From the NCBI GenBank assembly GCA_018389105.1, contig JACATO010001028.1:496001-560000 (forward strand): a DNA stretch of 64,000 nt. The letters are read 5' to 3'. The translations under genes were made by a program, and so were the position numbers. Origin of the DNA: Nautilus pompilius (Eukaryota; Mollusca; Cephalopoda; Nautilida; Nautilidae). A model generated the notes under the pieces. It searched no databases, was not told the DNA's origin, and saw only the letters and a program-made list of their open reading frames with translations. The stretch's first letter is position 1. Every line of letters starts with the position of its first letter. Below, in pieces: positions 1-64,000 of this stretch.

Positions 1-2211
1 AACACAGGCTGACTTTGCTGTTTTCAAAGTTGTCCTACTTGGTTTGTAGGCATGCCAGTCCTCTGTTCTATTGCATTTACATGTCAACAATGCATTCAGG
101 GTTGAATTGTCAAGAAGAGACCTGCGACGCAACTTGGAGTGTCTGCCATGAGAGACAAGCCTGCGGATTGGCGGGTGGCTATAGGGTCAAATGGTGGACA
201 ACGGAGCGATGGGTTTGCTGATTTCTGATTGGTCAAAATATGAAACTCGCAAAATGTTAACTATGGGTGACGAAAAATCTGGTTGTGTTCACATTTTATA
301 GGGAGGGTTCTTAAAAATAGGGAGAAATGAGTCTTTACAAAAAAGTGGGAGGGCGGGAGATTGATTAAAAATCGGGAGACTCCTGCCAAGATCTGGAGAG
401 TTGGAAAGTATGTATTTTAACCTTTCTTTTTTTTCATTTTATATCATTTAATATATTATGTCTATTATTTTGTATGGTAATTGTTGAAATTTCAAATTTT
501 AGTTCATTCCTTAAAATAAAAAAAAATACATTTTTCAGTGCATATTAAATGTATGTTGATAAATATGAGATTTCATGTTTGACTACTGAAGAAGAAATGC
601 TGGCTTTCAATTTATCTACGAAGTAATGTTAAATGGTGCAAACTGTCTAATAACGGACTTCTTCTATTATTGTCATTTTATTTTAGGAAGAGAAGACAAT
701 GGTAAAGTGGAATTTTTTTCACCACCTGCTTTGCTTTGTTTCTATGAAGAGTTTCTTGATTTTTTTGCCTGAAAAAGATTAGCTGCATCTATAAATATGC
801 AATTTAAGCTCTTGATAGTCTGGATCACGAGCCGTGACACAGGCTGGACTATACTGCCTGCTTCTCAATTGTTGACCTTGTTTATCTCTTACCAAATAGC
901 AAATAGAAAAACCAAGACAACTTTGATGGGTCTGGAGTCAGTCGTGAATAAAACTGAGTTGGTTTGTCATAAAAACGAAAAGTTAAGAATATGTGCAAAA
1001 TACATTTTGTCTGTGTTAAGCATGTGTGTATATATATGGATTGTGTTTAAAGATGCTTATTTTTTCTGTTAATAGTTATTGAGTGTATAATAATTATGCT
1101 TGTCTTTATCTAATCTTCTAAAATATATAAGTCTGTATATAAGCTGGTATTTCCGTAAAGTTTTTATTTAATATGGAGGATTTATGCTTATTATTTAATA
1201 CTGTTAGAAGTGTTGCAGTAATTGCCAAGACCATATTAATATTTACAAAAAGTACAGTACAGTTTAAATAATATTAAAATGTTAGCCTTTTTGAAGTGGT
1301 TATTTTCTTTTATTTTTTGAAAACTTATTTAAAATGCTCTGAATTTTCTTAAGACATTGGAACATTGAATACAAAAAAAAAAGAGAAGTAGAAATAACTT
1401 GTGCATAGAAACTCTAGTGTAATATAACATAGATTGTCAGTAAGGATAATTGCTTGGTTCTGTTTATTATTTTTGAAGGTTGTTCGGTACTTGAAAACTA
1501 CACAAAATGAGAGTAATAACTGAATTACTTGCAATAGGTAATTGAACTTAGATGTTTGCATTTTTAGGATTTATTACTATTTGTGATTTTGATGATTGGT
1601 AATCAGAGATGAGTATATAAGAAAACAAATAAATATTTTAACATCAATATTTCATAGACTACAATTATGTTTTAGCTTTTTAAAAAGTGGATGTAGATAG
1701 ATTTGTGGTATCAGAAGCCACATAAGTGCCATACAGCATGCCATCTTGTGCAGCTGAGATTGTTTTATGTGGTGGTCCTGACAGGAGAGCTTATGGGCTT
1801 CATCCAAATATGTTTAATAAGTACTGGATGTTTAAATTTACAGAGATTCTCCTTGAAATGGATGATTTAGATATAGTTAAAGTCGTATTGTAATAGTAGA
1901 ACTATTTTCTATGGTGTTTATGTCCACCCTATAAACAACAACAAACATCCATCTTTATTCTTGGTAACTGAACATATCAGTGCTTGTTATGCTGCAGCAT
2001 CTGGAATAACAAAGGTTTACCCTGTAAAACCTCTAGTTTTAAATAATATAGAAAAATATTTCTAAGCCTTTTTTCAAATAACATAGTAATAAACATACTG
2101 TTATACTGCATTTTGTTGAATATTTATATCCTGCATTGGTTAGTGTAATGATTTGCCATTTATCTTTAATTCACACCATTGTTTTTATAAAAAGACCAGT
2201 TTTATTTTCAG
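1..2211. other. Upstream intron, no exon recognised
   Basis: AT-rich intron leading to exon 1. Apart from the possible transposon end at 225-412, nothing supported was found. The short open frames here have no coding character. Confidence 0.5.
225..412. repeat. Probable terminal fragment of an old DNA transposon
   Basis: The stretch has repeated GGGAG words (GGGAGGGTTC, AGGGAGAAATG, GGGAGACTCC) and ends GGAGAGTTGGAAAGTATG. This texture is seen at the ends of some vertebrate hAT elements. No partner terminus was found upstream. Confidence 0.3.
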
Positions 2212-2378
2212 CTTTTCTTCATAAGTTGGGAATTTATGATTTTCAATATCTTGATGATTCAAATGTTGCTGAGGATAATAAAGAAAGCGAACCTAATAAA
2301 GATGAGAGTGATTGGGATACATCAGTTTCATGTGAAAATCCAACACCAAGGAGATATTTAGAAAGGCAACATAGTCAG
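2212..2378 (+). CDS. ANKRD26: ANKRD26-like exon 1 (visible): DESDW module copy 1
   Basis: The exon follows a TTTATTTTCAG acceptor and ends at CAG/gtaaaa. It enters in phase 1 and leaves in phase 0. The 55-codon segment is acidic and contains [18 protein letters not shown]. It resembles the exon at 8034-8227 ([18 protein letters not shown]), so the two appear duplicated. Confidence 0.8.
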
Positions 2379-5300
2379 GTAAAAAAAAGAGAGAGAACTT
2401 TGCTTTCATTATTATTGTGATTATTTTTTGTTTAAAATGTGAATGTCTTGTTTCAGTATATTATCAAAACAAATCAATTGTAAAAAGAAATCTGAATAAA
2501 ATTACATTATAAAAGCATGTGTAAATTTAGATTGGTATGAGAGTGATTGGTTGATGACTTTATTCCACTTATTCTATTCCATTAAAACGTTAGAATAACA
2601 GAACCAACTCAGCCATTCTTAACAGTGTAAAACGTCAGCTGAAAGAGAGCAATAAAGCTGAGATTTATATGCTCTGTGGCTGATTGGGATTTGAGTTCTT
2701 TATGACGAAAAACGTTTTGTTTTGCCTTTTTAAGGAATCTAGTTTAATTTTTAATAATTTTAATGACAGACAGCAAGATACTAAAAACATTGCTTTTTTG
2801 TAGATTTTATTTTGGAATGTTTATCTTTTTTATTTTTAATTTGGTGTTTGTAGTTCCTTTCAGTTTTTTGTTTTTTTTTATAGAAAACAACCAGAAGGTC
2901 TTGCTTACTCGTCTTTCTTTTTCTTTTTTCTCAAAAGTTTATCATTTAAAAATTAATTTCTCCAAATACACATTTTCTTTAATAGCAGTAAACTCTATCT
3001 GATATACTAAGATGTTAAGAAGCATGATATTTAATGGAACTCACACATTTAAGACCAAGAATACAATATCTGTGTAGCTGAAAACTTAGCATCACTGAGT
3101 TATCAGGAAATATACTGCTGGACTCACAGAAATGTCTTAATGCCATCTGAAGAATTATGGGTACATTCCAGGTTAGACAGAATGTTGCTTTTAGTGGTTA
3201 AGATTCCTTATTATTTAAAAAGATGTAGTCTAACACAGCTTAGCATTTAATAAATGCTATAGAGTAAGTTAAATTTGAAGTTTTTAAAGAAATAATAAAG
3301 CCAACTCATTGTACAGTAATACCTCGAACATTCACAGGGTTAGATTCCAGAACCCGTTGCGGATCAGGAGGAATCACGAATGTTTGGTACGAGTCACTAA
3401 AAATGCTAATAAATGCTTATTTCTAGAGTTTAAACCCTAAATATGACCCAAATCATGCTCCCAAAGCACTTTAATTTCATTTAAAGGTTAGCTTAATACA
3501 TTACCCTTAAAAAAATAAATAAATGGTTGACGTAAAAATAGAGTACAGTATCGCCTAATGGGTATTTGCCACACTAGCGCATTTACAGTACGGTATACTA
3601 ATGTTACCCCTATACTAATTCATTGGTAGCCGTTTTCTTTTGCACTCACAGTAAAGTAAAACCAAGTAACGAATGGGACTGTAAACTTAATGACTGATGT
3701 TTTCTTTGTCATTGTCAGGAAAGTAAACTAGGTAAACTTCATATGTCACAGAAGTCATATAACGAAGGTACAATTCAATAAAATAAAGAAAACATGTACA
3801 TAGAATATTGATTGAAGATGATGATGAATTAGCTGTGCAGTACGGTGAAAATAATGAAAATGACTGCACACTGTACTTGAGGAGTTACAGCTCCTCAGAG
3901 TCTCCCTATTTAGGTAGAGGAGACTCTTCTGCCGGGGCTTCTTTGGGTGGGGTTCGTGTGAGGGTTTGGGTTTCCGATCGAAGAAAGTTATTTTGCTCTG
4001 CTGCTGCTGTTTTTTCATAGTGGTGTAGAGGGTTCTCTATGTCTCCATGACTGAATTTAAGCCATTTATCGTTTTCAGAGCACGTTCAAAATAGGGATCC
4101 CACTCTTCTATGTAGGATTGCAACTGCTGTTGAGTCCTCATGATTATTCGAAGACGTTCAATTGAAAGACCCTTGTCGTCCTCTTGCTGTTCTTGAGCTG
4201 ATTCCTCTTCTTCTTCACTTGCTGACTTGGTCAGCTCAAGCAAGTCATCATCCATCAGGGGGTCAGAGTGGGCATCGATGAGTGTGTTGACTTATTCTTC
4301 GGTGCAATCATCAAATCCTTCACCCACCAAAAGCAATTTTGCCAGTCTCACAGCCTTGTTGACAGCCTCATTGTGAATCTCCTCTGGCAAGAAGCCCTTG
4401 TAGTCGTGGACTGCATCTGGCCACAGTTTTTTCCAGTATGCATTGAGAGTTTCACTTTTCATTTCTTTGAGGGCAGACTGAATTATTGTAAGGCACGATG
4501 CTATGGTGAATTTCTTCCAGTATTCTTTTAGGTGAAGTCCTCCAGGTGTTGCAGAGAGTTGCGCGTGTAGAGGGCGTTAAATGCACGGATCATGCCTTGG
4601 TCCATAGGTTGTATGGGGGAGGTGGTGTTGGAAGGGAGGAATTCGATCTGCACACCATCATACGACAGATCTAGGGGGTGCCCTCCGGCATTGTCCATGA
4701 ATAGCAACACCTTAAATTCAAAGCCTAGGTTGAGAAGGTATTTCTCCACTTCAGGGATGAAACACCGGTGGAACCAGTCGGATGCTATGACTTTGGTTAT
4801 CCAGGCCTTGGGGTTATGCATCCAGTAGACAGACAGGGCATTTTTATTCTTGTTCTTGAGGGTCCTGGGGTTTGCAGACTTATAAATCAGGCCTGGTTTG
4901 AGCAAGTGGCCAGCAGCATTCCCACACATAATGAGCGTGATTCTGTCCTTTTGTGCCTTAAATCCAGGAACTTTGGCCTCTTCTTTCATCAGGTATGTTC
5001 TTGATGGCATTTTCTTCCAGAATAATCCAGTCTCATCCATGTTGAAGACCTGTTCAGGCCTGTATCCTTTCTCCTGGATGATTTTTTTGAAGGTCTCCGG
5101 ATATCTTTCTGTGGCTTCTACGTCAACAGATGCAGTCTCTCCATGCAATCTCACACTCCTTAGGTTATAACGGTTTGAAAGTTTTTCAAACCACCCCCTG
5201 CTGGCCTGAAAACTTCCAGGGTGTGGTGGTGTTGATGTTCCTGGCTGCAGGTCTTGTGTATCCTCTTCAACAAGCTTCTTATAAAGATTTAAAGCCTTCT

Positions 5301-8300
5301 CCCAAATCATGTTGCCCTGCAAGGGGATTTCCTTTTTACGGCAGTCTTCGATCCTTAATGAAAGGGCAGATTCCATCTTAACAATGTACGGGTCTCTTTT
5401 GGTCGAAACCTGCTTTGCTTCATGCAGGTAGCTCTTGGAGACCAATTTTCTAATTTTGGCCTCTTTACTCTTTATAGAGCGTACAGTGCTTTCATTCATG
5501 CCATGTTGGCGTCCTACGCTTGTAGCAGTCTCACCAGATTTCAACAAATCTAAAACTTTTACTTTTTCCTCTAGTGTCATCACCTTCTTCTGATGCTTAG
5601 GAACACTGCTTGGAGCCTTAGAATGCACGGAATGTTTAGGCATCTTGAGGGTTTTTAGAATTAAGTAAAAACCGAGGAAAAAAGCACTGAAAACACTTAT
5701 CACACTTGTACGGAATACAAGCGTGTTGAACTGAGATGCGGGAAGATGAACCGCGGCTTCACTCATACACTAGTGACAGTACATACACAAAGTATCCAAG
5801 CTACAAGCCAATCAGCAACAAGGAAAGTTGGTACCCCACTGTGTGATTGGCTACTTCCAACCCTTCCAGCCAATAGCGTGTCGTCATGGAGCCTACATCA
5901 TCGCGCGAACCCGATACAGTGTGCATTTGCTATGAACACTAGCAGAAAATTTATAATTTTTGTGTTGAATTTACATAAACATTTATTTACTATTACAAAA
6001 TAGTAAATTAACTACAGTATTTTCTAATAATTATGTAACCATTAGCGTTCCAAAGGGAATAAACTTTGCGAATGGGTATCGCATCTTGTAAAGGTACAGT
6101 ACAGTACTTTACATAAAAAGGAACGTTTCCATAGGAAAGCGAAGCTTTTTCGAAGGAATTTCTTAACTGATTTCTTGTTTGCCTTTAACTTTCCCCCAAA
6201 AAACAGTAGAATTTTCATTAACAAAATTTTTCTTACCGATTTTACACTTAAAAGCATGAAAACTTATAAATTACTTCAAAAAATTAAACATAAGCACTTC
6301 TGCAGGGTTTTTCGAGGATTTTGCAAATTTCACAGACCTGTGAAAAATTCGCGGATCTAAATTAGTTAGGTTCCAATGAAAATTTCGCAAATACACGAGG
6401 TATGACTGTATATCACATTACACAGCAGGAGATAGATAGGTTACCGTCTCTTCAGGTAACAGCAGTGTGATAATTTGTCTGATGTTTGAACTAAAGTAAT
6501 TCAAGTATGGATCAGAGAGAAGTGTAGTATTAATCAGGTTTCAATAATAATTGCTGTTTAACATTGTTTAATATCTATAATTTTTTTAAGGATATTTTTG
6601 AGGATGACTGTACTTTGCAGGTGGATTGTATACCACCAGAAATCCCAGTTTATCAGTGTGATTCAAAATGTAAGTATTGCATCTACAGTAATGTTTTGGT
6701 GGTGTTTATAAAAGAAAGATGAAATATTTCTATTTCAAATTGTGTTGCTGCTGTTTTTACATTTATTTTATGAATCTAAAATTATCTTTAAGAGCCTTTA
6801 TCACTGCCTCATCCTTTAATAGTATAATGAACAAGCCGGCTCATCATAGTACCTACCTAAATCTGCTCACAAGCATGCAAATTGGCTTTTAGTTGGTTAT
6901 CTTTTTTTGTATATACCTCCAAACCGCCGCCGCTGCCGCCTCTAATTTATTTTACATCATCAAAAAAAAAAAAAAGTCTAAATAACATTTTGAAGATTCC
7001 ATCTAATGGGTTTGTGTTTGACTGTTTAAATAGCATTCTTCAGATGTCTGGTAATGTTGTATTATCTGATTTCTTTGTGGACTACCTAAAGCTAGTTTTA
7101 GTAACAGTTGCTCTATTTAATGTGTGACTCAAGATAGGATCTCACACTTTATTTAGATTCTAATTGAATAACTTGAATATTAAAGAAAAAAGTTATCTAT
7201 CATTGAATACCTTTTATGCTTTAATATAGTGATATTTTAATTATTTATAAATTTTTATTTGATTCGCATACTGGTGGATTTGTTTTACAATTGTGAATAC
7301 AAGATTTCACTTGTGGCATCATTCATATTGTTATGAATATAAATAATAGTGTCTGAATGTTGGTATAGAGAAACTTTAATGAGATGGTGAATTATGGTTA
7401 AACTTTCATCATGCATTGGTGAAGAAATGAAATAAACAGCCTTCTAAGTACTATTTAATTACATTGCAGGTATTTTACTCCTGTTTAACAACAGAAACAA
7501 CGAGCAGCATTCTCAAATTTTATTTACAAAATGTTTAGTAATTATAAGTAAAAGTCTAATTTATAACCAAGTACTGGAAACCCAATGGTATCAGATGTAA
7601 CATTGCAGTTTTTTTAGGAGTGTTTCTCCTCATTTATCTGATCTACTAGAAACAAGTATTCAGAACATTTTTACTATTGAAAATTCAGAAAAATGGGTGA
7701 AGAAGAAAGATAAATTTTGCATCACATGAGTAAATAAAAAATAAGTTCTTATGTAGAACTCGTGTATACACACTCTGCTCATGACTATGGCTCCCACCTT
7801 TCTCAATCAGTGAAAACTGATGCCATCTCTTGTTTAATTTTTGAAGTGATGACTTCTTCAAGGTCAAGAAACAGAAGAATATGTTTCCCCTTCCCTGAAA
7901 AATATATAAATAAATACTGCAGAAAGGAACACTTACTGTAAAGGTGGGTTTTTTGTTTGGGGGACAAGTTTGCTAGACTGTAGCTTCAGATTCTTTGTAA
8001 AATGTTAACCAGTAGATTATACATTAACTTCAGCTGTTTTAGAAAACTTGGAACCAGAGGATGCAAGTAGTTTACAGGAGGAAGTTGGAGTTGAAAATGA
8101 AAACAGTGATGTGATGTTTGCCAAAGAAAAAGGTTCTAATCAGGATGAAGATGAAAGTGATTGGGATTCCACAGTTTGTTCTGGTCAGCCAACCCCAAGA
8201 GCAAATGTACTTAGTTCTACGCAAAAGGTTGGTATTTTTCCTTTAAAACTGATTTTGTTGAATTGTTTTCAAAGAAATCAAATTACTTAAATCGGCCATA

Positions 8301-11300
8301 TAATTATAAAAAAAACCTGACAGTCTGGTGGATTATGTTGTTATTTATAAAATCATAATTTCATAGAACTGTAGTAATCTGTGTGGAGTTATAATTGGTG
8401 AAAAAATACAAGATAGTTCTACAAAGCGCTCACAGGTAGTTAGATATTTTAGGCAATGTACGTTTTGCTATGTAAACTGACAGAAGTACATGAAAGAATA
8501 GATGAGACTGACTGTTACAGAGTTTTGTTTTCGCTGTTTACTTTATTAGAGGCTGAAGGATATATTGGTTCAGAAGATGGATATGCTGAAATTCAGGTTA
8601 TCCGGGATGGATCATCAGTAAATCGTTTAAATGATTGGATATGTTATTTTACTTTTGGTTTTACTGCTTTTGCTGACCATGGAATATTTTTTTTTGTCTG
8701 TAAAGATTTTGATGTTTATTTTAATATTATTTTATTTACTATTCAGCTTCTACCTATCAAATATTTCAGTTATATTAAAAATCTTTGAGACTTATAGGTT
8801 TAGGTAGTAATTGATGTTGTGCAGACTTCTGAAGGCGACTCTCTTCATTGTGTACATAATTTCAGGCATATTATTGGCGAACTGTGACTGATAAATTCTT
8901 TAATGTAGTAGTACTTATTATATGAAAAAAATAGCTGTTCTGTTATTCCTCTTCCTGTACATTATGTAAATGTAATAATTGTATAACTTGAATAATTCCT
9001 CTTACTACATTATTAGTGTCAATACTATTTTCATTTTATCAGATTTAGGCTCATTTTGATAAAAAATGTACAACCATTTATTTATGATAATCTCTCGCTC
9101 CATATATCTAATATGTAATTGTTTCTTTTGTTGTTAATTTTCTTTGTCAGGAAAAAGTCCCTAAGAAAGCTGGAATTTTGAATATTGAATCTGGGCAACC
9201 ACTTCAAGAGATTGATGGTGATTTGTTTACTTTCTAATTTATGAGTTTATTTTCATTATGTTATGTAAATGTTATAGCATGATTGTGTTGCATAATGCAT
9301 TACACAAAATACCAAATGAATGTCAGTCTATGAAATGGAATGAACAACTACATGGATAAACATTTCTCATAACTGGAACATAGCCTTGCATAGAACAAAA
9401 TTGCTTCTTGCCTTAATTTGCCATTTTTTCCCTATAATATAATATATTTTTAATTGTTGTTGTTTTTACTTTAGAAAAATTTTTTCTGCATATTTTTTTG
9501 ACTTGGTTAATCCTGCATTTGGGAGTAATGTTACTATGTATGGGATCTGTAATATCATTATTTTATCATTTATTGGATTATCAGTTTGTTTCTGTGTGTT
9601 CAGATACTTACTAGTTAGTCTTGGAGAGTAACTAATTGCTATTGCTAAACTTTTTATTATTATTATTATTTTGTTGGAAAAAATGTTAAGGACAAAAATT
9701 ACTGTATATTAACTCAGATGTCAGATGAGAGCCTTTCTTGATGTATGAAACTTTTGATGGTAAAAACACAACACCCTAGGCTAACTTCCACGGTGAACAG
9801 CAAACTGTTTATGCATGTGTAGCAACTCTTGGTTGCTATTATTTAGTCATGACTCAGAATAGTAATTATGACAAGTGTATGTCATCACGTTGCTAATGAT
9901 GTAATTGATGTCAGTATTTAGTGTCGTAACCTTTATCTTTGTGCAGCTCCATGACTGATTGGTAATATAATTTTGTATCTGAGCTCAGTTGTCACCACAT
10001 AAGAGTTTTGTAGTTTGTTGAAGCTAGAACACAATGGAACACTGCTTAGTTCTCCTTTAATGATTCTCGAAATCATATTAAAGAAGTCTAACCCAGTTTC
10101 TTTGCTTTTTAAATTATGGTTAAACTTTACTGTATCAATAAGGAAGAAAAAGCAAGACCACTAAATTTTTTTGAATTGGTAAAATGTTTTAGTTTTGATA
10201 ACGATGGGATCTTGTGGTTCATTTAAAATTTAATATTTCATTAATTATACTTTTTGTTTTTTTTTACTAACAAGACATTTAAATCAAATGCACATTTGGC
10301 TGGCTGTTCAGATGATCAGCATAAACACTTTTACCCATCGTTTTTGAAATTCATGAAAGAGAAGTAAGATCATCTACATTTATTCAAAAATAGTAAAGTT
10401 TGGCATATAGTATATTTTTTGGCCAATATTGCCATATCTTGATAGTTTAATGTTACTGAAATTAACAATTTAAAAAAAAATGTAAGGTTTACTACATTTT
10501 GATTCAATTAATTTAAATCGATCAAATATTTTAGAAATGAGGGAAAAAGCAAAAATGTGTAATTACAAACAGAGCGACAAGTCTCCAGCTCTAACATAAT
10601 GATCCTAATTAGATAATACAGTACCCTGAGATCAGAAATATAATTTTCTTCACTCTACAATTGCCTTGACCAATTTATAATATTTGTTTTTCAGTTGGTG
10701 AAAAGCCAAAATCACTTAGTATAAACTTGATTGCTGATGATAGGTCATTTATTCCTGGCAACAAGAGTTACAACTCAAATGTTGATGACAGTGTTAATAG
10801 AGAGAGATTGTCACCTCAAACGGAGTCATTAGGTTCAATTGATCTTCCACTACAGGTAAACTTTACATAAAGCTTTCATTGTTTAGGTTCCAAGAAAAAT
10901 TTGAATGAATTATTGACGGGTAAACTGAAGTTGTTAAATTCTTTAGTCTTAGATATGTATCTTTCACTATCATAGGCAAACCATTTAGGCATTAACAAAT
11001 ATTCTGTTGTCATTGTTTCTTTAAGCATATACAACCCAAGCCTAAATATTAAAATAACTTTATCCTTTACATATTTGTTCTTTAGCTAATAACTGCACCA
11101 TGAGAACACTAATACTACTATAAATGTACTAGAAGGCTGCTTGTTTCGAGCATCTAAAAATTACCTCATGTCTAGTCACAAATCTTTGATTAGATATTAA
11201 CAATCTTAAAACCAAGAACAAACAAATTGGCATTGAAGTCCACATTTTTTTTAAATTCAGGAAAAGTCAGATATGAAAAATTTGAAAGCACTTTTTCAGA

Positions 11301-14300
11301 GAAGGAAAAGTAAAGCAAAGGTGAGAGAAAGTAAGAGTGGTTTGTGTATGAGAGAGAGAGAGAGAGGAAATGATGCTTAAATGAGGAGAGAATGTTGAGA
11401 AAAAGTAGCAATAAAAGTAAGGATTGTAATATAAATCGGTAACACACAACTCTAAAATGTTATTCACTATCCTAACTCTGTATGTAAAGTATGAAAAGAC
11501 ATGAGGTTTGTATTTATCATAATCAATGTAAAACTGTTTTTATTGATAAATACAAAATTTTAGAATTTTGAAAACAGATTGATATCCAAGTTATATATTG
11601 AAGCCTATATTCTAGCTAACTTTAAAATCACCAGTCATAATTTATTATTATTATTCATTTAATCAATCAATCAGTCTTTGCAGGATAACAAAGAAGAAGC
11701 TGAAGAGAAGATATCAAATGAAAACGGGGTGAGGAATATTTAAAAAAAATGTTTTTCCTTAAAAAAAGAATCTTTATTTTTTTTAAAAAAAATAAAATCA
11801 TTAAGAACAAGCTTCAGCCAGTTCTAACTATCTATCTACCTACTCAGTCTTTAACCGCTTATTTATTATTTTTCATCGTTAAATTTTCATATTGGTTAAT
11901 AGTAGTGTTTTGTTGGTCAGAGGTTCGTGTCCAAATACTCTGGTTACTGTCAGTCACAAAGTATCATCAATCGTTTATTTTATAGAAATAAAAGCGAATT
12001 GTGAAATAGAATGGAAATAAAACCAGAAACAGCCACAGTTTGACATTATTTAGGAGCTCTAGAAATCTATCGTCCAGGCCAGCTATATTTTTCTCTAAAC
12101 TTTGTGATAGGACAATTCATTTAAAGACATCTATTCTATCTTTTGTTTCTGGAATGAAATTTAACAAACTTATCAAAGAGTGAATAAATGTATTACATTT
12201 GGTTATTGATCAATTTAGATAAATCAGTTTTTTCAACTTTAAAAGTCAATTAATTTCCACCCTTAGTTATTAGGCTCCCGGTTTTAAGCAAACACCCGTT
12301 TTTCACCCACAGTCGTTACTTCCGTTCCTTACTGAGCACCCATACTGGTGTCGCACTGTTGAGAGAGATTCACTACTGATTTTTAAAAACAAGAAAACGT
12401 TTTAACTATTATGTGTGTGGGGAAAGAGAGATGCTAATTAATACTAGTTGGTGTACCCAGTGCTGACGGGGAAACGGCTTTAGGCCGACGCACGGCACCT
12501 TAGCACCTCACCCAGGTTCCAAAGGACCTGCAGCCAAAATTTGGATCTTCTGACTGCTACAGTTCAGCTGTGAAGAGTAACAAACAAACACTTGGAAATG
12601 TGTATTAGATTTTTCTTTTTTTTATTTCTGCAGATTGAAACCTCATCTATACATCAAAATTCAGCAGAAAGTAGAAAAATGCAGCAGACCAATGCAAAAT
12701 CTGTTTTAACAGTTCAAAGTGAGGTAAGAAAACAATACTGTATTTGTCTCAAGGATCCTCATTTTGAATTATGATGTTTAACTACAGAGGGTGAGTGTTT
12801 ACAAGGTCTGTTCTTAGATTTTTATTATATTTTCAATAGAAAAGTGGTTATAAATGTTTAAAAAAAAGGGAGGGAAGCATTTATTATTCTTGAACTTTTT
12901 AGTGTTCCTGAGAAAACAGTCAAATACTATACATTAATCTGTTATGGTAATGCAAGAATTATCATTAATGAAATAACTGTTTAGATTTTTGTATTTATGT
13001 TGTTTACAGGGTGTTGCAGAAGTTGAACATGGATTTTTCCCAACAGACTTCAAAGAGGTACAGTGGAAAACCTGTTTTGTAATCTAGTTTTTAAGTTCAT
13101 GTAGCAGTTTTTTTTTTACATCATTTTCAGAATTTATTTGTTTCCAGCCTAATGAAATGTAACCCTAAGTATGAACTACATTGAAACATTGGATTAAACA
13201 AATGATAAAGTGTCTGTACTAAAACAAACACATACTACTACAGAGTATTGCTTGGGAGGGGTAAAAATTTCCGTGTAACTTACATGAGATTTTTAAAAAT
13301 TGACTATTATATGCAAGCTCAGGAATTTAGCTTTACCCAAAGTAAAAAAAATTTCAGACTATTTTATATGTATTGTAGATATTGTCAGTCTTTAGAATGC
13401 AGAAATGCTAATTCCCTATATTTTAGGGAAAACTGCATTTTAGATGAATGTGACCGATTAGGCTGTTTGCAATTTTTTTCATGACTTGTTTTGATGAAGT
13501 ATTGGAGACTGGCAGGTTGTGCTAGAGATTTCATGATGATGCTTACCCGGATAAAGGTGCCAGGAAGCAAAGGAGTTAAGGTGTTGCTTCGCTATGTCAA
13601 ATTCACACTTCTTACCTGATATGAGACGTCTTGATTTGACACATGAGATAGACAACAGATATCCTGATAGGAGAAGCCGAACACTGCATCAGCCACTCTT
13701 TGGAGCAACACAAATTCAGGTTTACACGTAAACTACATGCAATACAGATGCAGGAAACAATATCTGATTAGTAATAGGAGGAAACCCATACAGAATTGGC
13801 AAGTATAGAAAAGTGAGAAAAAGTGCACCATGGGCTAGACACATGTTATTGTGCCTTCTGTAAGGATCTTCCAGTATGTTTTTGAAATTTATTTTAAAAG
13901 TTAAAAAAAAATTACATTCCTCTATCATTGTTTTCTTTATTCTTTTTTTTTTTACAGGATATTATGACAGAAATTGAAGCTAAAATGCCTGATAATGAAT
14001 TTTTGCTGGTAAATGTTAAAGAGGTAAAAAAAAATTTAAGCAGATCTGATTTAGAGTAATATGTTTTTGAGGAAGGAATAATACTATATCTTGATAGCAG
14101 CTGTATGTAGTATACACGGTAGAAGAGACGTACGTACAAGGTACTTAATTCCAGTGACGTGAGATACAACAAAACAGCAGTCTGCCTATTTAACTCATAA
14201 AACATTGCATTAGCATGGAAAACAGCTTTTTTCATACCAAGCCACACCTGCCATTAATTCATTGTATATAGGATCCACTGGAGCAGTGTATTCAAAAGTT

Positions 14301-17300
14301 ACATGTTTATCCACTCTGCTGTGCAAACTTAGCTTCAGATTATAAAGATGACTGATATTACGCAGGAAGAGAAAAACTGTAGAAGCTATTGCTTACATTT
14401 TTTTTCAGGAGTATAAGTATAACATCTTAAATAACTGTTACTTAATAATGCATTATTGTGAGAAATATTTAAAGAATAAAGATGGTAGCCTACTTTTGTT
14501 CTTTTGACAACTGGATATTAATAATTTAAAATGAAAAATAAAATTGAAATAGGAATTTTTAACCTTATGTAAGTGAATAATCTACTTAAGAAAATTAAAT
14601 GCTAGAAAATAATTACTTTATATAGGATGATGCAACAGAAAATCAAGCTATATTGCTTAAAGAATTTAAGTTAAGAGATTTTATGCAGGTAAGGAGAATT
14701 TTTCTAAAACTGTTATTTATATTTTACTTGTAAACCCTGGTAATGAAAATCTGATAGCATTTTGTTATTTTTTATGGTGTGATAGCATAGAAACTGAAGC
14801 TAAGTTGGGTGATGAGAAATTCCCTTTAACAAATGACGAAAAGGTAAAGATGATAATGCTTTTTATTGATGAACTACTACTAAATTTTTAAATTTTAGTT
14901 TATTGCATCATCTAACATATGGTATTTTCCTTGTTTGGTAAATTAAAATGTATTGATATTTGAAGCACATTACTGAAACATCTTTTGAATTCCATAAACA
15001 CACTGCCATTTTTAATGGTTGACTAGCTTAGTGGTTAGGTTTGTTCAGATGACAATGACATTAGCTAGTTTTAATTTTAATGGTATAATATAATTTAGAA
15101 ATTTTTAAAATAAAAGGATCTTTTCCATGTACATGCTTCCGAAAATGAGTTGAAAGATATATTTTAATTATTTTACACCAAAATGTATGGTATGGTAAAT
15201 CACTTGATTATGTAAGTAGCTCTTCTTAAAAAACCATTTTATATCATTTACTTTTTAGAATGATTCAGCTAAATCTGAAGTCAAAGTATGTGATAAAAAA
15301 TTTATTTTAACATACAAAAAGGTAAGAAAAATTTGTTTTGAAGTATGCATACATATAAATTGCTTTATTCCTCCTGTACAACACCTAAAAGATTCTAGAA
15401 ATTAGGGAATTAGTTCAGACATACCTGTTGGTTGCCAAGTTGCTTTCATGTGTTTTCTTTACTAGCTTCTTTGTCTTATGAGTGTATTCTTTACCACAAT
15501 CAATGGTAAATTGCCCCATTGGTGGGATTTTCTTAATGTCAAAGTATTTTGTGAATGTACTGATGTTTAATTCCTTAGTCATACCAAGCATTCAGAAGTT
15601 CCTTTAATATATGGAATCACAACCTTTTGTTCTGTTATTTGCCTGTCTCTACTGGTTCTCTGACAATTGTGCAGAATAACCATGATTCACAAAAATGGAT
15701 ATCAGATGTTTTTTTGGCTTTAGTTCTGCATCACGCTATTCCTTTTTTTGACTCCCCGGTGGTGAGTAGAATTAAAGTGCAGGGTAGTGTTCAGCATGTC
15801 TTCCTCCTCCTTTCACTGGTAATCATTTTGCCCTCTTTCCTGGTAATCACAGCATCAGGAAAGGAAATGGTTATAGCTTTATATCTGCTGTGAACATACT
15901 TTCTGAAAATTAAAGTCATTGTACAAAAAAATTGTTCTAGGACAATGGTAAGATTGTCAAAATATAGGTTTAGTTTTGCTAACAAGATGGTGGAAAATGT
16001 CCACTCTGCCCCTTTAGTTTCTGTAAGTAACATATCACCATAAAGATTCTACTTCATAGTACATAATGTTACCTAATTTATAACTTTAAGATACAATTAT
16101 CAGTTTATGTTGTTAATAACTTTGATAGTAAAATTGGATCTGAAAAATATAATACACAGTGACATATTCCAAGCTGTGGTTGACATAACAATGTGAAGTA
16201 GTGGATTATTATCCATATTGTATTTCAGCAATTGGCATTTTAGAGATCCTGTGGATTTTCTGTGCAGCAGGCCATATGGATATCATTCTATGCATGTTGA
16301 TAACAGTTTTAATATTCTTTATTTGTTCAACACTGATTACAGAAAGAGAAGTGTCAGCTCATTCTGTTAACTTCAGAAAACAAGCAAATTTTAAAAAAAT
16401 ACTACTGATAGATAATACAAGTAAAATGTCTTGAAAGTAAGAAGGTTCCTTTGATGCTGTACTGCATCTCATCTGATGTACCTCATTTTCTCACTCAGTA
16501 TGACAACACTGAAAAACAGTTACCTTAAAGCAACACCTTATATAAATTCTCTAGCAGTGTAGACTTGAGGTCTCTCTTAACAAATGTTTAATATTTTCTT
16601 TATAAATGTTAATTTGCTAATTAATTTGATTTAACCTGGTTTCATTTTCCAAACTTAAAAGAACTTTAAACTTTTTTTGCATTGTCCTTGAATTTTATTT
16701 AAGTAGATTTTTTACAAATAACTAAACTAAAATCTTCGAGAGAAGTTGGCTTTTTGTTGCTTAATTAAAGTCCAAGCTTTTATTCAGAGTAAAGGAAATG
16801 GAAAAGCTCACATAACTGAAAAGTCATGAGTCTGCATTTTAACCCAGACAGTCAGCATATTCTGAGAAGTTTTGTTGAAATTCAGGAAGAAACTTACAGA
16901 AGGAAACATTTTATGCCTATTTTTGCATAAACGGCATCACTGATTTTTTAAAAATGTTTCTTCATTAAAAAAAAAATGAATATGGAGAATTTACCAAAAA
17001 AATAGACTTTGATGTCTTATCTTTTTAAGTATACTTTTAGGGTTTTGCTTTTTATGTCATCTTCTTTAGGAAGAAGCTGATCTTGCCACAAGTAAGATGG
17101 ATGAACGACAAAAGAAATATTTATACGACACAGAGAATATTTTGTGTAATAAAGAAATGGAAGCAGCAGTATCATATGATGAAATGAAAACTGAAAATAA
17201 GGTAAAATTTTCTCCATCTATTTAGTGCTGCTTTTGGACACAAGGAATTCTGGGATGGCAGGGTCAGGGTTTTGACTGCTCATTTTTAGTCGTTTAGCGG

Positions 17301-20300
17301 TTCTGGATTAGAATGTTAGCCAAGTAATTTGTGGGCAATATTCTGTCTGCATCATTTTCGCTATTACTATGAAGATTAGTAGCTTATGACTGCTACTATT
17401 TTATAGAGCATTGAAGTTCATTTTCATTTTGCTGTTCATTTGTTTAATGATTTTTAAATTATCCTATTTTTTAGTTACGTTATAATATTTAGATTGTTGG
17501 CTACTTTTCCACAAATGTGGCCAGTAAATGCTATTATCACAAGTTACTACTAACTATTTGTCTTTTGTTGTTGTTTTTTTTCTTTCCGCAAAGGCTGATG
17601 TTCTAAATGATAAGACTGTGCAGTTAAGCACGAGTGTTGTTTGGAAGGTTCAGGGTGAAAAGTACGAGGTGTCACCACCACCTCTTCCCCGACCTCTCTT
17701 ACCACCACCGGAGCAGTGTGATGTTGCTTGTTCCGTAGCACCCTTCCAAATCGGTATCGCTGCTGATGATGAATCCCCTTTCTTCGAGAATGTTTGCAGA
17801 CCCAGCCAGTAAGTACAGTACAGTACAGAATAATTTTCTACAATAAATATGAATGGGCATAATGAAAATTGTTAAACACTGAATTTAAAAATGAATGGAA
17901 ATAACATTTCCAGCCATGGTAAACAAAACGTGAAGGTAGTTGTCTCACACCAGTGATCTGGAAGTCTCAGAGTCAAAGCTAGATGATTAATCCTAAATTA
18001 TTTTAACCCCAAAACAAGAAGTACTCAAAATGAAAAAAAAAAAAAAAAAACTTTAAAAGTCTGCATTAGAAATATAACTGACTAGTATAAACAATTTGAA
18101 TACATATTTTCTGATTTTATTTGTATTGGCAACCTAGTTTTGCTAGTGTGATTTTTTTTTAAAGTTTTAATAAATTATCCAAGAGTCAACTAATGATGAA
18201 ATAAATGAAGCTTAAGGTTTTGTCTTACATTTTGTAAAAGTTTTCTGTAATTCTGTAAAATCTCTGTTATCTGCCATCCATGGGACTTGAGAGTCGGTTA
18301 GTCAAGAGTTATACTTACCGAGTCAATTGGTCTTTACTTTGTTTAAAGCTGGAAGCATTCACTTCACCAGCCCCCATTAAGGTTGAAGTGGGCAAACCGC
18401 TAGAGTAGCCAGTTTTGTCAGCATTATATATTGATCTGGTGACAAATCATAGTCTACAACTAACCTAGAGAAGAACTTGAAGTACTATTTGGCAGACTTC
18501 TGCTCTCTCCTGATTTATCAGGGCATCTTATTCCATGATGCAGCTTAAAACATGAGACCCACCCATCAGAAAAGGTGCACAGTTCAGTGAGTTCCATTTG
18601 CCTGTAAAAGCCTTTCACCTTTTCATTGAGCACAGGCCCAGAGATTGGAGCACCCTCAGAATGTTTGTATAGAACAGTATCAAGCTGTTCGAGCTTAGGT
18701 TTACAAAGAGTACAGTGCATTTCCACAGATTTCTCAGTTTTCGAACTTGTATAAAACTTTAACTTATCTTTTTGCTCCTTGATGTTGTAGATGGTAGCGG
18801 AGTCACTCATTAAACCACTCCTATTTTCACCTTTCACAATTCTCTTGCATATGTCTATCTTCTGATTTATTGTTAGAACCACTGTCTTCCTAGCTTCCCT
18901 TTTATTTGTTGATTTATTTGATGCCCTTTTAAATAATGGGTGCGCTGATAATCCACAATAAATACGGAACAACTTTTACTACTATAAACAGACAATGGCG
19001 GTCACAGAGAAGGATGACAACCTGCAGTACCACCAATTACACCCAGTAAGTATTCAGGCCACAGAGCTTTTGGCCTGTGCAGGATAGCATCGATCTGGAT
19101 GATGGTTATCAAAATATTGATCTGTATTGTGAAATTTTTTGAAATGCTGATTAACAAGATGCTGGATAGACAAGCTTTTAATGTATGTTACTTTTGTTTT
19201 GTATTGGAAAAGTATAAATCTTATTCATGTCTACTATCTTGATTTTAGTGAGAGGGTCCCAATTTTTACTTTAAAATCTCCAGCCCATCAACAGTTTCCA
19301 AAAAAGAAATAGTTAAGATAGATCTTGGTAAATTTTTCTTTTACAGTTGCCAGCTTTGTGTGGGTACTTGTAATGTCAATGCTAAGAGGTGACACTGTAA
19401 TCAGGGGAAACAACTCTAAAATAAATAAATGAATGAAATAAAGCTATGCTAATGTTAAATAACTTTTAATTATTAATTGTTAATTACTGACATGCACTTT
19501 TAAATTTAACGTGAGAAATTAAGGAAAAGTAATTTTAATTTTAAAAAATGTAAAAACATATTTTTTTAAAAAATGGCAGCCATTCAAGTTTTACTCTCTT
19601 TCTGATTTTTGTATATATTTTTTTTGTTTGCTGCCACATATCCCCTGCCCATAAAATCAAAAACTTTTCATATATCAAATTTTATTAACTGATTCTAAAT
19701 GTCACCTAAAATTAGATGATCTAATTTCACTGCTGCTAACTTAATACTTTTGTTTTTGCAGCCAGAAACTCATTTTAAAATAACTGATCTATAACCAAAT
19801 AGAACTGTTATAGTTTTAAGTCTCTAAATTCTGTCTGAAATTTACAGATTTTTGTTAAATGTAGGATTTATTGTATGCTTATTTTAATGTCAAAACTTGG
19901 GATATAAAGAATATAGACTTTCTTTTCTTTTTCTTTCTCTAAGAAGTTGGTTTAGCTGTTTCTTGGACATTTTATCGGTTAGAAGTGTTAGATAAGTAGT
20001 CTGGTGTAATGAAAAAATGTAATCTATAAAATGATAAGTAAAAGTTGTTTTTTAATTGTGGGATAGTGAAAGACCAAAATAGTACAACAAAATACAAAAT
20101 GCATTAGTATGCTAATAAAACAACTATACACATATACGGGTGTTTTTTTTTTTAAATAAGTTTGGGTACAATGGTTTCCCAAAGCTTTTCAGGGTAATTT
20201 GCAGCTGTGACAGTACCCTCATAAAGTAGGCTCCAATGATACCAGCCGAACAAAACTATGTCCACACAGTAATGCCGGGAACATTTAACTCCACTGCAAT

Positions 20301-23300
20301 GATTACACGAGGATTCGTCATGTCATTAGACAGTAATATTTAACATGTGACTTCATCTATCTACAAAGATGAGTCAAGAAAGACTTGGATTTTGTTGTCT
20401 CCTCCTGAAACCACTTGCAAAACTTGTCTATTTAGGTCATTTTCATTCAGGACTTGCAACGGCATTGGTCTAAGTTTTTAGGCAGCAACAATGTGCATGA
20501 AATGCCTAATTCATTAGATATGCCTTATTGATTTTTCAAGACTTCAAAATTGCTTAGCAACAAGTTCTTGGGTTTCCTTTGTTGTAGAAAACTGGCTTGT
20601 TACTTCTTGGTGCCAGTGAACCTGTTGGGGAATTTCTGGGCCAGTTTCTACACGATTGTCTTGTAGGCGAATCATGGTGGCATTCTTTCTATTTTCTTGT
20701 CATTCCTTTAGTAGAAAAATTCTTTTGTCATCCATCTCAGTTAACTTATGGACCACCCTGTATTCAGCCCTTCTCTCTCTTTAAAAAAAAATAAAACAAT
20801 AAATGAAAGAAACGTTTTTGAGCCAAAAAATATTTTTAAAAATGATACTTTTGTTAATATTTTGTGCTTAAAGTATTTAGCCTTTTTAAAAGTTATTTTA
20901 AGACAAATATGCGGAAAATTGTGTAATCATGGTTTTGAATTTGAAAATAAAATGTCTAATCTGGTTTTTGTTTTTCATTAGAGAAAATGTGCCTGCTCCA
21001 GGACTGTCAAGCTACCAGATATTTAATTATGCAAATGTTTATCAAGATGAGGATCTTTTATCTTTTACTTCAACTGAAAACGAGAACAGTATTGTTTCAC
21101 AACTCCCATACGGAAAGGATGTGTTGATGAATTTAAACCTAAATGGTTAGTACCAAATTACAAGCTGAATTATGAACATGCAGTTCTCAGTAATGCTAGT
21201 TGAGGTTACTATTTGATGATGACAATTTAGCAGTCTAACTTTTGATTTTAAAAAGATAGATTAATTACCATTGTGAAAAGTCACACAACTGCCAAAAGTA
21301 ATATGGTATAACTTATTAATTAAAAAACTTCCCTTATTTTAATCGTTAACCAAATATCGCTTTGCTATGCTAAAATTTATTTAAAAAAAGAATTATCTCT
21401 GCAGAAATTAACTTTTTTCACTTGCATGCCTTTTCAGAAGTGCAAAATATGAAATTTTATAGGATTTTAATGGTTTTTGCAATAACATTTTAAGATTAAA
21501 CCTGTGAGATATAGGAAAGAAATGTATTACATGGGGGGGGGTTGTGTAGATTAAGAAAATTTTATATTATGAATGTATTCTTGGAGGAAATTTAGATCTA
21601 ATCAGCTGCTAAGACACTCTAATTAACAGAATGAACGGTGTTTAGTGATATAAGATACAAATTGGACAATAACAGAGTAACAAAAACATTTCTAAGATTA
21701 CTGTGGTTTCATTTACCAAAATAGGTTTATCTGTGAAAATTGCTCTCAGCATCAAATATACATGACAAAACATACCACAGGAAAGATTGCAAAAGTAAAT
21801 ATATTTTTTTAAATTTAACATTTTCATACCTTTATTTTACATTTTTGAATTTTAATGCATGACAATGATTTTAAAAAATCTAATAAAATGTTTTTTCTTA
21901 AAAAATGGTTTGAAAATCTTTAATTATGTCGCATTGAAATAGATTGAAGCAACTTTTTTTTTTTTTGAGACTCGAGTCAATAAGCATAGATTTAAATGCT
22001 CATACTTCATATGCCATGATGAATAAATTCCAACTTTAATGTCTTATACTTGCATTCCAGTAAATATTCTTTTGTCTCCTTAATTTTAAGTTTTAAACTA
22101 ATTTTAAAATTAAATTGAGCATAATATTAGTGTTTACTTATGCAGTGCAAGATAAATAGAAATATCTAACTAGAATCTGCAATTAGTGCGTTAAGTTAGA
22201 TTGCATGCTAAAAAACAAATAGCACAAATGAAAATGTCGATATAAGATACAACAAACAAAATAAATTTGTTGTTAAACATTTTTTAAAAGAAATTACTAT
22301 AATACCAATGCTCATTTTGGCAATTCTATTCTTGCTTGTTTGTTTGTTTGTTTTTAATAGCAAGACTACAGAACCTCTCACAATTTTATGAAAAACTATA
22401 TTAAAAAATTTGTAAAAAGAAACACTTTAATTTTGTCCTATGATGGTGTTGTGATGTAAAAAACAATTAATGAATCTTTAAATACTGCAAAAATCTAATT
22501 ATGATTAGTAAACTGAGAATAGTATTTGTATATATTCTAAATTATTATTACAGTTTTGTTCCCATATCAAATCAAGAATTACGATATCATATCACAGTAT
22601 TTTCCTAAAATCTTGATTGAACATTTTTCTTTGATTGTAATTTTATTAACCTTGCTATAATTTTAAGGTTCATTATTTATCTATTTTGCAAATCTTGACA
22701 ATCTGGTATACTTAAAATGCTATATTCTTTTTCTTTTTAAACTTTAGATTTACCATGATTTTATATTTTGCTTTTAAAAAAAAAAGAGTTTTAGGGTGTT
22801 TGAGTTACTTCCTGTTCTTGTGGTGTTTTGTGGCTGATTACTATGGTTACTCTTACAACCTACAAGTTAGACATTTAAGGAAAAGAGAAGAAAGTAAATA
22901 AACAGTCAGCTACACAGACTTGAAAATTTTGGATCACTAGTATTTATAAGAAAGAGAAACAAACCTGACATTCTTTCGTTAGTTCTTAAGATGGAAAAGG
23001 AAAACAGCTGCAATTAACAGAAAAAGAGAATATAACAAAGAAAAATAGACATTACATTAAAATAAACAAATTTGTAGTTTTTGGTTTAATTAGAATCATA
23101 ATAAATAGTAATGAAGAGTAGCAGAGGAAGAAACCAAAAATAGTTTCCACAACATGATGACAAATGTGTTGGTTATTATTTCATATTAGAGAGAACAAGA
23201 CAAATTATTAAAAATTACTGATAAGGTTTCAAATTAGGAATAATATAGATTTTTACATTAAATAAACAATAGAAGCAGAAAAAAATAATTGTTGAAAATA

Positions 23301-26300
23301 TTTACAAAGCAAAGGTAAATAGGCTTGTTGGAAATTAAAATTTTTTTTAGTGTTGATTCAGAAAAAGTAGATTTTAATGGAAGTATCCAAGTGTCTTTTT
23401 GAATGTTTGCATTCTTACCTTATTCTTTTTCTACTTGTAACCAGCTTTAAACGTCTTTTTTAGATGCCACAACAGTATTCAAACTACAAGAACATCTACG
23501 AGAAAGTCGACAAAAATTTGAAAAAGAACGAAATAAATGCATTCACATTCAAGAGAAATTCAAACTTTTGAATGAGAAAAATGTAAAGTCACAAAAGTAA
23601 GATAATTTTTAAAATATTGTTATGGCTTTATTGTGACTGAATAGAAAATTGTGTATGTGTCACACACACTCTCTCTCTGAATGGAACGTATGAGATCCCT
23701 GACTATTTGCATTTGGCTTGATCATAGTAGAAATTGTTATGGTCTTTCAGCTGTCTGACAATTGTGTTGTTTTAAGTGCTGCATATGGTTCACTCTCTAG
23801 ATAGTGTACTTGCATAAGTAACACCACTGGAGTAATTCCAAATTTGCCTTGCAGTGGTTAAATTGAGATAAACGCTATCTCAGATGTTCACATAATGAAG
23901 TTAGGGAGCATATAGATGACAACTTAAATGAGCAGTAATATCTAGCCATAACCAGGCAACAGGCCATAAGAATACATGTGTGACTACTGATACTACTGAT
24001 TGTCACCGTAAATATTATGTCATCTTGGCTTTCCATAAATTTATTATCTTACTATATTCCATCAAGAATGAATTGCAGCAGGTTTAAAAACCAAACTACA
24101 ATCAACTAATCTATGCACTAGATGTCCAGTATTCCTCACATCACACACTAGGGTGCAATTGGAGTGGGGTAGGACTCATTTGGACTTAGACAGACTGGAG
24201 CTAGACTTTCTTTCCTGATGATAATAAATGTAACCTTCACTGATCTGCTAGCCATTTGCATGTTTGTCAGGAGTTAAATCTATATAATGCATTAAAGAGA
24301 GACTGCTTTACTGGTGGTGGTGTAGTAATATAGTCTGTGTCTTTTTTGTCCCATGACCACGAAAGTGAACTGATTCTCATTGATATAACTGCTACAGGTC
24401 AGCAGTATCCAAGCTTCTTCACTGAAGCTCAGTCATAAAACACCTTCAAGAAGAAAATATCCATCTTCCATGGCCACCTCCTAATCTAATTCATTGAATG
24501 AGTCTGATGATGAGCTCTCTGAGCACATCAGATGGGGGCGATTCCAGAACTGTGTCAAGCTTTGACAGTAAGATTGGAATGCACTGCCACACAATTGAAT
24601 CATATATCTGATGAACAGTATGAGATGCAGGTGCAGTAATTTATTGTAAGTCAGAGACAGCTATATCTGCTACTAAAGATTATGTGACAAGGTGGTGACT
24701 GTTTGTTGTCTCTCTCCAATGTATTTAGTGCAAAATAAACCAAGCTTTATGGTTTGTTTTTAACTTTATGCAACTCTTTTATTCTTAATAGATTCATACA
24801 GTTTATATAAAAATATCGCTCTACTGTTTTCATTGTATGATATCAGCTATCTAAAGGTATTGATTATATCATTACGGAATGTTTTGCAAGTACAAAAATC
24901 TGCTGTATTCTGTGTGATGACCAGTATAGATTCTCAAAGCTTATATTGTAGTCACTACCAATATTAGTAGTTTCTGGTGATGAGCTTGCTTTTTGTCAGT
25001 TCATTAGATTGGAATTTGTATTAAATCATTTTCAGGATATCAGACAAATTCTACTCTTGCAATAGCTATTGATAGAACCTGCATACTACTACTACTATAC
25101 TATACTTACTAAGGAAGCTCCCATTTCAAATGCTAAATGGATATTTTTCATTAGATTGGCTCCCATTTTCTGAGTTTTCTTTATTATTTGCTTTGCAGAG
25201 TTTTGTTTCCATGTTAAAATTGCCCAATTCTTTAAAAAATCATTTATACATAGTATGTACATAAATAGTTATAAAATTAGGTTTATTTCTTCATTTGAAT
25301 GGATCTTTCAGGTTTGAGAAGTTTTTGAAATGCATTTTGCAAATGTTATTTTTTCCAGCTCTAATTTGTATAACAATTTTACTCTTTTCATTTATAATTT
25401 TTTAATATTATTATTTTCATTTTGAATATGATTTTAACAATTTAAATGGACTGCTTGCTGTGTTTAGAACTTTAAGACCTTTTAAGTTTTGTTGTATGAA
25501 ACATTAGAACAAAAGCAGCACCTACACATAGGGTTTTGTTTATAGCCCTGACATTAAGCTTAAACTGTTAGTCTGTAAGCTGGTTTGGAAGGAGACATCC
25601 AAATAGTTTTTGTATTTGAAAATTACTTAAAAAGCAAGCCATTGAACTGGATTTTACACTGAAATATTGCAGAAAAAATGAGGCTCTGACTTTAAAGAAA
25701 TGTTCCCTGGAGAAAATGAAAGTACATCTTGAATCAAAAATTGTCAATCTAGAGTAAGTGTGATTTACTTTTATACATTGGCCTTCAGTAAGTGTTTTTT
25801 GTAAGGTTTTATTTTGTTTAAGTTATCTGATTTAATGTTAGAAAAGGTTGTATTACTTATTTTTACCCTCTCATTTTTGTGAAGAACTTCATTTTGCATA
25901 CAGCCTATTTTAAATTCCCTAACGAATTAAATTTAAACAACATAAAGTAAATATTTGAATTACTTTCATAATCACTTGCAAAGATACTTTGCCAGAATGG
26001 TTTCGGATATGAAAGAATTTTAGAATTTTATTAAACATGAAAACTTTCTAATTTTATGTATTGTAAAGTGTGTGGAATTTTTAAATATAAATATTTAGTA
26101 AAGATAAAGAGAATATATTCAGAATGTTAATTTTATTAATTTTTTTTCTTAGAATATGGTGACGTTGGCATTTTTTAAAAAACTGTCATCATAATAGGAC
26201 AAAGGATACATGTACATGTCCTTTTTTTTTCTCTATATTGTGTATTTAAGGAGATTGATGCATGGAGTGCTTTCATAATATACTGTGGTCATTTTTGGAC

Positions 26301-29300
26301 TGATGATGCATTTAACACGCCACATTGGGTCTAACTATTGCCCATGCTCCAATAAAATGCCCATCTCATTTCAAATCATTTGTAACCTGCTTCATAGTCC
26401 TTGTTACTACTGGGTATACTTGTCAGCGATAAACAGATTCTAGGAAAGAATTTCCTCCCTTTGAAATTCTTGTAGCAGGCGGCATGTCTGTGGAAGTGCT
26501 AGAATCAAGAGAGAGAACGTTAATGACAGCAAAGTTACATCGCCTGACAGGACTTTTGGCCGACAACGATAAACTTTTATTAGCATAAATTAAGTAAAAT
26601 TGATTTTTTTTCATTTATAACAATACCATGTATTCTTTTACAAAAATTTTGAAGTCATTTATTTTTAGAACAACACTTTTACAAGTTATGCGTGGTGGTG
26701 GCAGATAGTGCACAGTATTCTCAAATCCTTCTAATCTTGCCACAATCAATTTTAATCTCAGATTAGTAGTTTTATAAACTTTCCTCACTGGATCAACAGA
26801 AATACCAGCAGAAAGTTGTTCTAATGGAAGTTTGTTAGCAAATGGTTCCTTTTGAAGTGTTGTCACAAGCCTGTTGAGTGTATGATGTGTGATCATCACT
26901 CACGTTATCAAGATTGAGAAACAGGACAGAGCCTACAATGTTGTTGGTGCTCCTGATAGCAAAGGTTTAACTGACTTTTTGAGAAATTCATGTATTATGA
27001 ATTATTGTTTGTTTAAATCTGTTTTATAGATATTGATCAGTTGTGGATCTGTTCATTGCTTAACAAAGTGGATGTAGATCAAATGTGGATGCAAAAATTC
27101 CTTGAATTCCTCCATCTGATTGATATATATGATTGATCTTTTTTTAATATGAGGTTGGTAAATTATGGCTCATTACTCTCGGTTTATCATTACACTTGTT
27201 GATCAGTTCACAGTTTACTGATATTCAATGAAAACACCTCTGAAAGAAACATGTCAAGTCTTCCACCAATAATAATAAATGATTGTTGTGCAATATTAAT
27301 AGCATAATGGATAACTTTAGCAATTTTATGTATTTTCCATAATATATTTTTCATATCCATTGTGCAAAAAGATTTCTGGAATTCATCATGAGTCAACAAT
27401 CTGTCACTGAAAGGTCCAGCCATGAATAAGGTTTATGCTTGAAAACTCTGCAAAATCTGACAATAGTGAAGTGGCAAGAAAATTTGGTGCAAACAAAAAG
27501 AATGCAAGAGTGGATACAAAAAATTGATGAGAGAAGATTGTAATGGACCTCCACAAGACAACAGAGTGGCTACCTAGGGGTAGCTGAAATAAATAAACAA
27601 CTGTTTTGCTACTTTTATGAATAGCATGATGTACAAATTGCAAGAAAAACAGATGAAACCCAAGGCCCAGAAAATGTTTATCACCACTGGCCATACAGAT
27701 TTCAATACAAATGTCAGATGGCTCTGCAAATGGATGAAGTGCAGTGAGCTAGGAAAAAACTGTTGCTGCCTCAACTTCAGGAGGAAAAGATGGAATCGTT
27801 CTACTGATGCATTATTAAAATGTAACAACTACATGAGTACTTTGTTGCTGATAATGGAAACATGGATGAGACAGTGTGATTCAGTTTTCTCCACAGTGTC
27901 TTGCAGTTTTAATCAAAACAACTGGAAATGAAAAAGACAGTGACAAACATGATGGTTGAGAATTATCCCTCTATTTTTTTTTTTTGGAAACATCAAAACT
28001 GGTTTAATGAGAATGAGAGTAGTATAAAGAAAATCATTGCAAACAAATGTGCTGCTTTTGTAGACTGGCAAAATAACCATCATTCCCAAGTTTGGGAAAA
28101 GTTGTTGTGAGGTATGGTCAGAAATGCAGTGCAGGCTCTTGTGTCAAAGGTACTTTGACCATTGTCATCATGATCAATTATGTGGAAACTTTGAATGGAG
28201 CTATACCATTAAGATCAACTAACAGCATGATCTTTACAAAGGAGAATTAGAGAATTTTTTCCAATGCCAGAAAGAGTCGATCTTCTCTGTCAGAATTTAG
28301 TTGTCACCATCGAGATCATTGAACTCCCTCAGCAGCCCATCATCGATAAGTTTAATGACTTTCAATGAGATGTGCAGGCAGTTGGTAAGATGCGTAACAA
28401 CAGAATTGCTGGACTAGACAGTGAATTGTCTATGCATGGAGGCTACTAGATTGCTCTTCACCTCCACCTTTTGCTGAGTGTTTGGACACACAGAATTCCC
28501 AAGCAGCTGAAAGATGTGATTATTGTCACCACCAGCAAGAAAAAAAGGTGACTAAATCGAACTATGATAACTATCATGGTGTTACCTTATTTTCCATAGC
28601 TGACAACGTCATGTCCAAAGTTCTGAACATGTGATGTTATCTTCACTGAGCATTAACTTAAGAGAAAAGTAGAGCACAGCATTATAATTTGTACATCACC
28701 TTTGTCAGTCTCACCAAAAACTGTGATTTAGTTAGAGAAGCTTTTTGGTAAATTCTTCAGTTCTTCAATTGCACCAAAAAGTTAATTTCCATTATCAGAA
28801 AACTGCATTATAATATGAACGGCAGTGTCCTTTACCATGGACATAAATTTGATTTTTTTTTTCTTCCAAGCAAGATTGGAATCAATCAAAGATTTGTTCT
28901 CACATCAGTGCACTTCTCCATATTTCTGGAAGTTTTTCTTACCTGCAGTACCAAAAATTTTATCTTTGGAGTGGACATCCAGCAACACAGAGATGGAAAT
29001 TTTTTAACCAGAGGCACTTGTGGGTGAAGATGAAAGTCTCTGCTACCTCCACAATGAACTGCAATATGCCGAAAACTGTGCAACTGCTGCTACTGGATAA
29101 CTTCTTCAAAGCGTACAAGCAGTTCAATTTGGCTATGATTTCCAAAAGGACCAAATTGATGTTCCAACCAGCTTCTTATTACATTGCTCCTCTTCTGAAT
29201 CTTTACAAAGAATATGACTCTTTTCAGTATCTTGGTAGCCATCTGTCTAAAGACTGCAGTCATTAATGATGAAATCTAACACTGTATCAAGCACACACTT

Positions 29301-32300
29301 TTATAGCCCCAACCAAACTCCTAGTTTACAAAGCAGACATTATTTCCACCTGCTGTATGGTTGATTTTTGGATACCATAAGAAGATATCTAAAAGCCCTA
29401 GAATGTTTTCACTTGTGCCTTCTCCATGCTATTTTCTGCATTTATTGGGAGGACTGTAAGCAAACAAACAGTATCTTTTTAGAAGCCAGATGTACCAGTA
29501 TTGGGACATTAGTTATCAGGGCCCAACTGTGCTGGATTGGCAACATGTCACATGCAGGACTCTGGGTTCCCAAACCAGCTGTTCTTTTCCCAGCCGAGCC
29601 TTGGGCAATGAAGTGATGGAGACCAGAGAAAGATGTTTAAGGCCAACTTGCAAAAATGAAGCATTAACTGCAGTACATGAAGGGTTGTTTGCAGACTGGG
29701 AGTTAGAATTTTTCAACAAAACCTAATTCAAAATGAGATAGAATTAGCAACAGATGGGATCCACCAACCCTAGATACCTGCCATTGTGAAGTCTTGTGGC
29801 TGCAGCTGCAGTTAGAGGATTGGGCTTTTAAGTCATCTGAAGACTCAACAACAGAGAAGAAATGCAGCTATCTATCTCACCTGCATTTTTCTTGCTGGAA
29901 TAACCATTGTAGTTGAAATGAGGTATCACAATAACATGCTAAGAGTTTTGTGTTTTTTTTGTTGTGTTGGTTTCTTTTTCAAACTTTGCAGCTGTGTTAA
30001 ATTTAATGAGTAAAATACTATAAAATACAAATATACTAAATTGAAATACAGCATTTTCCATTTCTTTTTAAATAAATTTAGATTCTTGTAGCTGTATGCA
30101 GACTTTAATTCTGTCATTTTTTAATAGAAAAGGCATTGTAGTTATTATATGCATGTAATTATATGCATGTAATATCAAATACAATTTTAGTCTAAAACTT
30201 TAAGATTCACATTGTTCTAATCTTAAAGCTAAGGGAAATTTTACTTCTGAAAAGCTGCAAAGTAAAATAAGATTGTTTTATCTCTAATTACTTGCACAAC
30301 TAACATGTTGAAAAAAATTTATAAATGAAATGCTGAATCTTTGGAAAATTATCCCGATGCCAAGACATTGTTGTCTGGTTGCAGCTTTTAGAAAGAAAGA
30401 AAAATTCTAGCGTTTTGTATTCATTGGGAAAGTTTTCTCTGCTTTACAGACATTCACTAATTGAAGAGACTGCACTTAAGAGAGACAGTGAAACGATACA
30501 GGAACAGTTAAGAAAACAGCTGGAGAGACTTGAGCAACATTATAGAAGGTAAACAAATGTACCTAATCACCAGATCTTGTTGAAGATGTAGTGCTCTGGC
30601 TTAATTACCTGAGAGATACATTATATGAGAATGGTTTAAATTATTACCTTACTAGTCATCATATGAAGAAGTTACATTAGACAAACTTCTTTAAATAGGA
30701 CAAATCACTGTTTACATCTGAAACAGTCAGCAGTGGTTGTTGTTCACCATAACTAAACAAAGTTAGTTTATTTTTTTGTTTCCGTTATTTTCCATCACAT
30801 TAGTCGCTAATTCATTTCTTTATGAATTCTTTCTTTTTTATATTAATGCATTTAATAACAATTAATGTTCTAGAATTGATAATGCAGTGCTACCTGTTTA
30901 TGTCGACCAATGCATCAGCTGGCATCCCTCCTTTGTTGACCCCACATAAAAGTCCCGATCCATTCTTCTTTGCCTCTGCAATTCCATCTCACTATCTCAA
31001 CGTTGACATAGAAGATAATCTGGTGTCAAAATGTAATAAAACAACTTAATAAATAAAACTGCTGTTCGTTTTTTTTTTACTCCTGAGTTCACATGTATTG
31101 GCATTTTTGCCAAAACAGAATTCATAAGAGATAAAACACTGAAAGTATAGAGCTAGCTCAGAAGATTGTGGATGAGTTAGATATCACTAGGGGACACTAA
31201 TCTTATTAAGAATGATGTGCATGCTGCAGTTTAAGTGGTCCTCAAATTAGTCTTTTGAAAGGGATTGGAGACTATTGAAATTTTGTCCTGTGTTGATTAG
31301 GTTGGAAAGTATGTGCTTCGGTTATTGCTGAGGTGAACCTGGGTGTACATATTCATCTTACATGTCTAAAGATGAAAAACACTGCTAACCATGGCGAATA
31401 TAATGTGTGCTCTTATAACCAGTTGGTCTGCCTCCATCTTGGATCAGTGAGTCGACATGAACGGGTATACTGTATATGGCGGTCTTTTCTAGAGGAAAAC
31501 AAAAAATCTTTCTTATGTTATAAATAGTTTATTCTACTTGCTGTTTGTAAGATTTTCTTGCATGGTAGTACTTACTTACTTGATAATACACATTTTAATT
31601 TTTTCTAGTGTCATTTATTCAGGTTAATCTGTAACCAATGATATTTTATTTTTCTTTTTAAAATTTTTTTATTACTTTATTACATTTTCATTTACTATGA
31701 TGAAGCTAAATACAATTTCAACAAAAGCTCATAAAAAAACAAAAAAAACTTGTAATTGGAATAGAACAAATAAATGACATTTCTCAGAAGGAATTCTAAC
31801 AAAGCATGTAAACCAACATGAATTGGGGGTACTCGGTAGGGGATGTGCCCCACCCCTGATGGCAGTACACGACTCACTTCTTGGAGTGATCTTGGAATGA
31901 TGTAATACATGTTTCTAGACCATCCCAAATGTTCTCAGTAGGATTTAGCTTGAAAGAACATTCTGGCCATATTATGTGGGTAATGTTTTGGTCTTGAAGG
32001 TATTGGTCATTTACACATGCCCTCTGTGGATGAGTTTTATCACTGATTTAAATGGAGATTATCTCCAGTTGCATTTCTGCATGGTCTGACATAGGGATCT
32101 AGAATTGTGTCCCTATAGTTCATTGCAATCTGGGAACCTCCTTGAAACATGCAAGTATGTATGTATGCATGCCCAGAAAATCACATCTCCATGACCTTAG
32201 TGATTCTTTTCTATGTCATTTTTAAAATGTTTAAAAAAGCTAAATGTGATGCTACAAGTTCTGTCATATTATTTGAGAGTAACTTTTTCTTATTATAGAA

Positions 32301-35300
32301 ATTTACTGATATATAACATTTAAATTCTAAAGCTTTCTGTACTGCATTATTTAGACTTTGCATACATAATAAATTCATGCCAAGAGTGGTTTAAAATTCC
32401 ATTTAAAGATATCAAATATAAATTTGTAAGCAATTTTTCAATCAAAACAACAACAAAAAGGGAATTACTTCTCTCCTCTCATCATTTAATGTTTGTAGTT
32501 TGAAATATTTTCCTTTTAGAGTTTTTGTTTGCAGAATGCTTGATTAAAAGTAATAATTTCATCTTTTATGCATATATCCTTTTTTAGTTCAATTTTTGTT
32601 AAAATTTGATATTTAATATATATTTCACAAGTAAATAATATTATTGCATTGGGTAAAAATTTTTGATTTAAAACACCCACATAAATTAATTATTTTTCAA
32701 CTATTTATAACTGTAGCTTGATGCACTTTGAAAAGATGGAGCTTCTATTAGATGAAAAGTCATCTCTAATCACCGACAGAGAATTATCATTGTATAAAGA
32801 TGTTTTTTGTTTATTAAAGATTAATTAAAAATCTTTTTTTCATTCAGTGTTTTAGGTGATTTTTATCTGCTAATCTAACCTGATTTTGCTGCCTCTGATA
32901 TAGTTTTGGTTCTCAACTGCAAAATGTGGCCAAACCACTATATTTTAAACCCATAAGGTTTTAATTTCTTATTCATATGCCTTAAGTTGTGGTATATTTA
33001 GTGTAAAATTAATATACTGGATGCAGTTTTTATCATGACTGACCTTTTTATTTAAGAAGAAGAAAAATCTGGGATTCAGAATTGCCATTACAGGTAAAAT
33101 TTGTCTTCTAGTTAGTTTTAAAGAAGATTAATTTTATTGTATCACACTAATTACTTTTATTAGATTAATATCAGTTTTTTAAGGATAAATTAATGAAAGC
33201 AAATGTTAAGATGTTGTGAACTATGTTTTAAAACCATCTTTCTTTACAGTGAAAAGGAATCAAAACAACAATTGGAACTTGCTTTTTATCAGCTCCAAAT
33301 GGATAAAGAAATGCAAGAAAACAGGGCAGAAAGAGTGAGTTTTTAAATTTGTTTCTTTATAGTAAACTGTGTGCGTGTGTGTGTTCAGTATCTTAAAAGT
33401 ACTAACTCAGTTACAGATACTGCAGTGAGTTCTGTAGAAAAACATCAGCATTACATTTTTAATATGAAAAGTAAATTTATTTGCAGTCATTAGTTTTAGC
33501 TTTTGTACTGAGTACAGCAGAAACAAAAATTTGACTGTTGCCATCACTTGCAATTGATTTTTTTCAGTTTTCAATTGGCAGTAAAATCCTTTTATACTGA
33601 AAACCTGTTGAATAAAACTTTCTAGCAGTGTTGCTATAGCTACATACTACTTAAAGTGTTTCACAGTTTGAATGTGATAAATCTCGTTGGTCTATAATTC
33701 TAGTTTTTCTGGAAGTTTTATGCCCTAAGTGTCAACTTGAGTTGAAAAAGGCTAACTAAAGCTTTAAAATAGAATTAATTTAAATTTCCAAAAATTATTT
33801 TAATAAAAATGTGCAAAATAAGCAGTATTATTAGTATAAAAAAGAATATCAGCCATGAATTTTATTACTTATTCTGTTGCATCCATTTTGTATGTAATTA
33901 ATTCATTAAAAATATGATAAAGATTAAACAATAAATTAAGATAAAATTCTATCTGCAGAATTTACAATGATTACATTAAGCTTGTTCAAATGAAACTCAG
34001 CTGGAAATAGAATCATCTTAATAATACCTGGCTGAGCTTCATTTAAACAATCCTAGTATGCAGTAAGTATAATTTAACACAAATAAAGCAGAAATAAAAG
34101 TTTTTTTAATAATATTTATATATTAATTGAGTTAAAATATAAAGTAGAACTCTTAAAGGTTTTTTTTTTTTACATAAACTATTTCCTTTGCTTCAGTAAA
34201 TCATGTTTATAAATGGTTTCTTTCTTATTGTATTCAATCCTACCATTTTGTCTGTATCTTTAGAAGACTGGGATTTATAGTGAACATTTAGTTTAGTTTT
34301 AGCCTAATTTATTGTAGCTAGAGAATGAAACCAAAGGACTGAGAGAGCAGTTTGCTGAGCTGGAAAGTTATGTTCAGAGTAAGCAGTTTAATCAGCCGCA
34401 GGACACAGAAGCTTTTTTTGAGGTTGAGACAGTAAGTTTTATTTCTGCTTGTACTATTGTTGTTGTTGTTTGTTTTTTTTAAATCATTCTCTCCAGAGCC
34501 TTGTTTCCTACATAAATGGTACATACATTATTTTGACTCATCCCTTTTGTGATAATTATGTGGAAAACAAAACAGATAGTGTAACTATCTAGAGTGTCTT
34601 CTTGACTCGTACTTTAAAATGTTATGATCCAAAGTTATCATATGCCCTGTTATGAAGCTACTGAGTACTGTAACAAAAAAGGAAAATTTATTAAAAATAT
34701 CTACTTTTAGAAAACCTGTACAATAATCATATACACACAGTACTGGAAATAATTTAGAAACAGGAAAAATTGGGTATAAAATGCAAAACATGCGACAGAA
34801 TTGCATCTAGTGTAAAAAAGGAAGAAATGCTCCATAGATGTAGTACATAAACTGCCACATCTGCAGGACTATAAAAGTATAGGTTGTAATATCATTGTAG
34901 AGTGGTGAATGTAGATAGTATGGTTCGTGGGAAGGAAATGAAGGCTATTCTGGGGCAGATTGCAGCTTGGATTCATGTTTAAAAGCTAAGGAGAGGCATC
35001 TAAACAGAAAGACTCAAATGGGCTGCAGAAATGAAACATGACTAAACTCAGAAGAAGGTGCTCTTTACAGATGACTCCAAGTTTGAACTGTTTGGCGATA
35101 ATAAATGGCAGTTTGTTCAAAGGTGGATTAAGGAAGGGTATAACAGTTTGCAACAGTTACACATCAGAATGGGAGGTGTATTGACATAGTTGTGGGGTGC
35201 ATATCAACAAGGGTATGAAGACTAGAATAAAATTGAAGGTATACTGACTGCTGACAGGTCAGGCAGGTGGGCACGTATCTCCCAACATCATAATAGGTGT

Positions 35301-37190
35301 ATGCTTCAGGTCATTGTGGTAAAAATTACCTAAAATGAAAAAGGATGATTGTAACACACTCAAGACCATCTTGATCTGTGCATATTTTTAATGTGAGTGT
35401 CATTGAGGCTATACGGGGTTATGACTACTGAGGAAGTCAGCCTTGGATTAATTGTGGAAAGTGCTTATTTGGAAAAACGTTTTAGTCACACATTAATAAC
35501 ATGTGTGAGCATGAAAAAATAAGGTGTCACACTCTACATAAAGAAAAAGGTTCTCATACTAAACACTAATGCACTGTACAACATATTCATTTTGTTTTTG
35601 TATATTTTTTGTAATAATGCATTGTGTTTGTATTCTCTGTATCTCAAAGTTGCAATTATTATTTTTGCATATCCTGTGTGTTTACATAAATATTTCCCAT
35701 ACTGTATACAGTGTGTGTGTGTGTACAGGTGCATCTAAAAAAATAGAATAGCGTGGAAGAGTTCATTTTTTTTGGTAATTTAATTCAAACAGGAAAACTT
35801 TCATATATTCTAGATTCATTACACATAAAGTGAGATATTTCAAGCCTTTTTTGTTTTAATTTTGATGATTACGGCTTACAGCTCATGAAAATCAAAAATC
35901 CGCTATCTCAAAATATTAGAATATTTCATAAGATCAATAAAAAAAAAAAAGGATTTATAATATAGAAATGTCGAACTTCTGAAAAGTATGTTCATTTATG
36001 CACATAATACTTGGTCGGGACTCCTTTTGCACAAATCACTGCATGAATGCAGCGTGGCATGGAGGCGATCAGCCTGTGGCACTGCTGAGATGTTATGGAA
36101 GCCCAGTTGCTTTGATAGCGGCCTTCAGCTCATCTGTATTGTTGGGTCTGGTGTCTCTCATCTTCCTCTTGACAATACTCCATAGATTCTCTTTGGGGTT
36201 CAGGTCAGGCGAGTTGGCTGGCTAGGGTCAGCAAACCAGTTACTAGTAGTTTTGGCACTGTGGGCAGGTGCCAAGTCCTGCTGGGAAAGGAAATCAGCAT
36301 CTCCATAAAGCATGTCAGCAGACAGAAGCATGAAGTGCTCTAAAATCTCCTGGTAGATGGCTACCTTGACTTTGGACTTGACAAAACACACTGGACCAAC
36401 ACCAGCAGATGACATGGCACCCCAAATCATCACTGACTGTGGAAACTTCACACTGGACTTCAAACAACTCAGATTCTGTGCCTCTCCACTCTTCCTCCAG
36501 ACTTTGGACCACTGAGCAATGGTCCAGTTCTTTTTCTCCTTAGCCAAGGTAAGACGCTTCTGACGTTGTCTCTGGTTCAGGAGTGGCTTGACACCAGGAA
36601 TGCAACACTTGTAGCCCATTTCCTGGACACGTCTGTGCCTGGTGGCTCTTGATGCACTGACTCCAGCCTCAGTCTACTCCTTGTGAAGCTCCCCCAAGTT
36701 CTTGAATCGGCTTTGCTTGACAATCCTCTCAAGGCTGCGATCATCCCTCTTGCTTGTGCCCTTTTCCTACCACACTTTTCCCTTCCAGTCAACTTTCCAT
36801 GAATATGCTTTGATACAGCACTCTGCGAATAGCCAGCCCTCCTTGTGGAGGGTGTCAATGAGTGTCTTCTGGACAACTGTCAAATCAGCAGTCTTCCCCA
36901 TGATTGTGGTTGTGTGTACTGAACCAGACTGAGAGATTCACGGTATTTATACTGCATAAATAGAGAGATTTACTCAAACTCCATATGGAATATTCTAATA
37001 TTTTGAGATAAGTTTTTTCTATTTTTTTGAGCTGTAGGCCATAATTATTAAAATTAAAATTAAAAAATGCTTGAAACATTTTAGTTTAATGAGTCGAGAA
37101 TATATACAATTTTCATTTTTTGAAATAACTGACAAAAAATATTGAACTCTTCCACGATATTCTAATTTTTTGAGATGCACCTGTATACAT

Positions 37191-37237
<47 letters not shown>

Positions 37238-40200
37238 ATAATGAAGTGATTAGTGGATCCTATTGCAATAGATTTGTTTGCACACAATTTATGATAAAGT
37301 GTACCTGTGCTAGGAATAGACACAGCAAAATCAGTGTTATGTATATTGAATTAACAAATCTAGAAAATAAGTACCTTGCCATGACATGGTTTTGATGAGA
37401 AACTTTTATCAGACAAAAAAAAATTTGTTGCTACTGTTTTATTTTGTCATTTATGCAGTCTCACAAGTTTGCTACTGATTGTTTGGCAAGTACTTTTGTG
37501 GGATATGGAATGTGCCTATGATCACTCCTCTACTTCATCACAGTTTTATTTAAAATCTACATGCTCTTTACACCGGATGTTGTGAAGAGCCAAGATTTGG
37601 TACTATTCTGCAGTCATTGATCTAGGTAGTACATATAGCCCTTGTAGCTATTTTGAGGCCATTCTCTTTGAAATAAAAGCAGGTTCATTTTTGTAATGTG
37701 TTGTGATGATCTCCAGTGCCATAAATGTATTCTCAGTCCATTCTTTCGATGTGTTAGCTCACTTTTCCAAAGTCTTGAGCAGGTCTTCTACCCTAACCAC
37801 TTGTGTAGGGGTTACCAGTGCCTACAGTTATTATGTAAGTGTCTACGTTTTTACCACCTTGAGAATTGCTTTAACTGGATATACACTATAGTGCTGTATT
37901 TAAATACCTTCATTCATTCACAAAGCTTGAATGTGATTGTTTCATTATTTGGCATACTTTTGACTGCTGATGAAGATTACACAGCGTCTGACACCTTTTG
38001 CTGTCTCTTTTCCACACGTCTTACTGACTCTGTCGGCACCCAGACACCGGTACACTGTTTCATTCTTATTTAAGCTTTTTACTGGGATCCTGCCATGTTA
38101 GCTTCACATTCATGAGAATGTTTATAGTTCTTACTAATGTTTACGTAAATTCATATTGGTGTTGATCTGTAAAATGAAATTTTTTTTGATTAAAAAAAAA
38201 ATCCAAGTAAAATAACAATTATGTTTTTGAAACTTTATTATAAACGATGCTCAATTCTGATCCTTTTCTTATCTTGTCCAATTGTCATTACTATACAAAA
38301 ATGGACCATAGCCAATCACCTTTAGAACTAAGTAAATACAGCCAAAAACACATCATAGTTAGAGAAAGTCACGGGAATTAATGAGAATTGTTATTGGATT
38401 AACATTTTATTTTATGTGATATACAATTTTTGTGATACTTTTAATTTAAAATTTAGATGATTTGCCATTCTAGCAGTTTATATGTATGTACAGAACTATG
38501 AAAGTAATAAAAGCATTGCTTTTGATGATACAGAAATCAGACAAAAGGTCCACTCAAGATGACAGTTTGACAAAATCAAAATTGCTTCATCTACAAGAAG
38601 AAAACCAGATTCTTAAGGTGAGTCTTTCATCTGTCAACAAAACAAAACAGGTTTTAAGTCTTGAATTTTTTTTAAACACAACATTCAGATACAGTAATTT
38701 ACCCCTATATGGGGAATAATCTGTTTCATTTTATTGTTTGATTTATATAAAATAGTTATTAAAATTTTGATTTTAAGATAGCACAAAAAGTACAGTAAAT
38801 TTTAAAAATAAGAAAGAAATTATTTGTTTATGATTTATTTGTTCACTTAATAATAACTGGATTTTTGGTTTGTAATTATCTTTATACTTAACTCTACCAG
38901 ATAATCTTTTTATTAAATAACTTTGGTCAATAAGAGGTTAAAATGTGAATGGCTGTAGAATTTCTTTATGCTAAATGCTCAAAATTAGTATTTTAAAATC
39001 TACCTTTACAAATCTGTAATATTATTTTACATACTTTATAAAGGTGGATTTCAAAATAGTATGCTAATTTGAATGGCAGACATGAAATGAAGTGTTATTT
39101 CTTTTAATCTTGCAGACAGAATTGGCAAGACTGCAGAATCATGATGATGACATGAGTTTTCTAGAAGAAAGTAAAAACTTTCTAAAGAAAATTGAAGAAC
39201 TGAAAATAGAAAAGGTTATCAGAGAATTTTATGTTGCAGTTAATCTGCTGTTTACCATTTAAATTTTATTTCTGACAAACTTTTATACCTTTTTAACATA
39301 TTACAAAATAGAGTGCACATAAGTTAAATTTTTTTGGTGGTTTGACTCAGTACTGCAGATACTCTAAAGAACAGTTTTAAGACAATTGTTGTCATGTTGT
39401 ACGCCATTCTCAATAATGGAGATATCCCTGGTGAGGGAGCATAGTGTTGTTTGTTATCTGCTAAGAAACATTGCTGATCCTCACTACAAGTGGCCACATA
39501 GCCCTACTAGAATTCTTCACTTCTGGATGTAGGGGAAAGCTGCCTGGATGAAAGTAGAGTGAAAAGAAACTATTCTAAGAGGTGCATCAAACTTGGGGTT
39601 GGCCTCTCACAATAGTATTTTAAATTGTTTTAAGTAATTTAAGTAAAGAACTGGTTGTGTGTCTTTAATATTTAAAATCCAACAATGACTATGTGTTTGA
39701 AATGTAAAATATTGCCAAATTAAACCAGATGTTGAAGTAAAATATATATGTGGAAATAACTCTTGAAAAGGAAAACGGGGTATAAGATCCAAATAACATG
39801 GGACATAATCATATCTCATGTGCAGAAACATGAGATTTGCTATAGTACAGTAGTGTGTTGATATAGTACACTGTGATGCAAACAGTCAGAAAGTGGCACG
39901 TCCACAGAAGGACTATTGAAGCATAGGCAGTGACATCATTGTAGTGTGGTGAATGCGATGGCTCTTTCCTGAGAAGGAAATCTCTCATAACAAGTGAGGA
40001 TATGCAAAACTAGTATTGTTAAAGCCCAAACTCTTTAAAAGCGATGTTAATTACCTCAGGGTGTATTTTCTATGGGATGGAAGACACAAGCCAGTGCAGA
40101 TGTTGTGAATGTTTCTACAAGAACAGTAAGATGCACATTAGCATAAATTGGTCGCAGTGCATGTGTGGCTGCCCAAAAACCTTTGCTAATGAGAAACAGC

Positions 40201-43200
40201 CAAATGGTAAGACTGAGATGGGCAGTGAAATTAAACAGCTGGGTGACCAGAAATGGATAAAGGTGGACAGGAAAGCAGTATAACAGTTAGTGTACAACAA
40301 CCACAGTGAATAATTGGCAAATGGATCAATACATTAGTCAGTGTTGGGGATTTGCATAAAATCAAAGTTATACTGATTGCCAGGTACAGGCAAGTTCTCA
40401 TCTATCATGCCATTTTCTTAGGAAGACGTCTCTTTGGGAGGAGAGTAATCTTCCACCATGACAACAGGTGTATGCTTCAGGTTAATTTGATGGAAAATTA
40501 TCTAAAATGTAAAGAGGCTGATGGAACATTCATAGATATCTTGGCCTGCCAATGTTTTTGCTATGAATGTCATTGAGGGGCACTGTATGAGATTATATAG
40601 CTACCGAGTAAGTCAAATGACAACCTAATGTCTTGAATAGATTTTTGGAAAGTACTACAGGATTTCAGAAACAACATTCCAGTCATATTTAGATTGATAA
40701 CCTGTATGGGAACATGAAAACAAGGTGCCTTGCTCTATATAAAGAAAAGGGTTCACACCCCAAATACTAATGCTCAGAACAACATATTTATTTTGTTTTT
40801 CAGTAATAATGCATTGTTCATGTATCATATGCATCCTTTAGTTTCACTTATTTGCTATTTGTGCATATTCTGTTTCCATAATTATTTTGTCTGGAGTATT
40901 TAATAGCAAATTTTATTGAGTTATAGTTTTTCTCTGTAACAAATTAAGTTTCTTTGTAAATTCTGTAGAAGCAGACTGAAGAGACATTGGAAAGGAAATG
41001 TGACCACTATGAAGATGAGCTGAATTCCCTAAAAACAGATACTTTACAACTTACTGTTGAGATGCAGAAATTGAAATTTGAAAAGGAAAAATTGGAAGAA
41101 GAGGTAAAATTCACTTTATTTAACTTTTGTACATTTAAAATTTGGCAGAATGCATTTTTAATAAAATTTGTCAACATAGATAGATGTCTTTAAATTTCAA
41201 AAATTTGTTACGAATAGTTTGAAAGGTTGACATTCTTGTTTACTGCTATTGACAGTCGATGAATATATGAAGAAAGTAAATTTTTTCTCAATATTTTAAT
41301 ATCTTCATTATGTACTTTTAATACTTTTAACTATACTGTTATTTTAGGCATTAAGTAAATTTCTGAGAAATTTTTTAGACTGACTGTTAACTGACGGTTT
41401 TTTACACTTTTTAAAAAGTTTTGCCTAATTTTTAAGTACCATATTTTTCAGCATGTTAATTGATACTTTTTCCTCTGGATGTCTGAGCCCTAACTTATAC
41501 TTCAAGTCAACTTAAAAAGACAAAGTGTGCTATTTTCTGAAATAAATTGTTTTTTTTTACATTTTATAAAGGCTACAGAAATCACTGCCTGTAATGTTTT
41601 CTGATTGGGTGAGCAATTAACCATAATGCACTCGCTGAAGCATGCAAAATTATCTAATTAATAACAGGTGTGCACTCACCAATTATGTTCTATCCACCTT
41701 TTTAAATTATAGTTATATGTATAAATATTCTTTAAAAATCCTCCACTTTAAAATTTTTCCTATAAATTTACACAAGTTGTACACAGCAGCTTTTAAGTTG
41801 GAAGTTGTTAAGTTTGCTGAAGATGTTGGTAATATGGCCATGCACAGGAAAGAACACGCTATGGATCATGATATTGAGGATAAGTTGGGAGAAATAAATA
41901 CTAACCCAACATGCCACATGTCTTGGACTTAGTACTGTACCGCCAAGACTAAAGGTCCACCAAATCACAACTGATGATCGCTGTCTCTGTATTTCTCTTG
42001 ATCTTTCTTTCCAGTGTTTACTGTGGTGGTTTTCTGGATGTGTACGCCATATTTTTCAATCAGAATACAGCTGATGATATTGAACTTTGTGTTGGCCTAT
42101 TTGTGAACCTCATATGTCAGATAACTTGAAATTTAACTAAATATTGACTGGCAATCAAAAATGGAATTGAGTTGGATTTTTGAATTTGAGTGTGCTGTAG
42201 TATCTGAAGATAGACAAAACCAATACGTTTGGTTTTTCAGAGTAGGTAATTCAACATAACACAAATGATGTGGGATCATCACCTGATGATCCCTTTTGTC
42301 ATGTAGTGACGGAAAATAGATTCCAGGTGTTTGCAGTTTGTACAAGCTGTGTAAAAATTATTTCAACACTATTTATTCCAAAGATAATCCAACAAAACAG
42401 TTCATTGATATTCATCAGCTTTGAACTACCATAGATAGCTATGCAATGCAACAGAGCTATGAAGGATTGACACTTTGTTTTGACTGGCTAAAAGTTTGGC
42501 TAACTGCTGTAGTTGATCTAGTCTCATCTTATACTCCAAATCAACTTATGCTCCACTCTGACTTTTTCTCTGAAAAAATTTTGTAGTTGTATGCTTTAAT
42601 AATGTTTTTGTAAATTTTAAAAAAAAAAATTTAGTTAAAAGTTTTCAAGAACAAATTGGAAAACAAAGAATCTGAAGCAATAATGGAGCTCCAAAGCAAG
42701 AATGAATTAGAAAAGTAAGTAGGCTTATTTCAAAAATAAATTGAAATGTTTTATATGTGAACAAGAATATGGTAGCTCTTGACTAATTATTTATTGCCAA
42801 ATTTAGACATTGATTATTCACATTCAGAATACTAGAAATGAATTAGTAAATTGAGTGAAAAATCATGAATTTTTGTTTAACAAACTGTGCTTATTTGTAA
42901 GATATGTTTTAGGAATTTTTCATTTTATGAGCTAAGTTTTTTTTTACAAAACCACTTTGTTGTTGCTTTTATCTCTGATAATTGTGTTAATACTGATGAT
43001 ACATGTAACATGGTATGTTTTAAGAAGTTTCAGTTTAATTCACTGTTTTAAAAACATTTCTAATCATCTGTTAGAGTATGTGTTTGTTAAACTCTACCAT
43101 TGGGTGCATCTCTGCTCACCTGTTTATTGGCAATTGCTGATAAAACTTTCACTACTTTAAGTTTGTTAATATTGAACTTTGTATGATGTGACATTTAGGG

Positions 43201-46200
43201 TTGAGACTTCCTCTTATATTGGATACATGAATGACTTGACTTTCATAGTAGAGCTCTGTGATAATGCTAACTTTTGAATATATATTTACCAATAGCTTAT
43301 ACGAACAAATACTAATAGTAATATGAAACAACAAGTGTGATTAATGTGTATCAGTTAATATTTGGTTTTAATCAGGGTAGCATTCCAGCATCTGAAATGG
43401 CTTCTACTTAATCGATATTTGCAAAATATTATGTTTTAATGATGACATTAAAATTTCTTACATTTTTTGGAACTTATATTCTGGTTTACTTTGAGTAAAC
43501 TTAGTAATTTGTTTGTTTATTTGTTAAGAGTATATTTTCAGGATAAAGAGAACATTCAGAAGCAGTTGTCATCATTGGAAGAAAAACTCATTAAAGAAAG
43601 ATTAAATACAACAGTAAGGTGTACTTTAAAGTATCTACAGTAACTGTTCATTAGATTTTAAACAATATAACTATTGAATACTATGTAATGCAAGCTATAG
43701 CTAGATTCTTTTATTTTTATTTTAAAGATTTGTTAAAAACAAATAAATTAATTAAAAGTTTGGTTCTATTTAAAAACTATTTTGCTTTGATTTGATACTA
43801 TTAAACTTAATTTCATTGTAACTAACATGGTACACTACAAATGTCATTTCTTACTTTCTACATTTGTTTCTAATCGTTGGTAACTTAATACAGTAATTAA
43901 TATTTCTAGTAGTTTATTTCGTTATTTTTTGTCATCCTGTTGTTTTAATATGATGATATTTATTAAAAGTGAATTTTCTTTTAGGACTCATTGCATAATC
44001 TTAGCATAGCAGAACAAAAGTTTGCTTCTATTGAAAAAGAGGTAAGCAAAAAAACTGATTGAACCTGCTGGAGTGAAAATTAAAATTTTGTTGCAAGTAC
44101 TAATGCTTTACAAGAGAGATTTAGTATTTGGCAGCTAATAGTTTCAATGTAAATTGGCAGAAAGCTTCTGTCACATAGTGAGAATTTTATTGATTATGAA
44201 TTTTTAAAGAAGAATAAATGCGCATTTTATTCTTGTTTTCTGTATTAATTAAAGAAATTTTTTAAACCACTGTTGCTTTCTTTATGATGATCTCTGAATG
44301 CTTTTGAAGTATTTTTGTTGTCTTTATTAAATATTTAGCCTGCATGTTGAAAAAAAAATTATAAGTGCTTTTTATAAAGAAGGTAATTACAGAATATTTT
44401 AAAATGGGCCTAGCTATGTGCAAAATCATTTAGTGTTGGAACAGTCCACACCACTACAAATGGAAATTGTTAAGTTTTCATTCAGTCACTTAAAACTATT
44501 CTAGATAAGGAATATGCTATGCAAGTTAATGAAGCTTTATTGTTGTTTGAGGTGGGTTCAGGAATTTGTATGTTGGAAATAAATTCTGGAGCCTTTGGCT
44601 CTGGCCGAAGCTGTCATCAGCCATCTTAGTTATGGTCACATGGAAGTGGAGATTTTTTTCTCTGTGTGAACACCTGAACCCCACCACCATTTACAAATCA
44701 CATCAAGATGATATTACATGTTGTTTAAAAATGCATGTTCATAAAAAATATCAATGAACGAAGTTTTACTAAGTTGACTGATATCAGTAAAGACAGAAGA
44801 TTATGGAATAAAACTGATTCTTGGTGAATTGTTCTAAGTTTCTGTTTGTACTTAATTCTGATAGTTTCACTTTAATTCAGTAATATTAGTATAGAAAATT
44901 TCTTACTCTGAAAATTTTGATACCCAAGACAATAATATTATCTTAAAATCCTTTTAACTGAAATATTTTCTCTATAGTTACAGAAGTCCAACATACAATT
45001 ATCAGAAAAGAAAAATCACTTGCAAGAACTCCAAAATAATCTGGAAAAGCAAAAAGCAATTCATGAAGCTGAGGTGAAAGATTTACAAAAGGCAAAGGTG
45101 ATACTTCTGCACAAAATTTAAAACTGTGCAACTTTGATGAGATTACTTTTTACTATTGATATTTATACTGAGGAAATATAACATTAAGATATTGTATAAT
45201 GAAACTGAAACTATGAAGAAGAGGATATATTGCTGCAATATGAAAGTGTCGTTATTTATTTTCTTACTAGTTAAGGATTTTATATGGGAAAATATTCCAA
45301 ATTTCATTTTAAAATTAACTTTTACAAAATTTAAAGAATTCAAGCAATTCTATTAGGAGATTTAGAGTTTGGTGTCTCAAATACAGTAACATTCATTAAA
45401 CTTTTATCTTGAATCTTACACTTGCTCAATGAAGTGGTTTGTTTCTCAAAGCAGAAAGTTTAACCAAGTGCATTTCAATTTGACATTTGTGAAAACCATC
45501 TCTACACTTATTTGTAGTCACTGCCTTACAATGTTTATGCCAAAATTTTTTGGTTCAAAAATCTGAAAATAATGAATTTTAGATAGATTAGAGCAACTGC
45601 AGCATTTCTTTTATAATATTCTGTATTATTTAAAAATAACGTTTACAAGTTAAATAGATGAAAAAATTTTTTCTATTTTTAAACAGATTGATGTTCTTAA
45701 GTAAATATGAAATAAATACATATTTCAATCTAATACCTTAACCTGCTATTTAACATTTTAGGATTTCAAATCAAATGAATGGGGAGTCAGCTGAAATCAT
45801 TTTATTCTTGATTCTGAATGGCTTTTGTCAAAAGAAAGTTGAGGTTTTCTACAGAAACAGGTCATAATATAATTATATATGATCACATCAATTTGGGAAC
45901 CTTGTGTGCCCATATACTGATGTTTGAGGTTTCCTGTGTCATACAATTTTATTTTCCAGACTGAACTTGAAGATACACAATGCAAATTGGAACGGATAAA
46001 CTAAGTCTTGAAAGTGACCTTCGACATGAAAGAGAGAAAATAAATATGTTTCAGAAGAGCCAAGAAGATTCTCAAAAGGTTAGTAGTTTTATCTTTGTGA
46101 CTAACACAAAGACAGTCTTAAAAGTTAATTATTTTGACAGAGTTGCATTATACAATACTAAAAATGCTGTTTGGTGTTATTAACAGAACCATTTGGAGAA

Positions 46201-49200
46201 AATTGTACAACAGCTTCAAATAGAGAAAGCCAGGCTGGAAGCAGAGTTAACGCATGAAAAGCAAAAATCTGATTTATTTCTAAAGGATTTTCAAGAATCT
46301 CAAAAGGTAAAAGAATCAAAAAAAAATCTTTATATATAAAACATGAGAATGGTTGAGAAACTAAATTTGTACAATAATTATTTATAAACTGCCAAAAATA
46401 ATTTCTCTGCATCTGTTTTTATTCAAAATTACTGTTGCTGAAATTTATAACTTACAGACTAAGTAAAAATTGATATACCGTATTTCATTGAATAGGGCGG
46501 CGCCGCCTTATTTTTTCAATCTCCTCAAAATGTCTCAAAAACTGCCGACCTATTCAAAGGTGCAGCGCTATTCAGAGGTGCCGCCATATATTTTCAATCT
46601 CCTCTCAAATCAAATTTTGCTCATTTATTGTGGTTTAGCATCGGACAGAATAGACACATTACGGTAGCACAACTATCTCCTCCAAATCACTCTCTTCGTT
46701 TTCTTCTTTCTCGTCGTAGGCTAGAGTCTCGCTCGTCATCGCCCTTTCTTTCAGCAGCTGCAATCCAGCCTGGCACTCGCCATCACTACTGAAGACGTGA
46801 ATGAAATTGTCCTCACTGCCATCACAATGTTGGTAATGCCACAAACTTTGAATGATTTTGCAATCATTTCTTCGTCCAGATTGTCCCAGGCGTCCACAAT
46901 CCATTGTAAGTAGACTTCTATGGGCGGCGCCCCATGTTGCCCGCTGGTGTGTAGCTCTTCTCAGCAGTGGTCATCCAATCCTCGTACATGTCGTGAATTT
47001 GCTTCTTGAATGGTGCATTCCAACACACATCCAGTGCCTGAACAAACTTTGTGCAGCCGCTCGGGACGACTACGGCGTCCACTTTCTTCTTCTGCAGGTC
47101 CACCTTTGTTTCTTCAGTGAGATGGCATTTGAACGCGTCCCAAACCAACAGTTTTCGACGGAAAGAAAGTCCGCCGAAAACTTTCTGGAGGAATTGCAAC
47201 GTCAAATCCTGGTTCATCCAGTTGCTGCCACACCAGCAGAGGTGCAGCCGGCTCGAAAAAAGCTTCAGAATGTCCGGAATTGGGCGCTTTCGCGGCAGCA
47301 GAATGAATGGCTTCACTTTGGCTCCATTTGCTCGGGCACAAAGCAGCACAGTGACGCGCATCTTCTCGTGGCCAGTGCTCAAAACGGTGACACTGCGTGA
47401 TCCCTTTTTCGCCACTGTCTTTATCCCAGTGGGGTCCAACCACACCACCGTCTCATCAGCTGCGTAAATGTCTGCAAAGTTGTAGTTTTTCCTTCCCGCA
47501 GTTGGCGAATGTAAAGAACAAACGACACCAGTTTGTCCATGGACTCGACGGGCGTCTTCTGGGCAGTGGTGGTTGGATTGCACAGGCTCAGCTCGTAACG
47601 GGACATAAAGTTGTCTAGCCAACCTTCAGTTGCTTTGAATGGCTTTCCATCAAACGCCAAGTTTTTACCAAGTTCCTGGGCTTTCAAGCGGATCAAACGT
47701 CGCGAAATCCGCTGCTTCTTTTCAAGGCAGACTTCTATCCATTCGTAAAGTTCAGCTTCCATGTTTGCACTGAGTGGCTTTCTCCCGCCGCCTGCGAGAC
47801 GTTGTTTCTTCGCCGCTGATGGTCCCTCCTCATCGATTGTCGCGCGCAGCTCGTTCTCCTGCCGCCTCCAATCTTGCACACTGCTCCACGATACTCCAAA
47901 GCGTCTCGCTGCGGCAGAAACGGTGCTTGTTTTGGCAAATTCGATAGCTTCCAGCTTTGTTTTCAGACTGTGCCCTTTCAGCTTCCGCTTAGAAGAGGAT
48001 GAAGACGATTCAGCAGCAGCAACTTCCGTTGTTTGCTCAGATTCATGGTCTTCTTCCATGTTTCTACTCAATTCTAAAAAATTGAGGGATATAGACTAAG
48101 TCACGGCATACAGAGTACGTAGCAAAGTATGGATTGTACCTACTGTGGCGACTTTCAAAACCACTAACTAACTATATTAATTGTAACTGCCCGCAATATT
48201 GTTCTGTCTGCCAGGTATCATACCAGGCATTAAATACTCTTAAGGCGTTCCAAAGAGCATCCCGTTGCTTAAACTTTCAACTAATCAGGAGGTTCCACGT
48301 GACTTGGCATATTGCCATTATTGATTATGCGCTCTATAAATACATAAGTTTTATTCATGAAAAGGAAGATTGTTTTCGTCGTTATTCTGTTTTTCTTGTT
48401 CTACGTGCAGACTAATTGTGTTCCGGCGTAAAGTACCTTTATTTCATTCAGTTGTTTTGTGGCAATAAAAGAAATAAACAAGCTCTGCAATCGGTGTCAA
48501 ACAGATTCGAAGCGCCACACCTGGTGCCAGAGATACACAAACGCCACACTACTACATTCCAACACTTTAGAAGAAAACAACAACAAAGTTAGTGAAAAGA
48601 GACACGTTCACACCGCCACGCACTGCCTTTAAAAACACTTGTAATGAATTGAATAACCTGGCATGCTGCCCAAATCAGAGGTGCCGCCTTATTATTTCAA
48701 TGCCCCTTCACCCTGCCGCCCTGTTCAAAGGTGCAGCGGTATTCAGGAGTGCCGCCCTGATCAATGAAATACGGTATTTAGCTTAGAGTGTTTAAAAATT
48801 ATTTGTATTCAAAAAGTGTAAACATCTGGCAGAAAAGAAAAAATGTTCATGATTTATTGCATGGGCACTAAACTTATTCCATTAAATATTAATATTGTAG
48901 TTTGTTATTTTATTATTTATTTAAGAAGAGAATTGAGTTGGAGTTCCTCTGTTCCAATCTGAAAAATGCCAGTGTCCTTCTTGAAGAGAAACTGGGGGTA
49001 AGATTTTTATTCTGCCTTTTAATAGCATTACTGAAAACCGTTATCATAGAAATGTTTTGTACAACCACTCTAATTCTTTTGTATTTCAAGATAAGACAAA
49101 TATAAAAAATCAAAACATGTTAAGGAGTAGTCAACTTAATATCAGATACTGAAATAAATGTATTAAAATGTAGCAGATTCCTTAAACAATGACCTCACTA

Positions 49201-52200
49201 CTAGAAATTACTATGGTTTACAGGAAATGACACTTATTTCGAATGAAATACTTTTGTTATCTACATATAAAGAAAAATTATTTAAATTTGTGTTCTAAAA
49301 AAATGTTTAACAAAAAATTGTAATTAAAGACTATTTAGAAACACCAAATACAGTATTCTAGAAAATTACATTGCTTTATCTAATACTGTATAACATATTG
49401 CTGCCAAACTAATACTAGATGTATGCAGAGCTGTAGATGCTTTTAGATTTTTAAGAGATCTACTTATTATTTTATTTACAATAAATATTCATCAATCTTA
49501 AAAATTTAATGTAAACAGCAAAAAGAAAATTTGTTAGTTTGCATTTGATAATTTCAATTTACAGTAGCAGTAAAATACTACAATGTTTTGAAAGAGCTTT
49601 TACTAAAATTATATCCAGCTCTATCTATTGGTTGGTGGGAAAAAAGTTTTTTTGAAAGGATAAATGTCACGAAAAAGTCAAGTAATGGCCTACCATGAAT
49701 ATTTAAATATAAAATAAAACTTATGTTGTAAAATATCAAGTATCGTTTCTAACTTAAGTGTGGAATTTTTGTTTTTAAAAAAAAAAGAATACAAGATATC
49801 ATTTATTCTAACGTCTTTTGTTCCTGTTCATTACATTGTGATGAAGAGAAATAAGAAAAATATTCTTTAATTTTTAAAAATTTTATTAAATTTTGTATAT
49901 TTTAAATTGGCTTTCAGATCAATTGATACTGGTTAAATTTTATAGCTAGAAACTCTTATATTTAAATGAAGTTCTGTTAGATCAATGTAGACTCGTTCAT
50001 AACTGTGTGGAATGGAATGTTTATTATTCATAGTGTCATTTACTGTGAAGATCTCAAACTTTGCAATTTTTGAAGAAAACAAGATGCCAATATGTTATTT
50101 TGGAAGAAATTCTAGTTTTTTTTTTTTTTTTCAGACATTTCCAAAATAAAAGGAAGCTTATTTTGATTAATTTTATCTGGATGAGAATTTTCTTTCAATG
50201 CTTGACAGATGTGCTTAATTTCATTAGCTGAATTTTGATTTCCAAATTTAAAAGCCATTTGGAAACAGGGCAGACCAAACTGTTTACTATGAAAACCTAA
50301 ATGTGACTACCTTTCCCTTGCATTGGAAGCTGTAAAGAATCTCAGCAGGTTTCTGTGATTTTAGCATTGACTAAGGGAAAGAAAGAATTGTTGACTTGTT
50401 CCAAAGTAAATTACTTGATTTTTCTTTTTTTTTTCCACATGATTTTACCAGTCCTCCTACTTCTGTAAAGGATGGCCATTTTCTTTTTTTTTGCGTTACT
50501 TTAATTTTATAATTTTGACAGAGCTGAATATAATTTAATAAAAGTTCCATGTTTCAGAAACTTGGCTTTATTCTCATTTGTAAGTTCACTCATCATACAG
50601 CACCAAAAAACTCTAAAGAATATAGTTGTTTACATTTGATACAAAAATATGAAATAAATTTTTGTTTAATAAAATTATTCTTAGACTATTGTGATTTCAT
50701 GCAAAATAAAGATGCAATTTTTCATAATTTTATAGTAAACACCTGAATTACGGATTTTCTGCATTTCTGTGCACTAATGATTACTATTACTTGTTGTACC
50801 TGTCTGTTAAGGGGAACAAATAAGATTAAATTAGAAAATTATAATTGTTTCTTTCAGAAGACGGTGGCATTTTACTGCGAATGAACATCATGAATTTGTT
50901 TTATCAACAAAACTTTTCTCTGGTCCTAACTTTCAAATTTTATTTTTTAATTTACTCAAAAATTTGAAGAAATAAATAAAGTTAAAGTGAAAGATTATTC
51001 AAATAAACTTAGGAGTTGAGTGGTCCTTTTTTCAGCTGATAATAAACAACAATGACTGGGACATTCATTCATTTGATACTGTAAGTCTTTTATGCTATAA
51101 TTTACTATTGGAGGCTTTTGGCTTTGGCTTTCTTGCAACATCAGTACTGGACATAATTGTAAGATACTAAAATAATTGTTAGAAAATGTCATTCTTTGGG
51201 TTTCCATTCAAGGGGTTGATCGTTCTTTGATAAATAATTGAGTAGAAAGTATTCAACCTGCTCCGTGTGCATAGAGGAAAGAGACTGACCATGTAACTGA
51301 AGCTCTCTTACCTGCCAATCACTTCTACCCCATTCTTATATCAGGAGTGGGCAGCCTTTCCGAGGAGATGAGCTGGATTGTGCATTGTTCTCCCAAAATT
51401 TAAAGATTAAGCCTGCTGATGGAGTTCAGACTAAAATGACTACATTTGCAAGCAAATACTAGATACAAATGCTGAACCCAGTAAATACCCATTAAGTTTA
51501 AATCATTTGAAGCACAGTGCTTTTATTTTAATTTTAATGTTACACACTGTACTATTGCTATTATACACACCGCTTTAAAAGTTCCTCAGCTAGATTGGAA
51601 AATTCTGCTATGTTGTTAGTATGGTTTGTGTCACACTTTCAGTGTCAGGTGTGTACTTGGATATTCCTTCATTTGGACACAGGCTCCTGGAAATCATCAG
51701 CTGTCAATCTGCTGCACGAAGAGCAGACACCACATTTCATGAGTGAAAATATCTATTCAAGAAAATGTGTGGACTCGAAGGATGAACATATAGCAAACAA
51801 CTTTTTACAACAGTAATCCTTAAGAATTGACGATCATCACGTCAAAAGAGTGTATTCTGTATCTTTTTTATTAGTTTAAGGCTGCATTTCAAATTTTTCA
51901 CAGTTTATCCTCTTAAAGAAAGACAAGTCCAGGTCATTTCCACTGAAGAAGTCGGGCTTAATGATGGATGAAAATGAAAACATTGATCCAGAATTTTGGA
52001 AATCTTGAAACCATGTAGAAAATTCAGATTCCAACTTTTACATGAACAAGCCAAGCTCATTGACATCAACAGTGCAATGTGATGATAGCTTTTTGAGATG
52101 AAGGAAGTAGCAGAGGTTTGATGCATGAATATTCCTGGAAGAAACCTCCAGTTTTGAGCATGCTTTAAGCTTTCAAACATATAAACTGTTTGTCCTGGTC

Positions 52201-55200
52201 CATGTAGGCAATGGTTAAGTTTGTTTAAGTGATATGTAATGTCAGTCAGAAGCATCAGCTTCCTAAGCCAATTGTTGTCTTCTGGTTCAGGATAGTTTCA
52301 TTTTTAAAATTTATATATAAAAACTTCTTGCTTGCATAAAGGCAGTTGACAAAGCTGTCCATTACTTTGCCATGGCTAAACCAGTGGAAATTACTGTTAA
52401 GAAGAATGTCTGTATACATCAGTCCATTTCTTTCAGCAGAGTGTGCATGACAGCTAATCCAGAAAATTCAAAATCCTCTGTACAACATTAAGTTTGGAAT
52501 TTAAAATTTTCACACAATGATCTTTGTGAATGATGTAGTCAAATTTGAAAATTAGATGGCCAATATACTGTTCCAGCAGCATCTCACATCTGTCAATCTC
52601 CACCTTAGCAGATGCAATATCAGTGTTTACACAAAAAATCTTTTTTATATCAACTCATTGCTCGAAATGTATGATACAAACTTGTTGTTTTATGCAACAA
52701 AGTTTTCCTCTTATTCTATCTAATTCTGAAGCACTTTGACTTTATTTTCCATCTGTAAAAGGAAATACATTGCAGTGCATAGTTAAATTTTGTAGCTCTT
52801 TTCTCTACCTTTATTTATACCAGTCTTTATATGCATGACTCCTGTCACCTGTCATGTTAGATTTGTCAGAAAGTTCTTTTTCATGTATGGCTTGAAAATG
52901 TCTGTACGCTTGATATACAACAACACTTTCACAGCAGAAAGCACAAAGCTTTCAGTCCTTTTTGGGTAATATTCAAAATTGTTTTTGTCTATGCAGCTTG
53001 AAATGAATGAACTTCTAATCTAACTTCTATTTGTATTTGCAAACCAAAATTTTTAAAACTTGTGCACACTGCCTTTGTCAGGGAACAGGAGGAATACAAA
53101 GTGTACATTACACAAGGAAGAAAAAAATGAAGAAACAGGGAATACGAACAAGACTTTGGTAGAGTAGAGTTAAGGAGATGCTTTTGATTGTTCTTGTGGT
53201 CTGTAGACACCTTGTAGACTTTGGGTCTTCAGCACTGCATTGACCAATTGCACTGGATCTCCAGTCTCATGGTATGTTGGTGACAGAAGATTGTGGGTGT
53301 AAGATAATTTGACTTCCAGTCAATGGTTGACATGGATCATCATAGATTTTAACTGTGTTGCATGATGAGGCTTTTCATTTGTCATTCCACACACCATCAT
53401 GTCTTACTGGTCATGCCATTACATAAGTGTGTAGTATTTCATTTATTTGAGGAGCAGTGAATCTTGCCGTTGGAAGCAAAAAGACAAAGCATAAGGAATG
53501 CTTCCCAGACCCCCACCAGGGATGCTGCTAAGAAGGTCATAGCTGACATCAGCTAAAAACCGAGAGAAAGAGACTGTGTTTCTAAAAACAATCCTGATTT
53601 ACCAGGAAATCTGCATACTATTAGAAATCTGGCTTTGTGTCACCATTGCATACATGCCGCAGGTTGCCAACCTCTGCTTTATACCATACTGGTAAATTTT
53701 TGTAATCTTATGACTAACTGTTTCAAATTGACAACCCTTTACAACAAGTATTCAGTTGCTTTGCACTTTACCCCTCAACATCTGTTATCTGAAATTATAC
53801 ACTTAAGTTTGGTTTTATTTTTTTTATTTTTATTAGAATTTTATTTCGAAAAATATTAGATTTATCAATCTAAATAGCTGCACATGACAGGACAGCACCA
53901 TTGACCCAACGGTATCAATAATTTTACCAAATTTGCTATTTAAATATGTAGCATAAGTTGTTGGCTTGCTTATTTGAATATCAAGCTCATTAATCTCCCA
54001 AAATAATAATTTTTAATAAAAGCCTAAGCTTCCAATAATTTTTGAATTTTAAGATTAAGCTTTAGTGTTAAGAGTTACTATTGATTATTACTAATTAAGT
54101 TCAGTACTGTTACTGCTGATGTGGGGATTTCTTTTACTAATGCACCTATTGTCGTTGACAACAGCATCTTTTTTTTGTGTGTGTGCACTCTCTTCTCTAG
54201 GCAGAACAAGCTACTCATGCTTTGCTAGCACAGGAAGCTGAGGATTCTAAGAATCTATGGGAAAAAGAGATCTTCTCCAAATCTAAGCTTGGTCTTCGGG
54301 TAAGTTGCATGTTAGATTAGTACGATGTTGATTTTAGTATGTAACAACTATTAAAACTAGGATAACATGTCAGGGGAAAAAAATAAATTGTATATAACCT
54401 AGGCATTTTGCTATAGTAGATGTGATATATAGTAGTAGGATTAAATTTTTTGTATTTGAAATACATACCCTGGTGATACGCCTATGTATTTTCCCTTTCA
54501 TAAATTTGAACTTGCTCTTTCTAAAAGCATTGAAACGTTTAAAATATTTTTTACATGTGGATTTTACCTTTGCTTCTGGTATCAGCTACAAATTAATTCT
54601 AATGCCAATTCCTTGGCTTTCTGTTAAAAATTCTCATGAGTTGGCTCTACATATGTTATGAGTGTCCTTTGAGCCTCTTTTTTGCCCTGACTGTTTCTAA
54701 GCTAAAATTTATCAGCTTTATTTGATTTTTCTTTTATATCTTGATGTTCACTTTTTTTTGTGATCCCCTCCCTCTGTACATAAGCTTACAAAGCTGTCAT
54801 GCAATCAACTACAGATGCCACCCCTCCCTGGCTTACGTAAACAATTCCCCTAAGCCCAAAATTTATGTTACGTTAGCAGAGCGCTGCTGCTGTCACTATG
54901 CAGTCGTTTCCGAGACTTACGCAGAGTTTCTGTGATGCTATTACGTGATCTCTCTCTCTCTCGCATGCAGCACACACACATTCTCTCGTTAGACACTACG
55001 CATAAAGAATCTCGTGCATCACTCGTAGTTTTTCTTTGAAAGTTTTCATTTTCTAGTGATTTATTTGCCCTAATTTTGACTGGAAAAGGGCAAAGTGGTG
55101 GTAAAAGTGCTGAGCCCACACGTAAACACACTAAAATAGACTTAGAAATGAAGATAAGCCACTGCACATGAACTAGGTTTTTTGGTGTCAACAGTGAATA

Positions 55201-58200
55201 CTATAGTTAAAGATGCTATCCGCATTAAAGAACATGTGAAAGGATCTGCACCTCTAAAGTCTACAATAATAATGAAACAGTGTGCTGGTGCTATCTATGA
55301 AATGGAAAAATTGCTTACCATGTGGATGGAAGACCAGATACAAAGGCGTGTTCCATTAAGCCTTTATGCGATCGATTCAGGAAAAAGCATAAAGTATTTA
55401 TGCAGACATTAGTGAAAAGCATGCGGATACTCCGAAAGGTTTTGTGTCTAGCAATGGTTGGTTTTATAGATTTAAAAATCGAGCTGGTTTTCATAATGTT
55501 AAATTGAGTGGTGAGGCTGCTAGTGGCGATGTTAATGCAGCTGAAAAGTATCCTAATGTGTTGAAAGAAATAATTGAAAAAGGTGGTTATATGGCGCAAC
55601 AAGTGTTCAGTGTTGATGAAACGGGGTTATTTTGGAAAAGAAGGCCTAACCGCATGTACATTTCAGTGGAAAAGAAACCGATGCCAGGGTTCAAAGCAGC
55701 GAAGGGGAGACTACGCTTTTATTTGGGGGCAAATGTGGCTGGTGACTTTAGGCTTAAACGATTTGCTTGTTTACCATTCCAAGAACCCATGTGCGATAAA
55801 AATGGATCAGTAAGGCAACGCTTTCCATTCATTATCGTTCACATCCAAAAGCATGGATTACTATTGTTCTGTTTGAAGACTGGTTCGTACGTTGTTTTAT
55901 CCCGGAAGTTGAAAAATATTGTAGTGCAAATAACATCCCATCAAAATTTTGCTTGTTATTGATAATGCTCCTGGCCATCCTGCTCATCTGGATTTCAGCC
56001 AAATGTTAACACCATTTTTCTGCCACCAAACACAACTTTGTTTATCCAGCCAATGGGTCAGGGGGTGATAGCGTATTATTGACGTGTCACTTTCCAGCAG
56101 GCACTGGATGGCATAAGACACTACAAGGCTTTTAGAAGTTGTACAATATATATCATGTAATTCTCAACATTGCAAAGGCGTGGGCAGAGGTAACTGAGAC
56201 TTTTTTAAACTCTGTGTGGGGAAAAAATATGTCCCCAGTACATGCACACTTTTAAAGGATTTGAGAAGGACCAGACATACGAGGAAGTGGCAGATAAGAT
56301 AGGGAGGCTTGCTGAGCAGCTGGATCTGGAAGTCTATGAGAATGACATAGATGAGCTAATTGAATCTCATGGAAAAGAATTATCCAAGGAACATCTCATT
56401 GAATTGGAAGCAGCAAACATCCAAGAAGCCTCAGAGGAGCCAGAAGAAGAGCTACGCCACTTCATAACAAAGGAAATGGCTCTTGCTTTCCGTGAAATTG
56501 ATGCGGCTATGTCGCGATTTGAGAAAATGGATCCTGATACCTCTCACTTCTTAAAAGTCCTAAGAGGGGTGGAAGATGTGTCAGCCTGTTACAAAGATAG
56601 ATATAAAGAGAAGAAAAGGGCTACCATACAATCATTTCTTGATCATTTTGTTAGGAAGATCGATCAACCAGAACCTTCCACCCCTGCCATCATTGATCCT
56701 GCCCAACCTGGTCCTACTGCTGCTGACGTTGACCCTGAAGACCCTGTTTCTTTATCTGCTGCAGCATCTCTTTCCTCATCTTCCTCATACAGCAATTAAA
56801 TTCGTCATCCACCACAATTAAAACGCCGCTTCAAGCAAGCATGGATGATGTTAATTTTAAGGTATGTACAGTACAGTATTTTTCATTAAATCATTTCTAA
56901 TTCTTTATTTTCACTAAAGGTAATATATATTACTGTACTGTACAAAGCATTAGACTATTGTTCATTGATTGTATGGTGTCTGATTTACAATTTTTGTAAT
57001 ACGTATGCTAGGTGATTCCGACTTACGTAAGGGTCTCCCTGTATTCACATTTGTGATGATATCTCTGTAGAAAATTGTTCATTTCCAAATTGGCACATTC
57101 TTAATATTATTTTTAAAACATTAAATGACTCTGATGGGACAACAAAAAGTGAAGAGAGCCAAAATATATGATGTTTCACTTTTATTGTAAAAGTTTTTAA
57201 AGAAATATTTAAAAGATAGAGAAAAAATACATAAATGATGAGACCAAAGGAAGAAATACTCCAGAAGATTGCATTATATCCAGTACATCTTTCCTAGAAG
57301 ATGATAACTTGTTTATCTTTTAGATTTTTTTTGTTTTTTTAAAATGACAAAATATAGCTATAAGTAGGATGCTTAACCCTCAGATAGATGGATGCATTGT
57401 GTCGTTAGTTTTCTTTTTAGTCCGATTATTTAAAAGGAAAAATAAATTCAAACTTTCTGAAACATTTTACATTGAAAGAATAGATTTGACTGCAAGCAGT
57501 TAAGAATAGCAGCCTGTTTGAAGTTGTCTTTGAACCTATTTTTATTTTGTGTTGGTTTTTCATGGAAAGAGAATGTACAGTGTATTTCATTCTGACTTAT
57601 ACTTGACTTTCTGACCCAGTACCTTGTGCATATACACCTGTGAGTTCATCTAGAACCCTGGTTTTGCACTTTGGGAAAAACATTTTCATTGCTCGTTGCT
57701 GCTTTAAGATTCCATATTTATTTACTTATGGCACTGTATAGTTATGAACAGTATCACAGAAGTTACTGGTTTAATTTTTTGTTTTTAATATAAATTGGGA
57801 AGGAAAATAGAAACAAGAAATACATATAGTACAATCTGTTTTATTTTTAGCTTTAATTAAGAATAAGTCAGTGTTAGCATTTTGCTTAAATTTTGTTTAT
57901 GTAAAATGTTTTTAATATATCGATTGATTGATTGCAAAATAAGTAAATCATAATTAACAGCTTTGATTAGCTTGTTGTTTTTTAACTATTGCCAGCCGCT
58001 TCTTTGTTTTTAAATACTGTATTTCCAGCTTGTACAGTTGGAGAGGGAAAAACAAACTTTAAAATCTCAGATAGAAGAGGTCAGTATGTCTAAAATTTGC
58101 TTGAAAATTATTTCTGTTTGCATAGTTTAGTTGGTGACTTGAATAAATTTCAAAAGTAGTTTGATTTAGGGTGAGGTTTTCTTCTTTGTTTGTTGTTGTT

Positions 58201-61200
58201 TAACTAAAATTTGCCTAGCTGCAGAAATAGCCTTCTGCTGAGATGTCACATGATTTCAGTATCTGTGTGATGTGACAAGTTCTTAGAATTATTTTAAAAA
58301 TAAAGCTTTGTGGTCTTATTTTACTTATACATTGATTGGTTTTAAAAATTACAAGCAAAACTTTTAATTTTCCACATGAAGAAACAGCATCAGGACCAAC
58401 TGTAGATTTTGCTTTGTCTTCTGTTGTAGTTTTTGTTCTTGTTATTCTTTAATAATCTAGTTCCATTTCCAGTTATCATTGTCAATCTTTTCGTTTTTTA
58501 TAATTAGAATTATTTATGAATACTTGACATCACTGAAAGATCCAGTTGGAATGAAAGTATGCTTTCATCTTGATTGTTTTTACTATAAATTAATGCCACA
58601 TGTGATCGCTTAATGTTTTCATATTTGTAATCATTTATCATTTCTGTTCTTTTATGATAGATTTGTTACACTTTTTACCTTCATTTTGTACATAAATACA
58701 CTATGAAACATGATCGGTCTATGTTTAATTTAGATTGAACTACTCTTTAGTTATTCATTCCTTTGTTTCTATTTCAGAAAAGTTTTGTATCGGTGACAAA
58801 ATATTTGCAAAGCCAATATAATAATTAGGAAAAAAAGGAATTTAATTTACATTTTTTTCTTTTAAGAAAGTAATTGGAGCAAGAATTTAATTCTTTAATA
58901 GTTGTTTGGTTTATTTTAAAAAATGAGACACTTTTTTGAGAATGAGATAGTTAGGTTATATTTTATGGAATGCACTTAACCCTTTAGGGAGCGGGTTTTT
59001 TTATTGCCCACCCAACCTGTGAGGGGTTTTTTGTGCAGGAGAGAATTTTTGGGAAAAAACCCTGAAATCACTGAGACCTTTCCTTTCTTTTGAATCATGT
59101 ATTGATTTCCTATAGCCCACAAAAAATTGGAAACGTGGAATTACTGTAAAAATCAGTACTGTACACAGGCAAACTCTCAAAGGGTTAACCAGGCATGTAG
59201 AAAGTGAGAGAATTTTCAACTTTTACTGACTGCTTATGAAAAATGTGCAAAATTTAAATAAGAAATTGTAACTGTTTTTAGATCTTTTAGATATGACAAC
59301 CGTTGATTTCTTTTCATATCAGTAATTTAAATATACAGAATAACAAAACTCTAAATAATTAGGTAAAATAGTGTTTATTAAGGCAGAGATGAGATTATAA
59401 GTCTCAGCTGAAGAAAACAAAAGATTACACTTGGAATTGTGTGATGACAAATTGCAGTAGGTAGTTGGAAGTTATTGAAATAATCTGTTTCTTTTGTATT
59501 ATTATTTTAAAAAGATTTACTTTGACTGCTGATGTCTCTGTTGTTTGTAACCCTAACAAATAATTTTGACAATTATTTAATCTAAATTTGTTTGTTTTTA
59601 GAACAGAATTTAAAAAAATAAAATTCAAAACTTCATTGTCAGATTTAAGAAAAACAATTTCTCTAACTATGTTTATTCATGAACACTGAAATAGTTTTAG
59701 AAAATAAAGTTTTGATTTATTGCATTTTTCCTACTATTTCCTTTTAACATATGTAGTGATCTTTTGTTAGCAATTAAGATTTTCTGGAATCTTGTAACTT
59801 TAGCATAAGAAAGCTGGGAAAGGGTTAATCCAAAATGGTTTATTTTATAGGAGAAGGTAAAGACGCAACAAGAAACACAAGTTCCTGAGCAAAATAAAGT
59901 ATTTGAAGCAAAGTTGGCTGCAGAAATGGAAAGGTAGAGCAGTTAAAACTTGCTTGATAAAATTATTAAACAATCATTAGAAAGAACTCAGATGTTTCCT
60001 AATTTGTGACATTGGAGCAGAGAATCTTTTCATTTATATAAATGATGTTTTCTGAAGTGTTCGAGTCATGGATGATCAGATCTTGTGGAGATACTTTTAA
60101 TGAATTTTATAGAAATAATTGTGCATACTGCTCAGTGTTTACAATTATCTCATTTGATGAAAAGTAGCTTTTATTGAAGTTTAGTAGATAGTTTAGGTAT
60201 TTGCAAAATACTATTTTGGGTGTGGATTCAATGCACATTCATCTGTCCTGAGGGACAGAAAGGAAAAGCATCTCGTACAGCAGTTTGCTTCCTGCTATAT
60301 TGTAACCTTGTTGATGAAAAGATAGCAATATAGTATAAAGAAACAAACAATTCTTGATAAATCACAAAATATCAGTGAGTTAAAACTTTCTTGCTAAAAC
60401 TATGTTATAGTCATTTTCCTTAAGAGAAAAAAAATATATGGTTTTTCTCTTAATTATTTATTTGAAATAAATAAACAAAAAAAAATAAGATTGTGAGGGA
60501 CTTTTAAATTTTTTTTTTATTGAAGACTATGGAAAGAAAAGACATTAGACTTGGTAAAGCCAAATCTGCACAAAATAGGTAAAGCTATCAAACAGAGATA
60601 CTGTACTTTGGTTGAGGTATTTGAGATTGGAGGGAGAAACAAAAGAGAAAATGACAAGAAAACTTCATGGTGGAACATCTCTGGAAACTGTTAAGGATAC
60701 AGCTAGCAACTTTGAAGATTGGCTATCTAACAGCAGTCATGAAGGGACCAGGGGTTTAACTATTATATTATTATTTGTACAATAAGCAGAAAAATTATAC
60801 CTGTCTCAAGTGATAGAGCTTCTAGAAATTACATTTCTTTTAATATTAGAGAAATTCATTTCTTATTACCAGTATTATTTTAATTTTTATTTAAAAATTA
60901 CCACAGAAGCTGTCATTTCAGTAATGTTTGAGAGAAAAAATAGAAAATTAGTAAAGACCTGGATCAGATGCTAAGCATTTCTGTACTAATCTGTATTTCA
61001 TCTTTATGATACATGGTTGAATAAATTAGTTGGAAACTGCATCCAGATGTAGATATCTGCATTAACATGGTGTGTGATTATAGCTGCAAGGTAAACTTCT
61101 CCATTAAAATAAATATTTCACTATGAAAAGTTTCAGGAAAACAATAATTTTGTTTAGATTAGATGTAGATTTTAAAAAAGGAGATTGTTGTTATGTTTTA

Positions 61201-63679
61201 GGAATCGACACTTAACAAAGGAGGTGGCTAACTTGGGGTTTTACCTGAAAAGTGCCAAGAAACGCCTGAAGGTAGGGTAGACTGTTTTGTTTGTCTTGTC
61301 TGCACTGGTGTTGTGTAGTTGGGAAATTATTTTCAGTTTTGATCTGAAAAAAAATTGCAGATTTTAAACTGATTGTAATCAATTTTTATAAATCAAATTT
61401 CTTTTGCAAGAATAAAAAAAACAATTGCATGTTTGTTTTTTTTTTGTAAGCTTAGGTTTATTGGAACTAATTTTTCCATTTTCAATGGCCTTTTATCATT
61501 AAATATTATTTTCTGCTAAATTCGAATTACAGATGGTAAATGGTGACTATGACCAGCTAAAGCAGAACTTAGAAGACCAATACAGAATGGAGCTAAACAA
61601 AAAGCTGGAAGAAGTGAATGGATTTTTGGAAGATCAGGCCAAAGCTAAAGAAAAACTAGAACATGTACAACTTCAAAATGAGAGCAGAATCAAAACTGAA
61701 AAACAAAATGTGGAGGTCAGAGATGTGAAATTGCTTTCTTTGTTAGTGTGGTGGGATGATTATTTAGATGTTCTTTTTAAATCTATATTTTTGTATTAAT
61801 CCCAAACTGATGAATTCTGTAATAGTTGTGTGACTTGGTATATTTACTTCATGGTATAATATTCAAGAATAACTACTAATAAAATTCCCTCTCTTTGGGA
61901 AAGGTTCTAACAGATACTCGTGTGTGTATGTGAAAAACAGAGAAGTGCTTGGTTTTAATGTCATGTAGTTAAGATTGTGAATGTTGAAATATTGTTTTGA
62001 ATTTCTATTTCTTGTTCTCTCACAGATGAGTTCTTAGTTATCTTTGAAAAGAGAATTATTTAGCTTTAGATACCAGCAAATTTTCTTTTCTTAGCTCATA
62101 TATTATTTTATTTGTCATTAATTTGAGATCTTTTTTATCTATTTTTTAGCTGTACATTTTCTGGTTGCAACATCATCCTCCATTATGGAATTTGTTTACT
62201 GTGTTTTCTCATAAACTTATTTATTAAAAAATTTCTTTTCTTGTTTTTTAACTGGGTTGTTGTACTGAATTGCATTCCTTTTAATATTGTGATCATGTTT
62301 TTATTTTGATGCACACTTTTAAGTCAGTTTTTTTAATTTTCAGACATTATTTTAGCAATCTTGGTATCATAGAGATACCATTTAAAATAGCTCTGTTACA
62401 ATCTCAATAGACCTTTGTATTGTATCAACAGCTTTCTACACACAGGTTGTCAAAACTATACATCATGGATGTACTGATCAGCAATTTCTTCATGTAATGA
62501 CGCTTGAGGTTCAGGATAGATTTTATTTCTGGACATTGTTAGACACGTTAGCTTGTGAGGCAGTTATACATGCTGCCCTCTGGTGGTTACTACACTCTAC
62601 ATCTGAGCATATCCTCATTTTATCAACTTTTGAATTGCCAATCTACTGGTGGAATTCAAAACAATTACTAACTATAAGAAAAATAAAATTGCCTGTTTCT
62701 TTCTCATATTTCATTGAGCATAATTAAGCATATACTAATTTATCTGCTGTGACTGAATGGCTTATGAGAAATACCTGCATCTTTTTGATCTTTACTCAAA
62801 GCATCAATACAAATTAGGGTTCTCAATGCCAAATGCTGTATTTTACCATATAAATTCTTGTAGTAAAACTATAGGTTTGTGTGTGGAAAGATTGTATTCT
62901 ACATTTTCCCTCAAACAGCATTATTTTTTCTTTAGTTTCTGTTTCAGATAATCACTGTGCATTTATACATACAACATTTTTATGATTTTCTTCAGGATGA
63001 ACTTTCAGAACTGCGGTTGCACTATGAGAGAGCTGTAGCACAGAGAGAGATGCAGGAAACTGAAGCCAAACATTTCCGTGACTTATATTATCAGGAAATG
63101 AAATCACTTTCTTTCCTGAAAAGCCAACAACAGCTATCTGTAGACTCCACCCTTTATAATTCTATGTAAGTATTAATTATTTGTAGAGTTTGCTAAAAGT
63201 TTTGGATTTAGAAAAACATCGGAGAGACAACACAAGATTTGTAATATATCTTAAAACTATCATCATAAGAAAGAAATGTAATCTTAATTTTTTTAGTTAA
63301 TTTTAAGTTACTTGTTTATGCTAAACTTTTAAAAATCAGCTCAAAAATGTCACACTGTTTACCAAAATCTAGTTTATAATGAATTAAATAAAGGATGGCA
63401 TTATTCCATTGCTATTTAATGATGCACAGGCAATTTTCATAGATATGACAGGAAAAAGTATGAACAAAAATTTAATAGAAATGTGATCATATTACTATTC
63501 ATCTCTCTGCTATTTTACCAGGAGGAGGAACAAAATGGGTTTAACAGATTTTAACTACACTACAGTTAGCAATACTCAGCCTCAGCATCTGAGTTCTGGA
63601 AGTCCAGATAAAAGTGAACATATTTATGAAGAACTTAAAAAAGAACTGGAACAGAGCATAGCTCGCCATTTAGAGGCTG
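2212..63679 (+). CDS. ANKRD26: ANKRD26-like coiled-coil gene, central to near-C-terminal part (36 exons)
   Basis: Thirty-six exons chain across the window with GT/AG borders and matching phases. The order is acidic DESDW-containing segments, short repeated exons, a Pro-rich linker, then about 800 residues of Lys/Glu/Leu-rich coiled coil, and a tail with the motif [17 protein letters not shown]. That tail resembles the end of human ANKRD26 as I remember it. ANKRD26 is a centriolar distal-appendage protein that recruits PIDD1 for caspase-2 activation; this role is family knowledge, not visible here. The ankyrin repeats must lie upstream of position 1 and the last exon beyond 64000. The exon at 45960-46078 has a one-base deletion, so this copy may be damaged or misassembled there. 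A CCDC144 or POTE-like paralogue is the main alternative. Confidence 0.72.
3314..6408 (-). mobile_element. Tigger-type (pogo, Tc1/mariner superfamily) DNA transposon
   Basis: It starts CAGTAATACCTCGAACATTC and ends with the inverted form of CAGTCATACCTCGTGTATTT. TA target duplications flank it at 3312-3313 and 6409-6410. It fills most of the intron between exons 1 and 2, in antisense orientation to the gene. It is unusually complete, with a long transposase frame inside. Confidence 0.9.
3860..5766 (-). pseudogene. Tigger transposase, nearly intact
   Basis: The main frame (5766-4528) has a psq-type HTH ([20 protein letters not shown]), a CENP-B-type HTH, and the DDE core: [23 protein letters not shown] and [13 protein letters not shown]. 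The likely initiator is MPKHSVHSK at about 5644. A frameshift ends the frame near 4528. The C-terminus continues in the neighbouring frame with one stop near 4290, the [17 protein letters not shown] segment, another stop near 4036, and a basic tail ([16 protein letters not shown]). So it has one frameshift and two stops. Confidence 0.88.
6591..6669 (+). CDS. ANKRD26: ANKRD26-like exon 2
   Basis: A 79-bp exon after TTTTTTTAAG, with donor AAT/gtaagt. It runs from phase 0 to phase 1 and encodes [20 protein letters not shown] and a few more residues. It partners exon 1 in the same way that exon 4 partners exon 3. Confidence 0.72.
8034..8227 (+). CDS. ANKRD26: ANKRD26-like exon 3: DESDW module copy 2
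   Basis: The acceptor is CTTCAG at 8028-8033. The nearer AG at 8041-8042 would create TAA with the phase-1 base left by exon 2, so the upstream site decides the start. It ends AAAAG/gttggt in phase 0. It is very acidic and carries [18 protein letters not shown]. Confidence 0.8.
9151..9217 (+). CDS. ANKRD26: ANKRD26-like exon 4
   Basis: A 67-bp exon after TTCTTTGTCAG. It runs from phase 0 to phase 1 and encodes [20 protein letters not shown]. The donor GATG/gtgatt is weak but keeps the frame with the next exon. Confidence 0.72.
10695..10855 (+). CDS. ANKRD26: ANKRD26-like exon 5
   Basis: The acceptor is TTTGTTTTTCAG and the donor CAG/gtaaac. It runs from phase 1 to phase 0 and encodes a Ser/Asn-rich polar stretch starting [19 protein letters not shown]. 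No known domain is seen; it is probably disordered linker. Confidence 0.8.
11353..11372. repeat. (GA)n simple repeat
   Basis: A short purine run of GA dinucleotides in the intron between exons 5 and 6. Confidence 0.8.
11684..11728 (+). CDS. ANKRD26: ANKRD26-like exon 6, first short phase 0-0 exon
   Basis: Fifteen codons, [15 protein letters not shown], between CTTTGCAG and GGG/gtgagg. It is symmetric (phase 0-0), so skipping would keep the frame. It opens the array of short exons. Confidence 0.68.
12250..12575. repeat. GC-richer segment, probably an unclassified old repeat
   Basis: In AT-rich surroundings this stretch contains TGTACCCAGTGCTGACGGGG and CCGACGCACGGCACC, followed by CCAAAATTTGGATCTTCTG. 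No frame, tRNA boxes or termini were recognised. It lies just before the acceptor of exon 7. Confidence 0.3.
12634..12723 (+). CDS. ANKRD26: ANKRD26-like exon 7, phase 0-0
   Basis: Thirty codons, beginning [18 protein letters not shown], between TTATTTCTGCAG and GAG/gtaaga. The splice signals are strong. The peptide is polar with no recognisable domain. Confidence 0.75.
13010..13057 (+). CDS. ANKRD26: ANKRD26-like exon 8, phase 0-0
   Basis: Sixteen codons, [16 protein letters not shown], between TGTTTACAG and GAG/gtacag. It is short and weakly similar to the following exons of the array (acidic start, aromatic/DF centre, ending in KE). Confidence 0.68.
13958..14023 (+). CDS. ANKRD26: ANKRD26-like exon 9, array unit
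   Basis: Twenty-two codons starting [20 protein letters not shown], after a long pyrimidine tract and ACAG, with donor GAG/gtaaaa. It shares the pattern E-x-K-x-x-D-x-x-F-x-L with the units at 14781 and 15259. This is direct evidence for tandem exon duplication. Confidence 0.78.
14626..14688 (+). CDS. ANKRD26: ANKRD26-like exon 10, array unit
   Basis: Twenty-one codons, [20 protein letters not shown] then Q, between TTATATAG and CAG/gtaagg. It has the same 63-bp length as the dead unit at 14781 and the unit at 15259. Its sequence is only loosely alike (EFKL in the F-x-L position). Confidence 0.7.
14781..14843 (+). pseudogene. Dead exon of the short-exon array (acceptor lost)
   Basis: A 63-bp open segment encoding [20 protein letters not shown] then K, ending at a good donor AAAAG/gtaaag. 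It lines up with exon 9 ([10 protein letters not shown]) and exon 11 ([10 protein letters not shown]). The base pair before its expected start is GT instead of AG, so it has no acceptor in the right place. The AGs at 14784-14785 and 14789-14790 would shift the frame. It is therefore most likely skipped. Confidence 0.65.
15259..15321 (+). CDS. ANKRD26: ANKRD26-like exon 11, array unit
   Basis: Twenty-one codons, [20 protein letters not shown] then K, between TACTTTTTAG and AAAAG/gtaaga. It is phase 0-0. It is the closest relative of the dead unit just upstream (shared pattern K-x-x-D-x-K-F-x-L-T). Confidence 0.76.
15322..17069. other. Intron between exons 11 and 12
   Basis: About 1.75 kb with no recognised exon or transposon. 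It was searched by eye for more E-x-K-x-x-D-x-x-F-x-L array units without success. Confidence 0.45.
17070..17201 (+). CDS. ANKRD26: ANKRD26-like exon 12
   Basis: Forty-four codons, beginning [20 protein letters not shown], between CTTCTTTAG and AAG/gtaaaa. It is phase 0-0. It is charged and is twice the length of the array units, so it may be a fused pair; that is inference only. Confidence 0.8.
17594..17808 (+). CDS. ANKRD26: ANKRD26-like exon 13, Pro-rich linker
   Basis: The 215-bp exon starts after CCGCAAAG and ends CCAGCCA/gtaagt, phase 0 to 2. It encodes a Pro-rich tract ([15 protein letters not shown]) followed by an acidic FFENVCRPS end. The tract could bind SH3 or WW domains, which is inference. 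It is less AT-rich than its neighbours. Confidence 0.82.
18252..19000 (-). mobile_element. Internally deleted Jerky/Tigger-like element
   Basis: One end reads TAAAATCTCTGTTATCTGCC at about 18255, a typical Tigger/Jerky-like terminus. The other end is not clear. Only the N-terminal transposase part remains (18972-18460), with [19 protein letters not shown] and [16 protein letters not shown] of the psq and CENP-B HTH domains. The catalytic domain is absent. Confidence 0.6.
18460..18972 (-). pseudogene. N-terminal fragment of Jerky/Tigger-like transposase
   Basis: A 170-codon open frame. The N-terminal HTH is visible around [19 protein letters not shown], and the CENP-B HTH ends FKLHHGIR. No DDE motif follows. 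It sits antisense in the intron between exons 13 and 14. A domesticated DNA-binding protein is possible but not supported by context. Confidence 0.55.
20137..20760 (-). mobile_element. Degraded mariner-like element with CAGGGTGGTCC end
   Basis: The right end reads, on the minus strand, CAGGGTGGTCCATAAGTTAA beside a TA. The left end at 20137 (CGGGTG after TA) is eroded. The minus strand translates brokenly to [11 protein letters not shown] and [10 protein letters not shown], as in transposases of the arthropod-type mariner group with GGTGGCC termini. The core is truncated. Confidence 0.5.
20982..21145 (+). CDS. ANKRD26: ANKRD26-like exon 14
   Basis: The acceptor is TTTTTCATTAG and the donor AAATG/gttagt, phase 2 to 1. 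It begins [20 protein letters not shown] and is Ser/Glu-rich. The junction codon completes as CAA across the intron. Confidence 0.8.
21146..25672. other. Introns flanking exon 15
   Basis: 21146-23463 is very AT-rich, with a G8 run near 21534 and nothing coding. 23597-25672 is more mixed in base composition around 23680-24760 and may be an old repeat, but no family was recognised. Confidence 0.4.
23464..23596 (+). CDS. ANKRD26: ANKRD26-like exon 15, start of coiled coil
   Basis: The acceptor is CTTTTTTAG and the donor CAAAA/gtaaga, phase 1 to 2. It encodes [20 protein letters not shown] and further charged helix. From here on the protein looks like continuous coiled coil. Confidence 0.83.
25673..25753 (+). 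CDS. ANKRD26: ANKRD26-like exon 16, coiled coil
   Basis: The acceptor is AATATTGCAG and the donor TAGA/gtaagt, phase 2-2. It contains [20 protein letters not shown], a typical leucine-heptad pattern. Confidence 0.82.
25754..27599. other. Intron upstream of the LINE
   Basis: It holds a minus-strand open frame of 94 codons (26899-26615) and others near 26500 and 27300 that I cannot assign. The mixed base composition suggests more decayed repeat, perhaps the LINE 5' part. Confidence 0.35.
27600..29890 (+). mobile_element. Degraded LINE (non-LTR retrotransposon), APE/RT type
   Basis: Broken frames on the + strand spell, in order, the landmarks of a LINE polyprotein: [14 protein letters not shown] (27990), [11 protein letters not shown] (28490), [20 protein letters not shown] (28560), [20 protein letters not shown] (28690), a YAEN remnant of the YADD box (29065), [11 protein letters not shown] (29222), [11 protein letters not shown] (29528) and CS-RIGLFSHLK (29810). 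It is full of stops. Clade not assigned. It lies in the intron between exons 16 and 17. Confidence 0.75.
30450..30548 (+). CDS. ANKRD26: ANKRD26-like exon 17, coiled coil
   Basis: The acceptor is TGCTTTACAG and the donor AGAAG/gtaaac, phase 2-2. It contains [20 protein letters not shown] and then a Leu/Glu/Arg-rich helix. It follows the LINE-bearing intron. Confidence 0.83.
31700..32120 (-). mobile_element. Mariner/Tc1 transposase C-terminal fragment
   Basis: The minus strand reads [37 protein letters not shown] and then, after a stop and in another frame, a RGGAHPL-like end. This is the DDE_3 catalytic tail (usual form WPxxSPDLNPIENLWD). No termini were found, so it is an old fragment in the intron between exons 17 and 18. 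Confidence 0.6.
32717..32791 (+). CDS. Candidate extra coiled-coil exon between exons 17 and 18
   Basis: After TATAACTGTAG, a 75-bp open stretch reads [20 protein letters not shown] then DRELSL, when joined in phase 2 to exon 17. A weak donor ATT/gtataa also leaves phase 2, matching exon 18. Composition and heptads fit the coiled coil. Exons 17 and 18 also join in frame without it, so it is optional or a relic. Confidence 0.42.
33250..33334 (+). CDS. ANKRD26: ANKRD26-like exon 18, coiled coil
   Basis: The acceptor is TTTCTTTACAG and the donor AGA/gtgagt, phase 2 to 0. It encodes [20 protein letters not shown] and more charged helix. Confidence 0.83.
34318..34431 (+). CDS. ANKRD26: ANKRD26-like exon 19, coiled coil
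   Basis: The acceptor is TTATTGTAG and the donor ACA/gtaagt, phase 0-0, 38 codons. It begins [21 protein letters not shown] polar [13 protein letters not shown] segment interrupts the helix. Confidence 0.82.
34840..35650 (+). mobile_element. Decayed Tc1-like element, copy 1
   Basis: At 35064 the + strand reads [20 protein letters not shown], the first-Asp block of a Tc1 transposase, followed by [12 protein letters not shown]. The block at 35280-35340 and the tail at 35400-35640 match the element at 39845-40835 in the same orientation. Terminal repeats are not clear. Confidence 0.68.
35726..37183 (-). mobile_element. Tc1-like transposon with well preserved termini
   Basis: The ends read CAGGTGCATCTAAAAAAATA on the left and, on the minus strand, CAGGTGCATCTCAAAAAATT on the right. 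TA lies on both sides. The inverted repeat continues through GTGGAAGAGTTCA. It landed in a TG/TA microsatellite: (TG)n at 35711-35723 and (TA)n(TG)n at 37191-37238. Confidence 0.9.
36000..36903 (-). pseudogene. Tc1 transposase, broken
   Basis: It starts [20 protein letters not shown] near 36903 with the paired-type HTH region, and has a stop near 36769. The segment [20 protein letters not shown] is in frame. WTIAQWSKV runs directly into WRKSGEAQN, so the expected SDE block with the first catalytic Asp is missing. The second Asp survives in [16 protein letters not shown] frameshift near 36215 precedes the [10 protein letters not shown] block. Confidence 0.82.
37191..37238. repeat. (TA)n(TG)n microsatellite
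   Basis: Alternating TA from 37191 to 37212, then TG to 37238. A shorter (TG)n at 35711-35723 lies on the far side of the Tc1 insertion, so the transposon probably split one array. Confidence 0.85.
37239..38533. other. Intron segment after the Tc1 element
   Basis: Contains a + strand open frame of 125 codons (37696-38073) rich in Cys and Phe, with no family recognised and no transposon termini. Probably neutral intron or old repeat. Confidence 0.35.
38534..38617 (+). CDS. ANKRD26: ANKRD26-like exon 20, coiled coil
   Basis: The acceptor is GATGATACAG and the donor AAG/gtgagt, phase 0-0, 28 codons. It includes [16 protein letters not shown], a clear leucine heptad. Confidence 0.82.
39116..39214 (+). 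CDS. ANKRD26: ANKRD26-like exon 21, coiled coil
   Basis: The acceptor is TAATCTTGCAG, phase 0-0, 33 codons. It contains [20 protein letters not shown]. The donor AAAG/gttatc is weak, but the length keeps the frame. Confidence 0.78.
39845..40835 (+). mobile_element. Decayed Tc1-like element, copy 2
   Basis: The + strand reads [20 protein letters not shown] and then [20 protein letters not shown], the second-Asp block of a Tc1 transposase. Its flanks match copy 1 at 34840-35650, including GGTGTATGCTTCAGGT and the CATTGAGG region. It lies in the intron between exons 21 and 22. Confidence 0.68.
40969..41103 (+). CDS. ANKRD26: ANKRD26-like exon 22, coiled coil
   Basis: The acceptor is AATTCTGTAG and the donor GAG/gtaaaa, phase 0-0, 45 codons. 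It begins [20 protein letters not shown] and is strongly helical. Confidence 0.84.
41438..42588 (+). mobile_element. Old DNA transposon with psq-type transposase start
   Basis: Its left end (TACCATATTTTTCAGCATG) and the right end (TTTTTCTCTGAAAAAATTTT) form eroded inverted termini. Subterminal CTTATAC/CAACTTA blocks occur on both sides (41495-41512 and 42526-42552). At 41780 the + strand reads [20 protein letters not shown], the psq HTH seen in pogo/POGK transposases. The rest is deleted or shifted. Confidence 0.55.
42635..42714 (+). CDS. ANKRD26: ANKRD26-like exon 23, coiled coil
   Basis: The acceptor is AAAAATTTAG and the donor GAAAA/gtaagt, phase 0 to 2. It encodes [20 protein letters not shown] then SKNELE. 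Its phase-2 end decides which acceptor the next exon uses. Confidence 0.78.
43529..43613 (+). CDS. ANKRD26: ANKRD26-like exon 24, coiled coil (start uncertain)
   Basis: The reading frame of the body, [20 protein letters not shown], is certain. The better-looking acceptor TATTTTCAG would start the exon at 43542 and break frame with exon 23. The AG at 43527-43528 (TTTGTTAAG) adds 13 bases, gives KVYFQ at the junction and restores the frame. The donor is ACA/gtaagg. Confidence 0.65.
43985..44041 (+). CDS. ANKRD26: ANKRD26-like exon 25, coiled coil
   Basis: The acceptor is TTTCTTTTAG and the donor GAG/gtaagc, phase 0-0. Nineteen codons, [19 protein letters not shown]. Confidence 0.8.
44551..44685. 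repeat. Short inverted repeat bounding 135 bp
   Basis: GGTGGGTTCAGG at 44551-44562 is answered by CCTGAACCCCACC at 44673-44685. This could be a small MITE or a chance hairpin. No target duplication was recognised. Confidence 0.3.
44978..45097 (+). CDS. ANKRD26: ANKRD26-like exon 26, 120-bp coiled-coil unit
   Basis: The acceptor is TTTCTCTATAG and the donor AAG/gtgata, phase 0-0, exactly 40 codons. It begins [20 protein letters not shown]. It is the first of three consecutive units of about 120 bp. Confidence 0.83.
45960..46078 (+). pseudogene. ANKRD26: ANKRD26-like exon 27 with one-base deletion
   Basis: The splice borders are good (TTTTCCAG and AAG/gttagt), but the length is 119 where neighbours are 120. 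It reads [12 protein letters not shown] in frame, then meets TAA at 46002-46004. From 45995 the adjacent frame reads [20 protein letters not shown], which matches exon 28's [11 protein letters not shown]. One base is missing near 45993-45995. No alternative acceptor or skipping keeps the frame. It is a disabling mutation, an allele, or an assembly error. Confidence 0.78.
46187..46306 (+). CDS. ANKRD26: ANKRD26-like exon 28, 120-bp coiled-coil unit
   Basis: The acceptor is GTTATTAACAG and the donor AAG/gtaaaa, phase 0-0, 40 codons. It begins [20 protein letters not shown] and ends FQESQK, echoing SQEDSQK at the end of exon 27. Confidence 0.84.
46478..48774 (-). mobile_element. POGK-like (pogo superfamily) DNA transposon
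   Basis: The left end CCGTATTTCATTGAATAGGG matches the inverted right end CCGTATTTCATTGATCAGGG. TA lies at 46476-46477 and 48775-48776. The element is clearly GC-richer than the surrounding intron. Subterminal blocks with TTCAAAGGTGCAGCG occur at both ends in the same direction. It carries a broken transposase on the minus strand. Confidence 0.88.
46659..48071 (-). pseudogene. POGK-like transposase, frameshifted
   Basis: From 48071 it reads an acidic N-terminus, then [20 protein letters not shown] (psq HTH) and a CENP-B-type HTH ([19 protein letters not shown]). A one-base shift near 47490 moves the frame. The DDE core then reads [28 protein letters not shown] and [17 protein letters not shown] second shift precedes [21 protein letters not shown] and an acidic tail. 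Otherwise it is long and well preserved. Confidence 0.85.
48926..48997 (+). CDS. ANKRD26: ANKRD26-like exon 29, coiled coil
   Basis: The acceptor is TATTTATTTAAG and the donor GGG/gtaaga, phase 0-0. Twenty-four codons beginning [20 protein letters not shown]. It lies just downstream of the POGK-like element. Confidence 0.8.
48998..51341. other. Intron segment before the hAT element
   Basis: AT-rich intron of 2.3 kb. Nothing recognised. Confidence 0.45.
51342..53676 (-). mobile_element. hAT-type transposon related to GTF2IRD2/EPM2AIP1 sources
   Basis: The ends are CAGGAGTGGGCAGCCTTTCC and, inverted, CAGAGGTTGGCAACCTGCGG. The flanking octamers TCTTATAT and CTTTATAC could be an eroded 8-bp target duplication. 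The minus strand holds hAT transposase remnants at 52255-51905 ([20 protein letters not shown]). It lies in the intron between exons 29 and 30. Confidence 0.75.
51905..52450 (-). pseudogene. hAT transposase fragment (GTF2IRD2-like)
   Basis: The minus strand reads [20 protein letters not shown], then [15 protein letters not shown] and a stretch rich in His/Phe. Upstream, the [13 protein letters not shown] region is broken by stops. The [13 protein letters not shown] block is characteristic of the hAT transposase domain in GTF2IRD2, EPM2AIP1 and ZBED5-like proteins. It is not functional. Confidence 0.68.
54201..54299 (+). CDS. ANKRD26: ANKRD26-like exon 30, coiled coil
   Basis: The acceptor is TCTTCTCTAG and the donor CGG/gtaagt, phase 0-0. 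Thirty-three codons beginning [20 protein letters not shown]. Confidence 0.83.
54812..57041 (+). mobile_element. Tigger1-like DNA transposon
   Basis: It begins CAGATGCCACCCCTCCCTGG after TA (54810-54811). It ends, inverted, CAGGGAGACCCTTACGTAAG before TA (57042-57043). A CTTACGTAA block occurs near each end. It contains three stretches of Tigger transposase on the + strand. It sits in sense orientation in the intron between exons 30 and 31. Confidence 0.82.
55180..56799 (+). pseudogene. Tigger1-like transposase, broken
   Basis: The segments in order are: [20 protein letters not shown] to [12 protein letters not shown] (HTH region, 55185-55370); [20 protein letters not shown] and [15 protein letters not shown] (first Asp, 55455-55645); the [11 protein letters not shown]-like block near 55958 in another frame; PMGQGVIAY near 56050, where Gln-Pro-Met-Gly replaces the usual Asp; and a 185-codon C-terminal frame at 56242-56799 ([20 protein letters not shown]). 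Several frameshifts separate them. Confidence 0.8.
58029..58079 (+). CDS. ANKRD26: ANKRD26-like exon 31, coiled coil
   Basis: The acceptor is GTATTTCCAG and the donor GAG/gtcagt, phase 0-0. Seventeen codons, [17 protein letters not shown]. Confidence 0.8.
58980..59184. mobile_element. piggyBac-type MITE
   Basis: A 205-bp segment bounded by TTAA at 58976-58979 and 59185-59188. It starts CCCTTTAGGGAGCGG and ends, inverted, CCCTTTGAGAGTTTG. TTAA duplication and CCCTTT termini are the marks of piggyBac. There is no coding capacity. Confidence 0.6.
59851..59933 (+). CDS. ANKRD26: ANKRD26-like exon 32, coiled coil
   Basis: The acceptor is TTATTTTATAG and the donor AAAG/gtagag, phase 0 to 2. It encodes [20 protein letters not shown] then KLAAEME. 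The donor is weak. Confidence 0.78.
61202..61271 (+). CDS. ANKRD26: ANKRD26-like exon 33, coiled coil
   Basis: The acceptor is TATGTTTTAG and the donor AAG/gtaggg, phase 2 to 0. It encodes [20 protein letters not shown] and ends KRLK. Confidence 0.81.
61533..61715 (+). CDS. ANKRD26: ANKRD26-like exon 34, coiled coil
   Basis: The acceptor is CGAATTACAG and the donor GAG/gtcaga, phase 0-0, 61 codons. It begins [20 protein letters not shown] and has the ESRIKTE motif. It lies in the region that carries the DUF3496/CCDC144-type C-terminal domain in ANKRD26 relatives. Confidence 0.85.
62571..62586 (-). promoter_or_regulatory. Predicted CTCF binding motif
   Basis: The minus strand reads CCACCAGAGGGCAGCA, which fits the CTCF core (CCACCAGRGGGCRS). 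It lies in the last long intron of the gene. Binding is not shown by sequence alone, and such motifs also occur inside repeats. Confidence 0.42.
62996..63165 (+). CDS. ANKRD26: ANKRD26-like exon 35, C-terminal coiled coil
   Basis: The acceptor is ATTTTCTTCAG and the donor TCTAT/gtaagt, phase 0 to 2. It begins [20 protein letters not shown] and contains [20 protein letters not shown]. This occupies the place of the YKQLYLEELKVRKSLS segment of human ANKRD26 as I recall it. Confidence 0.84.
63522..63679 (+). CDS. ANKRD26: ANKRD26-like exon 36, near-terminal tail
   Basis: The acceptor is TATTTTACCAG and the donor GGCTG/gtatgt, phase 2 to 1. It carries a Ser/Asn/Gln-rich loop and then the helix [17 protein letters not shown], resembling the human ANKRD26 C-terminus. 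No stop is seen, so at least one more exon lies beyond the window. Confidence 0.83.
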
Positions 63680-64000
63680 GTATGTATTTATGTGTAAACT
63701 CTTAAAATTTTAAAAGTGAAAAATTTTGTTTTATTTATTGTTAATTTACTTTATACTAAGAATTGTAGTGCCTAAATTCTTTTCTTGATTGGAGATTAGC
63801 TATTAAAGGTGAATGCATACAGTATCATAATTTGTATATAGTCCTAAAAATTGGAAAAAGGAAATCTTTCTAAAATGGGACACTTAAATCCATGTCTGTT
63901 TCTTGAGTTTAATTAGACTTAGATAACTGTACTGTAGAAATTTCTCTCATACCGTGAACAGGGGTGGGTCACCTACACTAATTGAAGAAAAATAAACTAG
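63680..64000. other. Start of the intron after exon 36
   Basis: AT-rich, no stop-bearing terminal exon recognised. The gene continues past the window. Confidence 0.5.

Follow-up and report, generated by a model that had tools for sequence, protein, structure and literature searches.

Four short segments on the plus strand of a 64-kb stretch of Nautilus pompilius DNA (the window) are demonstrably related to one another (units 1 to 4 in Table 1, between 13958 and 15321). They are the only such members of a longer array of short candidate exons, which does not form a single repeat family. The explanation that we consider probable is the birth and death of an in-frame exon: in the linker of an ANKRD26-like gene on the plus strand, a single exon of 63 to 66 bp would have been duplicated in tandem, with copies gained and lost, to give four units or possibly five with the 48-bp exon. 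Every added copy would lengthen the linker by about 21 residues with the frame intact, and one copy would already have been left without its 3' splice site. Since all exons from 11261 to 17201 are in phase 0 at both ends, the gain of a copy keeps the frame, and losing one would do as little damage.

Table 1. Exons, repeat units and gene-identity features in the window (64 kb)
Feature	Position	Strand	Remarks
Exon preceding the array	10695-10855	+	Exits in phase 0; open split codon joins it to 9151-9217
60-bp candidate exon, 0-0, 20 residues	11261-11320	+	Acceptor 5.0, donor 11.1
45-bp candidate exon, 0-0	11684-11728	+	Scores above all 133 minus-strand candidates
90-bp candidate exon, 0-0	12634-12723	+	Scores above all 133 minus-strand candidates
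48-bp candidate exon, 0-0, possible diverged unit copy	13010-13057	+	Total score equalled by 5 minus-strand candidates
Unit 1, 66-bp exon, 0-0, 22 residues	13958-14023	+	Motif E.K..D..F.L; leave-one-out profile
Unit 2, 63-bp exon, 0-0, 21 residues	14626-14688	+	Leave-one-out profile; without the full motif
Unit 3 (dead), 63 bp, 21 residues	14781-14843	+	Frame open, donor kept, acceptor AG missing
Unit 4, 63-bp exon, 0-0, 21 residues	15259-15321	+	Motif; leave-one-out profile
132-bp candidate exon, 0-0	17070-17201	+	Best-scoring of the eight; exceeds all 133 minus-strand candidates
Next downstream exon	17594-17808	+	Entry phase 0, 2 bases left at exit
Coiled-coil exons	30450-46306	+	First part resembles CCDC144C region (Pfam PF14915)
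Coiled-coil exons, individually	30450-30548, 33250-33334, 34318-34431, 38534-38617, 39116-39214, 40969-41103	+	Exon model
Coiled-coil exons, individually (continued)	43542-43613, 43985-44041, 44486-44551, 44984-45073, 46187-46306	+	Exon model
Two exons resembling the ANKRD26 C-terminus	62996-63679	+	Local alignment, presumed human ANKRD26 fragment

Candidate exons of the array

A preliminary description had proposed seven phase-symmetric exons of 45, 90, 48, 66, 63, 63 and 132 bp and a dead 63-bp unit. All seven intervals were found to be open and in phase 0-0, each preceded by AG and followed by GT, and the dead unit was recovered with a good donor and a missing acceptor AG. Counting the 60-bp exon, absent from that description, the array holds eight live candidate exons. 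The exon model behind these counts used splice and composition weights set from general knowledge, the E/K-rich composition having been picked after the gene was inspected. The automatic path comprised 62 exons, missed unit 2 and, in the region of the array, took in 12516-12569 and 15675-15761. By hand, 33 exons were dropped by eye, these two included, unit 2 was added and four boundaries were moved, giving 30 exons. The boundary of the exon preceding the array is hand-set, the automatic path having started it at 10744.

Splice and coding scores were compared with those of 133 minus-strand candidates over about 56 kb, and 5 of the 8 array exons exceeded them all. The 48-bp exon was matched by 5 of these candidates, unit 2 by 4 and unit 4 by 13. 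Splice-site strength ranged from -1.1 to 12.8 for acceptors and from 5.2 to 12.8 for donors; unit 2 has a weak acceptor (-1.1) and a strong donor (12.8), and unit 4 scores 1.5 and 10.2. All 8 array exons are in phase 0-0 vs. 11 of the 22 exons outside the array, tallies that hinge on the hand filtering. Exon 2226-2378, 0-0 in the automatic path, carried no entry phase in the tally and was counted as non-0-0 among the 22.

The array could instead be a spacer adjusted by splicing, in which cells make the linker from ankyrin head to coiled coil longer or shorter by including or skipping short symmetric exons. The eight candidates are all short and 0-0, their splice sites range widely in strength, and the 45- and 48-bp exons are shorter than 51 nt, a length exceeded by 94% of mammalian coding exons according to one study (PMC4317164). 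Tandem exon duplication is also often tied to mutually exclusive splicing, as stated in a published survey (PMC9013439). However, symmetric phase permits alternative splicing but is weak evidence for it, because 11 of the 22 outside exons are also 0-0 and the phase is no mark of the array; weak splice sites are equally compatible with decay. We regard a spacer of this kind as unlikely. Under the preferred birth and death of a linker exon, the candidate exons would be spliced into the transcript, and copy number would shift mainly through exon birth and death and not through regulated splicing. The duplication would then be ordinary exon duplication, with regulated splicing as a possible addition.

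Relatedness of the units

To measure relatedness, the eight live candidates and the dead unit were compared in all 36 pairs, using protein and DNA shuffles. Clear similarity at the protein level was obtained in three pairs, namely units 1 and 3 (0 of 2000 shuffles), units 3 and 4 (0 of 2000) and units 1 and 4 (6 of 2000), while units 1 and 2 were distinct on DNA only (1 of 500 codon shuffles). Low DNA values between the 45- and 132-bp exons (9/500) and between the 90-bp exon and unit 4 (13/500) fail after 36 tests; the latter is the best DNA value of the 90-bp exon against the core units, its best protein value being 0.0555, also not significant among 36 pairs. The same shuffle tests found no significant similarity of the 45-bp exon to the core units and none of the 60-bp exon to the repeat unit. 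The 132-bp exon was dropped as a relative, with protein values of 0.1155 or worse against the core units. For the 45-, 60-, 90- and 132-bp exons, nothing convincing connects them to the unit. The reading of all seven exons as one unit was dropped, most of the 36 pairs being no better than shuffled. The tandem exon duplication proposed for the whole array was accordingly narrowed to the four units, whose core pairs do exceed shuffled sequence.

Profiles built by leaving one unit out, with 20-bp flanks, ranked every core unit first in the 64-kb window among matches outside the training set, with E from 1.4e-8 (unit 3) through 2.1e-7 (unit 1) and 2.3e-5 (unit 2) to 2.7e-4 (unit 4). When the flanks were removed, units 1 (E 4.8e-4) and 3 (2e-4) were both still convincing, unit 2 ranked first with E 0.18, and unit 4, at 0.95, was in a near tie with a chance match at 0.97. 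Six control profiles, each made from three other exons, found no match outside their training sets with E below 0.6.

Summed over all pairs of the four units, the protein score came to 136.5, a value that 0 of 1000 codon-shuffled sets, each realigned, attained. Identity at the third codon position was 0.59 against a shuffle mean of 0.40, with 0 of 1000 realigned shuffles as high. With realigned shuffles only these two measures stand out; identity at the first and second positions was equalled in 374 and 197 of 1000, and being no higher than shuffled it gives no indication that the unit is constrained as protein. A six-frame reading of the window contains the motif E.K..D..F.L three times (13976, 14796 and 15277), always in the array, whereas 40 first-order Markov windows yielded 0 occurrences, a count that shows rarity only, since the motif was derived from these same units. 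At least three of the segments had been credited with this motif, and three copies do exist, just two of them in live exons and the third in the dead unit.

These results bear on whether short E/K-rich, AT-rich segments resemble one another by chance. The many pairs no better than shuffled, the weakness of units 2 and 4 in profiles without flanks and a motif picked after the fact all point that way, but the values of 0 of 2000 for unit 3 against units 4 and 1 and of 0 of 1000 for the realigned codon shuffles make chance unlikely for the core units and largely exclude it for 13958-15321. Overall, we hold such an origin to be extremely improbable.

The 48-bp exon is a doubtful member. Flanked leave-one-out profiles detected it with E of 0.0047 to 0.015 in three of four runs, and the fourth run gave 0.58 and ranked the 90-bp exon (0.38) ahead of it; the four-unit profile gave it an nhmmer E of 0.009 with flanks, and no run without flanks placed it in the top four of the matches listed. 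The 90-bp exon appeared at E 0.38 and 4.1 in two runs of the unit profiles, and the 45-, 60- and 132-bp exons were not among the matches listed. In the 64-kb window, the best further DNA match besides the 48-bp exon had E 0.22 and the best six-frame protein match E 1.5. Extra dead copies in introns were considered and dropped, as the matches listed in the profile searches included none.

The dead unit and the age of the duplications

Unit 3 has the donor GTAAAG, scoring 6.9, and its 3' splice site lacks AG (...TTTATGGTGT/GAT). Six alternative AGs were examined in 14689-14800. Four of them lead to lengths not divisible by 3, with stops, and two (exon starts 14694 and 14697) give open, in-frame exons but fall inside the unit 2 donor or immediately after it. 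On these grounds, use of a different AG by the dead unit was dropped.

Identical bases between the dead unit and its sisters number 40/63, 34/60 and 35/60, comparable to the 41/63, 32/63 and 28/60 among the three live core units, so it is no farther from them than they are from one another. Together with the acceptor scores of units 2 and 4, their totals matched on the minus strand, and first and second codon positions free of any sign of constraint, this fits a reading in which units 2 and 4 are decaying relics, rarely used and heading to the state of unit 3. Against such decay, the frame is still open in both units, the AG is canonical and the donor scores at least 10, and we consider this reading rather unlikely.

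Homology of the introns adjoining the four units was dropped, as none of 12 comparisons fell below 109 of 1000 resamples. The local alignment of units 3 and 4 had extended about 40 bp beyond the exon. Introns without homology beside the units make the duplications look old. Tandem exon duplications in general likewise show adjacent homologous exons in one gene with no detectable homology in the adjoining introns. The method of the published survey found no homology at less than 57% identity (PMC9013439), and 3 of the 6 core-unit pairs here are lower.

A probable ANKRD26-like gene

The coiled-coil exons, with 44486-44551 left out, matched Pfam PF14915 (CCDC144C) at 1.2e-6 and 27.9 bits, below the curated cut-off of 35, over profile positions 5-223 of 534; the score failed to rise (27.2 bits) once that exon and downstream exons were added. 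PF14915 matched neither the reversed sequence nor the two block-shuffled ones that were searched out of three made, and one block-shuffled coiled coil matched another family, Prefoldin_2, at 8e-4. Against a presumed ANKRD30A coiled-coil sequence, the coiled coil scored 202, a value attained in 0 of 200 shuffles of residues and in 6 of 200 shuffles of blocks (reversed sequence, 151), and BLASTP against that sequence gave just E 0.068. The C-terminal exons aligned to a presumed human ANKRD26 fragment with a score of 61, which 1 of 2000 shuffles equalled or exceeded, and the second exon alone scored 43 (18 of 2000). No Pfam match was found in these exons; the C-terminal Pfam family of ANKRD26 is DUF3496. 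Pfam detected no ankyrin repeats in the modelled exons, and the gene probably starts upstream of the window. A solved structural relative of the coiled coil was looked for and not found, and Rfam returned 0 matches at gathering scores.

The following count against an ANKRD26-like linker exon: the PF14915 score, below cut-off and not raised by further exons, the Prefoldin_2 match of a shuffle, the BLASTP E of 0.068, the lack of ankyrin repeats in the modelled exons and of a Pfam match in the C-terminal exons, the two live units with weak acceptors, not above minus-strand candidates on score, and the first and second codon positions of the units, free of any sign of constraint.

From its sequence, the gene appears to resemble ANKRD26. 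Like ANKRD26, ANKRD30A and POTE, it appears to have a long coiled coil with a collinear stretch that may be of the CCDC144C kind and a long run of exons ahead of the coiled coil, and it may share C-terminal similarity with ANKRD26; ankyrin repeats, which the family has, were not seen in the exons modelled here. In human ANKRD26, ankyrin repeats occupy 74-199 and helical regions 743-1538 (PMC3364200). The placement in a linker made earlier is supported indirectly, by the coiled-coil exons that follow and by the likeness to ANKRD26; the array would sit between ankyrin repeats and coiled coil, where the linker may act as a flexible spacer. A presumed linker repeat of ANKRD30A has no demonstrable similarity to the unit; of five units compared, even the best had its score equalled or exceeded in 209 of 2000 shuffles. 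Among the matches listed in the open-access literature, none was found to describe a repetition of linker exons in ANKRD26, ANKRD30A or ANKRD36.

According to the cited papers, POTE and ANKRD30A descend from ANKRD26 (PMC3364200, PMC7073761), POTE exons 6 to 9 arose by intragenic duplication (PMC7073761), and NY-BR-1 (ANKRD30A) transcripts have 36 to 42 exons (PMC5116164). This family has been remodelled by duplication, comparable to the duplicated units here. Human ANKRD26 recruits PIDD1 and acts at the distal appendages of centrioles (PMC11984956). The units might be lineage-specific, still-changing micro-modules of the ANKRD26 linker, with splicing tuning the reach between ankyrin head and centriolar coiled coil and hence the geometry of distal-appendage and PIDD1 recruitment, a proposal that we rate as very unlikely.

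Provided that the array is genuine and is transcribed, it would present the birth and death of in-frame exons, with one copy caught after the loss of its splice site. Depending on the counts in orthologues, such a history would suggest that the readiness of the ANKRD26 family to gain exons predates the primate ANKRD30A and POTE expansions.

Exon structure of the array

One long gene appears to run across the window on the plus strand, through AT-rich DNA (GC 0.28-0.35 in 24 of the 32 two-kb steps). A simple splice and composition model recovered the short exons of the 10695-17808 interval; this model is heuristic, and its 62 automatic exons were cut by eye to 30. The seven intervals listed as phase 0-0 exons in the preliminary description were confirmed, with the lengths claimed, an open frame, phase 0 at both ends, AG before and GT after, and an eighth candidate of 60 bp, like the seven, lies upstream of them. 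Because the preceding exon exits and the following exon enters in phase 0, any subset of the array exons could be skipped without frame loss. Symmetric phase is not special to the array, since all ten exons listed for 38534-58079 in the hand-filtered model are likewise 0-0; the same phase is found in 11 of that model's 22 exons outside the array. A patch higher in G+C by eye, in the intron ahead of the 90-bp exon, is possibly a small interspersed element. No Rfam match was found in the window, which also holds several DNA transposon remains.

Features of the array, its neighbouring exons and transposon remains (for the first three pogo/Tigger-like stretches the combination of Pfam domains varies by stretch)
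Feature	Position	Strand	Remarks
Preceding exon	10695-10855	+	exit phase 0
60-bp exon	11261-11320	+	eighth candidate
45-bp exon	11684-11728	+	
G+C-richer patch	12400-12560		
90-bp exon	12634-12723	+	
48-bp exon	13010-13057	+	
66-bp core unit	13958-14023	+	
First 63-bp core unit	14626-14688	+	
Dead core unit	14781-14843	+	open frame, good donor, GT instead of AG just upstream
Second 63-bp core unit	15259-15321	+	
132-bp exon	17070-17201	+	
Following exon	17594-17808	+	entry phase 0
pogo/Tigger-like remains	4528-5769	-	DDE_1, CENP-B_N, HTH_Tnp_Tc5
pogo/Tigger-like remains	18460-18975	-	DDE_1, CENP-B_N, HTH_Tnp_Tc5
pogo/Tigger-like remains	46918-48095	-	DDE_1, CENP-B_N, HTH_Tnp_Tc5
pogo/Tigger-like remains	55393-55962	+	HTH_Tnp_Tc5 only, 0.0056, under its cut-off
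Tc1-like transposase fragment	36200-36673	-	HTH_Tnp_Tc3_2 1.2e-6, 29.2 bits vs cut-off 31.5

Splice plus coding scores were compared with those of 133 minus-strand candidates (0-0, 42-135 bp, both site scores >0, ~56 kb, transposons masked), using coding weights set with the gene in view and biased toward its own exons. Five of the eight array exons outscore all 133. The score of the 48-bp exon is equalled by 5 candidates, that of the first 63-bp exon by 4, a rather lenient count because its own acceptor (-1.1) would fail the site-score cut, and that of the second by 13; for these three exons the score alone is no evidence. The first 63-bp exon is also absent from the automatic exon path.

Homology among the units

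The eight live candidates plus the dead unit, nine in all, were compared by shuffle tests in 36 pairs. Protein shuffles set apart dead/66 bp and dead/second 63 bp (0/2000 each) and 66 bp/second 63 bp (6/2000), while 66 bp/first 63 bp was distinct at the DNA level only (1/500). The pairs 45 bp/132 bp (DNA, 9/500) and 90 bp/second 63 bp (13/500) were not significant among 36 tests.

In leave-one-out nhmmer searches with 20-bp flanks, the omitted core unit was always the top non-training match in the 64 kb, with E values of 2.1e-7 (66 bp), 2.3e-5 (first 63 bp), 1.4e-8 (dead) and 2.7e-4 (second 63 bp). Part of the signal is common splice-site context, since without flanks these weakened to 4.8e-4, 0.18, 2e-4 and 0.95; the last value is level with that of a chance match (0.97). 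As controls, six profiles were built from other exons, three per profile, and their non-training matches all stayed at or above E 0.6. Among non-training matches the 48-bp exon came second in three flanked runs (E 0.0047-0.015) and third in the fourth (0.58); in the unflanked runs it was not among the best four matches listed.

A stricter test, in which codons were shuffled within each core unit and every pair realigned (1000 shuffles), replaced a stronger-looking codon-position test without realignment. No shuffle reached the protein score summed over the four core units, or their third-position identity of 0.59 (0.40 in shuffles), both at 0/1000; identity at positions 1 and 2 (0.49 and 0.63) was not above the shuffles (374/1000 and 197/1000). 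Since protein alignment does not favour third positions, their identity points to common descent of the unit DNA, and no sign of protein-level constraint on the unit emerged from this test. A six-frame search of the window finds the motif E.K..D..F.L three times, each time within the array, and 40 simulated windows have none, which shows rarity alone, since the motif was derived from the array units themselves. The tandem exon duplication proposed earlier is thus real for 13958-15321, from core pairs, profiles and realigned shuffles, and unproven for the rest of the array.

The dead unit is identical to its sisters at 40/63, 34/60 and 35/60 bases, a level like that among the sisters themselves (41/63, 32/63 and 28/60), which suggests that its acceptor was lost well after the duplications. 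An open frame like its own also occurs in 1099/4807 overlapping 63-mers of neighbouring introns. Intron stretches up- and downstream of the units have no similarity above resampled sequence (12 comparisons, lowest 109/1000), an absence that fits old duplications.

Identity of the gene

The gene is probably ANKRD26-like, and probably ANKRD26 itself. Exons at 30450-46306, downstream of the array, encode a long coiled coil. Once joined, they match Pfam PF14915 (CCDC144C) along 212 residues (1.2e-6), in collinear order from profile position 5. The score of 27.9 bits (27.2 after one more exon and downstream exons were added) falls below the curated cut-off of 35, and there is no match beyond profile position 223. 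The reversed sequence had no match and two block-shuffled versions none to PF14915; one block-shuffled version matched Prefoldin_2 at 8e-4, so weak coiled-coil matches call for caution. Against a putative ANKRD30A coiled-coil sequence, the score was 202 (0/200 residue shuffles, 6/200 block shuffles; reversed sequence 151) and BLASTP gave E 0.068 only. The last two exons (62996-63679) scored 61 against a putative human ANKRD26 fragment (1/2000 shuffles; second exon alone, 18/2000). Human ANKRD26 has ankyrin repeats at 74-199 and helical regions at 743-1538 (PMC3364200), a layout on which the array would encode part of the linker.

Exons 2226-2378 and 8043-8227 have K.S....DESDWD..V....PTPR in common. 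Their local alignment scores 72 (0/2000 shuffles as high), and the pair is, judged from sequence, a second exon duplication in the array's gene. The ESDWD stretch also resembles a putative motif of the ANKRD30A linker repeat (BLASTP E 0.013 and 0.025, both without composition correction).

Implications for the linker and the family

Most likely one symmetric exon was copied, with one copy now dead; gain or loss of such exons carries no frame penalty. No trace of constraint was seen in the unit, so changes in linker length and sequence are probably tolerated. Regulated inclusion of array exons is possible from their phase, and 0-0 is shared by half of the exons outside the array in the hand-filtered model. 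ANKRD26 functions at the distal appendages of centrioles and recruits PIDD1 (PMC11984956), and its worm and human forms help FBF1 recruitment (PMC7198521).

POTE and ANKRD30A descend from ANKRD26, and exons 6 to 9 were duplicated in a POTE lineage (PMC7073761, PMC3364200). No description of repeated linker exons in ANKRD26-family genes was found in the open-access listings and passages searched, which says little, as subscription papers lie mostly outside them. The family is known for duplication. Duplication of exons in tandem has been described as a class, and the method of one published survey of it found no homology under 57% identity (PMC9013439). Three of the six core unit pairs fall below that value, so arrays as diverged as the present one may be under-counted.
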